Shown here: positions 1 through 53,560 of the stretch, piece by piece
Layout of the letters: each line of letters opens with the position of its first letter
Numbering within the stretch: position 1 is the first letter of the stretch
Source of the DNA: Emcibacter sp.
GTDB lineage: Bacteria; Pseudomonadota; Alphaproteobacteria; Sphingomonadales; Emcibacteraceae
NCBI GenBank assembly: GCA_021774875.1
Contig: JAJFIP010000352.1
Coordinates: 1 to 53,560, forward strand
Reading direction: 5' to 3'
Length of the DNA: 53,560 nucleotides
Made by a program: the position numbers and the translations under genes
The notes under the pieces: model-generated
Told to the model about the DNA's origin: nothing
The model's input: only the letters and a program-made list of their open reading frames with translations
Databases searched by the model: none

Positions 1-2496
1 TGGAAATGCACCAGCAAAATTCAGAATAAAATTATCATTATTAGTCAAATTTTCACCATAAACTGTGAATTCCCAACCATCTGCGGTAAGGCCAATGGCA
101 GCATTGATATTCTCGTATGATTCATGCATTGCAAAAACTGGGTTTGCCCCGCCATTTGCCAGACTGTTTGGTGAGTCAGCCACATATTGCGCATCCAGAC
201 GAACAAACATCTGCTTGTCTTCCATCACGTCCCAGGTATATTCAAAGCCACCGGAAATTTTAAAATCAACCATGCCCGGTAATTTATCACCAACGGCCAT
301 AGCAATTAATACATCATCAGAAACTTCTGTAATTTCAGCATCCTGGATGGTAATAGCCATATTGAGAATAAGGCCATCTGAGGGAGCAGCAACGACTTCT
401 ATTTCAATACCCTTGGACTCTGCTGCTCCGGCATTGTCGATAAAGGTTCTCTGATCAGAAATTCTAGCCCCATCAATCTGCATATTATCCCAGTCAATGA
501 AATAGGCTGCGGCATTAATCATCAGCCTGTCATCAAGCCAAGTGGTTTTTGCACCAATTTCATAGTTAAGCGTTGTATCTGGTTCGTAGCCCTCAGCAAT
601 TACTATATCAGTGGGGTCTGCGGTGCTTGGCCCGTTATTAGGGTTAACTTGTCCAATACGGTATCCCTTACTGACGGAAGCATAAATCATAGCATCATCG
701 CTATGGTCATAGGATAAGCCAAAGCGCCAAGTAGTATTAGTACCGGAGCCCCTATTATCAATACTGCTTATTTCATTGGCAAAGGTTGCGAAATTGAGCG
801 CTACCCTTCTGGGTTCAGCATATGTTGATTTGGTATTAAATATCCTTACACCCCCATTAACTTTTAATTTGTCGGTAATATGATAGGTAAAATCGCCATA
901 AGTTGCCAGTTCCTGAGAAGTGAGGAAAAGATTAGAATCGAAGATAGCATCGCTACCAAGAAATCCACCAAATAAATCATCGATCCCGCGAAGTTCAAGC
1001 AAAAATCTAACGTCCGTAGAGCGATCAATAAAAAATCCGCCAATAATCCATTCAAAATCTGAGTCCGTATTAGATGTTAATCGCGCTTCCTGAATGAAGA
1101 ATTTAGCATCCCAGGGGTCGCTCAGATTGAGAAAAGGTGTTCCCAAACCAAATAAATCACCATTATCGGCACGCCCTTCTGTATCTGATGTTTGATAGGT
1201 CGTTACAGAAGTTAATGTGGCAAAATTTTCAATATTATAATCTGCCGTCAGGCTATAATTGGTCAATAAATGGGGTCGGTTTTCCTGAATAATTGCGGTT
1301 TTTTTGAATTTACCCAATTCCGGTCTCCAGCCATCACTATCTTCCGGATCACTATCCTGATGAAAAATTTCGGCCCGAACGGAAAGATCTTCCGATGGAG
1401 TCCACAGTAGGGAAATGCGACCGCCCCAGTCTTTTTGGTCGTTTCTGGTGCCAAGGGCATCATTTTCAACCCAGCCTTCTTCATCGCGATAATAACCAAC
1501 CACGCGCAGGGCCAGTTCATCTTCAACCAGAGGCATGTTGAACATGGCATCATAGCGTTGGCGCCATGAGCCGCCTTTAGTGACACCAATATTAACACGG
1601 CCGGCAGTTTCTATTTTGCTGGCATCTGGTTTGTTGGTGATGATGCGGATTACGCCGCCCAATGAGCCTGAGCCAAATAATGTTCCCTGCGGCCCGCGCA
1701 AGACTTCAATGCGCTCCACATCAAAAAGTCGTAAATCAGGTACCACAATTGCACCAAATGTATCGGTAACCGGGGTATCATTGATATAAACCGATACCGG
1801 GTCCTGGGTATTAGCACCTGTGGTGTTGGTTGCCAGCCCACGAATATTGAATATAGCCCGGTTTTTAGTGGCCTGACTAAGATTAAGCCCCGGAACTGTG
1901 CGGGCAAAATCTTCAAAACTGTCAAAACCCTGACGCTCAATATCCGCATTTGAAAACGCCGTAATACTGGAACTCACGTCCTGTAAATTCTGTTCGCGGC
2001 GGGATGAGGTAACAACTATTTCTTCAAGGCCGGTGCTTGCCGTCTCATCGGCGACGTCTTCGTCGTCGTCAAGTTCAAGGTTGCCTTCATAATAGTCATC
2101 ACCATTCAGAGAAATTTTCTTATAATCATTGTTTGAAAAATCACCATTCTGATCACTGACATAGATATTACCCTTGTCGTCCATTTCAAAATCAAGACCA
2201 CTGCCCGCGAGCATACGTGCTATGGCTTCACGGGTGGAATATTTGCCTGAAAGGTAATTAGATGTTTTACCGACCATTTTTTCTGAGGAGAAAATGATGT
2301 TGAGATCGCGTTCATTTGCTATTTTTTTAAGGGCAATGGATAAGGGCTGCTCACTTATGGTAATATTCTTTTCAAAGCCAGCATTGGCACTTAAAGCCCC
2401 AAATGCGGGGATCAGCAGTGCCGCAGTAGCGGTTGACAGCAATAGCTGTCTTGCTTTCTTGATAGAAGATTGATTTGAATGATTATTATAACTCAT
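1..2496 (-). CDS. TonB-dependent receptor with N-terminal STN (secretin/TonB short N-terminal) domain, truncated at window edge
   Basis: Open frame on minus strand from ATG at 2494-2496 to base 1, absent from ORF track because it has no stop in the window. Reads MSYNNHSNQSSIKKARQLLLS..., then STN-like ...ISEQPLSIALKKIANERDLNIIFSSEKMVGK..., TonB-box-like EEIVVTSSRR, plug ...DVERIEVLRGPQGTLFGSGSLGGVIRIITNKP... Confidence 0.93.
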   Translation of the reverse strand, partial: MSYNNHSNQSSIKKARQLLLSTATAALLIPAFGALSANAGFEKNITISEQPLSIALKKIANERDLNIIFSSEKMVGKTSNYLSGKYSTREAIARMLAGSGLDFEMDDKGNIYVSDQNGDFSNNDYKKISLNGDDYYEGNLELDDDEDVADETASTGLEEIVVTSSRREQNLQDVSSSITAFSNADIERQGFDSFEDFARTVPGLNLSQATKNRAIFNIRGLATNTTGANTQDPVSVYINDTPVTDTFGAIVVPDLRLFDVERIEVLRGPQGTLFGSGSLGGVIRIITNKPDASKIETAGRVNIGVTKGGSWRQRYDAMFNMPLVEDELALRVVGYYRDEEGWVENDALGTRNDQKDWGGRISLLWTPSEDLSVRAEIFHQDSDPEDSDGWRPELGKFKKTAIIQENRPHLLTNYSLTADYNIENFATLTSVTTYQTSDTEGRADNGDLFGLGTPFLNLSDPWDAKFFIQEARLTSNTDSDFEWIIGGFFIDRSTDVRFLLELRGIDDLFGGFLGSDAIFDSNLFLTSQELATYGDFTYHITDKLKVNGGVRIFNTKSTYAEPRRVALNFATFANEISSIDNRGSGTNTTWRFGLSYDHSDDAMIYASVSKGYRIGQVNPNNGPSTADPTDIVIAEGYEPDTTLNYEIGAKTTWLDDRLMINAAAYFIDWDNMQIDGARISDQRTFIDNAGAAESKGIEIEVVAAPSDGLILNMAITIQDAEITEVSDDVLIAMAVGDKLPGMVDFKISGGFEYTWDVMEDKQMFVRLDAQYVADSPNSLANGGANPVFAMHESYENINAAIGLTADGWEFTVYGENLTNNDNFILNFAGAFP

Positions 2497-2599
2497 AGTA
2501 ATTCCTCACCTTTGATTGTTACATATATTGAAGGTTATCCCTTCAAATAGTTAAACCGTCAGATGAGCTCAATAACCTCTATGTATTTCCAGGTTTTTT

Positions 2600-3694
2600 T
2601 TAAATTAAAATGTCTTTCTCAGAAACAAGGATAATTTTATCTTTGATTTCAACCGCTTCCACTAAATTAAAATATCTCTTGATCAACACCAACGCCGCAG
2701 GAACGTCTGTGGGGAATATGGCTGTGATAAGTTCATCCTTCTGACTTATATCGCCCAGAATTATAGGGCGGGCAGAATAACGGTTAAGTTCCTTAATCAC
2801 ATAAGAAAGGGTTTTGCCATCAAAGACTATTTTACGCTGTTGCCAGGCTATGGCATGTATGGGGTCACGTTCTTCAACCTCTGAAATACCATCAGCACTA
2901 ACTGCGACATAGGAAGCCTTCATATTGGTTGCTTCCATAATAACGGCGGGATTTTCGCTGGTGCTGGTTTGTTCTGTCACGTCCTTTGCTACCCGGATTT
3001 TTCCTTCAATCAGGTTAATCTGAATTTCACCTTGTTCTTTAAGGATGTCAAATTCTGTACCAATGGCGGTGATCTTTCCAATCCCGGTAGAGACCACAAA
3101 AGGCCGCAGAGGATTTTTTGCCACAGAAAAAGTCGCTTGTCCGTCGGATAATATGATCCGGCGCAGGTCTTGGTCATAGTCCACTGTCAGCGTCGTTCTG
3201 GTGTTCAGTTTGATCACAGAATTATCATCCAGTCTGACGATTTTGATTTCTCCGATACCTGTTTGATAGACTTTGCCCTGAGTTCCTGAATTCTGGAACT
3301 GCACAAAGGCAACAATTAATACTACAGAAATAACGGCCATAGCCGCTCCCCGATTACGAACTCCAGAACCCCACCATACTGCAACACGGTCTTTCCATGA
3401 TGTTTTCTTCTGCGTAATGGCGGCAGAAGATACAGGAGTTTTTACCTTTATTGATTGATAAAAATCTATAAGTTGGGGATCGTCGGTAAATTCCCGTGCT
3501 TCTTCCATAACAGCACATATGGCATCATATTTGACCCTGTGTTCCTGACTTTCTTCAAGCCAATGATAAAAACTCTCCACATCCGCAGGATCATTATCAT
3601 GGTTGTTAATACGGGTGAACCACCGAACGGCTTCCTGCTCAATACGATCAAACTCTTTGCCGGGAAGGGGGGTATTATCTCGCTTTTCCCTCAT
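2600..3694 (-). CDS. FecR-family anti-sigma/transmembrane sensor protein
   Basis: 364 aa; N-terminal DUF4880-like region (EAVRWFTRINN...FYHWLEESQEH), single TM segment, FecR core (TGIGEIKIVRLDDNSVIKLNTRTTLTVDY...), lies between ECF sigma factor and TonB receptor. Confidence 0.9.
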   Translation of the reverse strand: MREKRDNTPLPGKEFDRIEQEAVRWFTRINNHDNDPADVESFYHWLEESQEHRVKYDAICAVMEEAREFTDDPQLIDFYQSIKVKTPVSSAAITQKKTSWKDRVAVWWGSGVRNRGAAMAVISVVLIVAFVQFQNSGTQGKVYQTGIGEIKIVRLDDNSVIKLNTRTTLTVDYDQDLRRIILSDGQATFSVAKNPLRPFVVSTGIGKITAIGTEFDILKEQGEIQINLIEGKIRVAKDVTEQTSTSENPAVIMEATNMKASYVAVSADGISEVEERDPIHAIAWQQRKIVFDGKTLSYVIKELNRYSARPIILGDISQKDELITAIFPTDVPAALVLIKRYFNLVEAVEIKDKIILVSEKDILI

Positions 3695-4464
3695 GACATA
3701 TCCTTCATTATCTGGTTAACTTTCTGGGCAGCTTTAATCATATGTTTTTCCACCGTACTGACAGATATTTCCATATGAGCTGATATTTCTTTATGACTGA
3801 ATCCATATACCCGGTGCAGAAGAAAAACCTGTCTGCTGCGCGGAGATAGTTGCTCAAGTTTACTCTGAAATTCAGATAACCGTTCCTTACCTTCAAAAAC
3901 CTGATCCTGAAGTGGTGATTGTTCAACCAGATTCTGATTTACAATTTGGTCAATGCGGTCAACCTTGTGACGTGCTCGCCACCTAAACCGGTCTGCTACA
4001 ATATTATTGGCTATTTTAAAAATAAACCACCGTGAAAAATCAATATGGTTGCGGTCTTTGATCTCTACCAGCCGTCTGAATACGGCCTGAACATTATCTT
4101 CCGGGTCATCATCCGGGGGTAATTTAAGTCTGAAAAATCTTATGAGAGGTTTGCGGAATATGGTGTAGAGTGCCTCAATTTCCCGACCACCGTGCGTGAA
4201 TGGTCCTGATGCAGCAGGCTGAACTTTACTGGTTTTGTCTCTGGCCAAGCTCTGGCTGCCCATGTGTGCGGACATAAATATCTCTCCCGTTCCGGCGAGT
4301 ATATCTGAATTTTTTACATTCTTCATACGTAAGCTCCACACAATATATCTATTATCCCCCATTACTCCTAATAAATAAACCGTAATAGCTTGACCAAAAC
4401 CTCCATATGAGGCGAAATATTTTACAAATTTATCCTCATGCCATTCCGAAGAAAGCTTCCCCAA
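3691..4464 (-). CDS. ECF-type RNA polymerase sigma factor (FecI-like); start codon uncertain, may be internal
   Basis: Sigma-70 region 2 (DPEDNVQAVFRRLVEI...SRWFIFKIANNIVADRFRWRARHK) and region 4 (LEQLSPRSRQVFLLHRVYGFSHKEISAHMEISVSTVEKHMIKA); overlaps fecR start by 4 nt. Confidence 0.88.
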   Translation of the reverse strand: MGKLSSEWHEDKFVKYFASYGGFGQAITVYLLGVMGDNRYIVWSLRMKNVKNSDILAGTGEIFMSAHMGSQSLARDKTSKVQPAASGPFTHGGREIEALYTIFRKPLIRFFRLKLPPDDDPEDNVQAVFRRLVEIKDRNHIDFSRWFIFKIANNIVADRFRWRARHKVDRIDQIVNQNLVEQSPLQDQVFEGKERLSEFQSKLEQLSPRSRQVFLLHRVYGFSHKEISAHMEISVSTVEKHMIKAAQKVNQIMKDMS

Positions 4465-4536
4465 ACCAATAAAAGCCCCTATAAAGGGATTTGCGTGAAG
4501 CTTTTTATAAATATAATTAAATAAAGATTACACCTG

Positions 4537-5232
4537 ATGAAAAGAAATTCACTATTTTTGTCTTTGTTATTGAGTATGTTTTTATGGTCGTTTTCATCCG
4601 CTGATCAGGAAGTCTGGACAGAAAAGAAATTAGGGCAGGTTATCATGAAAGCCGAGAGGGCTGCCATGAGAAAGAAATGGTCGCGGGCCATCCAATACGG
4701 CGAACAAATGTTATCGGGCAGTCGTGCACTCGATAAAAAAGACCTGCCCAGATATATCATCCTGCTGAAAAACGTGAATAGCTATTATGACAAGGCAGGA
4801 AGGCTTCAGGAGGTTCCTGCACAGGTAAAACGGGCTTATTTACTGTCTTCAGAGAAACTTGGGCTGGACCATCCAGCGACTATGAAAAGCCGCACCCTTT
4901 ATTACAAAATTCTTATTGCAGATAAGAAATATCTTGATGCCATTCCCCTGATAAGTGAGAAAATTGCACTTAGTGAAAAAAATGCAAAAATGGAATATCA
5001 AACACTGCAATATCTCACGACACTACATTCCCTTTATGCCCTTACCCGTCAATATGAAAAAGAAGAAAAAACCCTGCTTAAGCTATTAGACCTTAATACA
5101 ATACTGGTTGGTATCGAGGACGAAAGCAACAGCAGAATTATCTTGGATCTTGCCAATAACTATTGTCGCCAGAAAAAATACGAGGCCTTTAACAGGCTGA
5201 TCAATACTCACCACCTGAAACTTGTCTGTTAG
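4537..5232 (+). CDS. Secreted TPR-like hypothetical protein
   Basis: 231 aa with signal peptide (MKRNSLFLSLLLSMFLWSFSSA) and helical-repeat pattern typical of tetratricopeptide proteins. Confidence 0.6.
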   Translation: MKRNSLFLSLLLSMFLWSFSSADQEVWTEKKLGQVIMKAERAAMRKKWSRAIQYGEQMLSGSRALDKKDLPRYIILLKNVNSYYDKAGRLQEVPAQVKRAYLLSSEKLGLDHPATMKSRTLYYKILIADKKYLDAIPLISEKIALSEKNAKMEYQTLQYLTTLHSLYALTRQYEKEEKTLLKLLDLNTILVGIEDESNSRIILDLANNYCRQKKYEAFNRLINTHHLKLVC

Positions 5233-5244
5233 GGTATTCAGGCT

Positions 5245-6693
5245 TTATTTGCTCAAAGTGCTGATCGGTTGTCCCGGAAATATATTTTCCTGAAGTTTTT
5301 CATCCTTTACCACGATTTGCCCCGCCACAATCACATGGGTAATACCTTTTGAGTATTGATTGGGCTTGGCAAAAGTGGCCAGATCAATGACATTTTCCGG
5401 ATCAAAAATAGTTATATCAGCATCTGCCCCTTCTTGTAGACGGCCCTTGTTTTTCATTGCCGGCGTAAAATCCTGCAGCCGTTTGGCCGGTAGATAACTC
5501 ATCCGGCTAATGGCATCGGGCAAGGTAATAATGGCTTTTTCCCGAACGTAACGACCCAGAACCCTGGCATATGTTCCCATACCGCGCGGGTGCGCCCGCT
5601 GGTCCAGGGTTTCGATTGGCATGCCATCAGATGCGATAATAACACCCGGATGAGACATGGCTTCCTCAACCCATTCTTCGGTCATGGCATGAATAATAAT
5701 GATACCTTCAGGATTTTCTGCCCGATACTGATCCCACATTTCTTTGCCAGTGAAGCGTTCACCTGTTGGTGGCCATTCAATATCACCATAGGATACACCG
5801 AATTTGCTTTGCCAATCATGGTCAAAAATACCCGAATTAATTCCCGTAGATCCCGCCGTATAGGGATAAAGTTCACTGGTAATATCCAGACCTTCTGCTT
5901 GGGCCTTGTCAATCATTTCAAGATATAGCGGTACTCTTTGCAGGCCTGTACTTACAATATGAACCATATGCATGGACGCCCCGGTTTTACGGGTCATATC
6001 GACCAGTTCCTGAAAGCCGCTGGGGTTGGAGGCATCATCAGACATGCGGATATGGATAAATAAGGGCACTTTCCGGCGCGCCGCCAACCGGAATAATCCT
6101 TCCAGTTCCGCTTCACTTACCCCGAGAGAAAAATAGTCAAGGGGAAATCCAATGCCCATACCGCCCTCATCAAGGGCCTGTTCAACATTTTTGAGTATGT
6201 CTGCAAGTTCTTCTTTGGAAGCTGGTTCGTGAAAAGCTTTTTTAAGGTCGCCTTTTTTTACGGCAATGCGGGCACCACCATGACCGGAAGAATAACCATA
6301 ATTAATCAATGACGACCCTTTGCGGCGCACTAAATGTTCTGTTATCGGGTAACTTCCGCCCTCCAGTTCAAGGGCCGTGGTTACCCCGTCACGCACCTGA
6401 TAGGTCTGGGCAACGGTGTTCTGTCCGTGAGCATGTAAATCTATAAATCCTGGTGAAACCACCAGTCCATTTGCATCCAATATTACTTTACCAGTCATTT
6501 CTTCTGTGGATATGGACGTGATAACTTTACCGGAAATGCCAATATTACGGATACCATCTAACCCGGTTTCCGGGTCAATTACCCGTCCGCCCTTGATAAC
6601 AACATCAAAATTTTCCGCCTGTGCAGCAATTGTCAGCCCCAAGAGAGAGCCGAGCAACATCACGAATGTCATAAATTTGGTAAATTTTATCAT
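5245..6693 (-). CDS. Exported amidohydrolase, D-aminoacylase / N-acyl-D-amino-acid deacylase-like
   Basis: 482 aa; signal peptide; FDVVIKGGRVIDPETGLDGIRNIGISGKVI...GLVVSPGFIDLHAHGQ...; C-terminal ADITIFDPENVIDLATF...GITHVIVAGQIVV. Confidence 0.8.
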   Translation of the reverse strand: MIKFTKFMTFVMLLGSLLGLTIAAQAENFDVVIKGGRVIDPETGLDGIRNIGISGKVITSISTEEMTGKVILDANGLVVSPGFIDLHAHGQNTVAQTYQVRDGVTTALELEGGSYPITEHLVRRKGSSLINYGYSSGHGGARIAVKKGDLKKAFHEPASKEELADILKNVEQALDEGGMGIGFPLDYFSLGVSEAELEGLFRLAARRKVPLFIHIRMSDDASNPSGFQELVDMTRKTGASMHMVHIVSTGLQRVPLYLEMIDKAQAEGLDITSELYPYTAGSTGINSGIFDHDWQSKFGVSYGDIEWPPTGERFTGKEMWDQYRAENPEGIIIIHAMTEEWVEEAMSHPGVIIASDGMPIETLDQRAHPRGMGTYARVLGRYVREKAIITLPDAISRMSYLPAKRLQDFTPAMKNKGRLQEGADADITIFDPENVIDLATFAKPNQYSKGITHVIVAGQIVVKDEKLQENIFPGQPISTLSK

Positions 6694-6869
6694 ATTATAT
6701 GTCCTGTCACGAAATTAACGCCGTTAAAATAAAATCAGAATTCAAGTATTAAACATATTTTCATACTGTGATCACACTTTGTAGATTCGGCTAACATTCT
6801 CGATCTTGATGGATTTGTCAAATTAATGCGTCAAATTTCCCTGATCATCTGGCGCGGTTCGGTGGGGAA

Positions 6870-6881
6870 TGACATTTGTCA
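6870..6881. promoter_or_regulatory. TGACATTTGTCA inverted repeat, candidate Fnr/FixK-type box
   Basis: TGAC-N4-GTCA, 74 bp before ATG at 6955; same motif at 13713 and 22034. Confidence 0.5.
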
Positions 6882-6954
6882 ATGTGTTGCTTATACCAGA
6901 TATGAGAACCTCTTGCCGGATGACGAACAAGAGCTTTGCTGGAAGGAGAAGATT

Positions 6955-7647
6955 ATGGAAATTTATATGCATGATGTATTACGGTGGGCACATGTGATTT
7001 TTGCAGCCTATTGGCTAGGCGGGGAATGGGGTGTCTATAATGCTTCGACAAATGTCGCCAATGCTAACCTTACGTTGGATGACAGACTACGGCATATGGA
7101 AACGGCTTATCGAATTGATATCCTGCCCCGATCTTCGATTATCTGGATGCTGCCGGTTGGTTTTCATATGGCCAATGATTTAGGATTATCCCCGGTATCA
7201 GGAATCTGGGTGACGGTTGTCTGGGTGGCAACGGTTATTTGGTGGTGTCTGATATTTACCGCTTTCAGGCACCGGGGGACAAAGCTTGGCATTAAAATTA
7301 CCGAGTTTGATGATAAAGTCAGATATTTTGTCATTCCGACCCTATGGTTGCTTGGTGGATATACTCTGGTTACGGGCAAGCTATTGTTTGTCGGCGATGA
7401 TGTGGGCGGGATTTACTGGTTTGCGACCAAGCTGACATTTTTCGGCTTTATCTTAATCATTGGACTTATGCTGCGTTATATTATGAAGGATTGGGCCGTA
7501 GCCTTTCATCGGCTAAGCGAAGAAGGCTCAAAACCGGAAATTGAACATATTTTTACCTCCACCTTGGCCAGAGCGCGAAAGCTGGCTTATATCTACTGGG
7601 TTTGTATTGCTTCAATGGCCTTTCTCGGAGTTGTGAAACCCTTTTAG
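6955..7647 (+). CDS. Multi-pass integral membrane protein (CopD/DUF2269-like)
   Basis: ORF track start is 6826 but ATG at 6955 follows a strong SD (ggaaggag); product MEIYMHDVLRWAHVIFAAYWLGGEWGVY... with several hydrophobic segments. Confidence 0.6.
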   Translation: MEIYMHDVLRWAHVIFAAYWLGGEWGVYNASTNVANANLTLDDRLRHMETAYRIDILPRSSIIWMLPVGFHMANDLGLSPVSGIWVTVVWVATVIWWCLIFTAFRHRGTKLGIKITEFDDKVRYFVIPTLWLLGGYTLVTGKLLFVGDDVGGIYWFATKLTFFGFILIIGLMLRYIMKDWAVAFHRLSEEGSKPEIEHIFTSTLARARKLAYIYWVCIASMAFLGVVKPF

Positions 7648-7682
7648 GGGATCAAGAATCATTTATATCTTGATAAAAGATA

Positions 7683-7700
7683 TTAATGTTATATCATTAA
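7683..7700. promoter_or_regulatory. TTAATGTTATATCATTAA, candidate GntR operator
   Basis: One of five similar palindromes in promoter regions; upstream of 7705. Confidence 0.5.
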
Positions 7701-7704
7701 GTTT

Positions 7705-8604
7705 ATGAAAATAAAAAAGCTGATCATCGCCGTTATTTGTTCCGCTATCACCGGATTGGTAATGGCTGAGGAAAATATTGATCTTGCCACACCTGAGGGC
7801 GTGGTCGCCGCCAACCGTAAAATCCATTGTTCGCTGAAGGATAATCAGCCGATTTTCTATACATGGGAAGGCGCGGTTTTTTCCCGGCGTATGGGGGAGC
7901 CGGACAGGAAACTGTTCAAGGTCGTCGGTATGAATGTCCGCCAATGTGTGAGCATAGAAGGCGGCGTGCGTGGTACGGGCTACCGCCTTGTCAGCCGTGA
8001 AATTATGCTTTATCTCGATCCGGAAAGTGGCAAGCCTCTGGACAAGTGGCATAACCCAATAACGGACGGGGAAGTTTCGGTATTTCATGTGCAGAATGAT
8101 CCGGTCAATGGCCGCCCCACATTCCCCTATACATCTGATGGCAAACCATCTGCAAAATGGAAGGGCCGACAGGATAGTGGATCATGGTTCCTGTCGCTCA
8201 CTATTCCACTATTTTATAATAATGTTCTGCAGGGCGATTATCAAAAATATGTCGGTGGTATATATCGGGCCACTGAGATGTTTAATTTCATGGGCGAAAT
8301 TGATGACCTGACGGACGGATCAAAAAATACCGCACAGGTGAAAATTGGCTGGGTACGTCTTTCCGCATGGTTGCCGTGGATGGAAATGCAGGGCCGTGAA
8401 GGTAAACTCTATACTCACGCCTCGGGTAAAAAAATCACGGGCTTTGATGCTCTGCCGGATGTGTTGAAGTCTTTTATTAATAATAAAGCACCATTGTATA
8501 AGTCACCGCCAGAGGGCGATGACAATCGCAGGAATGAAACCAGCTGGACCTATTTTAAAAAGCAGGTAAAAGGCAAAAAAATACCTTTTGGCGGCCATAA
8601 ATAA
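7705..8604 (+). CDS. DUF1838 family exported protein
   Basis: 299 aa; signal peptide; internal ...LYLDPESGKPLDKWHNPITDGEVSVFHVQNDPVN... typical of DUF1838. Confidence 0.7.
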   Translation: MKIKKLIIAVICSAITGLVMAEENIDLATPEGVVAANRKIHCSLKDNQPIFYTWEGAVFSRRMGEPDRKLFKVVGMNVRQCVSIEGGVRGTGYRLVSREIMLYLDPESGKPLDKWHNPITDGEVSVFHVQNDPVNGRPTFPYTSDGKPSAKWKGRQDSGSWFLSLTIPLFYNNVLQGDYQKYVGGIYRATEMFNFMGEIDDLTDGSKNTAQVKIGWVRLSAWLPWMEMQGREGKLYTHASGKKITGFDALPDVLKSFINNKAPLYKSPPEGDDNRRNETSWTYFKKQVKGKKIPFGGHK

Positions 8605-8605
8605 C

Positions 8606-10024
8606 ATGGCCTCTCTGACTTTATTTGAAAAATTATGGAATACACATCTGGTTTCCGGTCTGGGCGAAGGTATGGATTTGATCTATATTGATCGGGTTTT
8701 CCTTCATGAACGTACCGGGTCAATTGCCCTGAAAGGACTGGCAGAAAAGAAACGGTCTCTGCGTCGCCCTGAAAGCACATTTTGTACCATAGATCATATC
8801 GTCGATACATTACCCGGACGAACTGATGAAACAAGGGTGGCAGGTGGCAAGGCATTCATTCAGACCACCAGAAAATCAGCCCGCGAAGCCGGAATAACAT
8901 TTTTTGATATTGGTGACGAACGGCAGGGGATTGTCCATGTGATTTCGCCGGAACAGGCTATCGTGCTACCCGGATTGACACTAATTTGCCCTGATAGTCA
9001 TACCTGTACCCAGGGGGCATTTGGGGCTTTGGCCTGGGGCGTAGGCTCGACAGAGGCCGAACATGCCATGGCAACAAATACGCTCAGGGTGGAAAAACCC
9101 AAAGCCATGCAGGTAGTATTCAATGGAGAATTGGCCAAAGGTGTAACGGCCAAGGATATGATTCTTTATCTGATCGGTAAATATACCGTTGCTGGCGCCA
9201 GAGGCTATGCGGTGGAATTTTGCGGCACTGCGGTTACCAGTCTTGATATGGAAGCCCGAATGACCCTGTGTAATATGGCGGTGGAATTCGGTGCCTTTAC
9301 CGGGATTATCGCACCAGATAGCACGACTATTAATTATCTTGAAGGCCGCCCCTACGCGCCCACGGGTGAAAACTGGCAAAATGCCCTAAAAGACTGGCAG
9401 AATTTAAAGACTGATAAAAAAGCGGTATTTGATAAGAAAATCACCATTGATGCGTCAAACATTCAGCCAATGATTACCTGGGGAACAAATCCCGGTCAGG
9501 TCATGGCTATTGGAACACAAGTGCCGGACCCGTCACCAATGAAAGACAGCCATAGACGGGAAGAATCTGAAAAGGCACTTGGTTACATGGGAATAGATCC
9601 CGGAATGTATCTTAATGAACTGGCCATAGATGGTGCCTTCATCGGCTCTTGTACCAACAGCCGGCTTTCTGATCTCAAAAAAGCGGGTAACATTCTGAAA
9701 GGACGAAAGGTGGCTAAAGGGGTAAGGGCTATTTGTGTACCCGGATCAAGCTCTGTGAAAAGGCAGGCTGAGGCCGAAGGACTGGACCGGATTTTTAAAG
9801 ATGCGGGCTTTGAATGGCGGGAATCCGGTTGTTCCATGTGTTTTTTTGCTGGTGGCGAAAGTTTTGGATTTCAGGAGCGTGTTGTGACCTCCACCAATCG
9901 TAATTTTGAAAGTCGGCAGGGGCCAATGACGCGGTCCCATCTGGCCAGTCCGGAAACAGTTGCGGCCTCGGCTATATTGGGCAGAATCGCTAGCAGTAAA
10001 GAGCTTACCAATGGAACCCTTTAA
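8606..10024 (+). CDS. LeuC-like aconitase-superfamily hydratase large subunit (substrate unknown)
   Basis: TLFEKLWNTHLVSGLGEGMDLIYIDR..., [4Fe-4S] ligands in GSCTNSR and CSMC; the CSMCFFAGGESFGFQERV segment diverges from canonical LeuC CLGMNPDQLxPGERC. ATG at 8606 chosen over upstream 8588. Confidence 0.88.
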   Translation: MASLTLFEKLWNTHLVSGLGEGMDLIYIDRVFLHERTGSIALKGLAEKKRSLRRPESTFCTIDHIVDTLPGRTDETRVAGGKAFIQTTRKSAREAGITFFDIGDERQGIVHVISPEQAIVLPGLTLICPDSHTCTQGAFGALAWGVGSTEAEHAMATNTLRVEKPKAMQVVFNGELAKGVTAKDMILYLIGKYTVAGARGYAVEFCGTAVTSLDMEARMTLCNMAVEFGAFTGIIAPDSTTINYLEGRPYAPTGENWQNALKDWQNLKTDKKAVFDKKITIDASNIQPMITWGTNPGQVMAIGTQVPDPSPMKDSHRREESEKALGYMGIDPGMYLNELAIDGAFIGSCTNSRLSDLKKAGNILKGRKVAKGVRAICVPGSSSVKRQAEAEGLDRIFKDAGFEWRESGCSMCFFAGGESFGFQERVVTSTNRNFESRQGPMTRSHLASPETVAASAILGRIASSKELTNGTL

Positions 10025-10634
10025 AAAAATCAAGGCAGTGTCACTTCCGCTGATGTGGATCAATGTGGATACCGACTGTATCATTCCATCGCGGGAGATG
10101 AAGCAGGTTTCAAAAACCGGACTGGGTGACGGATTATTTGCCGGATGGCGATATAAAGACATGTCAAGCCGGGAGATCGATCCTGATTTCATATTGAATG
10201 ATAAAAAATACCATGACGCGCAAATTCTTCTGTCGGGGATAAATTTTGGCTGTGGCTCCAGCCGGGAACATGCGGTCTGGGCACTTGTCGAATATGGTTT
10301 TAAAGCCATACTGGCTCCGTCATTTGGCAGTATTTTTTACAATAACTGTATCTGTAACGGGCTTTTACCTATTGTAATGTCGGATGCTGATATTACCCTG
10401 CTTGCTGATTGGGTCGTGCGTGACCCCCGTAAAAATCAACTTGTTATCAATCTGGTCAAGCAAATCATCAGTGGGCCTGAAATTATGGCATTCCATTTCG
10501 ATATTGCCCCGCAGGATAAGGAAATGCTGCTCAAGGGTTTTGATATGATTGATTTGACATTGCAAAGTCAGGATAAAATTACCGCCTTTGAGGAGAAGGA
10601 TAAAAAGAACAGAAAATGGGCTAATAGCCTATAG
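10011..10634 (+). CDS. LeuD-like aconitase-superfamily hydratase small subunit
   Basis: MEPFKKIKAVSLPLMWINVDTDCIIPSREMK...GINFGCGSSREHAVWALVEYGFKAILAPSFGSIFYNNC; ATG at 10011 overlaps leuC-like stop by 14 nt. Confidence 0.88.
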   Translation: MEPFKKIKAVSLPLMWINVDTDCIIPSREMKQVSKTGLGDGLFAGWRYKDMSSREIDPDFILNDKKYHDAQILLSGINFGCGSSREHAVWALVEYGFKAILAPSFGSIFYNNCICNGLLPIVMSDADITLLADWVVRDPRKNQLVINLVKQIISGPEIMAFHFDIAPQDKEMLLKGFDMIDLTLQSQDKITAFEEKDKKNRKWANSL

Positions 10635-11541
10635 GCAGGCCTGCATCGGGGATAAATCCAAACATGGTTTCACCGGGGAGAGCCGCTTGCACAATCTGTC
10701 TGGTTTCAATGAGTTTTTCAAGATTAATCCCGGTTCTCAGACCCATTGACTCCAGCATATAAACCAAGTCTTCGGTAACAATATTACCACTGGCACCGGG
10801 GGCGAAGGGGCATCCGCCTAACCCGCCCAGCGATGAGTCTAATGTAGTAATACCAGCATCAAGGGCGGCGAGAGCGTTGGCAAGCCCCAGCCCGCGCGTG
10901 TTATGAAGATGAAGTCCGGTTAAATTATTATTACCCACCTCTGCCTTTACTGCGCCAACCAACCGCCTGACCTGCGCCGGGTCAGCATATCCGGTGGTGT
11001 CGGAAAGCCCGACCTCATCACAACCTGCAGCCATTAGAGATGTGGCCAGTTCAAGGATTTTCTTTTCTGGCACATGGCCTTCCAATGTGCAGCCAAAGGC
11101 GGTGGATATGCCGCCTTCAAATATTGGCCGCTGGCGCGCAGGCAATGTTTTCAGAAGTTCAACAATTTTTCGGACTTCTTCCAGCATTTGCTCATGGGAC
11201 CGGTTTACATTGGCCAGACAATGGGTTTCGCTTGCAGAAAAGGGAATAGTTATTTTATCAACCCCGGCGCGAACAGCATTTTCGGCCCCCTGATAATTTG
11301 GCACTAATACGGCTACTGTCAGCCCGGTAATGGTCTGCGCATGGGTCACAAGTTCTGCGGTATCGGCAAGCTGCGGCAATATACGGGCCGGTACGAATGA
11401 TCCCACTTCAATTTCGCGCAACCCGGCTGTCGCTAATGCACTAACCCATATTTTTTTAGCGGGCAGCGGCATGATGGCAGAAATATTCTGCAACCCGTCT
11501 CTGGGGCCGACTTCACTAATGACAATATCAATTTTTTTCAT
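10621..11541 (-). CDS. HMG-CoA lyase-family protein (copy 1)
   Basis: EVGPRDGLQN, LHLHNTRGLGLANALAALDAG, GGLGGCPFAPGASGNIVTEDLVYML signature with catalytic R-D, H-x-H and Cys intact. Confidence 0.9.
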   Translation of the reverse strand: MKKIDIVISEVGPRDGLQNISAIMPLPAKKIWVSALATAGLREIEVGSFVPARILPQLADTAELVTHAQTITGLTVAVLVPNYQGAENAVRAGVDKITIPFSASETHCLANVNRSHEQMLEEVRKIVELLKTLPARQRPIFEGGISTAFGCTLEGHVPEKKILELATSLMAAGCDEVGLSDTTGYADPAQVRRLVGAVKAEVGNNNLTGLHLHNTRGLGLANALAALDAGITTLDSSLGGLGGCPFAPGASGNIVTEDLVYMLESMGLRTGINLEKLIETRQIVQAALPGETMFGFIPDAGLPIGY

Positions 11542-11593
11542 CTATACAGCTTTTTTATTGATCAGCTACGTTAGAAAATATAGTATATATGTA

Positions 11594-11611
11594 TTAATGA
11601 TATATCAAAAT
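11594..11611. promoter_or_regulatory. TTAATGATATATCAAAAT, candidate GntR operator
   Basis: In divergent promoter of HMG-CoA lyase copy 1 and CaiB copy 1; shares GTATTAATGATATA with 24811. Confidence 0.5.
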
Positions 11612-11637
11612 ACTTAATTGTTGAAAATGAGGGTTTA

Positions 11638-12822
11638 ATGACTGAGGGGATGGAGCTGCCGCTTGCTGGCATCAGGGTGATAGAATTTACCCATATGGTT
11701 ATGGGGCCGGCAGCCGGGTTGATTTTGGCAGATATGGGGGCCGATGTGATCAAGGTTGAACCCATTGGCGGCGATCATACCAGACGACTTGTGGGCTCTG
11801 GTGCCGGATATTTTTCCATGTATAACCGCAATAAGAAAAGCATTTGTCTTGATCTGAAATCAGCGCAGGGCTTGAAAGTCGCTGAAAAACTTATCCAGGG
11901 TGCAGATGTTGTCATTGAAAATTTCAGACCGGGGGCTATGGAAAAACTGGGCCTGGACTATGATAAATTATCAATAAACAATCCTGAACTGATTTATTGC
12001 TCTGAAAAAGGCTTCCTCAAAGGACCATACGAGCATCGAACCGCTCTGGATGAGGTGGCTCAAATGATGGGTGGGCTTGCCTATATGACCGGGCCACCCG
12101 GCAAGCCGCTCCGGGCCGGGGCAAGCGTTATTGATGTGATGGGGGGCATGTTTGGGGTTATTGCTGTTCTTGCAGCTCTGAAACAGAGGGAGGCCACCGG
12201 CAAAGGCCAGTATGTCAAATCTGCACTGTTTGAAAGTTCGGTTTTTCTGGTTGGTCAGCATATGGCGCAATATGCAGTTACCGGTCAGGCTGCTAACCCC
12301 ATGCCAGTGCGCATTTCTGCCTGGGCCATATATGATGTATTTGAAACCAGAGACGGACAGCAGGTTTTTGTTGGTGTGGTGTCAGATAGCCAATGGGTTA
12401 ATTTTTGTCAGGCCTTTGGTCTTGATGAACTTGGAGCGGATAAGAATTATGCGGCCAATGGGGACAGAGTGAAGAACCGAGATATACTAATGCCATTAGT
12501 CAGGGCGTTATTCAAGCAGTTTGATAAACATGATCTTATGGAAAAACTGGAATATACCGGACTGCCTTTTGCCCCTATTTCCAGACCTGAAGATATGCTT
12601 GACGATCCCCATATGTGTGACTCAGGCGGTTTGCTACCTCTCAACCTGCCAGAGGGGGGCAGTCTGGAATTGCCCGCACTTCCTGTGGAAATGGGTGGTC
12701 ATAAATTCGGAGTTCGACACGATTTACCAAAAGCCGGACAACATACGGCAGAAATTCTTGAGCAAATAGGATTTGATGAGACAGCGACCCGAAAAATGTC
12801 GCAGAATGGCGTTATTCAATAG
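11638..12822 (+). CDS. CaiB/BaiF family CoA-transferase (copy 1)
   Basis: LAGIRVIEFTHMVMGPAAGLILADMGADVIKVEPIGGD...RNKKSICLDLKS...VVIENFRPGAMEKLGLDY. Confidence 0.92.
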   Translation: MTEGMELPLAGIRVIEFTHMVMGPAAGLILADMGADVIKVEPIGGDHTRRLVGSGAGYFSMYNRNKKSICLDLKSAQGLKVAEKLIQGADVVIENFRPGAMEKLGLDYDKLSINNPELIYCSEKGFLKGPYEHRTALDEVAQMMGGLAYMTGPPGKPLRAGASVIDVMGGMFGVIAVLAALKQREATGKGQYVKSALFESSVFLVGQHMAQYAVTGQAANPMPVRISAWAIYDVFETRDGQQVFVGVVSDSQWVNFCQAFGLDELGADKNYAANGDRVKNRDILMPLVRALFKQFDKHDLMEKLEYTGLPFAPISRPEDMLDDPHMCDSGGLLPLNLPEGGSLELPALPVEMGGHKFGVRHDLPKAGQHTAEILEQIGFDETATRKMSQNGVIQ

Positions 12823-13629
12823 TTATGGTATCGCTGTCCAGAAATTGGACTGCAGACCTTTCATGCGGGAAAGATCCAGGTTTAGCTGGTAAAGATCCGG
12901 TCGGTAATAAATTGTAATATATTCGACTGGTTTGTCAGTTGTATCATAAACAATTCTGGTGACTTTTATCAGAGGCGAGCCAATATTTACCCGTAATGTG
13001 GACCCGGTCACACTATCGGCTAAGGTGGCGGTAATAGTTTGACGTGCTCTGGAAATGGCAATACCGGACCGCTCAATCAGGGCTAATATTGGCTGGGCTT
13101 CAAGTTCTTCATATTTGAATGACCGGCCAATTTCTTCAGGCAAGTAGGTGATCACATAGGAAAAAGGTGTGTCATCCTTATGGCGGACACGAATGGCTTT
13201 TTGTACGATTGCAGCAGGTTCCAGCTTAAGGGCATCAACAGCTTGCGGCGGGGCTTTAATATAATCAAATTCAAGGATAGTGACCGTGGTTTCTTTGGCG
13301 ATATTCTGCATATCTTCAATCAGGCCAGCCATATTCCCTGAAGAGTGAGATACCGGATTAGTGAAGGTAACAGTTGTACCCCGCCCTCTTTGCCGGGATA
13401 CCAGCCCCTCTTTGGCCAGTTCATCCAAAGCTCGCTTGACAGTGATGCGGGAAACGTCAAACATCTTTTCCAGCTCTTTTTCTGTGGGGATCAAAACTGC
13501 GTTGGCATAAACACCGGAAAATATCTTTTCCCTGATAAGAACGTAAAGCTGATGATAAAGTGGCGTTGGCAGGCTATCGTCAATGGTGTCTTTGAACGTC
13601 ACTGTCTTTTCTGCCACATTTTCCTCCAT
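12823..13629 (-). CDS. GntR family transcriptional regulator with UTRA domain (HutC-like)
   Basis: wHTH PLYHQLYVLIREKIFSGVYANAVLIPTEKELEKMFDVSRITVKRALDELAKEGLVSRQRGRGTTV followed by UTRA-type effector domain. Confidence 0.92.
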   Translation of the reverse strand: MEENVAEKTVTFKDTIDDSLPTPLYHQLYVLIREKIFSGVYANAVLIPTEKELEKMFDVSRITVKRALDELAKEGLVSRQRGRGTTVTFTNPVSHSSGNMAGLIEDMQNIAKETTVTILEFDYIKAPPQAVDALKLEPAAIVQKAIRVRHKDDTPFSYVITYLPEEIGRSFKYEELEAQPILALIERSGIAISRARQTITATLADSVTGSTLRVNIGSPLIKVTRIVYDTTDKPVEYITIYYRPDLYQLNLDLSRMKGLQSNFWTAIP

Positions 13630-13648
13630 TTTCCTATCTTGATTACAT

Positions 13649-13666
13649 ATAATGATATATCATTTA
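13649..13666. promoter_or_regulatory. ATAATGATATATCATTTA (perfect palindrome core AATGATATATCATT), candidate GntR operator
   Basis: 20 bp upstream of gntR start codon; perfect 14-bp palindrome 13651-13664. Confidence 0.6.
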
Positions 13667-13712
13667 TGGCATATATAACAAGGGAAAATAATGTGATCTG
13701 TTTTTCCAGCCG

Positions 13713-13724
13713 TGACAAATGTCA
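13713..13724. promoter_or_regulatory. TGACAAATGTCA inverted repeat, candidate Fnr/FixK-type box
   Basis: TGAC-N4-GTCA in promoter of operon 13778-19293 that encodes the Fnr-type regulator. Confidence 0.55.
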
Positions 13725-13777
13725 TGGCAGGAAAAGAGGCCATCGGAATAATATATTGTTTTAATATAGGAAGTTGA

Positions 13778-14494
13778 ATGACCAATGAGCTTGTAATGTT
13801 AGTAGGGGGGGCCGCCAGTATCGCCTTTATCCATACGCTGCTTGGCCCGGATCATTATCTTCCCTTTATCGCCGTGGCCAAGGCGCGAGGATGGAGCCTG
13901 CCTCGCACATTGGGGATAACAGCCATTTGCGGTATCGGTCATTCAATGGGGTCAATCATCTTGGGACTTGTGGGGGTTTATGCCGGAAAAGCGTTAGCCG
14001 ATCTTGAAATGATTGAAGCCATGCGTGGCGATGCTGCGGCCTGGGTTCTGGTTGCTTTCGGGCTGGTCTACTTTGTCTGGGGCATAAAAAGAAGCCAAAA
14101 CCATAAATCACATAGCCATCTGCATAGCCACGGCGATGGTACATTCCATAGTCATATTCACAATCATGCCGCCTCCCATGTCCATATCCATGAAGCCAAA
14201 GAAGGCGTGAATTTATTTATGCCCTGGGGCTTATTCATCATCTTTGTGCGTGGGCCTTGCGAACCGCTGATACCGTTAATGATGATACCAGCGGCCCAGG
14301 GGCAATGGGTAGGTATGGTCATGACCGTCGGTGTGTTTACCCTGATAACGATTGGTACTATGACCGCCGTTGTTGTAGCGGCAATGCTTGGGTTACGGTC
14401 ATTTAGCTTTACTGGATTTGAAAAATATTCACATGCCTTTGTCGGTGGAACGCTCAGTCTTTGCGGTATTGGCATGATTACGCTAGGATTATAG
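13778..14494 (+). CDS. NicO/UreH-like nickel/cobalt transporter-family membrane protein with His-rich loop
   Basis: IAFIHTLLGPDHYLPFIAVAKARGWSLPRTLGITAICGIGHSMGS; His-rich loop HKSHSHLHSHGDGTFHSHIHNHAASHVHIH. Confidence 0.8.
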   Translation: MTNELVMLVGGAASIAFIHTLLGPDHYLPFIAVAKARGWSLPRTLGITAICGIGHSMGSIILGLVGVYAGKALADLEMIEAMRGDAAAWVLVAFGLVYFVWGIKRSQNHKSHSHLHSHGDGTFHSHIHNHAASHVHIHEAKEGVNLFMPWGLFIIFVRGPCEPLIPLMMIPAAQGQWVGMVMTVGVFTLITIGTMTAVVVAAMLGLRSFSFTGFEKYSHAFVGGTLSLCGIGMITLGL

Positions 14495-14516
14495 CCTAAA
14501 ATACAGGAAAATTTCT

Positions 14517-15416
14517 ATGACTAGAGAAAAAGAAGATTTCAAGGCTATTGATGCGGTGGTCAACATCTGGACGGAAGAAGCCCTGCGCCACCGACCCGAC
14601 TGGACTGATGAATTTTTTGTCGGCAAGGTAAAAGGTGAGCATACCTCTGCCGGAACCTCGCTGGAAGAAATGATTGATCTTATGGATGAGGCGGGAATTG
14701 AATATTCGTTCCTGATTGCCGCGAAAACCGGACGGCCCGGTCTGCCCGGATGCTATCACATGCCACCCGAAGTCGTCGCGAGAGCCGTGGCGAAATACCC
14801 AAAACGTTTTTTCGGGCTGGTCGGCATTGACCCCTTTCAGGGTATGGATGGTGTGCGGGCTTTGGAAGACGATGTGAAGAATAAGGGCTTCATCGGTGCC
14901 CATCTGTATCCCCACTGGTTTGAACTGGCACCAAATCATGCCAAATATTATCCTTTTTATGCCAAATGTATTGAACTTGATATTCCCATCCAGATGCAGG
15001 TGGGCCAGTCGCTGATTTATGCCAAGGATAATCGCTGCCGCTCAGTTGGACAACCAATTTTTCTTGATGATATTGCCTGTGATCTGCCCGAGCTTAAACT
15101 GATTGGCAGCCATGTGGGTATTCCCTGGCATGAAGAGATGATCGCCATGTCCTGGAAACATGAGAATGTCTATATTTGCACCGATGCCCATAGCCCGAAA
15201 TACTGGCCTGACAGCATTTGGAAATATATCAATAGCTATGGTCAGGATAAGGTGATCTTTGGCACGGATTTCCCGGTTCTTGGCTTTGGTAGAACGGTTC
15301 AGGAAGTGAAAAAATATGGCCTTAAGCCATTGGTCGAAAAGAAATTTATGCGTAATAATGTCATCAAGCTCTATCGCCTTGATCAGCGCGGCGTTGAGCT
15401 AGTGAGTGAGGATTAA
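14517..15416 (+). CDS. Amidohydrolase family protein (Amidohydrolase_2, ACMSD-like fold)
   Basis: 299 aa; ...KGFIGAHLYPHWFELAP..., ELKLIGSHVGIPW, VIFGTDFPVLGFGR typical of amidohydrolase_2. Confidence 0.82.
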   Translation: MTREKEDFKAIDAVVNIWTEEALRHRPDWTDEFFVGKVKGEHTSAGTSLEEMIDLMDEAGIEYSFLIAAKTGRPGLPGCYHMPPEVVARAVAKYPKRFFGLVGIDPFQGMDGVRALEDDVKNKGFIGAHLYPHWFELAPNHAKYYPFYAKCIELDIPIQMQVGQSLIYAKDNRCRSVGQPIFLDDIACDLPELKLIGSHVGIPWHEEMIAMSWKHENVYICTDAHSPKYWPDSIWKYINSYGQDKVIFGTDFPVLGFGRTVQEVKKYGLKPLVEKKFMRNNVIKLYRLDQRGVELVSED

Positions 15417-15419
15417 GTC

Positions 15420-16622
15420 ATGAGCGGGCCACTGGGCGGGATAAAAATTATCGAATTTACCAGCGTTGTTCTAGGGCCGTGGGCTTGTCAGATTATGGGC
15501 GATATGGGGGCAGAGGTAATCAAGGTGGAACCGCCTGTGGGTGACACCAACCGCAACCTTGGTCCGAGCCGCAACCATGATGATATGAGTGCGCTTTTCC
15601 TGACCTGCAACCGTAATAAACGCAGCATTGTTCTGGACCTGAAAAACCCGGAAGGTAAAGCGGCAGCATTAAAGCTTATTGCCGGGGCTGATGTGATGAT
15701 CCATAATTTCAGGCCGCAGGCTATGGACAGGCTGGGCCTGGATTATGGTTCGGTTAAGGCAGTAAATCCAGATATTGTATATTGTGCCACCTATGGTTAC
15801 AGCAAGTTTGGCCCCTACGGCGACAAGGGCGCACTGGATGACAGTATTCAGGCGGGGGCGGGCATCGCCATGCTGATGAGCATGGTCGAGGGCGAGCCGC
15901 GCTACCTGCCGACTATATTGGCTGATAAAACTACTGGTATGGCTGTGGTTAATGCGGTGATAGCGGCGCTTTTTTATAAAGAGCGCAGTGGCAAGGGCCA
16001 GGAAATAGAAGTGCCTATGTATGAAACCATGGTGTCTTTTACCATGGTTGAGCATCTGTGGGGACAGGCCTTTGATCCGCCGATCGGCAAAGCGGGTTAT
16101 CACCGCCTGATGAGTGAACATCGCAGGCCCTATAAAACCCGCGATGGTTATATTGCCGTGTTGCCCTATTGGGATAATCACTGGAAGACATTTTGCGAGG
16201 TGGTTGAGCGACCGGATATGATCACCGACCCACGCTTCAAGGATATGAAAACCCGACTGGCCAATATTGATGTTAGCTACGAAGAAACTGGCAAGGCCCT
16301 GTCCAAAAAGACGACGGCGGAATGGTTGGCGCTGTTTAAACCCACCAATGTGCCGCATATGATTGTCAATACGCTGGATGGTCTGATTGAAGACCCGCAT
16401 CTGGTCGAAACAGGCTTCTGGCACATAGCTAATCACCCGACAGAGGGCAAGCTGCGGATGGCGAAGACTCCCTATGGTTTTTCGGAAAGCCCCCTTGAGA
16501 TTCGAAGACCACCGCCGCGCTTGGGACAGCATAGCGCAGAAATATTAAAAGAAGCCGGATATGCGGAGGCCGATATTAAAGAGATGTTGGCGCAGGGTAT
16601 TACGGCTGAGCCTACATCATGA
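15420..16622 (+). CDS. CaiB/BaiF family CoA-transferase (copy 2)
   Basis: LGGIKIIEFTSVVLGPWACQIMGDMGAEVIKVEPPVGD...RNKRSIVLDLKNPEGKAA...MIHNFRPQAMDRLGLDY. Confidence 0.92.
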   Translation: MSGPLGGIKIIEFTSVVLGPWACQIMGDMGAEVIKVEPPVGDTNRNLGPSRNHDDMSALFLTCNRNKRSIVLDLKNPEGKAAALKLIAGADVMIHNFRPQAMDRLGLDYGSVKAVNPDIVYCATYGYSKFGPYGDKGALDDSIQAGAGIAMLMSMVEGEPRYLPTILADKTTGMAVVNAVIAALFYKERSGKGQEIEVPMYETMVSFTMVEHLWGQAFDPPIGKAGYHRLMSEHRRPYKTRDGYIAVLPYWDNHWKTFCEVVERPDMITDPRFKDMKTRLANIDVSYEETGKALSKKTTAEWLALFKPTNVPHMIVNTLDGLIEDPHLVETGFWHIANHPTEGKLRMAKTPYGFSESPLEIRRPPPRLGQHSAEILKEAGYAEADIKEMLAQGITAEPTS

Positions 16623-16641
16623 ATTAACAGGAGCATAAAAT

Positions 16642-16911
16642 ATGAAACGTGTACAGGATGAAAAACCGCCGCGCTCAGAGGAAGTCAAGGCATGGATGGA
16701 TGAGGAAATAGTTGCTCAGAAATTACGCTATGACGGCATTGTGGAAGAAATTGAAGGCATTCAGGAAGAGCGCAATGGCTGGATCGCTCGGTTTCTGGAC
16801 ATCATTCAGAACAAGGGTGTTAATGTGAATGGTGACCTGCGTCGTCAGGTTGGCAAGGAAGAAATCCCTGAACGCCCCGACCGGCCCGATGCCGATAAAG
16901 TAATCTGGTAA
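16642..16911 (+). CDS. Small hypothetical protein (89 aa)
   Basis: Complete ORF in a tightly packed operon (20 nt and 19 nt gaps); no family recognised. Confidence 0.65.
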   Translation: MKRVQDEKPPRSEEVKAWMDEEIVAQKLRYDGIVEEIEGIQEERNGWIARFLDIIQNKGVNVNGDLRRQVGKEEIPERPDRPDADKVIW

Positions 16912-16929
16912 GAGAAAAGAGGAAAAATC

Positions 16930-17889
16930 ATGGCACGACCCCATATTGAACCCTTCGTTGAATTGAATGAAGATTATAAAAATTTCACCCTGCCCGGTTT
17001 CACCCCGTCGGGCAGTCATTATAAAGTTTTGTCGCTGGACACGGATGTTGGCTCCTGTACGCTGAAGATGCGCCTTGACGGTGGCTATAAAAGAAAGCCC
17101 GGGTTAAGCTATTCCGATGTGGAAATATTTGTCCTCAACGGGGCCATGAAAGTTGGCGAGCAGATATGCGTCGAGGGCCATTATCTGTTCATTCCCGCGG
17201 GTTATGCTATGGGTGCTATTGAGGTGCCGCAGGGAACAGAACTGCTGGTGATGTATAACGACAGCGAGCCAAGTTTTGTCGAATCAGATACCCATCATCC
17301 CCTGTGTCTGAAAGAAGGCTTTGTCACCATCAATAGTTTTGAGGATGCGCCTTGGGCACCGGGTAATCTGGTTAATCCGTCCGTGGCGGCAGGTTGTCTG
17401 ATCAAGGTATTGCGCTACGATGTACTGACCGAAGCTATTACATTTCTCTATTGCATGACGCCGCAGTTCATGCAGGATAATATCTCCTATCATGACTGTG
17501 CGGAGGAAAGCTATCATATTTGGGGTTCATCATGGATGATGCAATTTGGTGAACTGCCCACGGGCGGCTATTTCTGGCGACCGCCCTATATTAATCATGG
17601 CTCTTTCCGTAGCAAGCTTGGTACTATTGCCTTTGGCCGCACCGATTCAAAACTGCATAATTATTTCCATTTTAACCCCTGGTCCAACCCTGATGAGAAT
17701 AAATTGAGAGCGGCCGCCCAGATGTATCGCCAAAGGCCGCAACTCTATGAATGGGCTGCATCAGACGGTCATAATCATCCCCACGGGCCACCTGATTTTG
17801 AAAATACCCATTATCATGATGATCCACAGGTAAAGCATATTCATGGCCACCATGATCATCCACACCACCACCATCATGATCATGACTAA
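16930..17889 (+). CDS. Cupin-fold protein with His-rich C-terminal tail
   Basis: 319 aa; cupin-like YSDVEIFVLNGAMKVGEQICVEGHYLFIPAGYAMGAIEVPQGTELLVMY; C-terminus NHPHGPPDFENTHYHDDPQVKHIHGHHDHPHHHHHDHD. Confidence 0.72.
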   Translation: MARPHIEPFVELNEDYKNFTLPGFTPSGSHYKVLSLDTDVGSCTLKMRLDGGYKRKPGLSYSDVEIFVLNGAMKVGEQICVEGHYLFIPAGYAMGAIEVPQGTELLVMYNDSEPSFVESDTHHPLCLKEGFVTINSFEDAPWAPGNLVNPSVAAGCLIKVLRYDVLTEAITFLYCMTPQFMQDNISYHDCAEESYHIWGSSWMMQFGELPTGGYFWRPPYINHGSFRSKLGTIAFGRTDSKLHNYFHFNPWSNPDENKLRAAAQMYRQRPQLYEWAASDGHNHPHGPPDFENTHYHDDPQVKHIHGHHDHPHHHHHDHD

Positions 17890-17907
17890 ATAACAACAGG
17901 ATAGACC

Positions 17908-18543
17908 ATGACAGATCAAAAAGACCTTGAGCAAGATTATCAGGCGGCACAATTCGGCGGTACCTTAAAGCCGGGCCAGCATCCGGCACTGATACTGGTT
18001 GATTTTGTCATGGCCTATCTTGACCCCAAGTCCCCGTTATATGCCGGGGTGGAATCCGCGCTGGAAAGTGCGGTCCGGGTTCTGAATGCGGCGCGAAAAG
18101 CCAACATTCCGGTGATTTTCACCAATGTGAGCTATACAGAGGGCGGCAAGGACGGCGGGGTATTTTACCGCAAAATTGGTGCTTTAGAGTCTTTTATCAA
18201 AGGCAACCCCTTGGGGAACTTCCCGGACAGCCTAACACCACGAGAAGACGAAATAGTGATCACCAAGCAATATGCCAGTGCTTTTTTTGGTACGTCGCTG
18301 TCGTCCACGTTAACCGCCCAGAATGTGGATACGCTGATCATTACCGGACTGTCCACATCCGGTTGCGTGCGTGCCACGGCGGTTGATGCCTGTCAGCATG
18401 GGTTTATTCCGCTTGTGGTTAAGGATGCGGTCGGCGACCGCGACCCGCGACCCCATGAAGCCAACCTGTTTGATCTTCAGGCTAAATATGCCGAGGTTAT
18501 TTCCGAAGAAACCATTCTGTCCTCCTTAAGTAATATTTCCTGA
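17908..18543 (+). CDS. Isochorismatase-family cysteine hydrolase (N-carbamoylsarcosine amidase / maleamate amidase-like)
   Basis: Asp in ALILVDFVMAY, Lys in EIVITKQYASAFFGT, Cys in LIITGLSTSGCVRATAVDA: family D-K-C triad. Confidence 0.87.
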   Translation: MTDQKDLEQDYQAAQFGGTLKPGQHPALILVDFVMAYLDPKSPLYAGVESALESAVRVLNAARKANIPVIFTNVSYTEGGKDGGVFYRKIGALESFIKGNPLGNFPDSLTPREDEIVITKQYASAFFGTSLSSTLTAQNVDTLIITGLSTSGCVRATAVDACQHGFIPLVVKDAVGDRDPRPHEANLFDLQAKYAEVISEETILSSLSNIS

Positions 18544-18576
18544 TCATCCCTTGTCAGTCAAAGACTTTCCAGTATT

Positions 18577-19293
18577 ATGGGATTTTTGGAGAGGAATATG
18601 GGCTTGCTTTGCCAGCAGTGTCTGGCGCGAAATAGTGCCTTATGCTCGGCGATGGCTGATGATGAAATTGATCATTTGTTTTCCATCGCCCATCAGGTAA
18701 AGGTGGATGAAGGCGGCTATCTTCTTCATGAGGAAGACAGTGCCAAATTTGTCTATAACCTGTCTTATGGAGTATGCACGCTGGAACGCCTTGCCAGTGA
18801 CGGCAGCCGTCAGATCATGGCTTTTGTCTATCCCGGCGACTTTATCGGCATCAATTCCGGCCCCTTTTATAGTGTCAGTGTGCAGGCATTATCGCCGGTG
18901 ACGGCCTGCCGTTGGCAGATGAAGGATTTGCAGGACCTATATCACACCCACCCCATTCTTGAACAACGCGTCCATGAAATAGCCTCACGGGTACTGGCGG
19001 CAACCATGGACCAGCTTTTTGTCCTGGGCCGCAAAAATGCTGTGGAAAAAATTGCCTATTTTTTGCTTTATATTGACGGGAGGCAACGGAAATATGATGG
19101 TCATTCCGACAGTTTTATCCTGCCCATGACCCGCATTGACATTGCCGATTATCTCGGGGTTACCGTTGAAACCGTGAGCCGCGCTTTTTCCAGCCTTAAG
19201 AAAAAAGGCCTGATCGATTTATCACAAGCCTGGGTCGTGACGCTGAAAGACCGTGAAGGGCTGCGGGATGTGGTAGAGCATAGGGTTAATTGA
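18577..19293 (+). CDS. Crp/Fnr-family regulator, Fnr-type (candidate [4Fe-4S] oxygen sensor)
   Basis: N-terminal CQQCLARNSALC (CX2CX7C), central Cys (TACRW), cNMP-like beta barrel, HTH MTRIDIADYLGVTVETVSRAFSSLKKKGLI with E-x-x-S-R recognition helix. Confidence 0.9.
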   Translation: MGFLERNMGLLCQQCLARNSALCSAMADDEIDHLFSIAHQVKVDEGGYLLHEEDSAKFVYNLSYGVCTLERLASDGSRQIMAFVYPGDFIGINSGPFYSVSVQALSPVTACRWQMKDLQDLYHTHPILEQRVHEIASRVLAATMDQLFVLGRKNAVEKIAYFLLYIDGRQRKYDGHSDSFILPMTRIDIADYLGVTVETVSRAFSSLKKKGLIDLSQAWVVTLKDREGLRDVVEHRVN

Positions 19294-19296
19294 ATA

Positions 19297-19986
19297 ATGA
19301 GAATAGTACCAAATATAATTTATAATTTATGGAGAAAACACTTTGGTCGTTTTGAAATAATAGACCCTAGACCAAATGCACAAGAAAACCCTTATTCATT
19401 TTATTTGCCACCCCGAGATTATATAGAGCTACTTTCAGAAGGTGATCACGTAAAATTAATATTATCTGGTACACCCGCAAGCAGGGAATGGGAACGGGAA
19501 CGAATGTGGGTCAATATAACAGATATTAAGGAAAGTTCTTATTTGGGAACGCTAGATAATGACCCTGATGACTTGCCTATGCTTACTGCTGGTACCGTTC
19601 TTTTATTTAGTGATTATAATATAATTGCAATTGAACTACAGGATGGAAAGGAACCACCAGTACACAAAGCTCATTTATCAGACTTGTATTGGGATAGATG
19701 TATGGTAGATGATTGTATTTTATATGATGGAGTCCCTGTTGGCTATCTCTATAAGGAAAAACCAGATATGGGCCAGGAAGGTGATCAAGACGCTGATAGC
19801 GGCTGGCGCATTCGAGGTTATTGGGCCGAAGGAGAGAGCGAAGAAGATTACGATAATAGAACAGCTAGCTATATTGCTTTATGTAAAGTTCTTAATGAAG
19901 ATGATAGCTGGATTCATTTAATTGATGAACCAGAGGGCAGTAGCTTTACAAGAAATATTGCAACTAATACATATAAAGCCAAATAA
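19297..19986 (+). CDS. DUF2314-DUF2185 (Imm33-like immunity domain) protein
   Basis: N-terminal GDHVKLIL...RERMWVNITDI...YLGTLDNDP resembles DUF2314; C-terminal GVPVGYLYKEKPD...DADSGWRIRGYWAEGES...EPEGSSFTR resembles DUF2185. Confidence 0.68.
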   Translation: MRIVPNIIYNLWRKHFGRFEIIDPRPNAQENPYSFYLPPRDYIELLSEGDHVKLILSGTPASREWERERMWVNITDIKESSYLGTLDNDPDDLPMLTAGTVLLFSDYNIIAIELQDGKEPPVHKAHLSDLYWDRCMVDDCILYDGVPVGYLYKEKPDMGQEGDQDADSGWRIRGYWAEGESEEDYDNRTASYIALCKVLNEDDSWIHLIDEPEGSSFTRNIATNTYKAK

Positions 19987-20008
19987 GCTTCCACTTAGCC
20001 CCAAGACC

Positions 20009-21052
20009 CTACAGCTTCTTTATACCATCCAACATCCGATCCATAAAATGGCTTCTGTCTGGAATGATATGTTCGCCTTTTTTATCAAGCAATGTATTGG
20101 CTGGATGGCTGCCCGTCTGCGCATAGGTATCGGCAAAAATTTCTAGCCTTTGACGGGCGAGATAATTGCTCATGCCGGGTCGCGCACGGTGGCTTCTGAG
20201 GGCGTTTAAATCAAGGTTGGCATTGGCGGTCATGGTGTCGCCCCAGCCGGATTCCTGCACTATAAGCCCTTGATAATCAATGATCGCGGAGCGTCCACCG
20301 GTGGCATTTTCCGGCATATCATGGCCCCGGATTCCGGCGCAATTTGACGAGATGACATAGGCCATATTTTCAATGGCCCTTGCGCGGCGGGCGATATTTT
20401 TCGGGCTGTCTTCTGTGCAGGCAACTTCCCCTGAGGAATGGAGGAATATTTCAGCACCGCGCAAAGCCAGACTGCGGGCGATTTCCGGATAGAGAATTTC
20501 TTCGGACGCGATGCAGGCCAGATTGCCAATGTCGGTTTTGGCCACCGGAAAAACCCCGTCCATGCCGTATATATCCAGATATTTATCCCACACATCATGG
20601 GGGGTGGGGGCGAACATGCTGTTGAGCCGACGGTAGCGCAAAATAACATCGCCGGACGGGTCGATGATAAAACTTGTCTGGAAATAAAGTCCGGGGAAAT
20701 TCGGGTCTTTCTCATAAGCATTGCCGGACAGGAAAATATCATTATCCTGCGCGATCCGGCCCAATGCCTCATATTCCGGCCCGTCCATGTCAAGACAGGC
20801 CTTGTCTGCCCAGCCAGTGATGCTTTCGCCCATGGGATAGGCGGTCAGGAAATATTCCGGCAGTACTACAAGCCGCGTATCAAGGCCGACAAATTTTCGG
20901 CTTGAGCTAATTTCTGTGGCAAGGCGTGCGATAGTTTCATTTATGACGAGAGTAGCTTCTTCACGGCTGTTGCAGCCATTGACCGCATCAATGGATGTTT
21001 GCAAGGCAATGGCATAATAATTGGGCCCGAGCAGTATATCCTCTGTGGTCAT
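20009..21052 (-). CDS. Carbon-nitrogen hydrolase (nitrilase superfamily) protein
   Basis: Glu in RLVVLPEYFL, Cys in IGNLACIASEEILYPEIARSLALRGAEIFLHSSGE; usual Lys position reads YRRLN. Confidence 0.82.
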   Translation of the reverse strand: MTTEDILLGPNYYAIALQTSIDAVNGCNSREEATLVINETIARLATEISSSRKFVGLDTRLVVLPEYFLTAYPMGESITGWADKACLDMDGPEYEALGRIAQDNDIFLSGNAYEKDPNFPGLYFQTSFIIDPSGDVILRYRRLNSMFAPTPHDVWDKYLDIYGMDGVFPVAKTDIGNLACIASEEILYPEIARSLALRGAEIFLHSSGEVACTEDSPKNIARRARAIENMAYVISSNCAGIRGHDMPENATGGRSAIIDYQGLIVQESGWGDTMTANANLDLNALRSHRARPGMSNYLARQRLEIFADTYAQTGSHPANTLLDKKGEHIIPDRSHFMDRMLDGIKKL

Positions 21053-21054
21053 GG

Positions 21055-21975
21055 TTATTCCGCCTCAATCAATTCGATCAACTCCCCCGCATTGCCCACG
21101 CAACAGGCTGATCTTCGCCCATTATACGGGGCCGTGTCAATACGCAAAGGGGCGCTGATAAGAGGGGCTTTAACTTTGTCCATATCCTCGACAATGAAAC
21201 TGGTCATGGCGATACCGGGGGGCAGCATATTTGCCGCGCAAGCGCGTTCAATAGTGGCCTCAGGATATTGGTCAATCTCATTATTAACAATCCGGCCAAC
21301 ACAGGTCATGGACAGGTGATGGGGGGTTTCCTCTGGCAGGTCAAAGGCTTTGTTAATGACACTATATTTAACGAAATAGGCATTTCCCTGCGCCCAGCCA
21401 AAATTTTCCGTGTAAAATTTAATGGCATCATCCATGTCCGGGGTGGCCAAAACCATGATAAAGGTTTGATCGACAAAGCTTCGTGCCATGGGCAGATCAT
21501 AGTCAGGCAGATCACCGCGCACCTGATTGAGATAAAAGGCCTCGTTGGCCAGCCCGACCGCTTGCATGGGATAAATTTTGTCGGAAAAATCCATATAAGT
21601 AGGCACACCAATGATTTCAAAAGGTGACGTTTTCAGATTTTCATGGAGGGCTTCCACATCGCTGACCGTTATTTCGATGGCATTCCAGCCATAAGTTGTG
21701 AGTGGCTCATAATCCAGCATATCATCATTTTCAACGATTCTGATATAGACTTCTGTGCCGCTTTCCGGCCCCATAATGACCTGACGTTTACCGGCCATGC
21801 CCGTGGCTCCCCAATGGGTGGCCTGTTGCTGACTGACGATGCTGTCCTCGATGAATTTATAGCCAAAATAATCACTGTAACTGCTGGCTACCACTGTCAC
21901 ATCCGTGGCACATACCGTGGCGCATTTGATCCGGCCTTCGCCATCTGTTCGGCAATCCTGTGAGGTCATTTTCAT
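21055..21975 (-). CDS. VOC-superfamily (glyoxalase/extradiol dioxygenase-like) protein, two-domain
   Basis: 306 aa; duplicated VOC-like halves (TDVTVVASSYSDYFGYKFIEDS..., FIMVLATPDMDDAIKFYTENFGW...). Confidence 0.7.
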   Translation of the reverse strand: MKMTSQDCRTDGEGRIKCATVCATDVTVVASSYSDYFGYKFIEDSIVSQQQATHWGATGMAGKRQVIMGPESGTEVYIRIVENDDMLDYEPLTTYGWNAIEITVSDVEALHENLKTSPFEIIGVPTYMDFSDKIYPMQAVGLANEAFYLNQVRGDLPDYDLPMARSFVDQTFIMVLATPDMDDAIKFYTENFGWAQGNAYFVKYSVINKAFDLPEETPHHLSMTCVGRIVNNEIDQYPEATIERACAANMLPPGIAMTSFIVEDMDKVKAPLISAPLRIDTAPYNGRRSACCVGNAGELIELIEAE

Positions 21976-22033
21976 CGTCCTTATTTATCTGTATCTTCCC
22001 TTATATACTGCTTATAGGCAAATTTTCGGCAAT

Positions 22034-22045
22034 GACAAAAGTCAT
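22034..22045. promoter_or_regulatory. TGACAAAAGTCA inverted repeat, candidate Fnr/FixK-type box
   Basis: Core of AATGACAAAAGTCATT palindrome between divergent genes 21975(-) and 22106(+). Confidence 0.55.
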
Positions 22046-22063
22046 TTCTGGCATATCTTCACC

Positions 22064-22081
22064 TGATATAATATTATATCA
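22064..22081. promoter_or_regulatory. TGATATAATATTATATCA perfect 18-bp palindrome, candidate GntR operator
   Basis: Between VOC gene (-) and dihydropyrimidinase-like gene (+); contains TTATATCATT as at 7683. Confidence 0.5.
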
Positions 22082-22105
22082 TTCAGGCAGAGAGAAAAAC
22101 CCAAT

Positions 22106-23578
22106 ATGACCGATGCACCAACCTATGATCTTATTATCAGCAATGTTCAGGTCGTCAGACCCGGAAAAGATACGGTAGACCTTCTTGATATTGGTATCAG
22201 GGATGGAAAAATTGTCACGGTCGCGCCGGATATTGCTGTCGAGGATGCTTTAAATGTCGTTGACGGGGAAGGAAGGCTGGCTTTTCCGGGACTTGTTGAT
22301 GCCCATATGCATACTGGAATATATAACCCTCTTGATCAGGATGCCCGCTCGGAAAGCCGGGCTGCCGCTATGGGCGGGGTGACGTCGAGCCTGAATTATA
22401 TGCGAACGGGTCAATATTATCTTAACAAGGGTGGGGCTTACCGCGACTTTTTCCCGGAAGTTCTAGAATTGTCTGAGGGTAATTTCTATGTGGATTATGG
22501 CTATCATCTGGCCCCGATGATGAAAGAGCATATCGAGGAAATGCCGGATCTTGTGGCTAATCATGGGGTAACATCTTTCAAGATTTTCATGTTTTATGGT
22601 TCCCACGGGCTTCATGGCCTATCAAGTGATCAGAGCGATTTTCTGATGACTCCCCCCGACGAGAAATATGATTTTGCCCATTTTGAATTTGTTATGCGTG
22701 GCGTTAAAAAAGCTATGGAACAGCATCCTGATAAAAAGGATATAATCTCATGCAGCCTGCATTGTGAAACAGCAGAAATCATGACTGCCTATACCAAAAT
22801 AGTGGAGGAGGAGGGCATCCATTCCGGGCTTCGTGCCTATCATGAATCTCGCCCACCCCATTCAGAGGGGTTGGCCATCGCCATTGCATCATATCTCGCC
22901 CATGAAACCGACTGTGTGAACATTAACCTGCTCCATCTCACATCACGAAAAGCACTGGATAGTGCGGCCAGAATGGCTCTGGCCTTTCCCCATATTAATT
23001 TTCGCAAAGAGGTAACTATCGGTCATTTATTGCTGGATGTGGACAGTCCCTGTGGCTGTCATGCCAAGGTCAACCCGCCCATTCGCCCCCGCGAAGATGT
23101 AGAAGCTCTATGGGAAGCAGTGCTGGATCATAAGGTGGATTGGATAGTGTCTGACCATGCCTGTTGCAAGGAAGAGATTAAAACCGATAACCAGCAGCCG
23201 GATCAGATATTTCTGGCCAAGTCGGGCTTTGGCGGCACGGAATATCTGCTCAGCGGCCTGATTAGCGAAGGCGGCAGGCGCGGCATGTCATATAATCATA
23301 TGGCAGAATTGGTGAGCGGCAACCCGGCAAAACGGTTTGGCCTGCCCAGCAAGGGTGATATTGCCCACGGATTCGATGCGGATATTATATTGGTTGATCC
23401 GAATGAGGGCTTTGTGGTCAGTGCTGAAAATTCACCCTCGACTCAGGGATATACCCCGTTTGAGGGGCAGGAGTTGACCGCAACTGTCAAGCAAACCTAC
23501 CTGCGCGGTGAGCTTATTTATGACAACGGCACTATTGTGGGCGAACCCAAGGGGCAGTATCTCAAACGCCCTATATAA
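22106..23578 (+). CDS. Dihydropyrimidinase/hydantoinase-like amidohydrolase
   Basis: YDLIISNVQVVRPGKDTVDLLDIGIRDGKIV...GLVDAHMHTGIYNP; candidate carboxylated Lys in GVTSFKIFMFYG; WIVSDHACC. Confidence 0.86.
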   Translation: MTDAPTYDLIISNVQVVRPGKDTVDLLDIGIRDGKIVTVAPDIAVEDALNVVDGEGRLAFPGLVDAHMHTGIYNPLDQDARSESRAAAMGGVTSSLNYMRTGQYYLNKGGAYRDFFPEVLELSEGNFYVDYGYHLAPMMKEHIEEMPDLVANHGVTSFKIFMFYGSHGLHGLSSDQSDFLMTPPDEKYDFAHFEFVMRGVKKAMEQHPDKKDIISCSLHCETAEIMTAYTKIVEEEGIHSGLRAYHESRPPHSEGLAIAIASYLAHETDCVNINLLHLTSRKALDSAARMALAFPHINFRKEVTIGHLLLDVDSPCGCHAKVNPPIRPREDVEALWEAVLDHKVDWIVSDHACCKEEIKTDNQQPDQIFLAKSGFGGTEYLLSGLISEGGRRGMSYNHMAELVSGNPAKRFGLPSKGDIAHGFDADIILVDPNEGFVVSAENSPSTQGYTPFEGQELTATVKQTYLRGELIYDNGTIVGEPKGQYLKRPI

Positions 23579-24788
23579 TATCTTTGGTGGTTAGTTCACT
23601 GATTTCCTGGTTATTTAATTGCAACAGGTCCTGATAAATTTCATCATTATGCTGACCCAACGTGGGTCCGGTCCAGCGGACCTTCCCCGGTGTTTTGGAA
23701 AATTTCGGAAATACATTCTGCATTTGCAAATTCTTGAATTGGGGGTGGGCCACTTTAATGATGGCTTCCCGCGCTTTGAAATGAGCATCCGATAACATAT
23801 CTGGCGCACGATATATTTTACCCTGGGGAATACCATATTCATTAAGTATATGGTTTAATTGATCCGCATCCAGTGTCATGCTCCAATCGGCTATAATATC
23901 ATCCAGTTCTTTCTGATGTTTTCCTCGGGGAGTGTGCCTATTAAAACGGCTGTCTTCTGCTAATTCAGGTTTACCCATGGCGGCGGCAAGTCGTTTGAAG
24001 ACCGTATCCTGATTTGCGGCGATCAGGACAAAGGCACCTTCCTTGGTGGGATAAATATTGGACGGGGCAATATTTGGCAGAATTGCGCCTGATCGTTCTC
24101 GGATATATCCGGTTTCTACATAATCGGGGATCAGGGATTCCATCATGGCAAGCACGGCTTCATATATGGCGCTGTCAATCATTTGGCCTTCACCAGTCTG
24201 GTTGCGATGATGCAGCGCTGCCAGCGCCCCTAGACAGGCAAAGGTGGCGGCAAGCTCGTCACCAATGGAAATGCCCATTCGGCTTGGTGGGGTCGAAGGA
24301 TCCCCTACAACATAACGTAATCCGCCCATGGCTTCACCTATTGAGCCATAACCGGATCGACTGGAATAGGGGCCATCCTGACCATAACCGGATACCCGGA
24401 CCATAATCAGACCCGGGTTTATTTTTTTAAGCGCATCGTAGCCAAGGTCCCATTTTTCCATGGTTCCCGGTCGAAAATTTTCAATGACAATATCCGCTTT
24501 GGCGATGAGTTTCCGGGCAATATCCTGACCTTCAGCGGTACGCAAATTCAGGGTTACAGACTTTTTATTGCGCGCAATTACAGACCACCAAAGCGACAGG
24601 CCGTGGGGCTTCTCCTTCCCCCATTCACGCATGGGGTCGCCGATGCTGGGGGGTTCAACCTTGATCACTTCTGCGCCGAAATCTCCCATGAGCTGACCAC
24701 AGAATGGCCCCGCCAGCAATTGACCCATTTCTATTACCCGGATGCCTTTCAGGGGGCCTGTAGCCTCTTGATTCTGTTCAGTCTGCAT
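23571..24788 (-). CDS. CaiB/BaiF family CoA-transferase (copy 3)
   Basis: LKGIRVIEMGQLLAGPFCGQLMGDFGAEVIKVEPPSIGDPMREWG...RNKKSVTLNLRTAEGQ...IVIENFRPGTMEKWDLGYD. Confidence 0.92.
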   Translation of the reverse strand: MQTEQNQEATGPLKGIRVIEMGQLLAGPFCGQLMGDFGAEVIKVEPPSIGDPMREWGKEKPHGLSLWWSVIARNKKSVTLNLRTAEGQDIARKLIAKADIVIENFRPGTMEKWDLGYDALKKINPGLIMVRVSGYGQDGPYSSRSGYGSIGEAMGGLRYVVGDPSTPPSRMGISIGDELAATFACLGALAALHHRNQTGEGQMIDSAIYEAVLAMMESLIPDYVETGYIRERSGAILPNIAPSNIYPTKEGAFVLIAANQDTVFKRLAAAMGKPELAEDSRFNRHTPRGKHQKELDDIIADWSMTLDADQLNHILNEYGIPQGKIYRAPDMLSDAHFKAREAIIKVAHPQFKNLQMQNVFPKFSKTPGKVRWTGPTLGQHNDEIYQDLLQLNNQEISELTTKDII

Positions 24789-24813
24789 AGTGCTTTCTTT
24801 CCCGCTTAATGTA

Positions 24814-24831
24814 TTAATGATATAATGTTAT
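24814..24831. promoter_or_regulatory. TTAATGATATAATGTTAT, candidate GntR operator (degenerate)
   Basis: In divergent promoter of CaiB copy 3 and HMG-CoA lyase copy 2; shares GTATTAATGATATA with 11591. Confidence 0.45.
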
Positions 24832-24907
24832 AATAACTTGCCATTTCTGTCTATCTTTGTGTAGAATGATAGCATGTTTTTTTTAATGTGTGATGTGAAA
24901 TAAACGC

Positions 24908-25810
24908 ATGGTTGGAAATATTGAATTACTCGAAGTTTCCCCAAGGGACGGGCTTCAGAGTGAAGAAAAAATTATTGCAACTGAGGATAAGGTGGCCCTG
25001 ATAGAAAAGGCCATTGAGGCTGGTTTGCGCCGGATAGAGGTGACAAGTTTTGTGCATCCTAAACGTGTTCCCCAAATGGCCGATGCGGAAACGCTATTGA
25101 GCCTACTTCCAGAGAGACCGGATATTACCTATTCCGGGCTGGTTATGAATTATCGTGGTTTTGAGCGTGCGCGTGCGCTTGATATTGGTGAAATTGGTTT
25201 TGTTGTCGTGGCGTCCGAGACTTTCAACATGCGTAATCAGGGAGTGACGATTGAGGAAACCTTAACTCAATGGCAGCAGATTGCCCATGATGCCTGCGAA
25301 TGTGGCATTAAGGCCCAAGTGACTATCGGTGCAGCCTTTGGCTGTCCATTTGAGGGCGAAGTGAAGGTCTCGCAGGTAAGGAAAATAGTACAACGGGTCG
25401 CAGAATCTGGCCCGGTGGAGATTGGCTTTGCTGACACCATTGGGGTCGGTGTGCCAACACAGGTTCGTGATTTGATTGGTTCTGTAAGAGAAGATATACC
25501 TGATATTCCTCTGCGTTGTCATTTTCACAATAGCCGTAATACCGGGTATGCCAACGCGGTGGCGGCAGTGGCGGCTGGTGTAAAAACGCTGGATGCGAGC
25601 ATTGGCGGCATTGGCGGTTGCCCGTTTGCGCCCAATGCCACGGGAAATATTGCGACCGAGGATCTGGTTTATATGCTGGGTCGGATGGGGATTGAGACCG
25701 GACTAAATCTGGAGAAGTTAATTGACACCGCTCACTGGCTTGAAGGCATAGTAGAAAAGCCGGTACCGGGTCAGCTGTCAAAGGCGGGCGATTTTCCGCT
25801 TAAGAGATAA
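24908..25810 (+). CDS. HMG-CoA lyase-family protein (copy 2)
   Basis: EVSPRDGLQSEEKIIAT, CHFHNSRNTGYANAVAAV, GGIGGCPFAPNATGNIATEDLVYML. Confidence 0.9.
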   Translation: MVGNIELLEVSPRDGLQSEEKIIATEDKVALIEKAIEAGLRRIEVTSFVHPKRVPQMADAETLLSLLPERPDITYSGLVMNYRGFERARALDIGEIGFVVVASETFNMRNQGVTIEETLTQWQQIAHDACECGIKAQVTIGAAFGCPFEGEVKVSQVRKIVQRVAESGPVEIGFADTIGVGVPTQVRDLIGSVREDIPDIPLRCHFHNSRNTGYANAVAAVAAGVKTLDASIGGIGGCPFAPNATGNIATEDLVYMLGRMGIETGLNLEKLIDTAHWLEGIVEKPVPGQLSKAGDFPLKR

Positions 25811-25846
25811 TTTAGGCTTGATATAAGAATAATTGAGGACAGAAAT

Positions 25847-27898
25847 ATGGAATATCGTCTAGGTGTAGATGTCGGGGGAACTTTTACTGACTTGTTATTA
25901 ATCGAAGAGGATACGGGCCGGACTTACCGTAGCAAAGTACCCTCAACGCCCGCCGACCCCTCGCAGGCCGTCCTGAGCGGGACAAAAAAAATATGTGATA
26001 TGGCACAGATTACGTCTAGCGATTTATCCTTTTTTATGCATGGAACAACGGTGGCGACAAATGCGGTTTTGCAAAGAAAATATGCCCGGGTTGGCCTGAT
26101 CGTCAGCGATGGCTACCGACAGATATTACAGATCGCACGCTCTCTGGTTCCTGGTGGCCTGGCAGGCTGGCTTATCTGGCAGAAGCCTGAAACACTGGCC
26201 CCGCTGGAATGCACGATAGAGGTTCCTGAACGCCTTGATGCAGATGGTAATGTTATCCGCAATCTGGATGAGGATAACTTACGCAGCCAGCTTGAAACTT
26301 TAAGAAAAGAAAAAGTGGAAGCAGTAACAGTTTGCCTGATCAATAGCTTCGCCAATGATGCCCATGAAAAAAGAGTGGCTGAGATAGTTCGCGAAGAAAT
26401 GCCGGATATTCCGGTTTCCCTGTCTTCTGAAATATTGCCGGAAAAACAGGAATATGAGAGGGCATTGACTACGGTTGCCAATTCAGCTGTGCGTCCGACA
26501 GTTGCCCGATATGTGCAAAATCTGCGCAATGAATTACGCGCCCAGAATATGACCGGCCAGATAAACCTGCTCAGATCTGACGGCGGTCTGATGTCTTCGG
26601 AGAAATCAGAAGAACTGCCGGTCGCCATTCTGATGAGCGGCCCTGCCGGGGGGGTTTCAGGTGCGCTCTGGATTGCCCGCCATGCCGGATATGAAAATCT
26701 TCTGACCCTTGATATGGGTGGGACATCAACCGATGTGTCCCTGATTGAGCATGGCACCCCGCGCCTTACCCGGGATACGGAAGTGGGTGATTTGACGGTA
26801 CGCACTTCGTCCCTTGATATTAGAACCGTTGGTGCAGGCGGTGGCTCCATAGCTCATGTGCCGGAATTAACCGGTGCCTTGCGGGTCGGGCCGGAAAGTG
26901 CGGGTGCTGACCCGGGACCAGCCTGCTACGGCTTGGGTGGCGACAGTCCAACTGTTACCGATGCCAATGTGGTTTTGGGTTATTTGCCGGAAAGTTTGCT
27001 GGGCGGTGAAATGAAACTTGATGTTGATGCGGCAAAAAAAGCGGTGCAGACCATTGCTGATGCCCTCGGTATCAGCCTGATGGCGGCGGCGGCAGGTATC
27101 ATAGATATTGTTAATGAAAATATGTTTGGGGCTTTGCGGATTGTTTCTGTCCAGCAGGGCTATGACCCAAGAGATTTTGCCCTGATCGGTTTTGGCGGCG
27201 GGGGGCCTTTACAGGCCAATGCCATTGGTAAACTGACCCAGTCATGGCCGGTTATTATTCCGCCTGCTCCGGGAGTATTATGTGCTTATGGTGATGCCAC
27301 GACCCGGATGCGGGCGGAAACAGCACGAAGCTTGTCAAGCAGACTGGATAATGCCGATGGGGCTGAAATAGAAAAAATTCTGAAAAATATGGCTGGCGAG
27401 GTTAGTGCAGAACTTGCAGGGCAAGGGGTTCCGAAAGAGGAACAGGAAGTTCAATTTGAGGCTGGTGTCCGCTATCAGGGTCAAGGCTTTGAAGTAGTAT
27501 TGCCTTGCGCGAGCGAGAGATTTGCCGATCATGGACTTGAACAACTGGCCGAAGCTTTCCATAGCGAGCATGAGAAATTATTTACTTTCCGGCTGGATGC
27601 ACCCATAGAACTTGTCAACCTGCGGGTGACGGTGCTTGGCAAGTCAGCCAATGTCAAGGCCATTGAGATCGAAAAGGGTGATGGCGATCCCGGTGGTGCC
27701 GAAGATGGCACAACCACAGTCTGGATGGATGGGCAGGAAAAACAGGCCACACTCTATGACCGATCAAAACTCAGGGCAGGTGATAAAATTGCCGGACCGG
27801 CCATTATTACCGAGATGGATTCCACTACTTTAATCCTCAGTGGTCATGGCGCCCATATTGATCACCTTGGCAATATTTTAATCAATCCGTTAACATAA
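25847..27898 (+). CDS. Hydantoinase/oxoprolinase family subunit A (HyuA-like)
   Basis: YRLGVDVGGTFTDLLLIEEDTGRTYRSKVPSTP...LSFFMHGTTVATNAVLQRKYARVGLIVSDGYRQILQI...LLTLDMGGTSTDVSLIE. Confidence 0.92.
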   Translation: MEYRLGVDVGGTFTDLLLIEEDTGRTYRSKVPSTPADPSQAVLSGTKKICDMAQITSSDLSFFMHGTTVATNAVLQRKYARVGLIVSDGYRQILQIARSLVPGGLAGWLIWQKPETLAPLECTIEVPERLDADGNVIRNLDEDNLRSQLETLRKEKVEAVTVCLINSFANDAHEKRVAEIVREEMPDIPVSLSSEILPEKQEYERALTTVANSAVRPTVARYVQNLRNELRAQNMTGQINLLRSDGGLMSSEKSEELPVAILMSGPAGGVSGALWIARHAGYENLLTLDMGGTSTDVSLIEHGTPRLTRDTEVGDLTVRTSSLDIRTVGAGGGSIAHVPELTGALRVGPESAGADPGPACYGLGGDSPTVTDANVVLGYLPESLLGGEMKLDVDAAKKAVQTIADALGISLMAAAAGIIDIVNENMFGALRIVSVQQGYDPRDFALIGFGGGGPLQANAIGKLTQSWPVIIPPAPGVLCAYGDATTRMRAETARSLSSRLDNADGAEIEKILKNMAGEVSAELAGQGVPKEEQEVQFEAGVRYQGQGFEVVLPCASERFADHGLEQLAEAFHSEHEKLFTFRLDAPIELVNLRVTVLGKSANVKAIEIEKGDGDPGGAEDGTTTVWMDGQEKQATLYDRSKLRAGDKIAGPAIITEMDSTTLILSGHGAHIDHLGNILINPLT

Positions 27899-27908
27899 GG
27901 AGGACATC

Positions 27909-29762
27909 ATGGTTGCAACAATACTTCAGGAAAATACCACAGCCTTTAATACCGTGGATGTCGATCCCATCACTTTGGACATTATTGAAAATGCGTTGAA
28001 AAATGCCCGTTTTGAGATGGACGCGACACTATTCAGAACTGCCATGTCACCGGGAATACGCGAGCAGGGGGATGCCTTTCCTCTGATAGCTGATAAAAGC
28101 GGCCTTATGCTGGCTGGACAGTTCGGATCCTTCATTCGGGGGTTTCTCAACGGCTATGATGGTACTGTTGAAGAAGGTGATATTTTCTGGCTTTCAGACC
28201 CCTATACCTGTGAAGGTGCCGTTAGTCATGCCAATGACTGGCTGGTATTGCTGGCCATATTCAAGGACGGTCGTCATGTGGGCTGGAGCGCCATGTTCGG
28301 CCATATGACCGATGTGGGCGGCATGGTACCTGGGTCTTTGCCCACCAATGCCATTACAATTTTTCAGGAAGGTATAAGAATTCCACCGGTCAAACTCTAT
28401 CGCAAGGGTGTCAAACAGGATGATATTTTGAAAATTGTCCTTCATCAGTGCCGGATGCCCGAATGGGCCGGGGCAGATCTGAATGCCATTGTTGCCGCCT
28501 GTCGTATGGCGGAGCGCCGGGTTGTTGAGATGTGTGACCGTTTCGGGGCAGATACCTATATTACGGCAACAGAAAAACTACTGGATCGCAATAAAAGAGC
28601 CATGGCGCAACTGATAGCAACATCTGTGGGCGAAGAAAAAGTATCTTTTGAAGATTATGTCTGCGATGACGGGCGTGGTTTCGGGCCTTACAAGATAAAA
28701 TGCACCATGTGGCGTGAAGGCGATAAAGTGATCCTCGATTGGGAAGGTACGGACCCCCAGTCGGAAAGCTCAATCAATTTCTATCTTAATGAGAATATGC
28801 TCAAGATGTTTTTCGGCATCTATATGATTATGGTGTTTGATCCGCAGATTTTGTTTAATGATGGATTCTACGACTTGGTTGAGGTGCGTATTCCAGATGG
28901 CTCCCTGCTCAAGCCCCACTTTCCAGCAGCATTAAGCTGCCGCACCCATGCGCTGGGTCGAATTTTTGATGTGTTGGGTGCCCTGCTGGGCCAACGCCAG
29001 CCGGAATTTCTCAATGCTGCCGGATTTTCTTCCAGCCCTCATTTGATGTACTCCGGTTATGACAAGGAAGGTGAATGGTTTCAGCTGTTTCAGATCGGCT
29101 TTGGCGGAATTCCGGGGCGGCCTTTTGGCGATGGGCCTGATGGTCATTCGCTGTGGCCCGGCTTTAGCAACGTGCCAAATGAGTTTCTTGAGGCTTATTT
29201 TCCAATGCGTATTGACCGTTATGAAACCATTCCGGATTCTGGTGGGGCGGGCCTCAACAGAGGCGGAAACGGTATTTCAATCCAGTATTATTTCCTGCAG
29301 GCAGGTACGATTTCAATCCATGATGACCGCTGGTTTACATATCCCTGGGGCGTGAATGGCGGAAATCCGGGCATGCGTTCAACCAAGACACTGGTGCGCG
29401 TGGATGGGGACCGAGAAGTTCTGCCCTCCAAATGTGATAATATAACAGTTAATGAGGGGGACGTACTGATTTACAATACCTGGGGCGGTGGTGGATGGGG
29501 TAATCCGTTGGAACGTGATGCTGACCTTGTGGCTCGTGAGGTCAGACAGGGTCTGGTATCCGTTGACGGTGCCCGTTCTTATGGTGTTGTGCTGACCGAC
29601 GAAAATCAAGCTGATGAGGCGGCCACCAATGACTTGAGGGCTGTCATGAAAGAAAATATCAATACAGAACAGATATTTAACTATGGTCCTTCCATTGCCG
29701 AACTGCGGGAAAAATGTTTAGCGGAAACCGGACTTGAGCCGCCCATACAGCCGGTCTGGTGA
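27909..29762 (+). CDS. Hydantoinase/oxoprolinase family subunit B (HyuB-like)
   Basis: VDPITLDIIENALKNARFEMDATLFRTAMSPGIREQGDAFPLIADKSGLMLAGQ...; glycine-rich C-terminus YNTWGGGGWGNPLERD. Confidence 0.92.
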   Translation: MVATILQENTTAFNTVDVDPITLDIIENALKNARFEMDATLFRTAMSPGIREQGDAFPLIADKSGLMLAGQFGSFIRGFLNGYDGTVEEGDIFWLSDPYTCEGAVSHANDWLVLLAIFKDGRHVGWSAMFGHMTDVGGMVPGSLPTNAITIFQEGIRIPPVKLYRKGVKQDDILKIVLHQCRMPEWAGADLNAIVAACRMAERRVVEMCDRFGADTYITATEKLLDRNKRAMAQLIATSVGEEKVSFEDYVCDDGRGFGPYKIKCTMWREGDKVILDWEGTDPQSESSINFYLNENMLKMFFGIYMIMVFDPQILFNDGFYDLVEVRIPDGSLLKPHFPAALSCRTHALGRIFDVLGALLGQRQPEFLNAAGFSSSPHLMYSGYDKEGEWFQLFQIGFGGIPGRPFGDGPDGHSLWPGFSNVPNEFLEAYFPMRIDRYETIPDSGGAGLNRGGNGISIQYYFLQAGTISIHDDRWFTYPWGVNGGNPGMRSTKTLVRVDGDREVLPSKCDNITVNEGDVLIYNTWGGGGWGNPLERDADLVAREVRQGLVSVDGARSYGVVLTDENQADEAATNDLRAVMKENINTEQIFNYGPSIAELREKCLAETGLEPPIQPVW

Positions 29763-30811
29763 TGAACATAAGAAGTTCGGTATTATCTTTTCTGTTATTG
29801 ATCACAGTCGGTTCCGTCTATGGCGCAGAGAATAAACAAGAGCCGATAAAGCTGGCAGTCGGTGCTTTTGCGGCACCGGGAACACCTTGGGATAAGGATT
29901 GGCAGACATTTCAGCAAAATCTGACTCGAAAAAATCCGGGTGAACCTGAGTTTCAGGTCAAACTTCTGATCCGGGGCGAGGCGGGGGGTGAACCGGTAAC
30001 CATGACTAATATCCGCCGTAACCGACTTCAATTTGGTGGGTTTTCTATCGGTGGTGCCTCGGCGGTCATTCCTGAATTATCGGTGCTATTATCACCCTAT
30101 ATCTTTGATAGTGTTGAAGAACTTGACTATGTCATGGATAATTTCATGCTTGACATCTTTCAGCCGTTATTTGCGGCAAAAGGTCTGGTCCTGATCCAGT
30201 GGGTGGAAGTTGGCTGGCTGAATATGTATGGCAAAAAGCCGCTGATTACCCCGAGTGATGCCGCAGGCTATCGGTTACGGTCACAGGCTTCGGAAGCCTC
30301 GCAGGCCATGATGGCTTCGCTGGATGGTGATTTGCTGCAAATGCCGTTTCATGATCTCATACCAGCCTTACAAACCGGACTTGTGGAAGGCGGCGAAACC
30401 AATATTGTGCTCTATAGTGTCACCGGAATTTCTGAGGAGGCGTCTCATCTGGTCCTGACCCGACATGCCTATGATACGGGAATGATTGTTGCCAGTAAAA
30501 AATGGTATGACAGCCTTTCGCCAGATGCACAACGGCGCGTATTTGATGCTTTTCCGTCCTCTGAACTGGCGCGATCCGGGGTTCGCAAAATGGCCGCAAG
30601 CCTATTGAATATGCTAAAGGCGAAACCAGATGTTACTATTCATGAATTATCACCCGAAAAATTGACCGGCTGGAAAGAAGCCCTAAAAAATAATCATCAG
30701 AAAATTATCAGCAGAATAGGCGGCAAAGCCGATGACATATATCATGCCATGATCGCCGGGCGGGACGTATATAGAAATATGTACCGCACAGGAAAGCCAG
30801 AACATGAATAG
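29762..30811 (+). CDS. TRAP transporter substrate-binding protein (DctP-like)
   Basis: Signal peptide; DctP-like fold (PFHDLIPALQTGLVEGGETNIVLYSVTGISEEASHLVLTRHAYDTGMIVASKKWYDSL); directly followed by DctQ and DctM genes. Confidence 0.85.
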   Translation: MNIRSSVLSFLLLITVGSVYGAENKQEPIKLAVGAFAAPGTPWDKDWQTFQQNLTRKNPGEPEFQVKLLIRGEAGGEPVTMTNIRRNRLQFGGFSIGGASAVIPELSVLLSPYIFDSVEELDYVMDNFMLDIFQPLFAAKGLVLIQWVEVGWLNMYGKKPLITPSDAAGYRLRSQASEASQAMMASLDGDLLQMPFHDLIPALQTGLVEGGETNIVLYSVTGISEEASHLVLTRHAYDTGMIVASKKWYDSLSPDAQRRVFDAFPSSELARSGVRKMAASLLNMLKAKPDVTIHELSPEKLTGWKEALKNNHQKIISRIGGKADDIYHAMIAGRDVYRNMYRTGKPEHE

Positions 30812-31301
30812 GGCAGAAAGCTTAATAAACTATCTGTATAGATTTGAGAAAGCAGTGGCCTTGCTCGCTTTTGCGGTTATGACATTGGTGATTATTGCCG
30901 ATGTGATGAGCCGGAAAATGATAGGGCAGGGTATTGCCGGAGCACCGCGCATTGCTGTCTATGCCATGATCATCGCGGCCCTGATCAGTTTCGGGCTTGC
31001 TTCACATTCTGGGCGCCATCTCCGACCCCGTTTTGCCGATAACTGGTTACCTGAAAAATGGGATGGTATGGTCATTCGCCTGCAAGAAAGTCTTATGTCG
31101 GTATTCTGCCTGACATTTGCGATCACTGCCATGTTGGTGGTTTATGATACTTACCAGTTGCAGGAAACATCGCGTATGCTTCGTATCGCCATATGGCCCA
31201 TGCAGACGGTGATGCCGTTGGCTTTTGTTATCGGGGCGGTTCGCCATGGACTTTATGCTCTCTATCCTGACATCAGGCCACCAGAGGGCACATTGTCATG
31301 A
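30804..31301 (+). CDS. TRAP transporter small permease (DctQ-like)
   Basis: 165 aa, 4 TM pattern, between DctP and DctM genes with overlaps on both sides. Confidence 0.83.
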   Translation: MNRAESLINYLYRFEKAVALLAFAVMTLVIIADVMSRKMIGQGIAGAPRIAVYAMIIAALISFGLASHSGRHLRPRFADNWLPEKWDGMVIRLQESLMSVFCLTFAITAMLVVYDTYQLQETSRMLRIAIWPMQTVMPLAFVIGAVRHGLYALYPDIRPPEGTLS

Positions 31302-32557
31302 TGATCTTGCTCATTCTGGCGGTTGTTCTTGCCCTCATGCTACGCCAGAGAATTGTAGCTATCCTTGGATTTGTGGCGGGTTTCAGTTATCTGGTCTGGG
31401 GGGATGGCAATTTAACCTATGTGGTCTTGGACATATGGGCGGCGGCTGATCAGGAAATTCTGCTGTCTATTCCCCTGTTCATATTGGCGGGCAATATCAT
31501 GTCACGGGGCACCATTGCCGAAAGACTGATTGCGGTCATGCGGGTGGCAACAGCACCGGTTCCGGGTGGGCTTGCCATTGCGACAATTCTGTCCTGTGCA
31601 GTCTTTGCCGCTATCTCTGGATCATCAACGGTGACACTGATTGCCGTTGGCTCTATCATGTATCCGGCTCTGATCAAGGCGGGTTACAGCCGTAAATTTG
31701 CCATGGGCAGCCTTTGTGCAGCGGGAACGCTAGGCATCATCGTGCCGCCAAGTATTCCGCTCATTCTTTATGGTGTTATGACCGAGACATCTATTGCCGA
31801 CCTGTTCAAGGCAGGTATCGGCCCGGCGATCATGCTTACGCTGATCATTTCCCTTTATGCGCTCTATATCAATCGGTCTATTCTGCGCCAGAGGTTTGAT
31901 TTGACGGCGTTGCGCACGGCTTTGAAACGCGGCATCTTTTCACTTTTCATGCCAGTACTTATCCTGGGCGGTATTTATGGCGGGTTATTTACAGTGACAG
32001 AATCTGCGGCGGTCGCGGTTTTTTATGCCACTCTGGTCGAGCTTTTTATTCACCGGGAACTTAACTTCGCCAAACTGGAAGACGTGGTCATTGAAACTGC
32101 AACCATGATCGGTTCCCTGATGCCATTACTGATGATGGCCATGTCGATCAATATATTCATGACATATGAGCAGATACCCCATGCGCTGGTGGATATTATT
32201 TCAGCCATGATCACTGACCAGACATCTTTCCTGTTGTTGAGCATGATAGGATTGCTTATTGTAGGATGTTTTGTTGATATTGGCTCGGCGATACTTATTC
32301 TGGCCCCTTTACTGGCCCCTCTTGCCATAGCGCAGGGCGTTGATTTGATCCATTTTGGTATTGTCATGATAGTTAATCTGGAACTGGGCTATCTGACACC
32401 TCCATTCGGGCTTAATTTGATTGTAGCTATGGGGGTCTTTGGTGAGGATTTCTGGATTATAGCCAAATCGGTATTGCCATTTTTGGCCCTGATGTTTGTG
32501 GTCTTGCTGATTGTGACTTTCTGGCCTGCCCTGTCGCTTTATTTTGTTAGGATTTAA
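31298..32557 (+). CDS. TRAP transporter large permease (DctM-like)
   Basis: IPLFILAGNIMSRGTIAERLI...AISGSSTVTLIAVGSIMYPALIKAGYSRKFAMGSLCAAGTLGIIVPPSIPLILYGVMTE. Confidence 0.93.
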   Translation: MMILLILAVVLALMLRQRIVAILGFVAGFSYLVWGDGNLTYVVLDIWAAADQEILLSIPLFILAGNIMSRGTIAERLIAVMRVATAPVPGGLAIATILSCAVFAAISGSSTVTLIAVGSIMYPALIKAGYSRKFAMGSLCAAGTLGIIVPPSIPLILYGVMTETSIADLFKAGIGPAIMLTLIISLYALYINRSILRQRFDLTALRTALKRGIFSLFMPVLILGGIYGGLFTVTESAAVAVFYATLVELFIHRELNFAKLEDVVIETATMIGSLMPLLMMAMSINIFMTYEQIPHALVDIISAMITDQTSFLLLSMIGLLIVGCFVDIGSAILILAPLLAPLAIAQGVDLIHFGIVMIVNLELGYLTPPFGLNLIVAMGVFGEDFWIIAKSVLPFLALMFVVLLIVTFWPALSLYFVRI

Positions 32558-32560
32558 CCC

Positions 32561-34144
32561 ATGAATGAACAATTGATCTCAATTTTTGGCCAGATTCTAG
32601 GGAGTGAAAATTTCATTACTGACCCCAATGAATGTATTTATTATTCTCAGGATGTTTATAGCGCAGCTTCCCATGTGACACTGGGTATAATCAGACCGGG
32701 GAATATTGATGAACTTTCCGAGGCTGTGAAGGTCGCGATTGCTGCCGGATATTCACTGTTTCCGCGCGGCGGCGGGGTATCCTATACCAGCGGCTATCTG
32801 CCATCTGCCGAGAAATCCCTGACCATAGATACCGGGCGCATGAACCGTATTTTGGAGATTAACAGACGCGATATGTATGTCACAGTTGAATGTGGCTGTC
32901 GCTGGGTAGAATTATATGAAGCCTTGAAAGAAACGGGCCTCAGAACACCCTTCTGGGGTACGCTTTCGGGCATCAGTGCCACGGTTGGCGGTAGCCTGAG
33001 CCAGAATAGTATTTTTTTCGGCTCAGGTCATTATGGCACAGCAGCCGATAGTGTTACCTCCATGCAGCTGGTTACCGCCAGTGGCGAGGTGATTACCACA
33101 GGATCAAATGCGGTAAAGGTGGGTAGTCCTTTTTTCCGGCATTATGGCCCTGATCTGACGGGTCTTTTTATCGGGGATGCCGGGGCATTGGCGGTTAAGG
33201 CCACCATCACTTTGCGGCTCATTGCACAGACACCCCACAAGGCATTTGGCTCGTTTAATTTTTCTGATTATGATCATATGTTTGCTGCCATGGCGGAGAT
33301 TTCCCGGCAAGGACTGGCCAGTGAATGTTTTGGATTTGACCCCTTCCTGCAATCTCAGCGCATGAAGCGGGAGAGCCTCGCCAAGGATGTCAAAGCCCTA
33401 ACCGGCGTTATGAAAGCCAGCGGCCTGAAGGAGGCAGCTAAAATGGCTCTGGCTGGACGGGGGTATATGAAAGCGGTGCAATATTCCATTCATGTGATCA
33501 CCGAGCATAAATATGAAGGTGTGGCCGAGCAGTATATGGATGACATCCGGGCTGTGGTTCAAAAATGCCACGGTGACGAAATCGAAAATTCCATTCCCAA
33601 GATTATTAGTGCTAATCCCTTTACTCCACTTAATAATATGGTTGGGCCAGAAGGAGAACGCTGGTCACCGGTTCATGCCCTGATGCCCCACTCAAAGGTG
33701 AAAAATCTGCATGATGCCATTGAGGATGTTTATGCAGAGCAGGCTCAGGATATTGAGCAATATAATATTGGTATCGGGCATCTTTATACTACGGTCGGCG
33801 CGTCCGGCGTGGTGATTGAGCCAGTATTTTTCTGGCCTGATGCCCTGATGGCTTTCCACCACCGTCATGTGGAAAAAACTGTGCTGAAGGGCATGAAAGG
33901 ATTCCCCGAAAATCTGCCGGCCCGTGCAGCAGTGCAAAAATTGCGGGAAAAGCTGATAGATTTATTTGTGGACCACGGTGCGGTTCATTTCCAAATTGGC
34001 AAGACCTATAAATATAAGCAAGGACTGGAGCAGGCCAGCTATCAGCTGGTGGAAATGATTAAAAAAGAACTAGATCCCATGGGCAAAATTAATCCGGGTT
34101 GCCTGGGGTTATGGCCTGATGAAGAAGGACAAAATGATGACTGA
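32561..34144 (+). CDS. FAD-binding oxidoreductase (VAO/PCMH family)
   Basis: LFPRGGGVSYTSGYLPSAEKSLTIDTGRMNRILEIN...TLSGISATVGGSLSQNSIFFGSGHYGTAADSVTSMQLVTASGEVI. Confidence 0.87.
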   Translation: MNEQLISIFGQILGSENFITDPNECIYYSQDVYSAASHVTLGIIRPGNIDELSEAVKVAIAAGYSLFPRGGGVSYTSGYLPSAEKSLTIDTGRMNRILEINRRDMYVTVECGCRWVELYEALKETGLRTPFWGTLSGISATVGGSLSQNSIFFGSGHYGTAADSVTSMQLVTASGEVITTGSNAVKVGSPFFRHYGPDLTGLFIGDAGALAVKATITLRLIAQTPHKAFGSFNFSDYDHMFAAMAEISRQGLASECFGFDPFLQSQRMKRESLAKDVKALTGVMKASGLKEAAKMALAGRGYMKAVQYSIHVITEHKYEGVAEQYMDDIRAVVQKCHGDEIENSIPKIISANPFTPLNNMVGPEGERWSPVHALMPHSKVKNLHDAIEDVYAEQAQDIEQYNIGIGHLYTTVGASGVVIEPVFFWPDALMAFHHRHVEKTVLKGMKGFPENLPARAAVQKLREKLIDLFVDHGAVHFQIGKTYKYKQGLEQASYQLVEMIKKELDPMGKINPGCLGLWPDEEGQNDD

Positions 34145-35129
34145 AAATATTCAGATACGACTGAAAAACCGGCCTGAGAGTACGCCCGCAGTGGGTGATT
34201 TTGAAGTTGTTAAGGACAGTATGCCCGTGGCAGGAGACGGTGAGATATTATGCCGCAGTCTCTATCTGTCCCTTGATCCCTATATGCGTGGGCAGATCAG
34301 TGGTCGCCATATTTCCGGCGCCCTGCATCCGGGGGACATGATGCGGGGTGAGACAATTTCTGAAGTCGTAACCTCAGATCATCCGGATTATCAAGCTGGT
34401 GATCTGGTAGCCCATCAGGGCGGCTGGCAATGTTATTCAGTAGCGAAGGCGAGTGATCTTACTGCTGTTGACAGACGCATTAATCCGCATTCGCTGGCTC
34501 TTGGTATTCTGGGGATGCCAGGGCTTACTGCCTATGCCGGGATGACTTATCTGGCCGAATTGAAAAAGGGTGATCGGCTGGTGGTATCAGCAGCAAGTGG
34601 GGCAGTTGGTTCCATGGTTGGGCAAATCGCCAAACTCATGGGCTGTGAAGTGATCGGCATTGCAGGTTCTGATGAAAAATGTCGCTGGCTTACGGAACAA
34701 GCAGGATTTGAAGCTTGCATCAATTATAAAATTCAGGATTTAGCCGAGGGGCTAATACAATACTGTCCTGATGGAATTGATGTCTATTTCGACAATGTGG
34801 GCGGCGATACGCTGGAAGCGGCTATGTGGCAGCTTAGCCTCGGGGCGCGGGTTGTCCTATGTGGTCTGATGGCGCAATATAATAGCGATGTGATGCCACC
34901 CGGACCTAATCCTGCCACCATCATAAAGGCGAGGGCGACGGTTCGTGGACTTGTGGTTTATGACTTTTTTGATAAGAAACAGGAATTTCTCGACAAGGTA
35001 ATCCCGTGGGTTGATCAGGGCCGGATCAGCTACCAGGAAGATGTCACAGAAGGAATTGAGAATGCTCCCGCCGCTTTTGTCCGTCTGATGAGTGGCAAAA
35101 ATTTCGGCAAAACCATTATTAAATTCTAA
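34137..35129 (+). CDS. NADP-dependent MDR oxidoreductase (CurA/PTGR-like, copy 1)
   Basis: DGEILCRSLYLSLDPYMRGQISG...VVSAASGAVGSMVGQIAKLMGCEVIGIAGSDEKCRWL...DGIDVYFDNVGGDTLEAAM. Confidence 0.9.
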   Translation: MTENIQIRLKNRPESTPAVGDFEVVKDSMPVAGDGEILCRSLYLSLDPYMRGQISGRHISGALHPGDMMRGETISEVVTSDHPDYQAGDLVAHQGGWQCYSVAKASDLTAVDRRINPHSLALGILGMPGLTAYAGMTYLAELKKGDRLVVSAASGAVGSMVGQIAKLMGCEVIGIAGSDEKCRWLTEQAGFEACINYKIQDLAEGLIQYCPDGIDVYFDNVGGDTLEAAMWQLSLGARVVLCGLMAQYNSDVMPPGPNPATIIKARATVRGLVVYDFFDKKQEFLDKVIPWVDQGRISYQEDVTEGIENAPAAFVRLMSGKNFGKTIIKF

Positions 35130-35638
35130 CAAACCGCCATTGGCAAGGTTGAGGCATACTGACCTTGATGAAAGACCAGCGGTTTTTTTGCGCTGTGGTT
35201 ATGGGATAGCACCTCACCGACGAAAATAATATGGTCACCGCCATCATATTGGTGTTGGGTGCGACATTGCAGCAGGGCGGCACAGTCTTTCAGGACGGGT
35301 GTGTCGCCCAGACCCGGATAAATATCTATATTGGCAAATTTATCAACACCCGGACGGGCAAAACGGTTTGACATATCTTCCTGATCAATACTTAAAATAT
35401 GAATGTTGAAATATTCAGCATTCTGAAAACATGGGACACTATAGGAATCTTTTGCCAATGACCACAGAACCAATGGCGGATCCATGGAAACACTATTGAA
35501 GCTGCTGACTGTAATCCCCACAGGGCCGCCGTCGCTGTCCAAGGTGGTGATAATTGTGACCCCGGTAGCAAATTGACTGAGCGTGTCGCGAAAACCTTTC
35601 TTTTTGAAGTTTTCTTTTGTCATAATTGATTTTCTCAT
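35126..35638 (-). CDS. Flavin reductase domain protein (HpaC/HsaB-like)
   Basis: FRDTLSQFATGVTIITTLDSDGGPVGITVSSFNSVSMDPPLVLWSLAKDSYS; start may be internal Met at 35623. Confidence 0.9.
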   Translation of the reverse strand: MRKSIMTKENFKKKGFRDTLSQFATGVTIITTLDSDGGPVGITVSSFNSVSMDPPLVLWSLAKDSYSVPCFQNAEYFNIHILSIDQEDMSNRFARPGVDKFANIDIYPGLGDTPVLKDCAALLQCRTQHQYDGGDHIIFVGEVLSHNHSAKKPLVFHQGQYASTLPMAVC

Positions 35639-35672
35639 TAGCTATATCCGGAATGAAACTTAGCAAGAATAA

Positions 35673-35690
35673 TGGATCAAGATTGGATCA
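35673..35690. promoter_or_regulatory. TGGATCAAGATTGGATCA direct-repeat element shared with 47678
   Basis: Reverse complement contains TGATCCAATCTTGATCC, 16/17 identical to 47678-47694. Confidence 0.55.
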
Positions 35691-35701
35691 TCTGGAAAAA
35701 A

Positions 35702-35718
35702 TGACCATATAGTGGCCA
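35702..35718. promoter_or_regulatory. TGACCATATAGTGGCCA imperfect inverted repeat (TGRCCA-N5-TGGNCA)
   Basis: Same motif at 35794 and 47719; in flavin reductase / monooxygenase divergent region. Confidence 0.55.
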
Positions 35719-35793
35719 ATTTGAACCCGCTTTGCACAAAAAATCCAGAATGTATAAAGGCTAATGGCCCGTAATTGGGTAATTTCAGCTTGA

Positions 35794-35810
35794 TGACCAT
35801 TGTGTGGACA
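35794..35810. promoter_or_regulatory. TGACCATTGTGTGGACA imperfect inverted repeat (TGRCCA-N5-TGGNCA)
   Basis: Second copy in the same intergenic region. Confidence 0.4.
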
Positions 35811-35924
35811 ATCTCTGTTTTCTTCATATGCTATTTTGAACAGGCCTTATAAAGTCATGACAGAAGAACATATGTATGGCTCATATGTTGGCAATAATTT
35901 TCTTTGACAATATGGAGGATAGTG

Positions 35925-37136
35925 ATGACCGAAGTGACATTGGATGTGCTTTTGGAAAGAGCGCGTAGTCTCATTCCAGTACTTAAGGAACGCGCAGAAA
36001 AAACTGAGAATCTGCGACAGTTGACCGACGAGACTATGGCTGACCTTCACAGATTGGGCCTGCTGAAATACTATCAACCTAAAATGTTTGGTGGTTATGA
36101 GATGGATTGGGGGGCCCATATGGAAATAGCCTACGAACTGGCTCGGGGATGCACCTCCACTGCCTGGATACAATGTGTTGTTGGTGCTCATACCTGGATG
36201 GCGGCCCGACTTGATATGGAAGCCCAGAAAGAAATTTTTGCCAATCCTGATGTTTTGATCGCGACTGCATTTGCCGGTGGCCGTAATGTGTCGAGCAAAA
36301 AGGTTGATGGCGGATACATCCTGTCCGGGGAATGGTCATTTGCCAGTGGTTTGTCGCATTCAGAATGGTCCATTGTTGGCACCCAAACTGAAATGGCTAC
36401 CCGTGATGAATATGAAATGGTGCTTTTTGCTATACCAAAGGGCGACTTTGAATATGTGGACAACTGGTATGTTTCCGGGCTGAAAGGAACCGGATCCATG
36501 AATATTAAAGTGACCGAAGTATTCATTCCTGATCATCGTGCCATGGCAATCAATACTTTTGATACCGGAACAGCAGAAGGGGCCAAAGCCCATGAAAGCT
36601 ATACCTATCAAGCCTATATGCCAGAGTATTTCTTTTCGGTTCCTTTGGGGCCAATTGTCGGGACTGCGGTTGGGGCTATGGAAGCCTATCTTGAAATTAC
36701 CAAAACCAGAATTGGGGCCATGTTTGGCGAAAAAGTTGCCGAACAGATTCCTGTGCAAACCCGGATAGCAGAATCATCAGCTGAAATAGCCGCCGCAAAG
36801 CTGTTAAACAAGCGTGTCTTTGAGATGTTGCATTACCGGGGTCTTAGGGGTGAAAGGATTCCCAAAGATGAACTGGTACGGCTTAAGCGGGATTGTGTAT
36901 TCATTGGCAGACTTTGTTCCAATGCGGTCAGCCGTCTGGTCAAGATGATGGGAGCCAGTGGTTTGAGTGATAAAAACCCTGTTCAACGTTTCCATCGGGA
37001 CATGGAAGCCCTGACCGCGCATCAAAGCCAGCAATGGGAAATCGGAATGACTCCTATCGGACGGTGGGCACTGGGACTGGAAACAGGTAATGAAATCATT
37101 GATTCTGCGCCTGAAAAAAGCAACTATATGTTCTAG
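35925..37136 (+). CDS. Acyl-CoA dehydrogenase-fold flavin-dependent monooxygenase (HsaA-like)
   Basis: LPVLKERAEKTENLRQLTDETMADLHRLGLLKYYQPKMFGGYEMDW...; ATG 35925 after SD tggagg; divergent from flavin reductase. Confidence 0.85.
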   Translation: MTEVTLDVLLERARSLIPVLKERAEKTENLRQLTDETMADLHRLGLLKYYQPKMFGGYEMDWGAHMEIAYELARGCTSTAWIQCVVGAHTWMAARLDMEAQKEIFANPDVLIATAFAGGRNVSSKKVDGGYILSGEWSFASGLSHSEWSIVGTQTEMATRDEYEMVLFAIPKGDFEYVDNWYVSGLKGTGSMNIKVTEVFIPDHRAMAINTFDTGTAEGAKAHESYTYQAYMPEYFFSVPLGPIVGTAVGAMEAYLEITKTRIGAMFGEKVAEQIPVQTRIAESSAEIAAAKLLNKRVFEMLHYRGLRGERIPKDELVRLKRDCVFIGRLCSNAVSRLVKMMGASGLSDKNPVQRFHRDMEALTAHQSQQWEIGMTPIGRWALGLETGNEIIDSAPEKSNYMF

Positions 37137-37160
37137 ATCATAAAACAGGGTAATCAGGGA

Positions 37161-38192
37161 ATGATGCTGAATAAACAGCTGCGGCTTGCGCGGCATATCA
37201 GGGAACATGAAGCGGTTTCCCTGGACTTGTTTGAAATAACCGAAGAAGAAATCCCCACGCCCGGGGACGGGCAATTTCTGGTCAAGACGGAGGCACTGGG
37301 TACTTCTCCGGCTCAGCGGGCCTATCTGATGGGCAGTGACAGCCGTTTTCATCCCCCCTTGGATATTGGCGAGATTATGCGTGGCCGCGGGGTGGGACGG
37401 ATTATATCTTCCCGCCATCCTGATTTTAAAGAAGGTGATGTGGTTGCCTGCTCAACGGGCTGGCAATATTATTCTATACAGGATGGTGATCAATCAAGAT
37501 CATTGGTAAAAACCTTGCAGAAAATTCATCATCCGCAAGAGCCATTATACCTGCATCTGGGCACGCTTGGGGCGTCCGCTTTTGCGGCTTATTTTGGCTT
37601 TCTGGATATTGGAAGGCCTGTAGCCGGGGATAGGGTTGTGGTGTCGGCTTGTGCCGGCGGCGTTGGCTCACTTGTAGCTCAGATTGCCCGCATAAAAGGC
37701 TGCCGGGTGGTGGGTATAGCCGGTAGCCCCGAAAAATGTGCATGGATAAAAGATGTTGTCGGGGTTGATGAGGTCATAAATTACAGGACCGACAATCTTG
37801 ATGAAAAGCTGGCCGAATTTTGCCCGGATGGTATTGACATTTATTTTGACAATGTGGGCGGTGATTTTCTGGATACGGCCCTGAAAAATATTGCTCTCAG
37901 GGGACGGGCTGTAATCTGTGGCCTGATTTCCACTGAATATGAAAACACACCACCCCCCGGGCCACAGCATTATTATAACCTGATATACAGACGTGCGCGC
38001 ATGGAAGGCTTTTTCGTCTGGGATTATTTTGAACAGTTTGAAGCCGCCGAGGCAGAGTTAATGACATGGTATAAAAACGGCGACCTGACTCCGACAGAAA
38101 AAGTCTATCACGGACTTGAAGCAGCCCCGGAAGCCCTGCAAAGTCTTTTCGCTGGTATTGCGTCTGGTATTAAGGTGATTGATGTCAGTTAG
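37161..38192 (+). CDS. NADP-dependent MDR oxidoreductase (CurA-like, copy 2)
   Basis: GDRVVVSACAGGVGSLVAQIARIKGCRVVGIAGSPEKCAWIKDVVGVDEVINYRTDNLDEKLAEFCPDGIDIYFDNVGGDFLDTAL. Confidence 0.9.
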   Translation: MMLNKQLRLARHIREHEAVSLDLFEITEEEIPTPGDGQFLVKTEALGTSPAQRAYLMGSDSRFHPPLDIGEIMRGRGVGRIISSRHPDFKEGDVVACSTGWQYYSIQDGDQSRSLVKTLQKIHHPQEPLYLHLGTLGASAFAAYFGFLDIGRPVAGDRVVVSACAGGVGSLVAQIARIKGCRVVGIAGSPEKCAWIKDVVGVDEVINYRTDNLDEKLAEFCPDGIDIYFDNVGGDFLDTALKNIALRGRAVICGLISTEYENTPPPGPQHYYNLIYRRARMEGFFVWDYFEQFEAAEAELMTWYKNGDLTPTEKVYHGLEAAPEALQSLFAGIASGIKVIDVS

Positions 38193-38259
38193 TAGTATCT
38201 TTATATAGCTTATCGTTTGTATTGTTTGTTGCAGGATTCCCGTTGCTGGAGGTATTGTT

Positions 38260-39606
38260 ATGAAACTATATATAACAGGCATTATGGCGTTTCTATTTGT
38301 CAGTCTGACCATTGTTCAACCGGGGGAGGCGCGTCCCGGCAAGGCAAAAACGGACAATTATAAAATTATTTATGCAGGAACTCTGCTCTCAGTGCCAGGT
38401 AAAAAGCCGCAGAGTGATATGACGATCATTGTCAAGAATGACAGGATCGAAAGGATAGAAAAGGGATTTCTCTCAGCCGAGGCGCTTGGTGCTGATACCG
38501 ATTCCACAATTGAACTTATCGACCTGTCCGACAAATTTATTTTGCCCGGCCTGATGGACGCTCACGTTCACCTGAACCATCAGCCGACACGCAGCCGTCA
38601 CAGGAGACAGCGTGGTGACAGGGACAAGCCAACCGGCGCACAATCTGCTGTTAATACCATGGTTTATGCCCGCCGCACGCTGGCCGCCGGTTTTACGTCA
38701 GTCCGTGATCTAGGCTCTGATGACCAGTCGGTTTTTGCTGTGCGAGAGGCCATTAATAAAGGCCGCATGATCGGCCCACGTATTCTGGTTGCTGGTTCCG
38801 CGCTGGCTATCACTGGCGGCCATGGCGATTCTATTCCAATGGAAAAGACTGGTGATGCTTTGGCCCGGCTGAAAGATGGCACCTGTGATGGCCCAATGGA
38901 ATGCCGAAAAGCGGTGCGTTATCAGTATAAGCTGGGTGCTGACCTGATAAAATTTACCGCCACCGGCGGTGCTGCTTCCAATACCGGAATGGAATCACAG
39001 TTTTTTGCGGGCGAGATCCAGTCCATCGTCAAAACAGCACACCTACTGGGTCTGAAAGCCACCACACATGCCTATGCCGCTGGTGCTATCAAGGATGCGG
39101 TTCGGGCTGGTGTTGATTCTATCGAGCATGGTTTCCTGCTCGATGATGAGGGCATCCAGATGATGAAGAAGCAGGGCGTGTGGCTGGTGCCGACTATATC
39201 AGCCAGTTACCCACCGCCAATTCTCAAAATTCCCGATCCTGAGTCAGTGAAACTGCGCAATAAATATCGGGCCTTTGAGCGTGCCTATGCCGCCGGGGTA
39301 AAAATTGCCTTCGGGTCCGATGCCGGTACTTTCACCCACGGCACTAATGCCAAGGAGTTTGACATGATGGTGGGTTTTGGCATGACCGAAATGGATGCCA
39401 TATATGCCGCGACAGTTTCAACTGCCCGGTTATTTGGCATTGATGATGAGGTTGGAACCCTTGAAGCCGGAAAATTGGCTGATATAATTGCCGTAAAGGG
39501 CAGTCCTTTGAGCGATATATCGCTGCTTCACAAGATTGATTTTGTCATGAAGGGCGGAAAAATTGCCAAATATAAAGGGCAGATGACAGAGCCTTTTTCA
39601 TATTAA
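38260..39606 (+). CDS. Exported amidohydrolase (imidazolonepropionase-like metal-dependent hydrolase)
   Basis: Signal peptide; KFILPGLMDAHVHLNHQ...TLAAGFTSVRDLGSDDQSV...IKFTATGGAASNTGMESQFF...GSDAGTFTHGTNAKEF. Confidence 0.87.
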   Translation: MKLYITGIMAFLFVSLTIVQPGEARPGKAKTDNYKIIYAGTLLSVPGKKPQSDMTIIVKNDRIERIEKGFLSAEALGADTDSTIELIDLSDKFILPGLMDAHVHLNHQPTRSRHRRQRGDRDKPTGAQSAVNTMVYARRTLAAGFTSVRDLGSDDQSVFAVREAINKGRMIGPRILVAGSALAITGGHGDSIPMEKTGDALARLKDGTCDGPMECRKAVRYQYKLGADLIKFTATGGAASNTGMESQFFAGEIQSIVKTAHLLGLKATTHAYAAGAIKDAVRAGVDSIEHGFLLDDEGIQMMKKQGVWLVPTISASYPPPILKIPDPESVKLRNKYRAFERAYAAGVKIAFGSDAGTFTHGTNAKEFDMMVGFGMTEMDAIYAATVSTARLFGIDDEVGTLEAGKLADIIAVKGSPLSDISLLHKIDFVMKGGKIAKYKGQMTEPFSY

Positions 39607-42600
39607 TCAGCGTTTTCTGAGTGTGAGCGTTAGAGGCACCTGACTATCACCACGGTTTACTGCTATATCAACCTTATCACCGGGGTTATATTTGCCTAAG
39701 ATAGCGGTATAATCGCGAAGATTTGTCACTGGCTTGCCGCCAAATGACGTAATGATGTCCCCGGCCAGAAGACCGGCTTCTGCACCCGCACTGTCTGGAG
39801 CCACCTGTGCAACTTTGACCCCCTTGCCGGAAAAAGCAAAATCCGGCATGGCTCCTGTGCTCACCTTGCGACCACTGCGCTGATTTGCGGGTGGCAACAC
39901 TTTGGTTGCATTTGGGTCAGCAGGTTTCAGGGTCGAGGTAAGAGGTTCTGGTCGTCCGCCCAGATATTCGACCACCTCCTTGGTAAGAGCCGCCACTTTC
40001 ATCAGGCTGGCCACTTTTATGGTATCCGCTTTGTCACCCGGCCTGTGATACTCACCTGTGGGACTTCCGAACAGGTGAATTGCTGGCACACCGACCTCTG
40101 TGAAAGCAGTATGATCACTGGCATTGACGTCCTGCATGACAAGATCGGTGCCGATGCCTGTTGTCGCCGTTGTTCCCATAAAAATAAATCGCCACTCGGT
40201 GGCAGATGTGCCGCCAAATACCATAATTTTTTCTCCGGCCCGACCCACGGTGTCCAGATTGACATTGGCAATGGCCTTTGATGCGGGATAGTCTTTCATA
40301 GCCTTGACATAATGACGCGCACCCAGTAGCCCGGATTCCTCTGCCGTGGTGGCGAGGAAGATAATAGTGCGGTCCGGGGCCGATTTTGCCATAGATTTTG
40401 CCAGTTCCAGCAAGACAGAAACGCCGGAAGCATTGTCATCGGCACCGGGATGAATTTGTCCGGCATATGCTGCTCTGACACCGGGCCAGCCAAATCCAAG
40501 ATGGTCATAATGAGCTGACAGAACCACAGACTGACCGTTCAGTTTCGGGTTCTTTCCGGGAATAATGCCGATGACATTTTTGACTGTAACCGGCTTATCA
40601 TCAGGGCCTGCCACTTCAAATGACTGAAACCAGCCGCCCTTGTCCCCCAGTGGTGTAAGACCATATGAAGCAAAGCTGTCGGCAATATAGCTGGCGGCTT
40701 TCTCAAGCCCCTTAGTGCCGACCCCGCGACCTTCCAGTTCGGGTGATGCCAGATGTTCAACATGTGACATCATGCGCTTGCCGTCAAATACCGGTTTGAG
40801 TTGTGCCAGAGCAGGACGGGGTTTTAACTTGGCTGTGGATTGGGTATTTGCATCCAAAATGGCAACCAGAGGGGAGCCAACCGCAGGCCATTGTCCTTTG
40901 GCACTATTATCCGGCGCATCATTGGCAAACGCCAGATAACTGTATTTTCCGTAATGGGGCAGCTTGCGGGCAAGTCCCTTAACAGCCGCATCATTATGAA
41001 CCGTCAGGCCAACAATAACGCTTTGTGGGTTGGCGGGATTACGCACCGCAATTACAGTCGAGTTATCCAGCATCGATAATCTTTGCTTGCCAAAGCTAAT
41101 TTCGCCCGCATTTATGTCGGCATCATAATTATCCAGGCCAGACTTTACCACATCATAAAAACGGTTGTTGCTGCCCAAAACCCAAATGGCACCATCTTTT
41201 GGCAGTTCCCTAATCTCATTGTCTTTGAGAACGGCCATTTTACCACCGCTCCAGATGGAAGCCATTTCCTGATAGCGTTTTTTGAGCAGGTCAGAGGTGT
41301 GGGTCGGCAGGATCATAACCACTTTTTTCGCACCGAACGCATTACCGAGAGAAGGCGGTATTTCGGCCCAATGTAATCTGCGGAACAGATCAAATTCCGG
41401 GTCAACTTCAATGCGGACGACTTTACCTTTGACAAAAATGTCATAGTCCTGAGATATTTGATCCATTTGCAGCATATGGCTTTCTACCTTATCCTCGGTA
41501 TAGACGGCAACGGGCACCTGAAGAGTAAAGGGTGCGTGTTTCTGGACTTGCTCCAATGTAAATTTTAGGTTTTCGCCTGATTGAATGGCTTGGGCTATTG
41601 TCAATTCCGGTGCTCCGGTATCATCAACCCATTGGGTAAAAAATGATTTCAGATCGCGACCTGTTGTTTCCTCGAATGCCACACGAATATCATCAAAAGT
41701 ACCGACTTCAAATTTATGATTGCGGTAAAAACGCTGGAAACTGCGTTTGAAATCATCGTCACCCACAATATTCCGCAGCATGTTCCACATCATACTGGTT
41801 TTGCCATAGCCAACGGCTTCGGTCACTGCATTGTGGCGGCTTCTGAAATCACGTAGCGGAAAGTCAGTATTCTCATCCACATAATTAGTGTAGCGTTGCA
41901 GGGTGGACCGCCGATAATCACCGCCCTTGCCGCGCTGCTCGGCGACCAGATGGTCTGCCATATAAGCGGTTAGCCCTTCGGCCCAATTTCCAGTTTCAAA
42001 GTCTATGAATACGCCGTTGCCCCACCAGTTATGCAACAATTCATGGGGGTAACTGCTATGGAGGATAAAGGGAAAACGAATGATTTGTGAGCCGAGAAGA
42101 GTAAAGGATGGCATACCGTATCCGGTTTCCCAGAAATTCTCCACTAATGCAAATTTAGTATAGGGGTAGGGGCCAAGGATACCCCGATACATTTCCAAAT
42201 ATTGTGCCGTGGTTTCCAGATATTTATTGGCCATCGCATCATCAGGTGTGCGCAGAAATGCCATGGCTTTCACATTACCAACTGGTAATTCATACTCAGT
42301 GAATTTAGCCGCTATCAGGTAAATTTCTTCGGTCGGTGTATCTGCCTTCCAGCCGTCTGTGTGGAAATCTTCCGTCACATATTTTATCCGCGCACCCTGA
42401 CTTACCGAACGCCAATCAGCGGGCATTTTCACTGTGATGTCATAGGTGATCAAGGTATCTTTCACTGTTGGTACCCAGTATGTGGCACCGGTCAGATAAA
42501 CCCCGCGCTCTTCAATGAGGCCAGGTGACTGGGAAAAACCACGGGCATATTCCTCGTTTAGCTCTTTGACCGGATTATTGATTTTGCCGGAAAGTTCAAG

Positions 42601-42957
42601 GGTAAGTATTACGGACGCCCCCGATTTGATGCCGCGCAGTTCATAATCTGTGACTTTTATGATGGTATTTTTATTGTCATTGTCACGGTCTATGCCAATG
42701 TCTTCTGCATTTTGACCTTCTATCACTTTTTCAAGACTTACCGTGCCGTCTATTTTCATTACAGCAAGATCACTATTGATTTGTAAAATCATGCCGTCTT
42801 GGGCCAGTGATGCCGGAATAGTTATTACATCAGTTGCGGTCAACTGATGACTGGTCGGGTCAAGGGAAACTGACATTTTATGATGAACGGTATCGCCAGC
42901 ATTTGCCACGCTGACAGCAATGAAAAATACTATGATGGTTATTATGGATCTGAGCAT
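39607..42957 (-). CDS. Exported M1-like / M28-like / PDZ multidomain zinc peptidase
   Basis: 1116 aa; M1-like HELLHNWWGNGVFIDFETGNWAEGLTAYMADH; M28-like VVLSAHYDHLGFG...HPGADDNASGVSVLLELA...TAEESGLLGA; C-terminal PDZ GVKVAQVAPDSAGAEAGLLAGDIITSFGGKPV. Confidence 0.9.
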   Translation of the reverse strand: MLRSIITIIVFFIAVSVANAGDTVHHKMSVSLDPTSHQLTATDVITIPASLAQDGMILQINSDLAVMKIDGTVSLEKVIEGQNAEDIGIDRDNDNKNTIIKVTDYELRGIKSGASVILTLELSGKINNPVKELNEEYARGFSQSPGLIEERGVYLTGATYWVPTVKDTLITYDITVKMPADWRSVSQGARIKYVTEDFHTDGWKADTPTEEIYLIAAKFTEYELPVGNVKAMAFLRTPDDAMANKYLETTAQYLEMYRGILGPYPYTKFALVENFWETGYGMPSFTLLGSQIIRFPFILHSSYPHELLHNWWGNGVFIDFETGNWAEGLTAYMADHLVAEQRGKGGDYRRSTLQRYTNYVDENTDFPLRDFRSRHNAVTEAVGYGKTSMMWNMLRNIVGDDDFKRSFQRFYRNHKFEVGTFDDIRVAFEETTGRDLKSFFTQWVDDTGAPELTIAQAIQSGENLKFTLEQVQKHAPFTLQVPVAVYTEDKVESHMLQMDQISQDYDIFVKGKVVRIEVDPEFDLFRRLHWAEIPPSLGNAFGAKKVVMILPTHTSDLLKKRYQEMASIWSGGKMAVLKDNEIRELPKDGAIWVLGSNNRFYDVVKSGLDNYDADINAGEISFGKQRLSMLDNSTVIAVRNPANPQSVIVGLTVHNDAAVKGLARKLPHYGKYSYLAFANDAPDNSAKGQWPAVGSPLVAILDANTQSTAKLKPRPALAQLKPVFDGKRMMSHVEHLASPELEGRGVGTKGLEKAASYIADSFASYGLTPLGDKGGWFQSFEVAGPDDKPVTVKNVIGIIPGKNPKLNGQSVVLSAHYDHLGFGWPGVRAAYAGQIHPGADDNASGVSVLLELAKSMAKSAPDRTIIFLATTAEESGLLGARHYVKAMKDYPASKAIANVNLDTVGRAGEKIMVFGGTSATEWRFIFMGTTATTGIGTDLVMQDVNASDHTAFTEVGVPAIHLFGSPTGEYHRPGDKADTIKVASLMKVAALTKEVVEYLGGRPEPLTSTLKPADPNATKVLPPANQRSGRKVSTGAMPDFAFSGKGVKVAQVAPDSAGAEAGLLAGDIITSFGGKPVTNLRDYTAILGKYNPGDKVDIAVNRGDSQVPLTLTLRKR

Positions 42958-43054
42958 TTTAGCTCCCCTCTGGAATTATAAAATTTTGCCCTAGTCTGAC
43001 GCGAGGATTTTAGCACACAAGACACCGCTAATATACTAACCAGCAGATGGTCAG

Positions 43055-44353
43055 TTATTGGACTGTAACAAGTTTTTTGTAGGCTGCCGGAGTTTTGCGT
43101 AGCAGAATGAACGCCGGAATACATAAAAAGAACGCCACATAGCTCATGCTTTCATTTATCCGCATTTCATCGCCCAGAATAACGTCAGTCACGAAGGGCA
43201 CCGAACTTGGCCCGATCAGCAATCCCGTCATGCTGATGAACATATAATAGAAAGCCATAATCTGAGCACGCATATTGGCTGGCGCAATGGTCATCAGGGT
43301 AGCTGGTCCCGCGGCTGTGGTCATGGTAAAGCCAAATATTGTCGCCTGATAAACCATGAAAGATGACAACTGAGTTGGCATCAAAGGATATACAATGCAA
43401 AGCGGTAATAACACTATGATACCCAGTCGCATAACATGCAAAGCGGCATCAGGCTTGCCTTTTTTGGTAAAACTGTCAATGAGGAAGCCTGCACTGATAA
43501 TGCTGACCGGACCAATGGCCAGAATACTGAACCCGGTATATTTCATATATTCCGCAGCTTCCCAGCCAAATGTTCTACTGAAAAAAGGCGCATTCCAGAT
43601 TGTCGTGTAATAGGCACAGATTGTCATGATCCCGCCCATGGAAAAAATCCCCAGATAAACTGCACGCTGCCCTATGATATGACGAACTGTGTCGGCAATA
43701 CTGCAGGGCTGTAGCGCATCGTCCTTATTTCGTGCTGGTTCTTTAATCAGCAGCAGCAACAGTGCAATCAGCAGCCCTGTTAGTCCCAAAATCACAAAGA
43801 TAAGATGCCACGGTTTTTCAATACCGTAGGAGGTGAGGTTGGTAAAATCGAAGTCTTCTGCAAATCTTAACAGATAAGCCACCAGCAGGCTGCCAAATCC
43901 TATTCCGATCGACAGGGCGCTTGAATATAGCGCGATGGCCCGACCCCTTTTTTCCTTGGGAAACATATCGGTAATCATCGACATGGTGCAGGGGCTTAAG
44001 GTGGCTTCTCCTGCACCCACCATCATGCGGGCAACGAATAATCCGCCAAAACTACGCACCAGACCACATGCTGCTGTAGCCACAGACCAGATGACAACCC
44101 CGGCAGCGATAATATTGCGCCGGTTTGAACGATCTGCAAACCAGGCTATGGGGATACCCATAGTGGCATAAAAAATAGCAAAAGCCGTACCACTGAGCAT
44201 TCCCATCTGGGTATCGGTAAAATTAAAATCTGCCTTGATAGGTTCTATAAGTAACCCAAGAACAGAACGATCAATATAAGAAAATATATAGGCCAGCGTG
44301 AGCAACAGCACAGTAAGCCAAGCCTTGATCGGCTTTGGATAAGATTCAGACAT
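43055..44353 (-). CDS. MFS transporter (Spinster-like)
   Basis: LTLAYIFSYIDRSVLGLLIEPIKADFNFTDTQMGMLSGTAFAIFYATMGIPIAWFADRSNRRNII. Confidence 0.9.
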   Translation of the reverse strand: MSESYPKPIKAWLTVLLLTLAYIFSYIDRSVLGLLIEPIKADFNFTDTQMGMLSGTAFAIFYATMGIPIAWFADRSNRRNIIAAGVVIWSVATAACGLVRSFGGLFVARMMVGAGEATLSPCTMSMITDMFPKEKRGRAIALYSSALSIGIGFGSLLVAYLLRFAEDFDFTNLTSYGIEKPWHLIFVILGLTGLLIALLLLLIKEPARNKDDALQPCSIADTVRHIIGQRAVYLGIFSMGGIMTICAYYTTIWNAPFFSRTFGWEAAEYMKYTGFSILAIGPVSIISAGFLIDSFTKKGKPDAALHVMRLGIIVLLPLCIVYPLMPTQLSSFMVYQATIFGFTMTTAAGPATLMTIAPANMRAQIMAFYYMFISMTGLLIGPSSVPFVTDVILGDEMRINESMSYVAFFLCIPAFILLRKTPAAYKKLVTVQ

Positions 44354-44374
44354 TCATACGCCCCTGATTTACTT

Positions 44375-44722
44375 TTATTTTATAAAAGCTTTATAAGCCA
44401 GACCATCGACCGCATCGCCAGCGGCCCCGTAAAATACATTATAGCTAATATCCTGCCAGATATTGGCCTTAAAATAGGGGTCAGCCTCTAGCATGACTTG
44501 CGCCTCCTGCCTATCAGCTTTATAGACCAGAATTGAACCACACACCGTTTTCCCGTCATCGGCTAAAACCGGACCTGCGACTAATATATCATCAATAGTT
44601 TTTTCCACATGATCCAGATGGACTTTCAGAGTCTCCTGACGCTTTTTGTTAATTTCTGCGCCGGGCTTGTCCGTACAGATTACTATGGTGAATATTTTAT
44701 CTAGGGGGAAAGAGTTGCTCAT
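44375..44722 (-). CDS. YciI-like protein
   Basis: 115 aa; FTIVICTDKPGAEINKKRQETLKVHLDHVEK...VLADDGKTVCGSILVYKADRQEAQVMLEADPYFKANIWQDI. Confidence 0.75.
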   Translation of the reverse strand: MSNSFPLDKIFTIVICTDKPGAEINKKRQETLKVHLDHVEKTIDDILVAGPVLADDGKTVCGSILVYKADRQEAQVMLEADPYFKANIWQDISYNVFYGAAGDAVDGLAYKAFIK

Positions 44723-44734
44723 TTTACTTTTTCC

Positions 44735-46168
44735 TTATGGCTTGGAATTTACTTCGTCAAATTGATCTATGGTGAAGACCTCTGCATTATTGGTCATAAT
44801 GGATTGCTTGCGGAAAAAACGCAAGTAACCACTTGGTCCCATGCGCGAAGCCCCCATACCGCTAAGTTTGAATGAATTTTTTTCCGCTTCATACATAAGA
44901 CTGGTGAGGGCGGCATCATTAATACTGATAGCCCCGGCTTCTATGCGCTGGCCGACGGCTATGGCTTCTTCTGCCGTAGCGGCAAATACACTGGCACTCA
45001 GGCCAAATTCGCTGTCGTTGGCCATGGTGATGGCATCGTCCACCTTGTCAAAAGCAATGACCGGCAACAGGGGGCCAAATGTTTCCTGGCTCATGATCAG
45101 CATGTCACTGGTAATGTCCGTTATTACTGTTGGGGCGCACCATAACCCGCCATGTTTTTCAATCTGGCCACCTGTATGGATGGTACCACCTTTTTCTCGG
45201 GCGTCCTTTATTTGGTCCTCAATAATATCCGCCTGTCGTTCAAAAATAATCGGGCCCAGATGGCCGGCATGAATATCAGGTGTGTTGAGGCGCACTTTAT
45301 TGGCCTTTGCGACCAGTTCTCCTACAAATTCATCGAAAATAGGTCGTGCCACATAGACCCGTTCAATGGACTGACAGCCCTGCCCACTGTTTATTATTGA
45401 AGCCCTCAGGATTGCGGTCGCCGCCCTATCCAGATCGGCATTTTCCAACACGATAGCCGGGTCTTTGCCGCCTAGCTCCAGAAAGGCGACAGAAAAATTC
45501 CGGGCGGCTTGTTCTGCCACCTTGCGGCCTGTGGCGACACTGCCTGTGAAGCAGATAACATCAACCTGATCGACAAGTGTCTGACCTGTTTCCCCGTCGC
45601 CGTCAATAATAGTTAATACCGATTTCAGTTCAGGAATTTGTGCGATAATTGCACGTAGAGGCTCGGCAAATCTCGGGGTTACCTCACTTGGTTTAATGAT
45701 AACCGCGGCACCTGCCAACAATGCAGGAATTGCATCTATCAAGGCAAGGGTAAGCGGGAAATTCCACGGGCTAATGACCCCGACCAGAGCATAGGGCCTT
45801 TTGTCAATGCTATAGCTGATAAAGGGCAGGGCCGTTGAGACGCCATGTGTCGGCTCTTGTGCATCAGTTGCGATTTTTACCCAACGTTCAATACTAGGGG
45901 CGATACTGTCAACTTCCATGATGGAAATGCCCAGACGTCCCGTGTCCTGAACCAATGCCTGAGTCAATTCTTTGTGGTTATCTTTGAGTGCTGTGCCAAA
46001 GGAACGTAATATGCTAATTCTGTAATCAAGACCACTGTCGCACCAGTTTTTCCGGGCCGCACGCAATTTTTGGCATGTTTGCCTGATGTCAGTTTTGCTG
46101 TTTGCGGTAAACTGATAATCCATCAGACCGGTTCGTGGATTCCGGGTCTGAATTTTTCGCCCTGTCAT
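44735..46168 (-). CDS. NAD(P)-dependent aldehyde dehydrogenase
   Basis: PYALVGVISPWNFPLTLALIDAIPALLAGAAVIIKPSEVTP...FTGSVATGRKVAEQAA...LELGGKDPAIVLENADLDRAA...NSGQGCQSIERVYV. Confidence 0.93.
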   Translation of the reverse strand: MTGRKIQTRNPRTGLMDYQFTANSKTDIRQTCQKLRAARKNWCDSGLDYRISILRSFGTALKDNHKELTQALVQDTGRLGISIMEVDSIAPSIERWVKIATDAQEPTHGVSTALPFISYSIDKRPYALVGVISPWNFPLTLALIDAIPALLAGAAVIIKPSEVTPRFAEPLRAIIAQIPELKSVLTIIDGDGETGQTLVDQVDVICFTGSVATGRKVAEQAARNFSVAFLELGGKDPAIVLENADLDRAATAILRASIINSGQGCQSIERVYVARPIFDEFVGELVAKANKVRLNTPDIHAGHLGPIIFERQADIIEDQIKDAREKGGTIHTGGQIEKHGGLWCAPTVITDITSDMLIMSQETFGPLLPVIAFDKVDDAITMANDSEFGLSASVFAATAEEAIAVGQRIEAGAISINDAALTSLMYEAEKNSFKLSGMGASRMGPSGYLRFFRKQSIMTNNAEVFTIDQFDEVNSKP

Positions 46169-46467
46169 AAATCTTCGACCCCTTCAATTAACCGCACACG
46201 TACCGTTGAATTGCCTTGTCGTAATTTTTTGATTTCACGGTATCGCTCACTATACCAGAAAGCCCGCGCCTGTTCCATAGTTGGCCATTTTGAGATTACC
46301 AGCCTGGTTTCATCGGGCCAGTCACCCTCCAGGCACTGACTTTCGCCGGTTCCCCTTGCGATATATTTACCGCCAAGTTCGTCCACCAATTCTGCAACGC
46401 TTGTCGCATAATTTTTAAAGCTTTCAGGGTCACTTATCTCGGCGAGTATGACCATATAGGCTGCCAT
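46165..46467 (-). CDS. DUF1330 family protein
   Basis: MAAYMVILAEISDPESFKNYATSVAELVDELGGKYIARGTGESQCLEGDWPDETRLVISKWPTMEQARAFWYSERYREIKKLR. Confidence 0.85.
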   Translation of the reverse strand: MAAYMVILAEISDPESFKNYATSVAELVDELGGKYIARGTGESQCLEGDWPDETRLVISKWPTMEQARAFWYSERYREIKKLRQGNSTVRVRLIEGVEDL

Positions 46468-46476
46468 TACAGTTTG

Positions 46477-47604
46477 CTATTCCTGGTTCAGTAACGGCAC
46501 CTCGTCAAGCACCCATCCATCTTCAATACGGCGGCGGGGTGAGGGGATGGCATGAACAATTTTGCCAGTGGCCAGATCCGCATTCATCTTCTTGACATCT
46601 ATGCGCCAGCCTCTTTTCTCATAACTCTTGATATGATCGCGGTATTTGACGATGCAGCTGTCAGCAGGCACCATAAATTCATTTGTTATATCATAGGGTG
46701 TCTGAATGGGTTCAACCTCGGCAAGGACATCAATATCCTGCTGGGCGACAATCAAATTCCTCGCGCGCAGTCTGGCTCCCATGTCATTATCAAGTCCCGC
46801 ATTGCGCATATTTACTAAAAACACCCGGGTCGTATTTTCATCAACAGGCAGGTCATAGCTATATTGATGCATGAAAAAAGAGCCGCTGGGATGAATTCTG
46901 GTCCAGAATTGCGATGGTCCAAAGGTGCCGGATCCGGCCTGTGTGGTTTGTTTATCACGTAATTTTGAATATTCTTCGTCTGGAGTTCCACTTGATTCAT
47001 AGTCGGCCATGAAGCCAACACCCCATTCTTCTTCAATCAGCTCCAATTTTGGCACTGAATAGTCAGGCCGATCACCCGAAAAGCCGTGGGTGGGATGCAC
47101 ATATTCATTATGTGCCGGATCAATGGCATTTTCTATGGACCGCTGGTAACTGGTTTCCAGATCATAAGTCTGGATATTGGCCGCCCAGCCTTCCTGACCA
47201 TATTCAACGGCATCCAGCAGAGGTGGTCGATCTTCTTCGGGCAAGTCGCCGAGAAAAACAAAAATGATATTGTATTTTTCCTGCACAGGATATGAGTCTA
47301 TTTTTGCCTTTGGCGGGATTTTTGCTTCCATTCCACGAGATGGGATACTAACGCAATCGCCATTTTTATCAAATTGCCAGCCATGATAGGGGCATTGGAT
47401 ATTATTGCCAACCACCTTGCCCGGCGCGGCATCCCCCTGACAGGCTAATGACCCTCCCCGGTGAATACAGACATTGCTCAGGCAATGTGCTTCACCATTT
47501 TCATCTCGAAATAATGCGAAGTTACATCCAAGCATCTTCACTTTAAGAGGCCGTTCGGAGAGCTCTTCACTGAGACAAGCGGGATACCAAAAATTGATAA
47601 ACAT
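46477..47604 (-). CDS. Rieske [2Fe-2S] aromatic-ring-hydroxylating-type oxygenase, alpha subunit
   Basis: Rieske ligands CIHRGGSLA...IQCPYHGWQF; mononuclear Fe site ENAIDPAHNEYVHPTHG. Confidence 0.9.
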   Translation of the reverse strand: MFINFWYPACLSEELSERPLKVKMLGCNFALFRDENGEAHCLSNVCIHRGGSLACQGDAAPGKVVGNNIQCPYHGWQFDKNGDCVSIPSRGMEAKIPPKAKIDSYPVQEKYNIIFVFLGDLPEEDRPPLLDAVEYGQEGWAANIQTYDLETSYQRSIENAIDPAHNEYVHPTHGFSGDRPDYSVPKLELIEEEWGVGFMADYESSGTPDEEYSKLRDKQTTQAGSGTFGPSQFWTRIHPSGSFFMHQYSYDLPVDENTTRVFLVNMRNAGLDNDMGARLRARNLIVAQQDIDVLAEVEPIQTPYDITNEFMVPADSCIVKYRDHIKSYEKRGWRIDVKKMNADLATGKIVHAIPSPRRRIEDGWVLDEVPLLNQE

Positions 47605-47677
47605 TGTATTTTCCTTCCAAAATGCGTTTGATTAAATTTCAAACTACCAAAATAACATATTTCTACATCGTAAACAT

Positions 47678-47694
47678 TGATCCAATCTTGACCC
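47678..47694. promoter_or_regulatory. TGATCCAATCTTGACCC element shared with 35674-35690
   Basis: Upstream of Rieske gene; 16/17 match on opposite strand to 35674-35690. Confidence 0.55.
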
Positions 47695-47718
47695 GGTGCC
47701 AAATAGCAGCTGTCAAAG

Positions 47719-47735
47719 TGGCCATATACTGGTCA
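47719..47735. promoter_or_regulatory. TGGCCATATACTGGTCA imperfect inverted repeat, followed by extra TGGTCA half-site at 47742-47747
   Basis: Same TGRCCA-N5-TGGNCA class as 35702 and 35794. Confidence 0.55.
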
Positions 47736-47938
47736 TTAAAATGGTCATAGAACAAAAAAAACACTGAGAAATATCCTTCTTAGATAATTGGCTTGTGAAT
47801 TTATTACTTGCTTGCCATACAATTTTATATGTTCTTGTATGAGCACGGAATCGAGTCTATGGATAAGTTACAAATGAAAAAGTTAATCACGTTAAAGTAT
47901 AAAGTGGGTAATAACTTGTCCATAACAGGGAACTCTAT

Positions 47939-49135
47939 ATGAAAGTCTTGTTTTATATTATTCTGCTGGACATAGCCGGATTTGGAATTTTACTTCCCTC
48001 TGTGATGTTCGTATTGCAGAATATGGGAGCAGGTCCGGGCTATGCAACCTTGATCGTTGCCATGTATTCCATCGGACAGTTCATTGCCGGACCCCTTTGG
48101 GGGCAACTTTCGGACAGAATTGGTCGCAAGCCGGTATTATTGATTTCCATGTCCGGTGCCTTTTTTGCCTATTTGTTGATGATCGTGGCCAAGACACCTG
48201 AAATGATATTGGTATCGCGCCTATTAGCCGGGGTGATGGCGGGTAATATTGCCACGGCTTATGCGGCGGTTGCCGATCTGACACCACCTTCGGGCCGGGC
48301 CAAAGGCATGGGAGTTCTGGGGGCGGCCTTTGGTCTTGGATTTGTTATTGGCCCTGCTATTGGTGGATTTTTAGGTGGTGGGACACCGGAAACGGCAACA
48401 ATTTATTACCCCTCAATAGCTTCGGCTGTGATGGTGGTGCTGGCCATGTTGGCTACCATATTCTTTTTTAAGGAATCTTTGAGCCAAGAACATCGGGATG
48501 AGCTGAATTCTCAAGCCAGATTAAGCCGCATGGAAGCTCTGAGGAAGGTAGTTCTGCATCCGGTCATGACGCGGTTTTGTATCTTTATTTTTATGGTTTC
48601 ATTGACTGCCGCACTGATGGAGCCTGTTATGCCTTTGCTGGTGGGCAACCGTTATGGCTGGGGGCCATTGAATATGGGCTATATTTTTATCATTGTCGGT
48701 CTGGTTATCGCTGCAGTACAGGGGGGGCTGGTTGGTTGGCTGGCTAAAATGTTAGGTGAAAAAAATATGGTAAAAATGGCTTTGAGCTTGCTGATTATTG
48801 GCCTTTTACTGATTATCTATACACCAGTATCCTATGGGGTTGTTTTGGGATTATGTTGTACCGGTGTTGGCACCACGTTATTTACCACAGGCATGAGCGC
48901 CCTCATATCCCACCGGGCGGCACCAACAGAACGTGGACTGGTGATGGGTGTCGTCCAATCTATGCAGTCCTTTGGTAGGTCGGTCGGTCCTCTGTTTGCG
49001 GGTAGTCTTTTTGCTTATTGGGAAGGCCTGCCCTATCTTGCAGGTGCTATTCTGATGATGATAGCTCTTGGCGGCATGATCATGCTAACACGGGTCGTCA
49101 TTATCGAAGATGCCACAATCCGTGCAGATGGATAA
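47939..49135 (+). CDS. MFS transporter (TetA/MdtG-like drug:H+ antiporter)
   Basis: FYIILLDIAGFGILLPSVMFVLQNMG...IGQFIAGPLWGQLSDRIGRKPVLLISMSGAFFAYLLM. Confidence 0.9.
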   Translation: MKVLFYIILLDIAGFGILLPSVMFVLQNMGAGPGYATLIVAMYSIGQFIAGPLWGQLSDRIGRKPVLLISMSGAFFAYLLMIVAKTPEMILVSRLLAGVMAGNIATAYAAVADLTPPSGRAKGMGVLGAAFGLGFVIGPAIGGFLGGGTPETATIYYPSIASAVMVVLAMLATIFFFKESLSQEHRDELNSQARLSRMEALRKVVLHPVMTRFCIFIFMVSLTAALMEPVMPLLVGNRYGWGPLNMGYIFIIVGLVIAAVQGGLVGWLAKMLGEKNMVKMALSLLIIGLLLIIYTPVSYGVVLGLCCTGVGTTLFTTGMSALISHRAAPTERGLVMGVVQSMQSFGRSVGPLFAGSLFAYWEGLPYLAGAILMMIALGGMIMLTRVVIIEDATIRADG

Positions 49136-49136
49136 T

Positions 49137-50414
49137 TCATTCATGTCTCAGGGGTTGAATTTTACCGTAAGTCAATGAGCGCCATAGCCATTCAAATGGC
49201 CCAAATCTATATTTTCTAAGCCAGACAATGCTCCAGATTATTTCAATGATACCTACTGCCAGCACCACATAATAAAGTTGGTAGCCTGGCAGTTTTCCAT
49301 ACAATCCAAATCCAAAGCTGTAGAAGATAATACCGCATAGAATTGACTGGGCCAGATAATTACTAAGAGCCATCTGACCGACGGCAGCTAGCGAGTTCTT
49401 AATTTTTGACCATCCACTGCTCTGGCAGAATATCATGATGAGGGCCAAGTGGCCGATAGCCATGGTAAGGCGCCCAATATCATAGGTAAAGGCAGTTAAA
49501 GCATGTTGCACGGGGGCGAAATTACTGGTGATAAGGGTGGTGGTTTCCCAGACTGAAATTGGCAATCCAATACCATAGCCAAATAATAGCATGAGCCCAT
49601 AGGTGGATATTGGGGCCTGTAGGGTAAGGATTCCCGCTTTGTAGAGCAGCATACCAATAAACATGGCACCAAGAGCATCTATAAACCACCATTTAACGGT
49701 TATGATTGTTTGCAAGATAAGGCTGCCTGTTGCCTGCTTTTTGAAAACCTGCCACAGACTGCCTTCCTGCATAATGGTGATGGATTTTTGTATTTTCTCA
49801 TTGTCAAATTCTGGCCGTGCTTTTTCCAGCTTTGCCTGCCACTGGATAATATCCTCTTTAGCTTCACTCTGCTTCAAATGATTTACCTGTTGATATTCAA
49901 CGGTTCTGATAGCGGTTGGTATGCAGAAGACCAGAATGGTGATAATGATCAGTGGCTTAGCCTTGATTTTACGCGCATAATAGAGCAGGAAACCACACAG
50001 ACCATAGACGAATAAAATATCAGCAGGCCACATGAAGATATAGGCATCGAACAGGCCAATAAGAACCAGAAAAAATACCCGCCGCCGATATATTTTTTTA
50101 GCATCAGCAACAGACTGTTTCTTTTCAAGGCGGTGTAACATCATCAAAGTACCCGCGCCAAATAATATGGAAAAAACCGCCCGCTGGCTGCCTTCAAAAA
50201 AGACATGCACGTAAGCCCATGTCTCCAATGTTGCCCCATCCATATGGGATAATATGGGCGGGTAATCAAAAATTTCCTTAGGCCAGCCGAAAGACCAGAT
50301 ATTCATGACAAGAATACCAAGAACAGCAATCCCCCGTGTTATATCAAGGGCCTCAATACGGTCTTGAGAACTGACAGGGTGCATATTCTGTAACTGATTT
50401 GTCGTTAAACTCAT
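49137..50414 (-). CDS. DUF418 (YeiB-like) membrane protein
   Basis: RIEALDITRGIAVLGILVMNIWSFGWP...RAVFSILFGAGTLMMLHRLEKK; C-terminal ...FGPFEWLWRSLTYGKIQPL. ATG at 50414 preferred over 50435. Confidence 0.88.
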   Translation of the reverse strand: MSLTTNQLQNMHPVSSQDRIEALDITRGIAVLGILVMNIWSFGWPKEIFDYPPILSHMDGATLETWAYVHVFFEGSQRAVFSILFGAGTLMMLHRLEKKQSVADAKKIYRRRVFFLVLIGLFDAYIFMWPADILFVYGLCGFLLYYARKIKAKPLIIITILVFCIPTAIRTVEYQQVNHLKQSEAKEDIIQWQAKLEKARPEFDNEKIQKSITIMQEGSLWQVFKKQATGSLILQTIITVKWWFIDALGAMFIGMLLYKAGILTLQAPISTYGLMLLFGYGIGLPISVWETTTLITSNFAPVQHALTAFTYDIGRLTMAIGHLALIMIFCQSSGWSKIKNSLAAVGQMALSNYLAQSILCGIIFYSFGFGLYGKLPGYQLYYVVLAVGIIEIIWSIVWLRKYRFGPFEWLWRSLTYGKIQPLRHE

Positions 50415-50418
50415 TGAT

Positions 50419-51558
50419 TTAGAACCTTTGTCCAACCTGAAAGCGAATACCCATTACAAGCGCATTTCTTAGAGTATGACTACTGCCAGGGTTTATGACA
50501 TATTGAATATCGGGCTGGACTGAGATCGTATCATTGACGGTAAAATGATAAGTCAGCTCAATGTTTAACTCGCCCTGTGCGGGACGCTCACCGCCGTTTA
50601 TCAGAACTTGCTTGAATTCATCCCCTGCGCTTGCCCAGCCAAACGCAATCCCCAAACTGTCATCCCCGCGCCCGGCAAAAGGCTCTGAAAGCACAATACC
50701 ACCGCCCAAATATTCTTTAAGTGGATTAAGGCTACTGTTGGCCCTGCCATAGCGCATCCAGCCATTGATTTTTTTCGTTAAGGGGGCTTCTATGATGCCG
50801 TAGACGCCTGTGTTGCCGCCCCTAGAAAATGTGGGCTCAAGTAGAGGGGAAAATTTGGACGTATAGTTATAACCTCCCAACCCAAGCCTCAGCCCATTGT
50901 CCATCGTATAATTGACTTCCCCAACCAGCAAGGCACCTTCGTTCAGGGAAAATTTGTGGCGGTTGGGGTTGTCCATATCGTTTGGTAACGCATCAAAAAT
51001 ACCCGCCGTTACCCGCCATTTTCCAAGCTTCGTAAATTCGATCAAAAATGCGGGGGACGTCGAGGGAAAGATGGATGGTCCATTTTCACCGGTTTGAGAG
51101 AAATCCGGGCCGATACCGTGGGAGCTGTTCATGAACAGTCCAGCGGTTTCGATAGCATCAAATTCACTATTCAGGTCAATTAGTCCCACCTTGATGCGCA
51201 TATTGGAGAATTCATGTTGATACCATGCTTCATATAAACGAAATACTTCGCCATTATCGATATTGGATATTACCTGCAAGTCACCAACCAGTTCTGATGA
51301 CAGTTCACTTTTATTGGTGGCAAGGCCATAGAGAAAAAATGAACCGCCCTCAATGTCGTATTCATCAAGGCTACCCCCAAATGTGAGATCAATATTATGC
51401 AGATAGCGGCTACCTGTATCAATGCCGCCGTCTACTACCTGCCATAATTCCCCGGTATAGATAATTTCTCCTCCCAGACCGGAATTTTCATCAGAAAAAG
51501 CCTTGCTCTGAACAGAGAAAATAAGCACTAATATTGCTGCAAAATAAAATTTCCCCAT
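50419..51558 (-). CDS. OprB-like carbohydrate-selective porin family protein
   Basis: Signal peptide; LYEAWYQHEFSNMRIKVGLIDLNSEFDAIETAGLFMNSSHGIGPDFSQTGENGPSIFPSTSPAF; C-terminal aromatic residue. Confidence 0.82.
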   Translation of the reverse strand: MGKFYFAAILVLIFSVQSKAFSDENSGLGGEIIYTGELWQVVDGGIDTGSRYLHNIDLTFGGSLDEYDIEGGSFFLYGLATNKSELSSELVGDLQVISNIDNGEVFRLYEAWYQHEFSNMRIKVGLIDLNSEFDAIETAGLFMNSSHGIGPDFSQTGENGPSIFPSTSPAFLIEFTKLGKWRVTAGIFDALPNDMDNPNRHKFSLNEGALLVGEVNYTMDNGLRLGLGGYNYTSKFSPLLEPTFSRGGNTGVYGIIEAPLTKKINGWMRYGRANSSLNPLKEYLGGGIVLSEPFAGRGDDSLGIAFGWASAGDEFKQVLINGGERPAQGELNIELTYHFTVNDTISVQPDIQYVINPGSSHTLRNALVMGIRFQVGQRF

Positions 51559-51810
51559 GAAGGTCCCTGATTGTTATTATGCTTCTTCTCAACATAAATT
51601 AAAATGAGCATAAATAGCAGTTACCAAAGGCAACCACAGGATGGTCAGTTTTAGAATAATTTAAGTGAAACGCATGACCCCTTCACCCAATGCGTATAAT
51701 TAGTTATGCTGACAAAATGGACCATATATTAACAGGATTATATTTTGAGGGGTGTGGTGCGTTAATTTACCCCTCTTGATTTTTTATTTTTATTAACGGC
51801 AGTTCCAAAG

Positions 51811-53025
51811 ATGAAAAAATTGATCATACGAAAAAATGACTTATTAAAAAGAACACTGAAATGGTTACTGCCCATCATTGTGATAGGTGTGGGGCTTGCC
51901 ATCAGTAGTGTAATACGAAATTCTCGCCCCGAAGTGGCGATTGCATCGCCTGAGAAAACTATTGCCATTATAAGGGGGGTTATAGCAGAAAAATCGTCTT
52001 TTCAACCGACTATACATGCTCAGGGAACCGTTAAAGCAAAGCAAAAGATTGAGTTAGTGCCAGAAGTTGCCGGTAAGATCATATGGGTGTCCCCCGACTT
52101 TGCCGAAGGAGGACTGTTCAGTGAGGGTGGTGCTCTGGTTCTCATTGACCCCCGAAATTATCAGTTTGCGGTTTCACGGGCCCGGGCAAGTGTTGCCGAT
52201 GCCCGCAATATACTAACCCTCGAGATGGCAGAGGCTGAACTGGCCAAAACCGAATGGGAGGAATTGGGAAAGGGGGACGCCAGTGCATTGGTATTGCGTG
52301 AACCGCAGCTGGAAAGTGCCCGTGCCAAACTTGCTTCTGCTGAAGCGGATCTGGAGCGGGCTGAGTTGGATCTTGAGCGTACCACCCTCAAGGCCCCGTT
52401 TGATGGCCGTATTGAGGAAAAAAAGGTTGATATTGGCCAATATGTATCACTGGGCAATAATCTTGCCGTACTTTATTCCACAGATATTGCGGAAATTTTG
52501 TTGCCACTTACGGATAAGGAATTGGGAAAACTCGATTTGCAGCTAATCTATGATGACGAAGCTGCAGCCTTAAAACCATTGGCGGTAAAATTATTTGCCT
52601 CTTTTGGGGGCAAGCGCAGAAGCTGGAATGGTAACATTGTACGAACTGCCGGAACAGTGGACCTGAATAGTCGAATGCTTAGCGTAATTGTCGAAGTGAA
52701 AAATCCGTATCAGGTTCATGAGGGAGCTGCGCCATTACTGAATGGCCTATTTGTTGAGGTTGAGATACCGGGCAAAGAAATGCAGGATGTTTTCATTCTG
52801 CCTAGATCAGCACTGCATAACCAAACTCAAGTCGTGCTAGTTGATAAGAATGATACATTGAGATCACAAGATATAGAGATCATACATTCAACACCCCAAA
52901 AAATTATAATTAGGGGTTTGAAGGATGGGGACAGGGTCAATATATCACCTCTGGAAATTCTGATTGAAGGGTCAAAGGTCAAATGGCAACTGGCCAGCAA
53001 AGATATTGGGGGAGATAGCCCATGA
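51811..53025 (+). CDS. RND efflux periplasmic adaptor (HlyD/MFP family)
   Basis: TIHAQGTVKAKQKIELVPEVAGKIIWVSPDFAEGGLFSEGGALVLIDPRNYQFAVSRARA...LERTTLKAPFDGRIEEKKVDIGQYVS. Confidence 0.92.
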   Translation: MKKLIIRKNDLLKRTLKWLLPIIVIGVGLAISSVIRNSRPEVAIASPEKTIAIIRGVIAEKSSFQPTIHAQGTVKAKQKIELVPEVAGKIIWVSPDFAEGGLFSEGGALVLIDPRNYQFAVSRARASVADARNILTLEMAEAELAKTEWEELGKGDASALVLREPQLESARAKLASAEADLERAELDLERTTLKAPFDGRIEEKKVDIGQYVSLGNNLAVLYSTDIAEILLPLTDKELGKLDLQLIYDDEAAALKPLAVKLFASFGGKRRSWNGNIVRTAGTVDLNSRMLSVIVEVKNPYQVHEGAAPLLNGLFVEVEIPGKEMQDVFILPRSALHNQTQVVLVDKNDTLRSQDIEIIHSTPQKIIIRGLKDGDRVNISPLEILIEGSKVKWQLASKDIGGDSP

Positions 53026-53560
53026 AGGGCATGGTTAACTGGTTTGCCAGAAATCCCGTTGCGGCTAATTTGATGATGATTGCCATCATTTTTGGTGGCT
53101 TTATGAGCTTGTCAAATCTAAACCGTGAAATTATGCCATCAATGCCTGCCAAATTTATTGAAGTTTCTGTCGCCTATCTCGGGGCTGATCCGGTGGAAGT
53201 AGAAGACCGGATATCCATTCGCGTTGAAGAAGCTATTCAAGAGGTGGAGGGGATAATTAATATCAATTCCATTGCCTCACAGGGGTTGGGAGTAGTCAGG
53301 GCGGAAATTCTCGCCGGATATGATCTGCAAAAGGTTCTGAACGAAATCAAGGTACAGGTAGATGCCATCAATACCTTTCCCCAGGAGGGCGAGCGGCCAA
53401 ACGTCAAAATAATAAAATTCAAGGAACGGGTCATTCAGGTGGCAGTACTTGCTGACACTGATGAAAAATCCTTGAAAGTTATCGCCCAAAGAGTCCGTGA
53501 CGATTTAGCGGCATTGCCGGGGGTGGATTTTGCCGAAATGAAAGGGGATAGGCGATATGA
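53022..53560 (+). CDS. RND efflux transporter permease (AcrB family), truncated at window end
   Basis: ATG at 53022 overlaps MFP stop (ATGA); MKGMVNWFARNPVAANLMMIAIIFGGFMSLSNLNREIMPSMPAKFIEVSVAYLGADPVEVEDRI... open to window edge; not in ORF track because no stop. Confidence 0.92.
   Translation, partial: MKGMVNWFARNPVAANLMMIAIIFGGFMSLSNLNREIMPSMPAKFIEVSVAYLGADPVEVEDRISIRVEEAIQEVEGIININSIASQGLGVVRAEILAGYDLQKVLNEIKVQVDAINTFPQEGERPNVKIIKFKERVIQVAVLADTDEKSLKVIAQRVRDDLAALPGVDFAEMKGDRRY

Follow-up and report, generated by a model that had tools for sequence, protein, structure and literature searches.

A 17-bp palindrome, typically TGACCA-N5-TGGTCA, that precedes two oxygenase loci in the genome of an Emcibacter sp. 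is, as judged by sequence comparison, real and conserved among related bacteria. We consider it highly probable that an IclR-family regulator, similar to MhpR, PcaR and PobR and encoded on contig C112, uses this palindrome as its operator, through which it would coordinate a catabolic island. The argument is built on sequence: the conserved sites, the conserved linkage of the genes and their co-occurrence. Our literature search on IclR regulation in Emcibacter found nothing relevant.

Palindrome copies in the genome

The stretch of DNA analysed here (53,560 nucleotides, contig JAJFIP010000352.1; hereafter referred to as the window) had been described in an initial annotation as carrying the palindrome at a monooxygenase/flavin reductase locus and at a Rieske operon. 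Under the definition TGRCCA-N5-TGGYCA, all three copies were found where they had been placed; those at 35702 and 47719 fit exactly, and that at 35794 has one mismatch, with TGGACA as its right arm. These and the other features considered are listed in Table 1. On contig C112, an exact palindrome lies 83 bp upstream of the IclR-family gene, and a copy with one mismatch precedes the neighbouring CN-hydrolase/aldehyde dehydrogenase (ALDH)/MFS operon.

Table 1. Features of the island. Positions are those of the window, except for the regulator gene; palindromes are given as predicted operators, and promoter elements as candidates.
Feature	Position	Strand	Sequence	Remarks
Flavin reductase	35126..35638	-		Pfam PF01613
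Candidate -10, flavin reductase	35657..35662	-	TAAGTT	39 bp after palindrome 35702
17-mer	35674..35690	-	TGATCCAATCTTGATCC	Between palindrome 35702 and flavin reductase gene; not conserved
Palindrome	35702..35718		TGACCATATAGTGGCCA	Predicted to serve flavin reductase; extra operator copy, specific to this genome
Palindrome	35794..35810		TGACCATTGTGTGGACA	Predicted monooxygenase upstream operator; conserved
Candidate -10, monooxygenase	35850..35855	+	TAAAGT	39 bp after palindrome 35794
Two-component flavin-dependent monooxygenase, oxygenase component	35904..37136	+		HsaA / HpaH C2-like
M28 peptidase	39607..42957	-		With M1-like and PDZ domains
Palindrome	43037..43053		TAACCAGCAGATGGTCA	1 mismatch; predicted operator upstream of M28 peptidase gene
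Rieske operon	43055..47604	-		Rieske oxygenase (46477-47604), DUF1330, ALDH, YCII, MFS
17-mer	47678..47694	+	TGATCCAATCTTGACCC	Minus-strand ATTGGATCA part in block conserved at relatives' Rieske promoters
Candidate -35, Rieske promoter	47697..47702	-	TTGGCA	Conserved, in TTTGGCAC
Palindrome	47719..47735		TGGCCATATACTGGTCA	Reads TGACCAGTATATGGCCA toward Rieske gene; predicted Rieske-operon operator, conserved
External half-site	47742..47747	-	TGGTCA	Beside predicted Rieske operator; this genome only
Palindrome	51631..51647		CAACCACAGGATGGTCA	2 mismatches; between OprB and HlyD; predicted HlyD-upstream operator
Candidate -10, HlyD	51695..51700	+	TATAAT	47 bp after palindrome 51631
HlyD-type membrane fusion protein	51811..53025	+		Followed by start of AcrB-type pump running off window end
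IclR-family regulator gene	L041:7959-8741 (contig C112)			260 aa

The Rieske oxygenase has a VanA-type C-terminus. The M28 protein (1116 aa), which the relatives keep, comprises an M1-like peptidase part, the M28 domain and a C-terminal PDZ domain. The best models for the MFS transporter of the CN-hydrolase operon (L041:2337-3656) were the magnetosome transporters MamH/MamZ, whose cut-off of 300 was not reached (171.5 bits). In two relatives, the Rieske operon contains about 3 kb between ALDH and YCII that is absent from the window (G011, L078 936-4048; G008, L080 15583-18693). Elsewhere in the window, two HMG-CoA lyase-like/CoA-transferase III pairs (10621-12822 and 23571-25810) share DNA stretches as inverted matches of 16-17 of 17 bases and look paralogous; another CoA-transferase is encoded at 15420-16622.

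A genome-wide search found five exact palindromes in 3.9 Mb. Three of them fall within 64 kb, namely the window together with the terminal part of contig C112 (binomial P 4e-5), and counting copies with up to one mismatch there are seven against 1.2 expected (P 2e-4), the sites having been picked by eye initially and tested afterwards. The initial annotation would have abandoned its proposal had the motif been common, solitary and located inside genes. That is not the distribution of the palindrome, which in the relatives' island sequence is 24-fold denser outside than inside mapped coding sequence (32 sites in 45 kb against 4 in 138 kb; P 7e-16). Several occurrences were not accepted as regulon sites. 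The exact copy at C101:12099 and an additional exact copy in a relative (G011:C179) each lie within an ORF; the site at 24694, with one mismatch, is taken as chance, being inside a CoA-transferase gene and not seen at that gene in G012; and the exact copy at C2:1561 is on a foreign-looking contig with DUF1559/pilin-like genes. This contig (L040, G000:C2) carries DUF1559 genes with a pilin-type N-terminus and FG-GAP genes, which are more typical of planctomycetes, and is possibly a contaminant in the metagenome-derived genome.

Conservation in relatives

We compared Emcibacter-type Alphaproteobacteria of the same genus, represented by marine metagenome genomes, and one genome (G046) from another family of the same order. 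In the same-genus relatives, the palindrome occurs at the same promoters, namely those of the Rieske operon, the monooxygenase, the M28 peptidase, HlyD, the CN-hydrolase/ALDH operon and the IclR-family regulator gene. The monooxygenase site has stayed in the same place, about 110 bp upstream of the start codon, in G006, G008, G009, G011, G012, G013 and G018, and the Rieske site is retained in all six relatives that have the region. At the M28 peptidase, the palindrome is at the same site in G006, G008, G013 and G018, and at HlyD five relatives have a stronger form, CGACCA-N5-TGGTCA, at the same place. Across 40 sites, the invariant core is ACCA (positions 3-6)-N5-TGG (positions 12-14).

Of 16 genus genomes, the same eight contain each of the two oxygenases. 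Seven of these eight, and none of the remaining eight, encode the regulator; it was not found in G013, a genome that is 62% complete. Because the genes are linked, this co-occurrence fits the regulon without being independent evidence for it. The palindrome stands before the IclR gene in six genus genomes and in G046. In the latter, the sole exact TGACCA-N5-TGGTCA of the 3.1-Mb genome lies upstream of the regulator orthologue (65% identical), and a palindrome with one mismatch precedes an operon in which the Rieske gene (53%) follows those for CN-hydrolase, ALDH and MFS; at the G046 monooxygenase, no site with up to two mismatches was found. As far as sequence comparison can indicate, the pattern in G046 is the strongest single independent support for the regulon.

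The predicted regulator and its probable place in the island

The product of the IclR-family gene has an N-terminal IclR helix-turn-helix and a C-terminal IclR effector domain (PF09339, 45.7 bits, cut-off 22; PF01614, 30.2 bits, cut-off 24) and, at 260 aa, agrees with the length of about 250 residues characteristic of the family. Its best-scoring models (PRK09834; 162.5 against a cut-off of 269 and 158.3 against a cut-off of 251) did not reach their cut-offs. We take PRK09834 to be MhpR and, because it scores below its curated cut-off, do not regard the protein as an MhpR orthologue. Neither did TIGR02431 (PcaR/PcaU/PobR) reach its cut-off (105.6 bits against 284.75). The best PDB match was 8eju, a solved Pca regulon regulator.

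Five relatives (G006, G008, G011, G012 and G018) carry the IclR gene and the Rieske operon on a single contig, with about 7 kb between them; in G012 this contig also holds the monooxygenase. The final 535 bases of the window (53026-53560) are the start of an AcrB-type pump, the rest of which is at the end of contig C112 (L041 8770-10715); when aligned to G006, both ends fall inside one AcrB gene, separated by about 640 bp. By this synteny, the window (C282) and C112 appear to adjoin each other across a gap of that size. From the spacing of the AcrB ends, the regulator gene would start some 2.6 kb beyond the end of the window, which would place it about 8.6 kb away from the Rieske start. The initial annotation had attributed the shared motifs to an unlinked regulator. 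The gene does lie outside the window, but by synteny it belongs to the same gene island and is out of view because of the contig break, so that the regulator is probably not unlinked.

The palindrome precedes the regulator's own gene as well as the CN-hydrolase operon and others, the arrangement of an autoregulated local regulon. We place strong confidence in the predicted binding of the palindrome by this IclR protein. By way of the palindrome, both oxygenase loci are very probably under the control of a single regulator, as had been proposed.

Candidate promoters and mode of action

Conserved hexamers resembling a -10 box are found at fixed offsets downstream of the palindrome: 31 bp for IclR, 30 for the CN-hydrolase operon, 40 for SGL, 39 for the monooxygenase, 38-39 for flavin reductase and 47 for HlyD. 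Column shuffling gave P values, each for a single promoter with eight promoters tested, of 0.010 (IclR), 0.020 (SGL), 0.040 (CN-hydrolase) and 0.050 (monooxygenase), and 0 of 500 shuffles for HlyD and flavin reductase. The boxes of the Rieske (P 0.278) and M28 (P 0.098) promoters were not significant in this test, so the predicted activator position rests on the other promoters. From the candidate boxes, the operator centre would be at about -51, -60 or -68. In every supported case, the operator is upstream of -35 and never over -10 or the start, a location typical of an activator. We therefore lean towards activation as the mode of action.

The same regulator, bound to the same operator, could instead be a repressor or have a dual role, blocking RNA polymerase or bending the DNA until the effector releases it. 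The -10 positions are themselves predictions, and two of the eight boxes lacked significance, which leaves room for such a role. Where the boxes are supported, the operator centre lies upstream of -35, between about -51 and -68, which argues against it, and we regard repression or a dual role as somewhat doubtful.

Other candidate regulators

The palindrome might also belong to a different, truly unlinked regulator, with the IclR gene as just another target, since the binder is not identifiable from sequence alone. Nor is the window devoid of regulator genes, although the initial annotation had seen no obvious one for the motifs there: it encodes a GntR/UTRA protein (12823-13629), a Crp-type protein (18577-19293) and an ECF sigma factor (3691-4464), which together with a FecR-like anti-sigma protein occupies 2600-4464. 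The GntR/UTRA and Crp-type proteins, being nearby, might be thought to favour this explanation; nothing ties either of them, or the ECF factor, to the palindrome, and no other regulator is tied to it. The length and symmetry of the motif fit IclR group 1, and across two families it accompanies the IclR gene, right before the regulator gene each time. We consider a different regulator improbable and retain the IclR protein as the predicted binder.

The 17-mer shared by the two oxygenase loci

The initial annotation had further listed a 17-mer, TGATCCAATCTTGAYCC, as a regulatory element shared by the two oxygenase loci; on this reading, a second regulator common to both would have its operator there. 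The two copies do match at 16 of 17 bases at the coordinates in Table 1. They are the only copies with at most one mismatch genome-wide, and of 3000 shuffles, 3 produced a 16/17 match between the two intergenic regions concerned. In the whole window, 5-29 such pairs are expected by chance (Markov shuffles), and about 3% of shuffles of the window's intergenic sequence alone yield one. The pair is mildly unusual.

None of the six relatives shares a 17-mer between the two promoters above chance (best match 12-14 of 17; shuffle fraction 0.17-1.0). The 17-mer starts 11 bp downstream of the palindrome in one promoter and 24 bp in the other, its orientation relative to the downstream gene is opposite in the two loci, and its core has 10 occurrences in the genome. 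The part that is conserved belongs to the Rieske promoter, where relatives keep TTTGGCAC followed by AAAATTGGATCAAAATCC; in this genome the 17-mer spans the ATTGGATCA part, its ATTGGATCAA half overlapping the conserved block and its GGGTCAAG half being unconserved. The most that relatives show at the flavin reductase/monooxygenase locus is a loose ATTGG located 15 bp ahead of the palindrome. The 17-mer thus appears to be mostly a coincidence, laid over a real, Rieske-specific promoter element. Conservation of the ATTGGATCAA part at Rieske promoters and the rarity of the full 17-mer are what speak for a second common operator, which we think has only a slender chance of being correct. The description of two independent motifs is not supported, since the 17-mer is unconserved in the six relatives and placed differently with respect to the palindrome and the candidate promoter. 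A reading as a VanR-like operator was rejected: of the VanR-type palindrome, presumably ATTGGATCCAAT, just ATTGGATCAAT is present, the core ATTGGATC-N0/1-AAT (11-12-mers) is the one found ten times, and a literature search on this reading gave nothing useful.

Probable operator duplication at the flavin reductase/monooxygenase locus

The region upstream of the monooxygenase measures about 160-200 bp and contains one palindrome in relatives, but 265 bp and two palindromes, 92 bp apart, in this genome. Compared with itself, the region matches best at an offset of 92 (25 of 40), a match to which the palindrome itself contributes a part. Compared with relatives, the flank facing flavin reductase is retained at the upstream copy and that facing the monooxygenase at the downstream copy, and each palindrome is 39 bp before its candidate -10. 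The single operator of the relatives was probably duplicated in tandem here; such a duplication would provide flavin reductase and monooxygenase with separate operator copies of their own.

Discussion

In the model that we favour, the IclR-family regulator would regulate its own gene and coordinate a catabolic island at least about 30 kb in size. The predicted regulon comprises the Rieske operon, the flavin monooxygenase/flavin reductase pair, the M28 peptidase, the HlyD/AcrB-type exporter and the CN-hydrolase/aldehyde dehydrogenase/MFS operon. Most likely, the regulator would bind as a dimer some 51-68 bp ahead of each start and, together with a co-inducer that is an aromatic or related compound of the pathway, recruit RNA polymerase to promoters that are weak. 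As a rule, members of the IclR family respond to a substrate or an intermediate of the pathway under their control; the inducer would therefore point to the compound degraded by the Rieske/flavin monooxygenase island.

An isolated motif thereby becomes a testable regulon of uncultured Emcibacter-type marine bacteria, in which a defined set of genes and six predicted promoters are assigned to one regulator. The operator duplication, if true, is a rewiring step that can be seen by comparison with sister species. The case also illustrates how a linked regulator can seem to be unlinked where a contig ends. We propose, tentatively, the combination of a variant IclR operator, with TGACCA in place of TGTYCR arms, a wide regulon of at least six promoters in a marine oxygenase island, and a bidirectional operator duplicated in tandem into two dedicated ones.

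Comparison with known IclR systems

MhpR of E. coli is an IclR-family activator of 3-(3-hydroxyphenyl)propionate degradation, whose operator is centred near -58; the predicted centre at -60 in the present system is close to that value. The genes predicted to be controlled here are unrelated to the mhp pathway. The regulator is in the same aromatic branch of the family as PcaR, PcaU and PobR, which act in protocatechuate and 4-hydroxybenzoate catabolism, and the external half-site at the Rieske operator, found in this genome only, recalls PcaU and PobR. The operator arms differ from those of PcaR, PcaU and PobR, and no protocatechuate genes adjoin the regulator gene.

The MhpR operator is likewise 17 bp long, with the different sequence GGTGCACCTGGTGCACA (Table 1 of PMC8222616). 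Group-1 operators of the family are 17-bp sequences of the form TGTYCRYW3RYGRACA or GKTYCRYW3RYGRAMC, with a TGT-11-ACA subgroup (Suvorova and Gelfand 2021, PMC8222616). The palindrome described here resembles them in its 17-bp length, its two outer arms around a variable 5-bp centre, its C/R at positions 5/6 and Y/G at positions 12/13, and the canonical right arm TGGACA of the monooxygenase sites. It differs in having mostly A/T at positions 3/15, where the consensus has T/A, and G at position 7 in 13 of 40 sites. The usual targets of an IclR regulator are its own gene and one or two operons next to it (PMC8222616), whereas at least six promoters are predicted to be controlled here. The system is, on this comparison of sequences, a new regulon of a known type.
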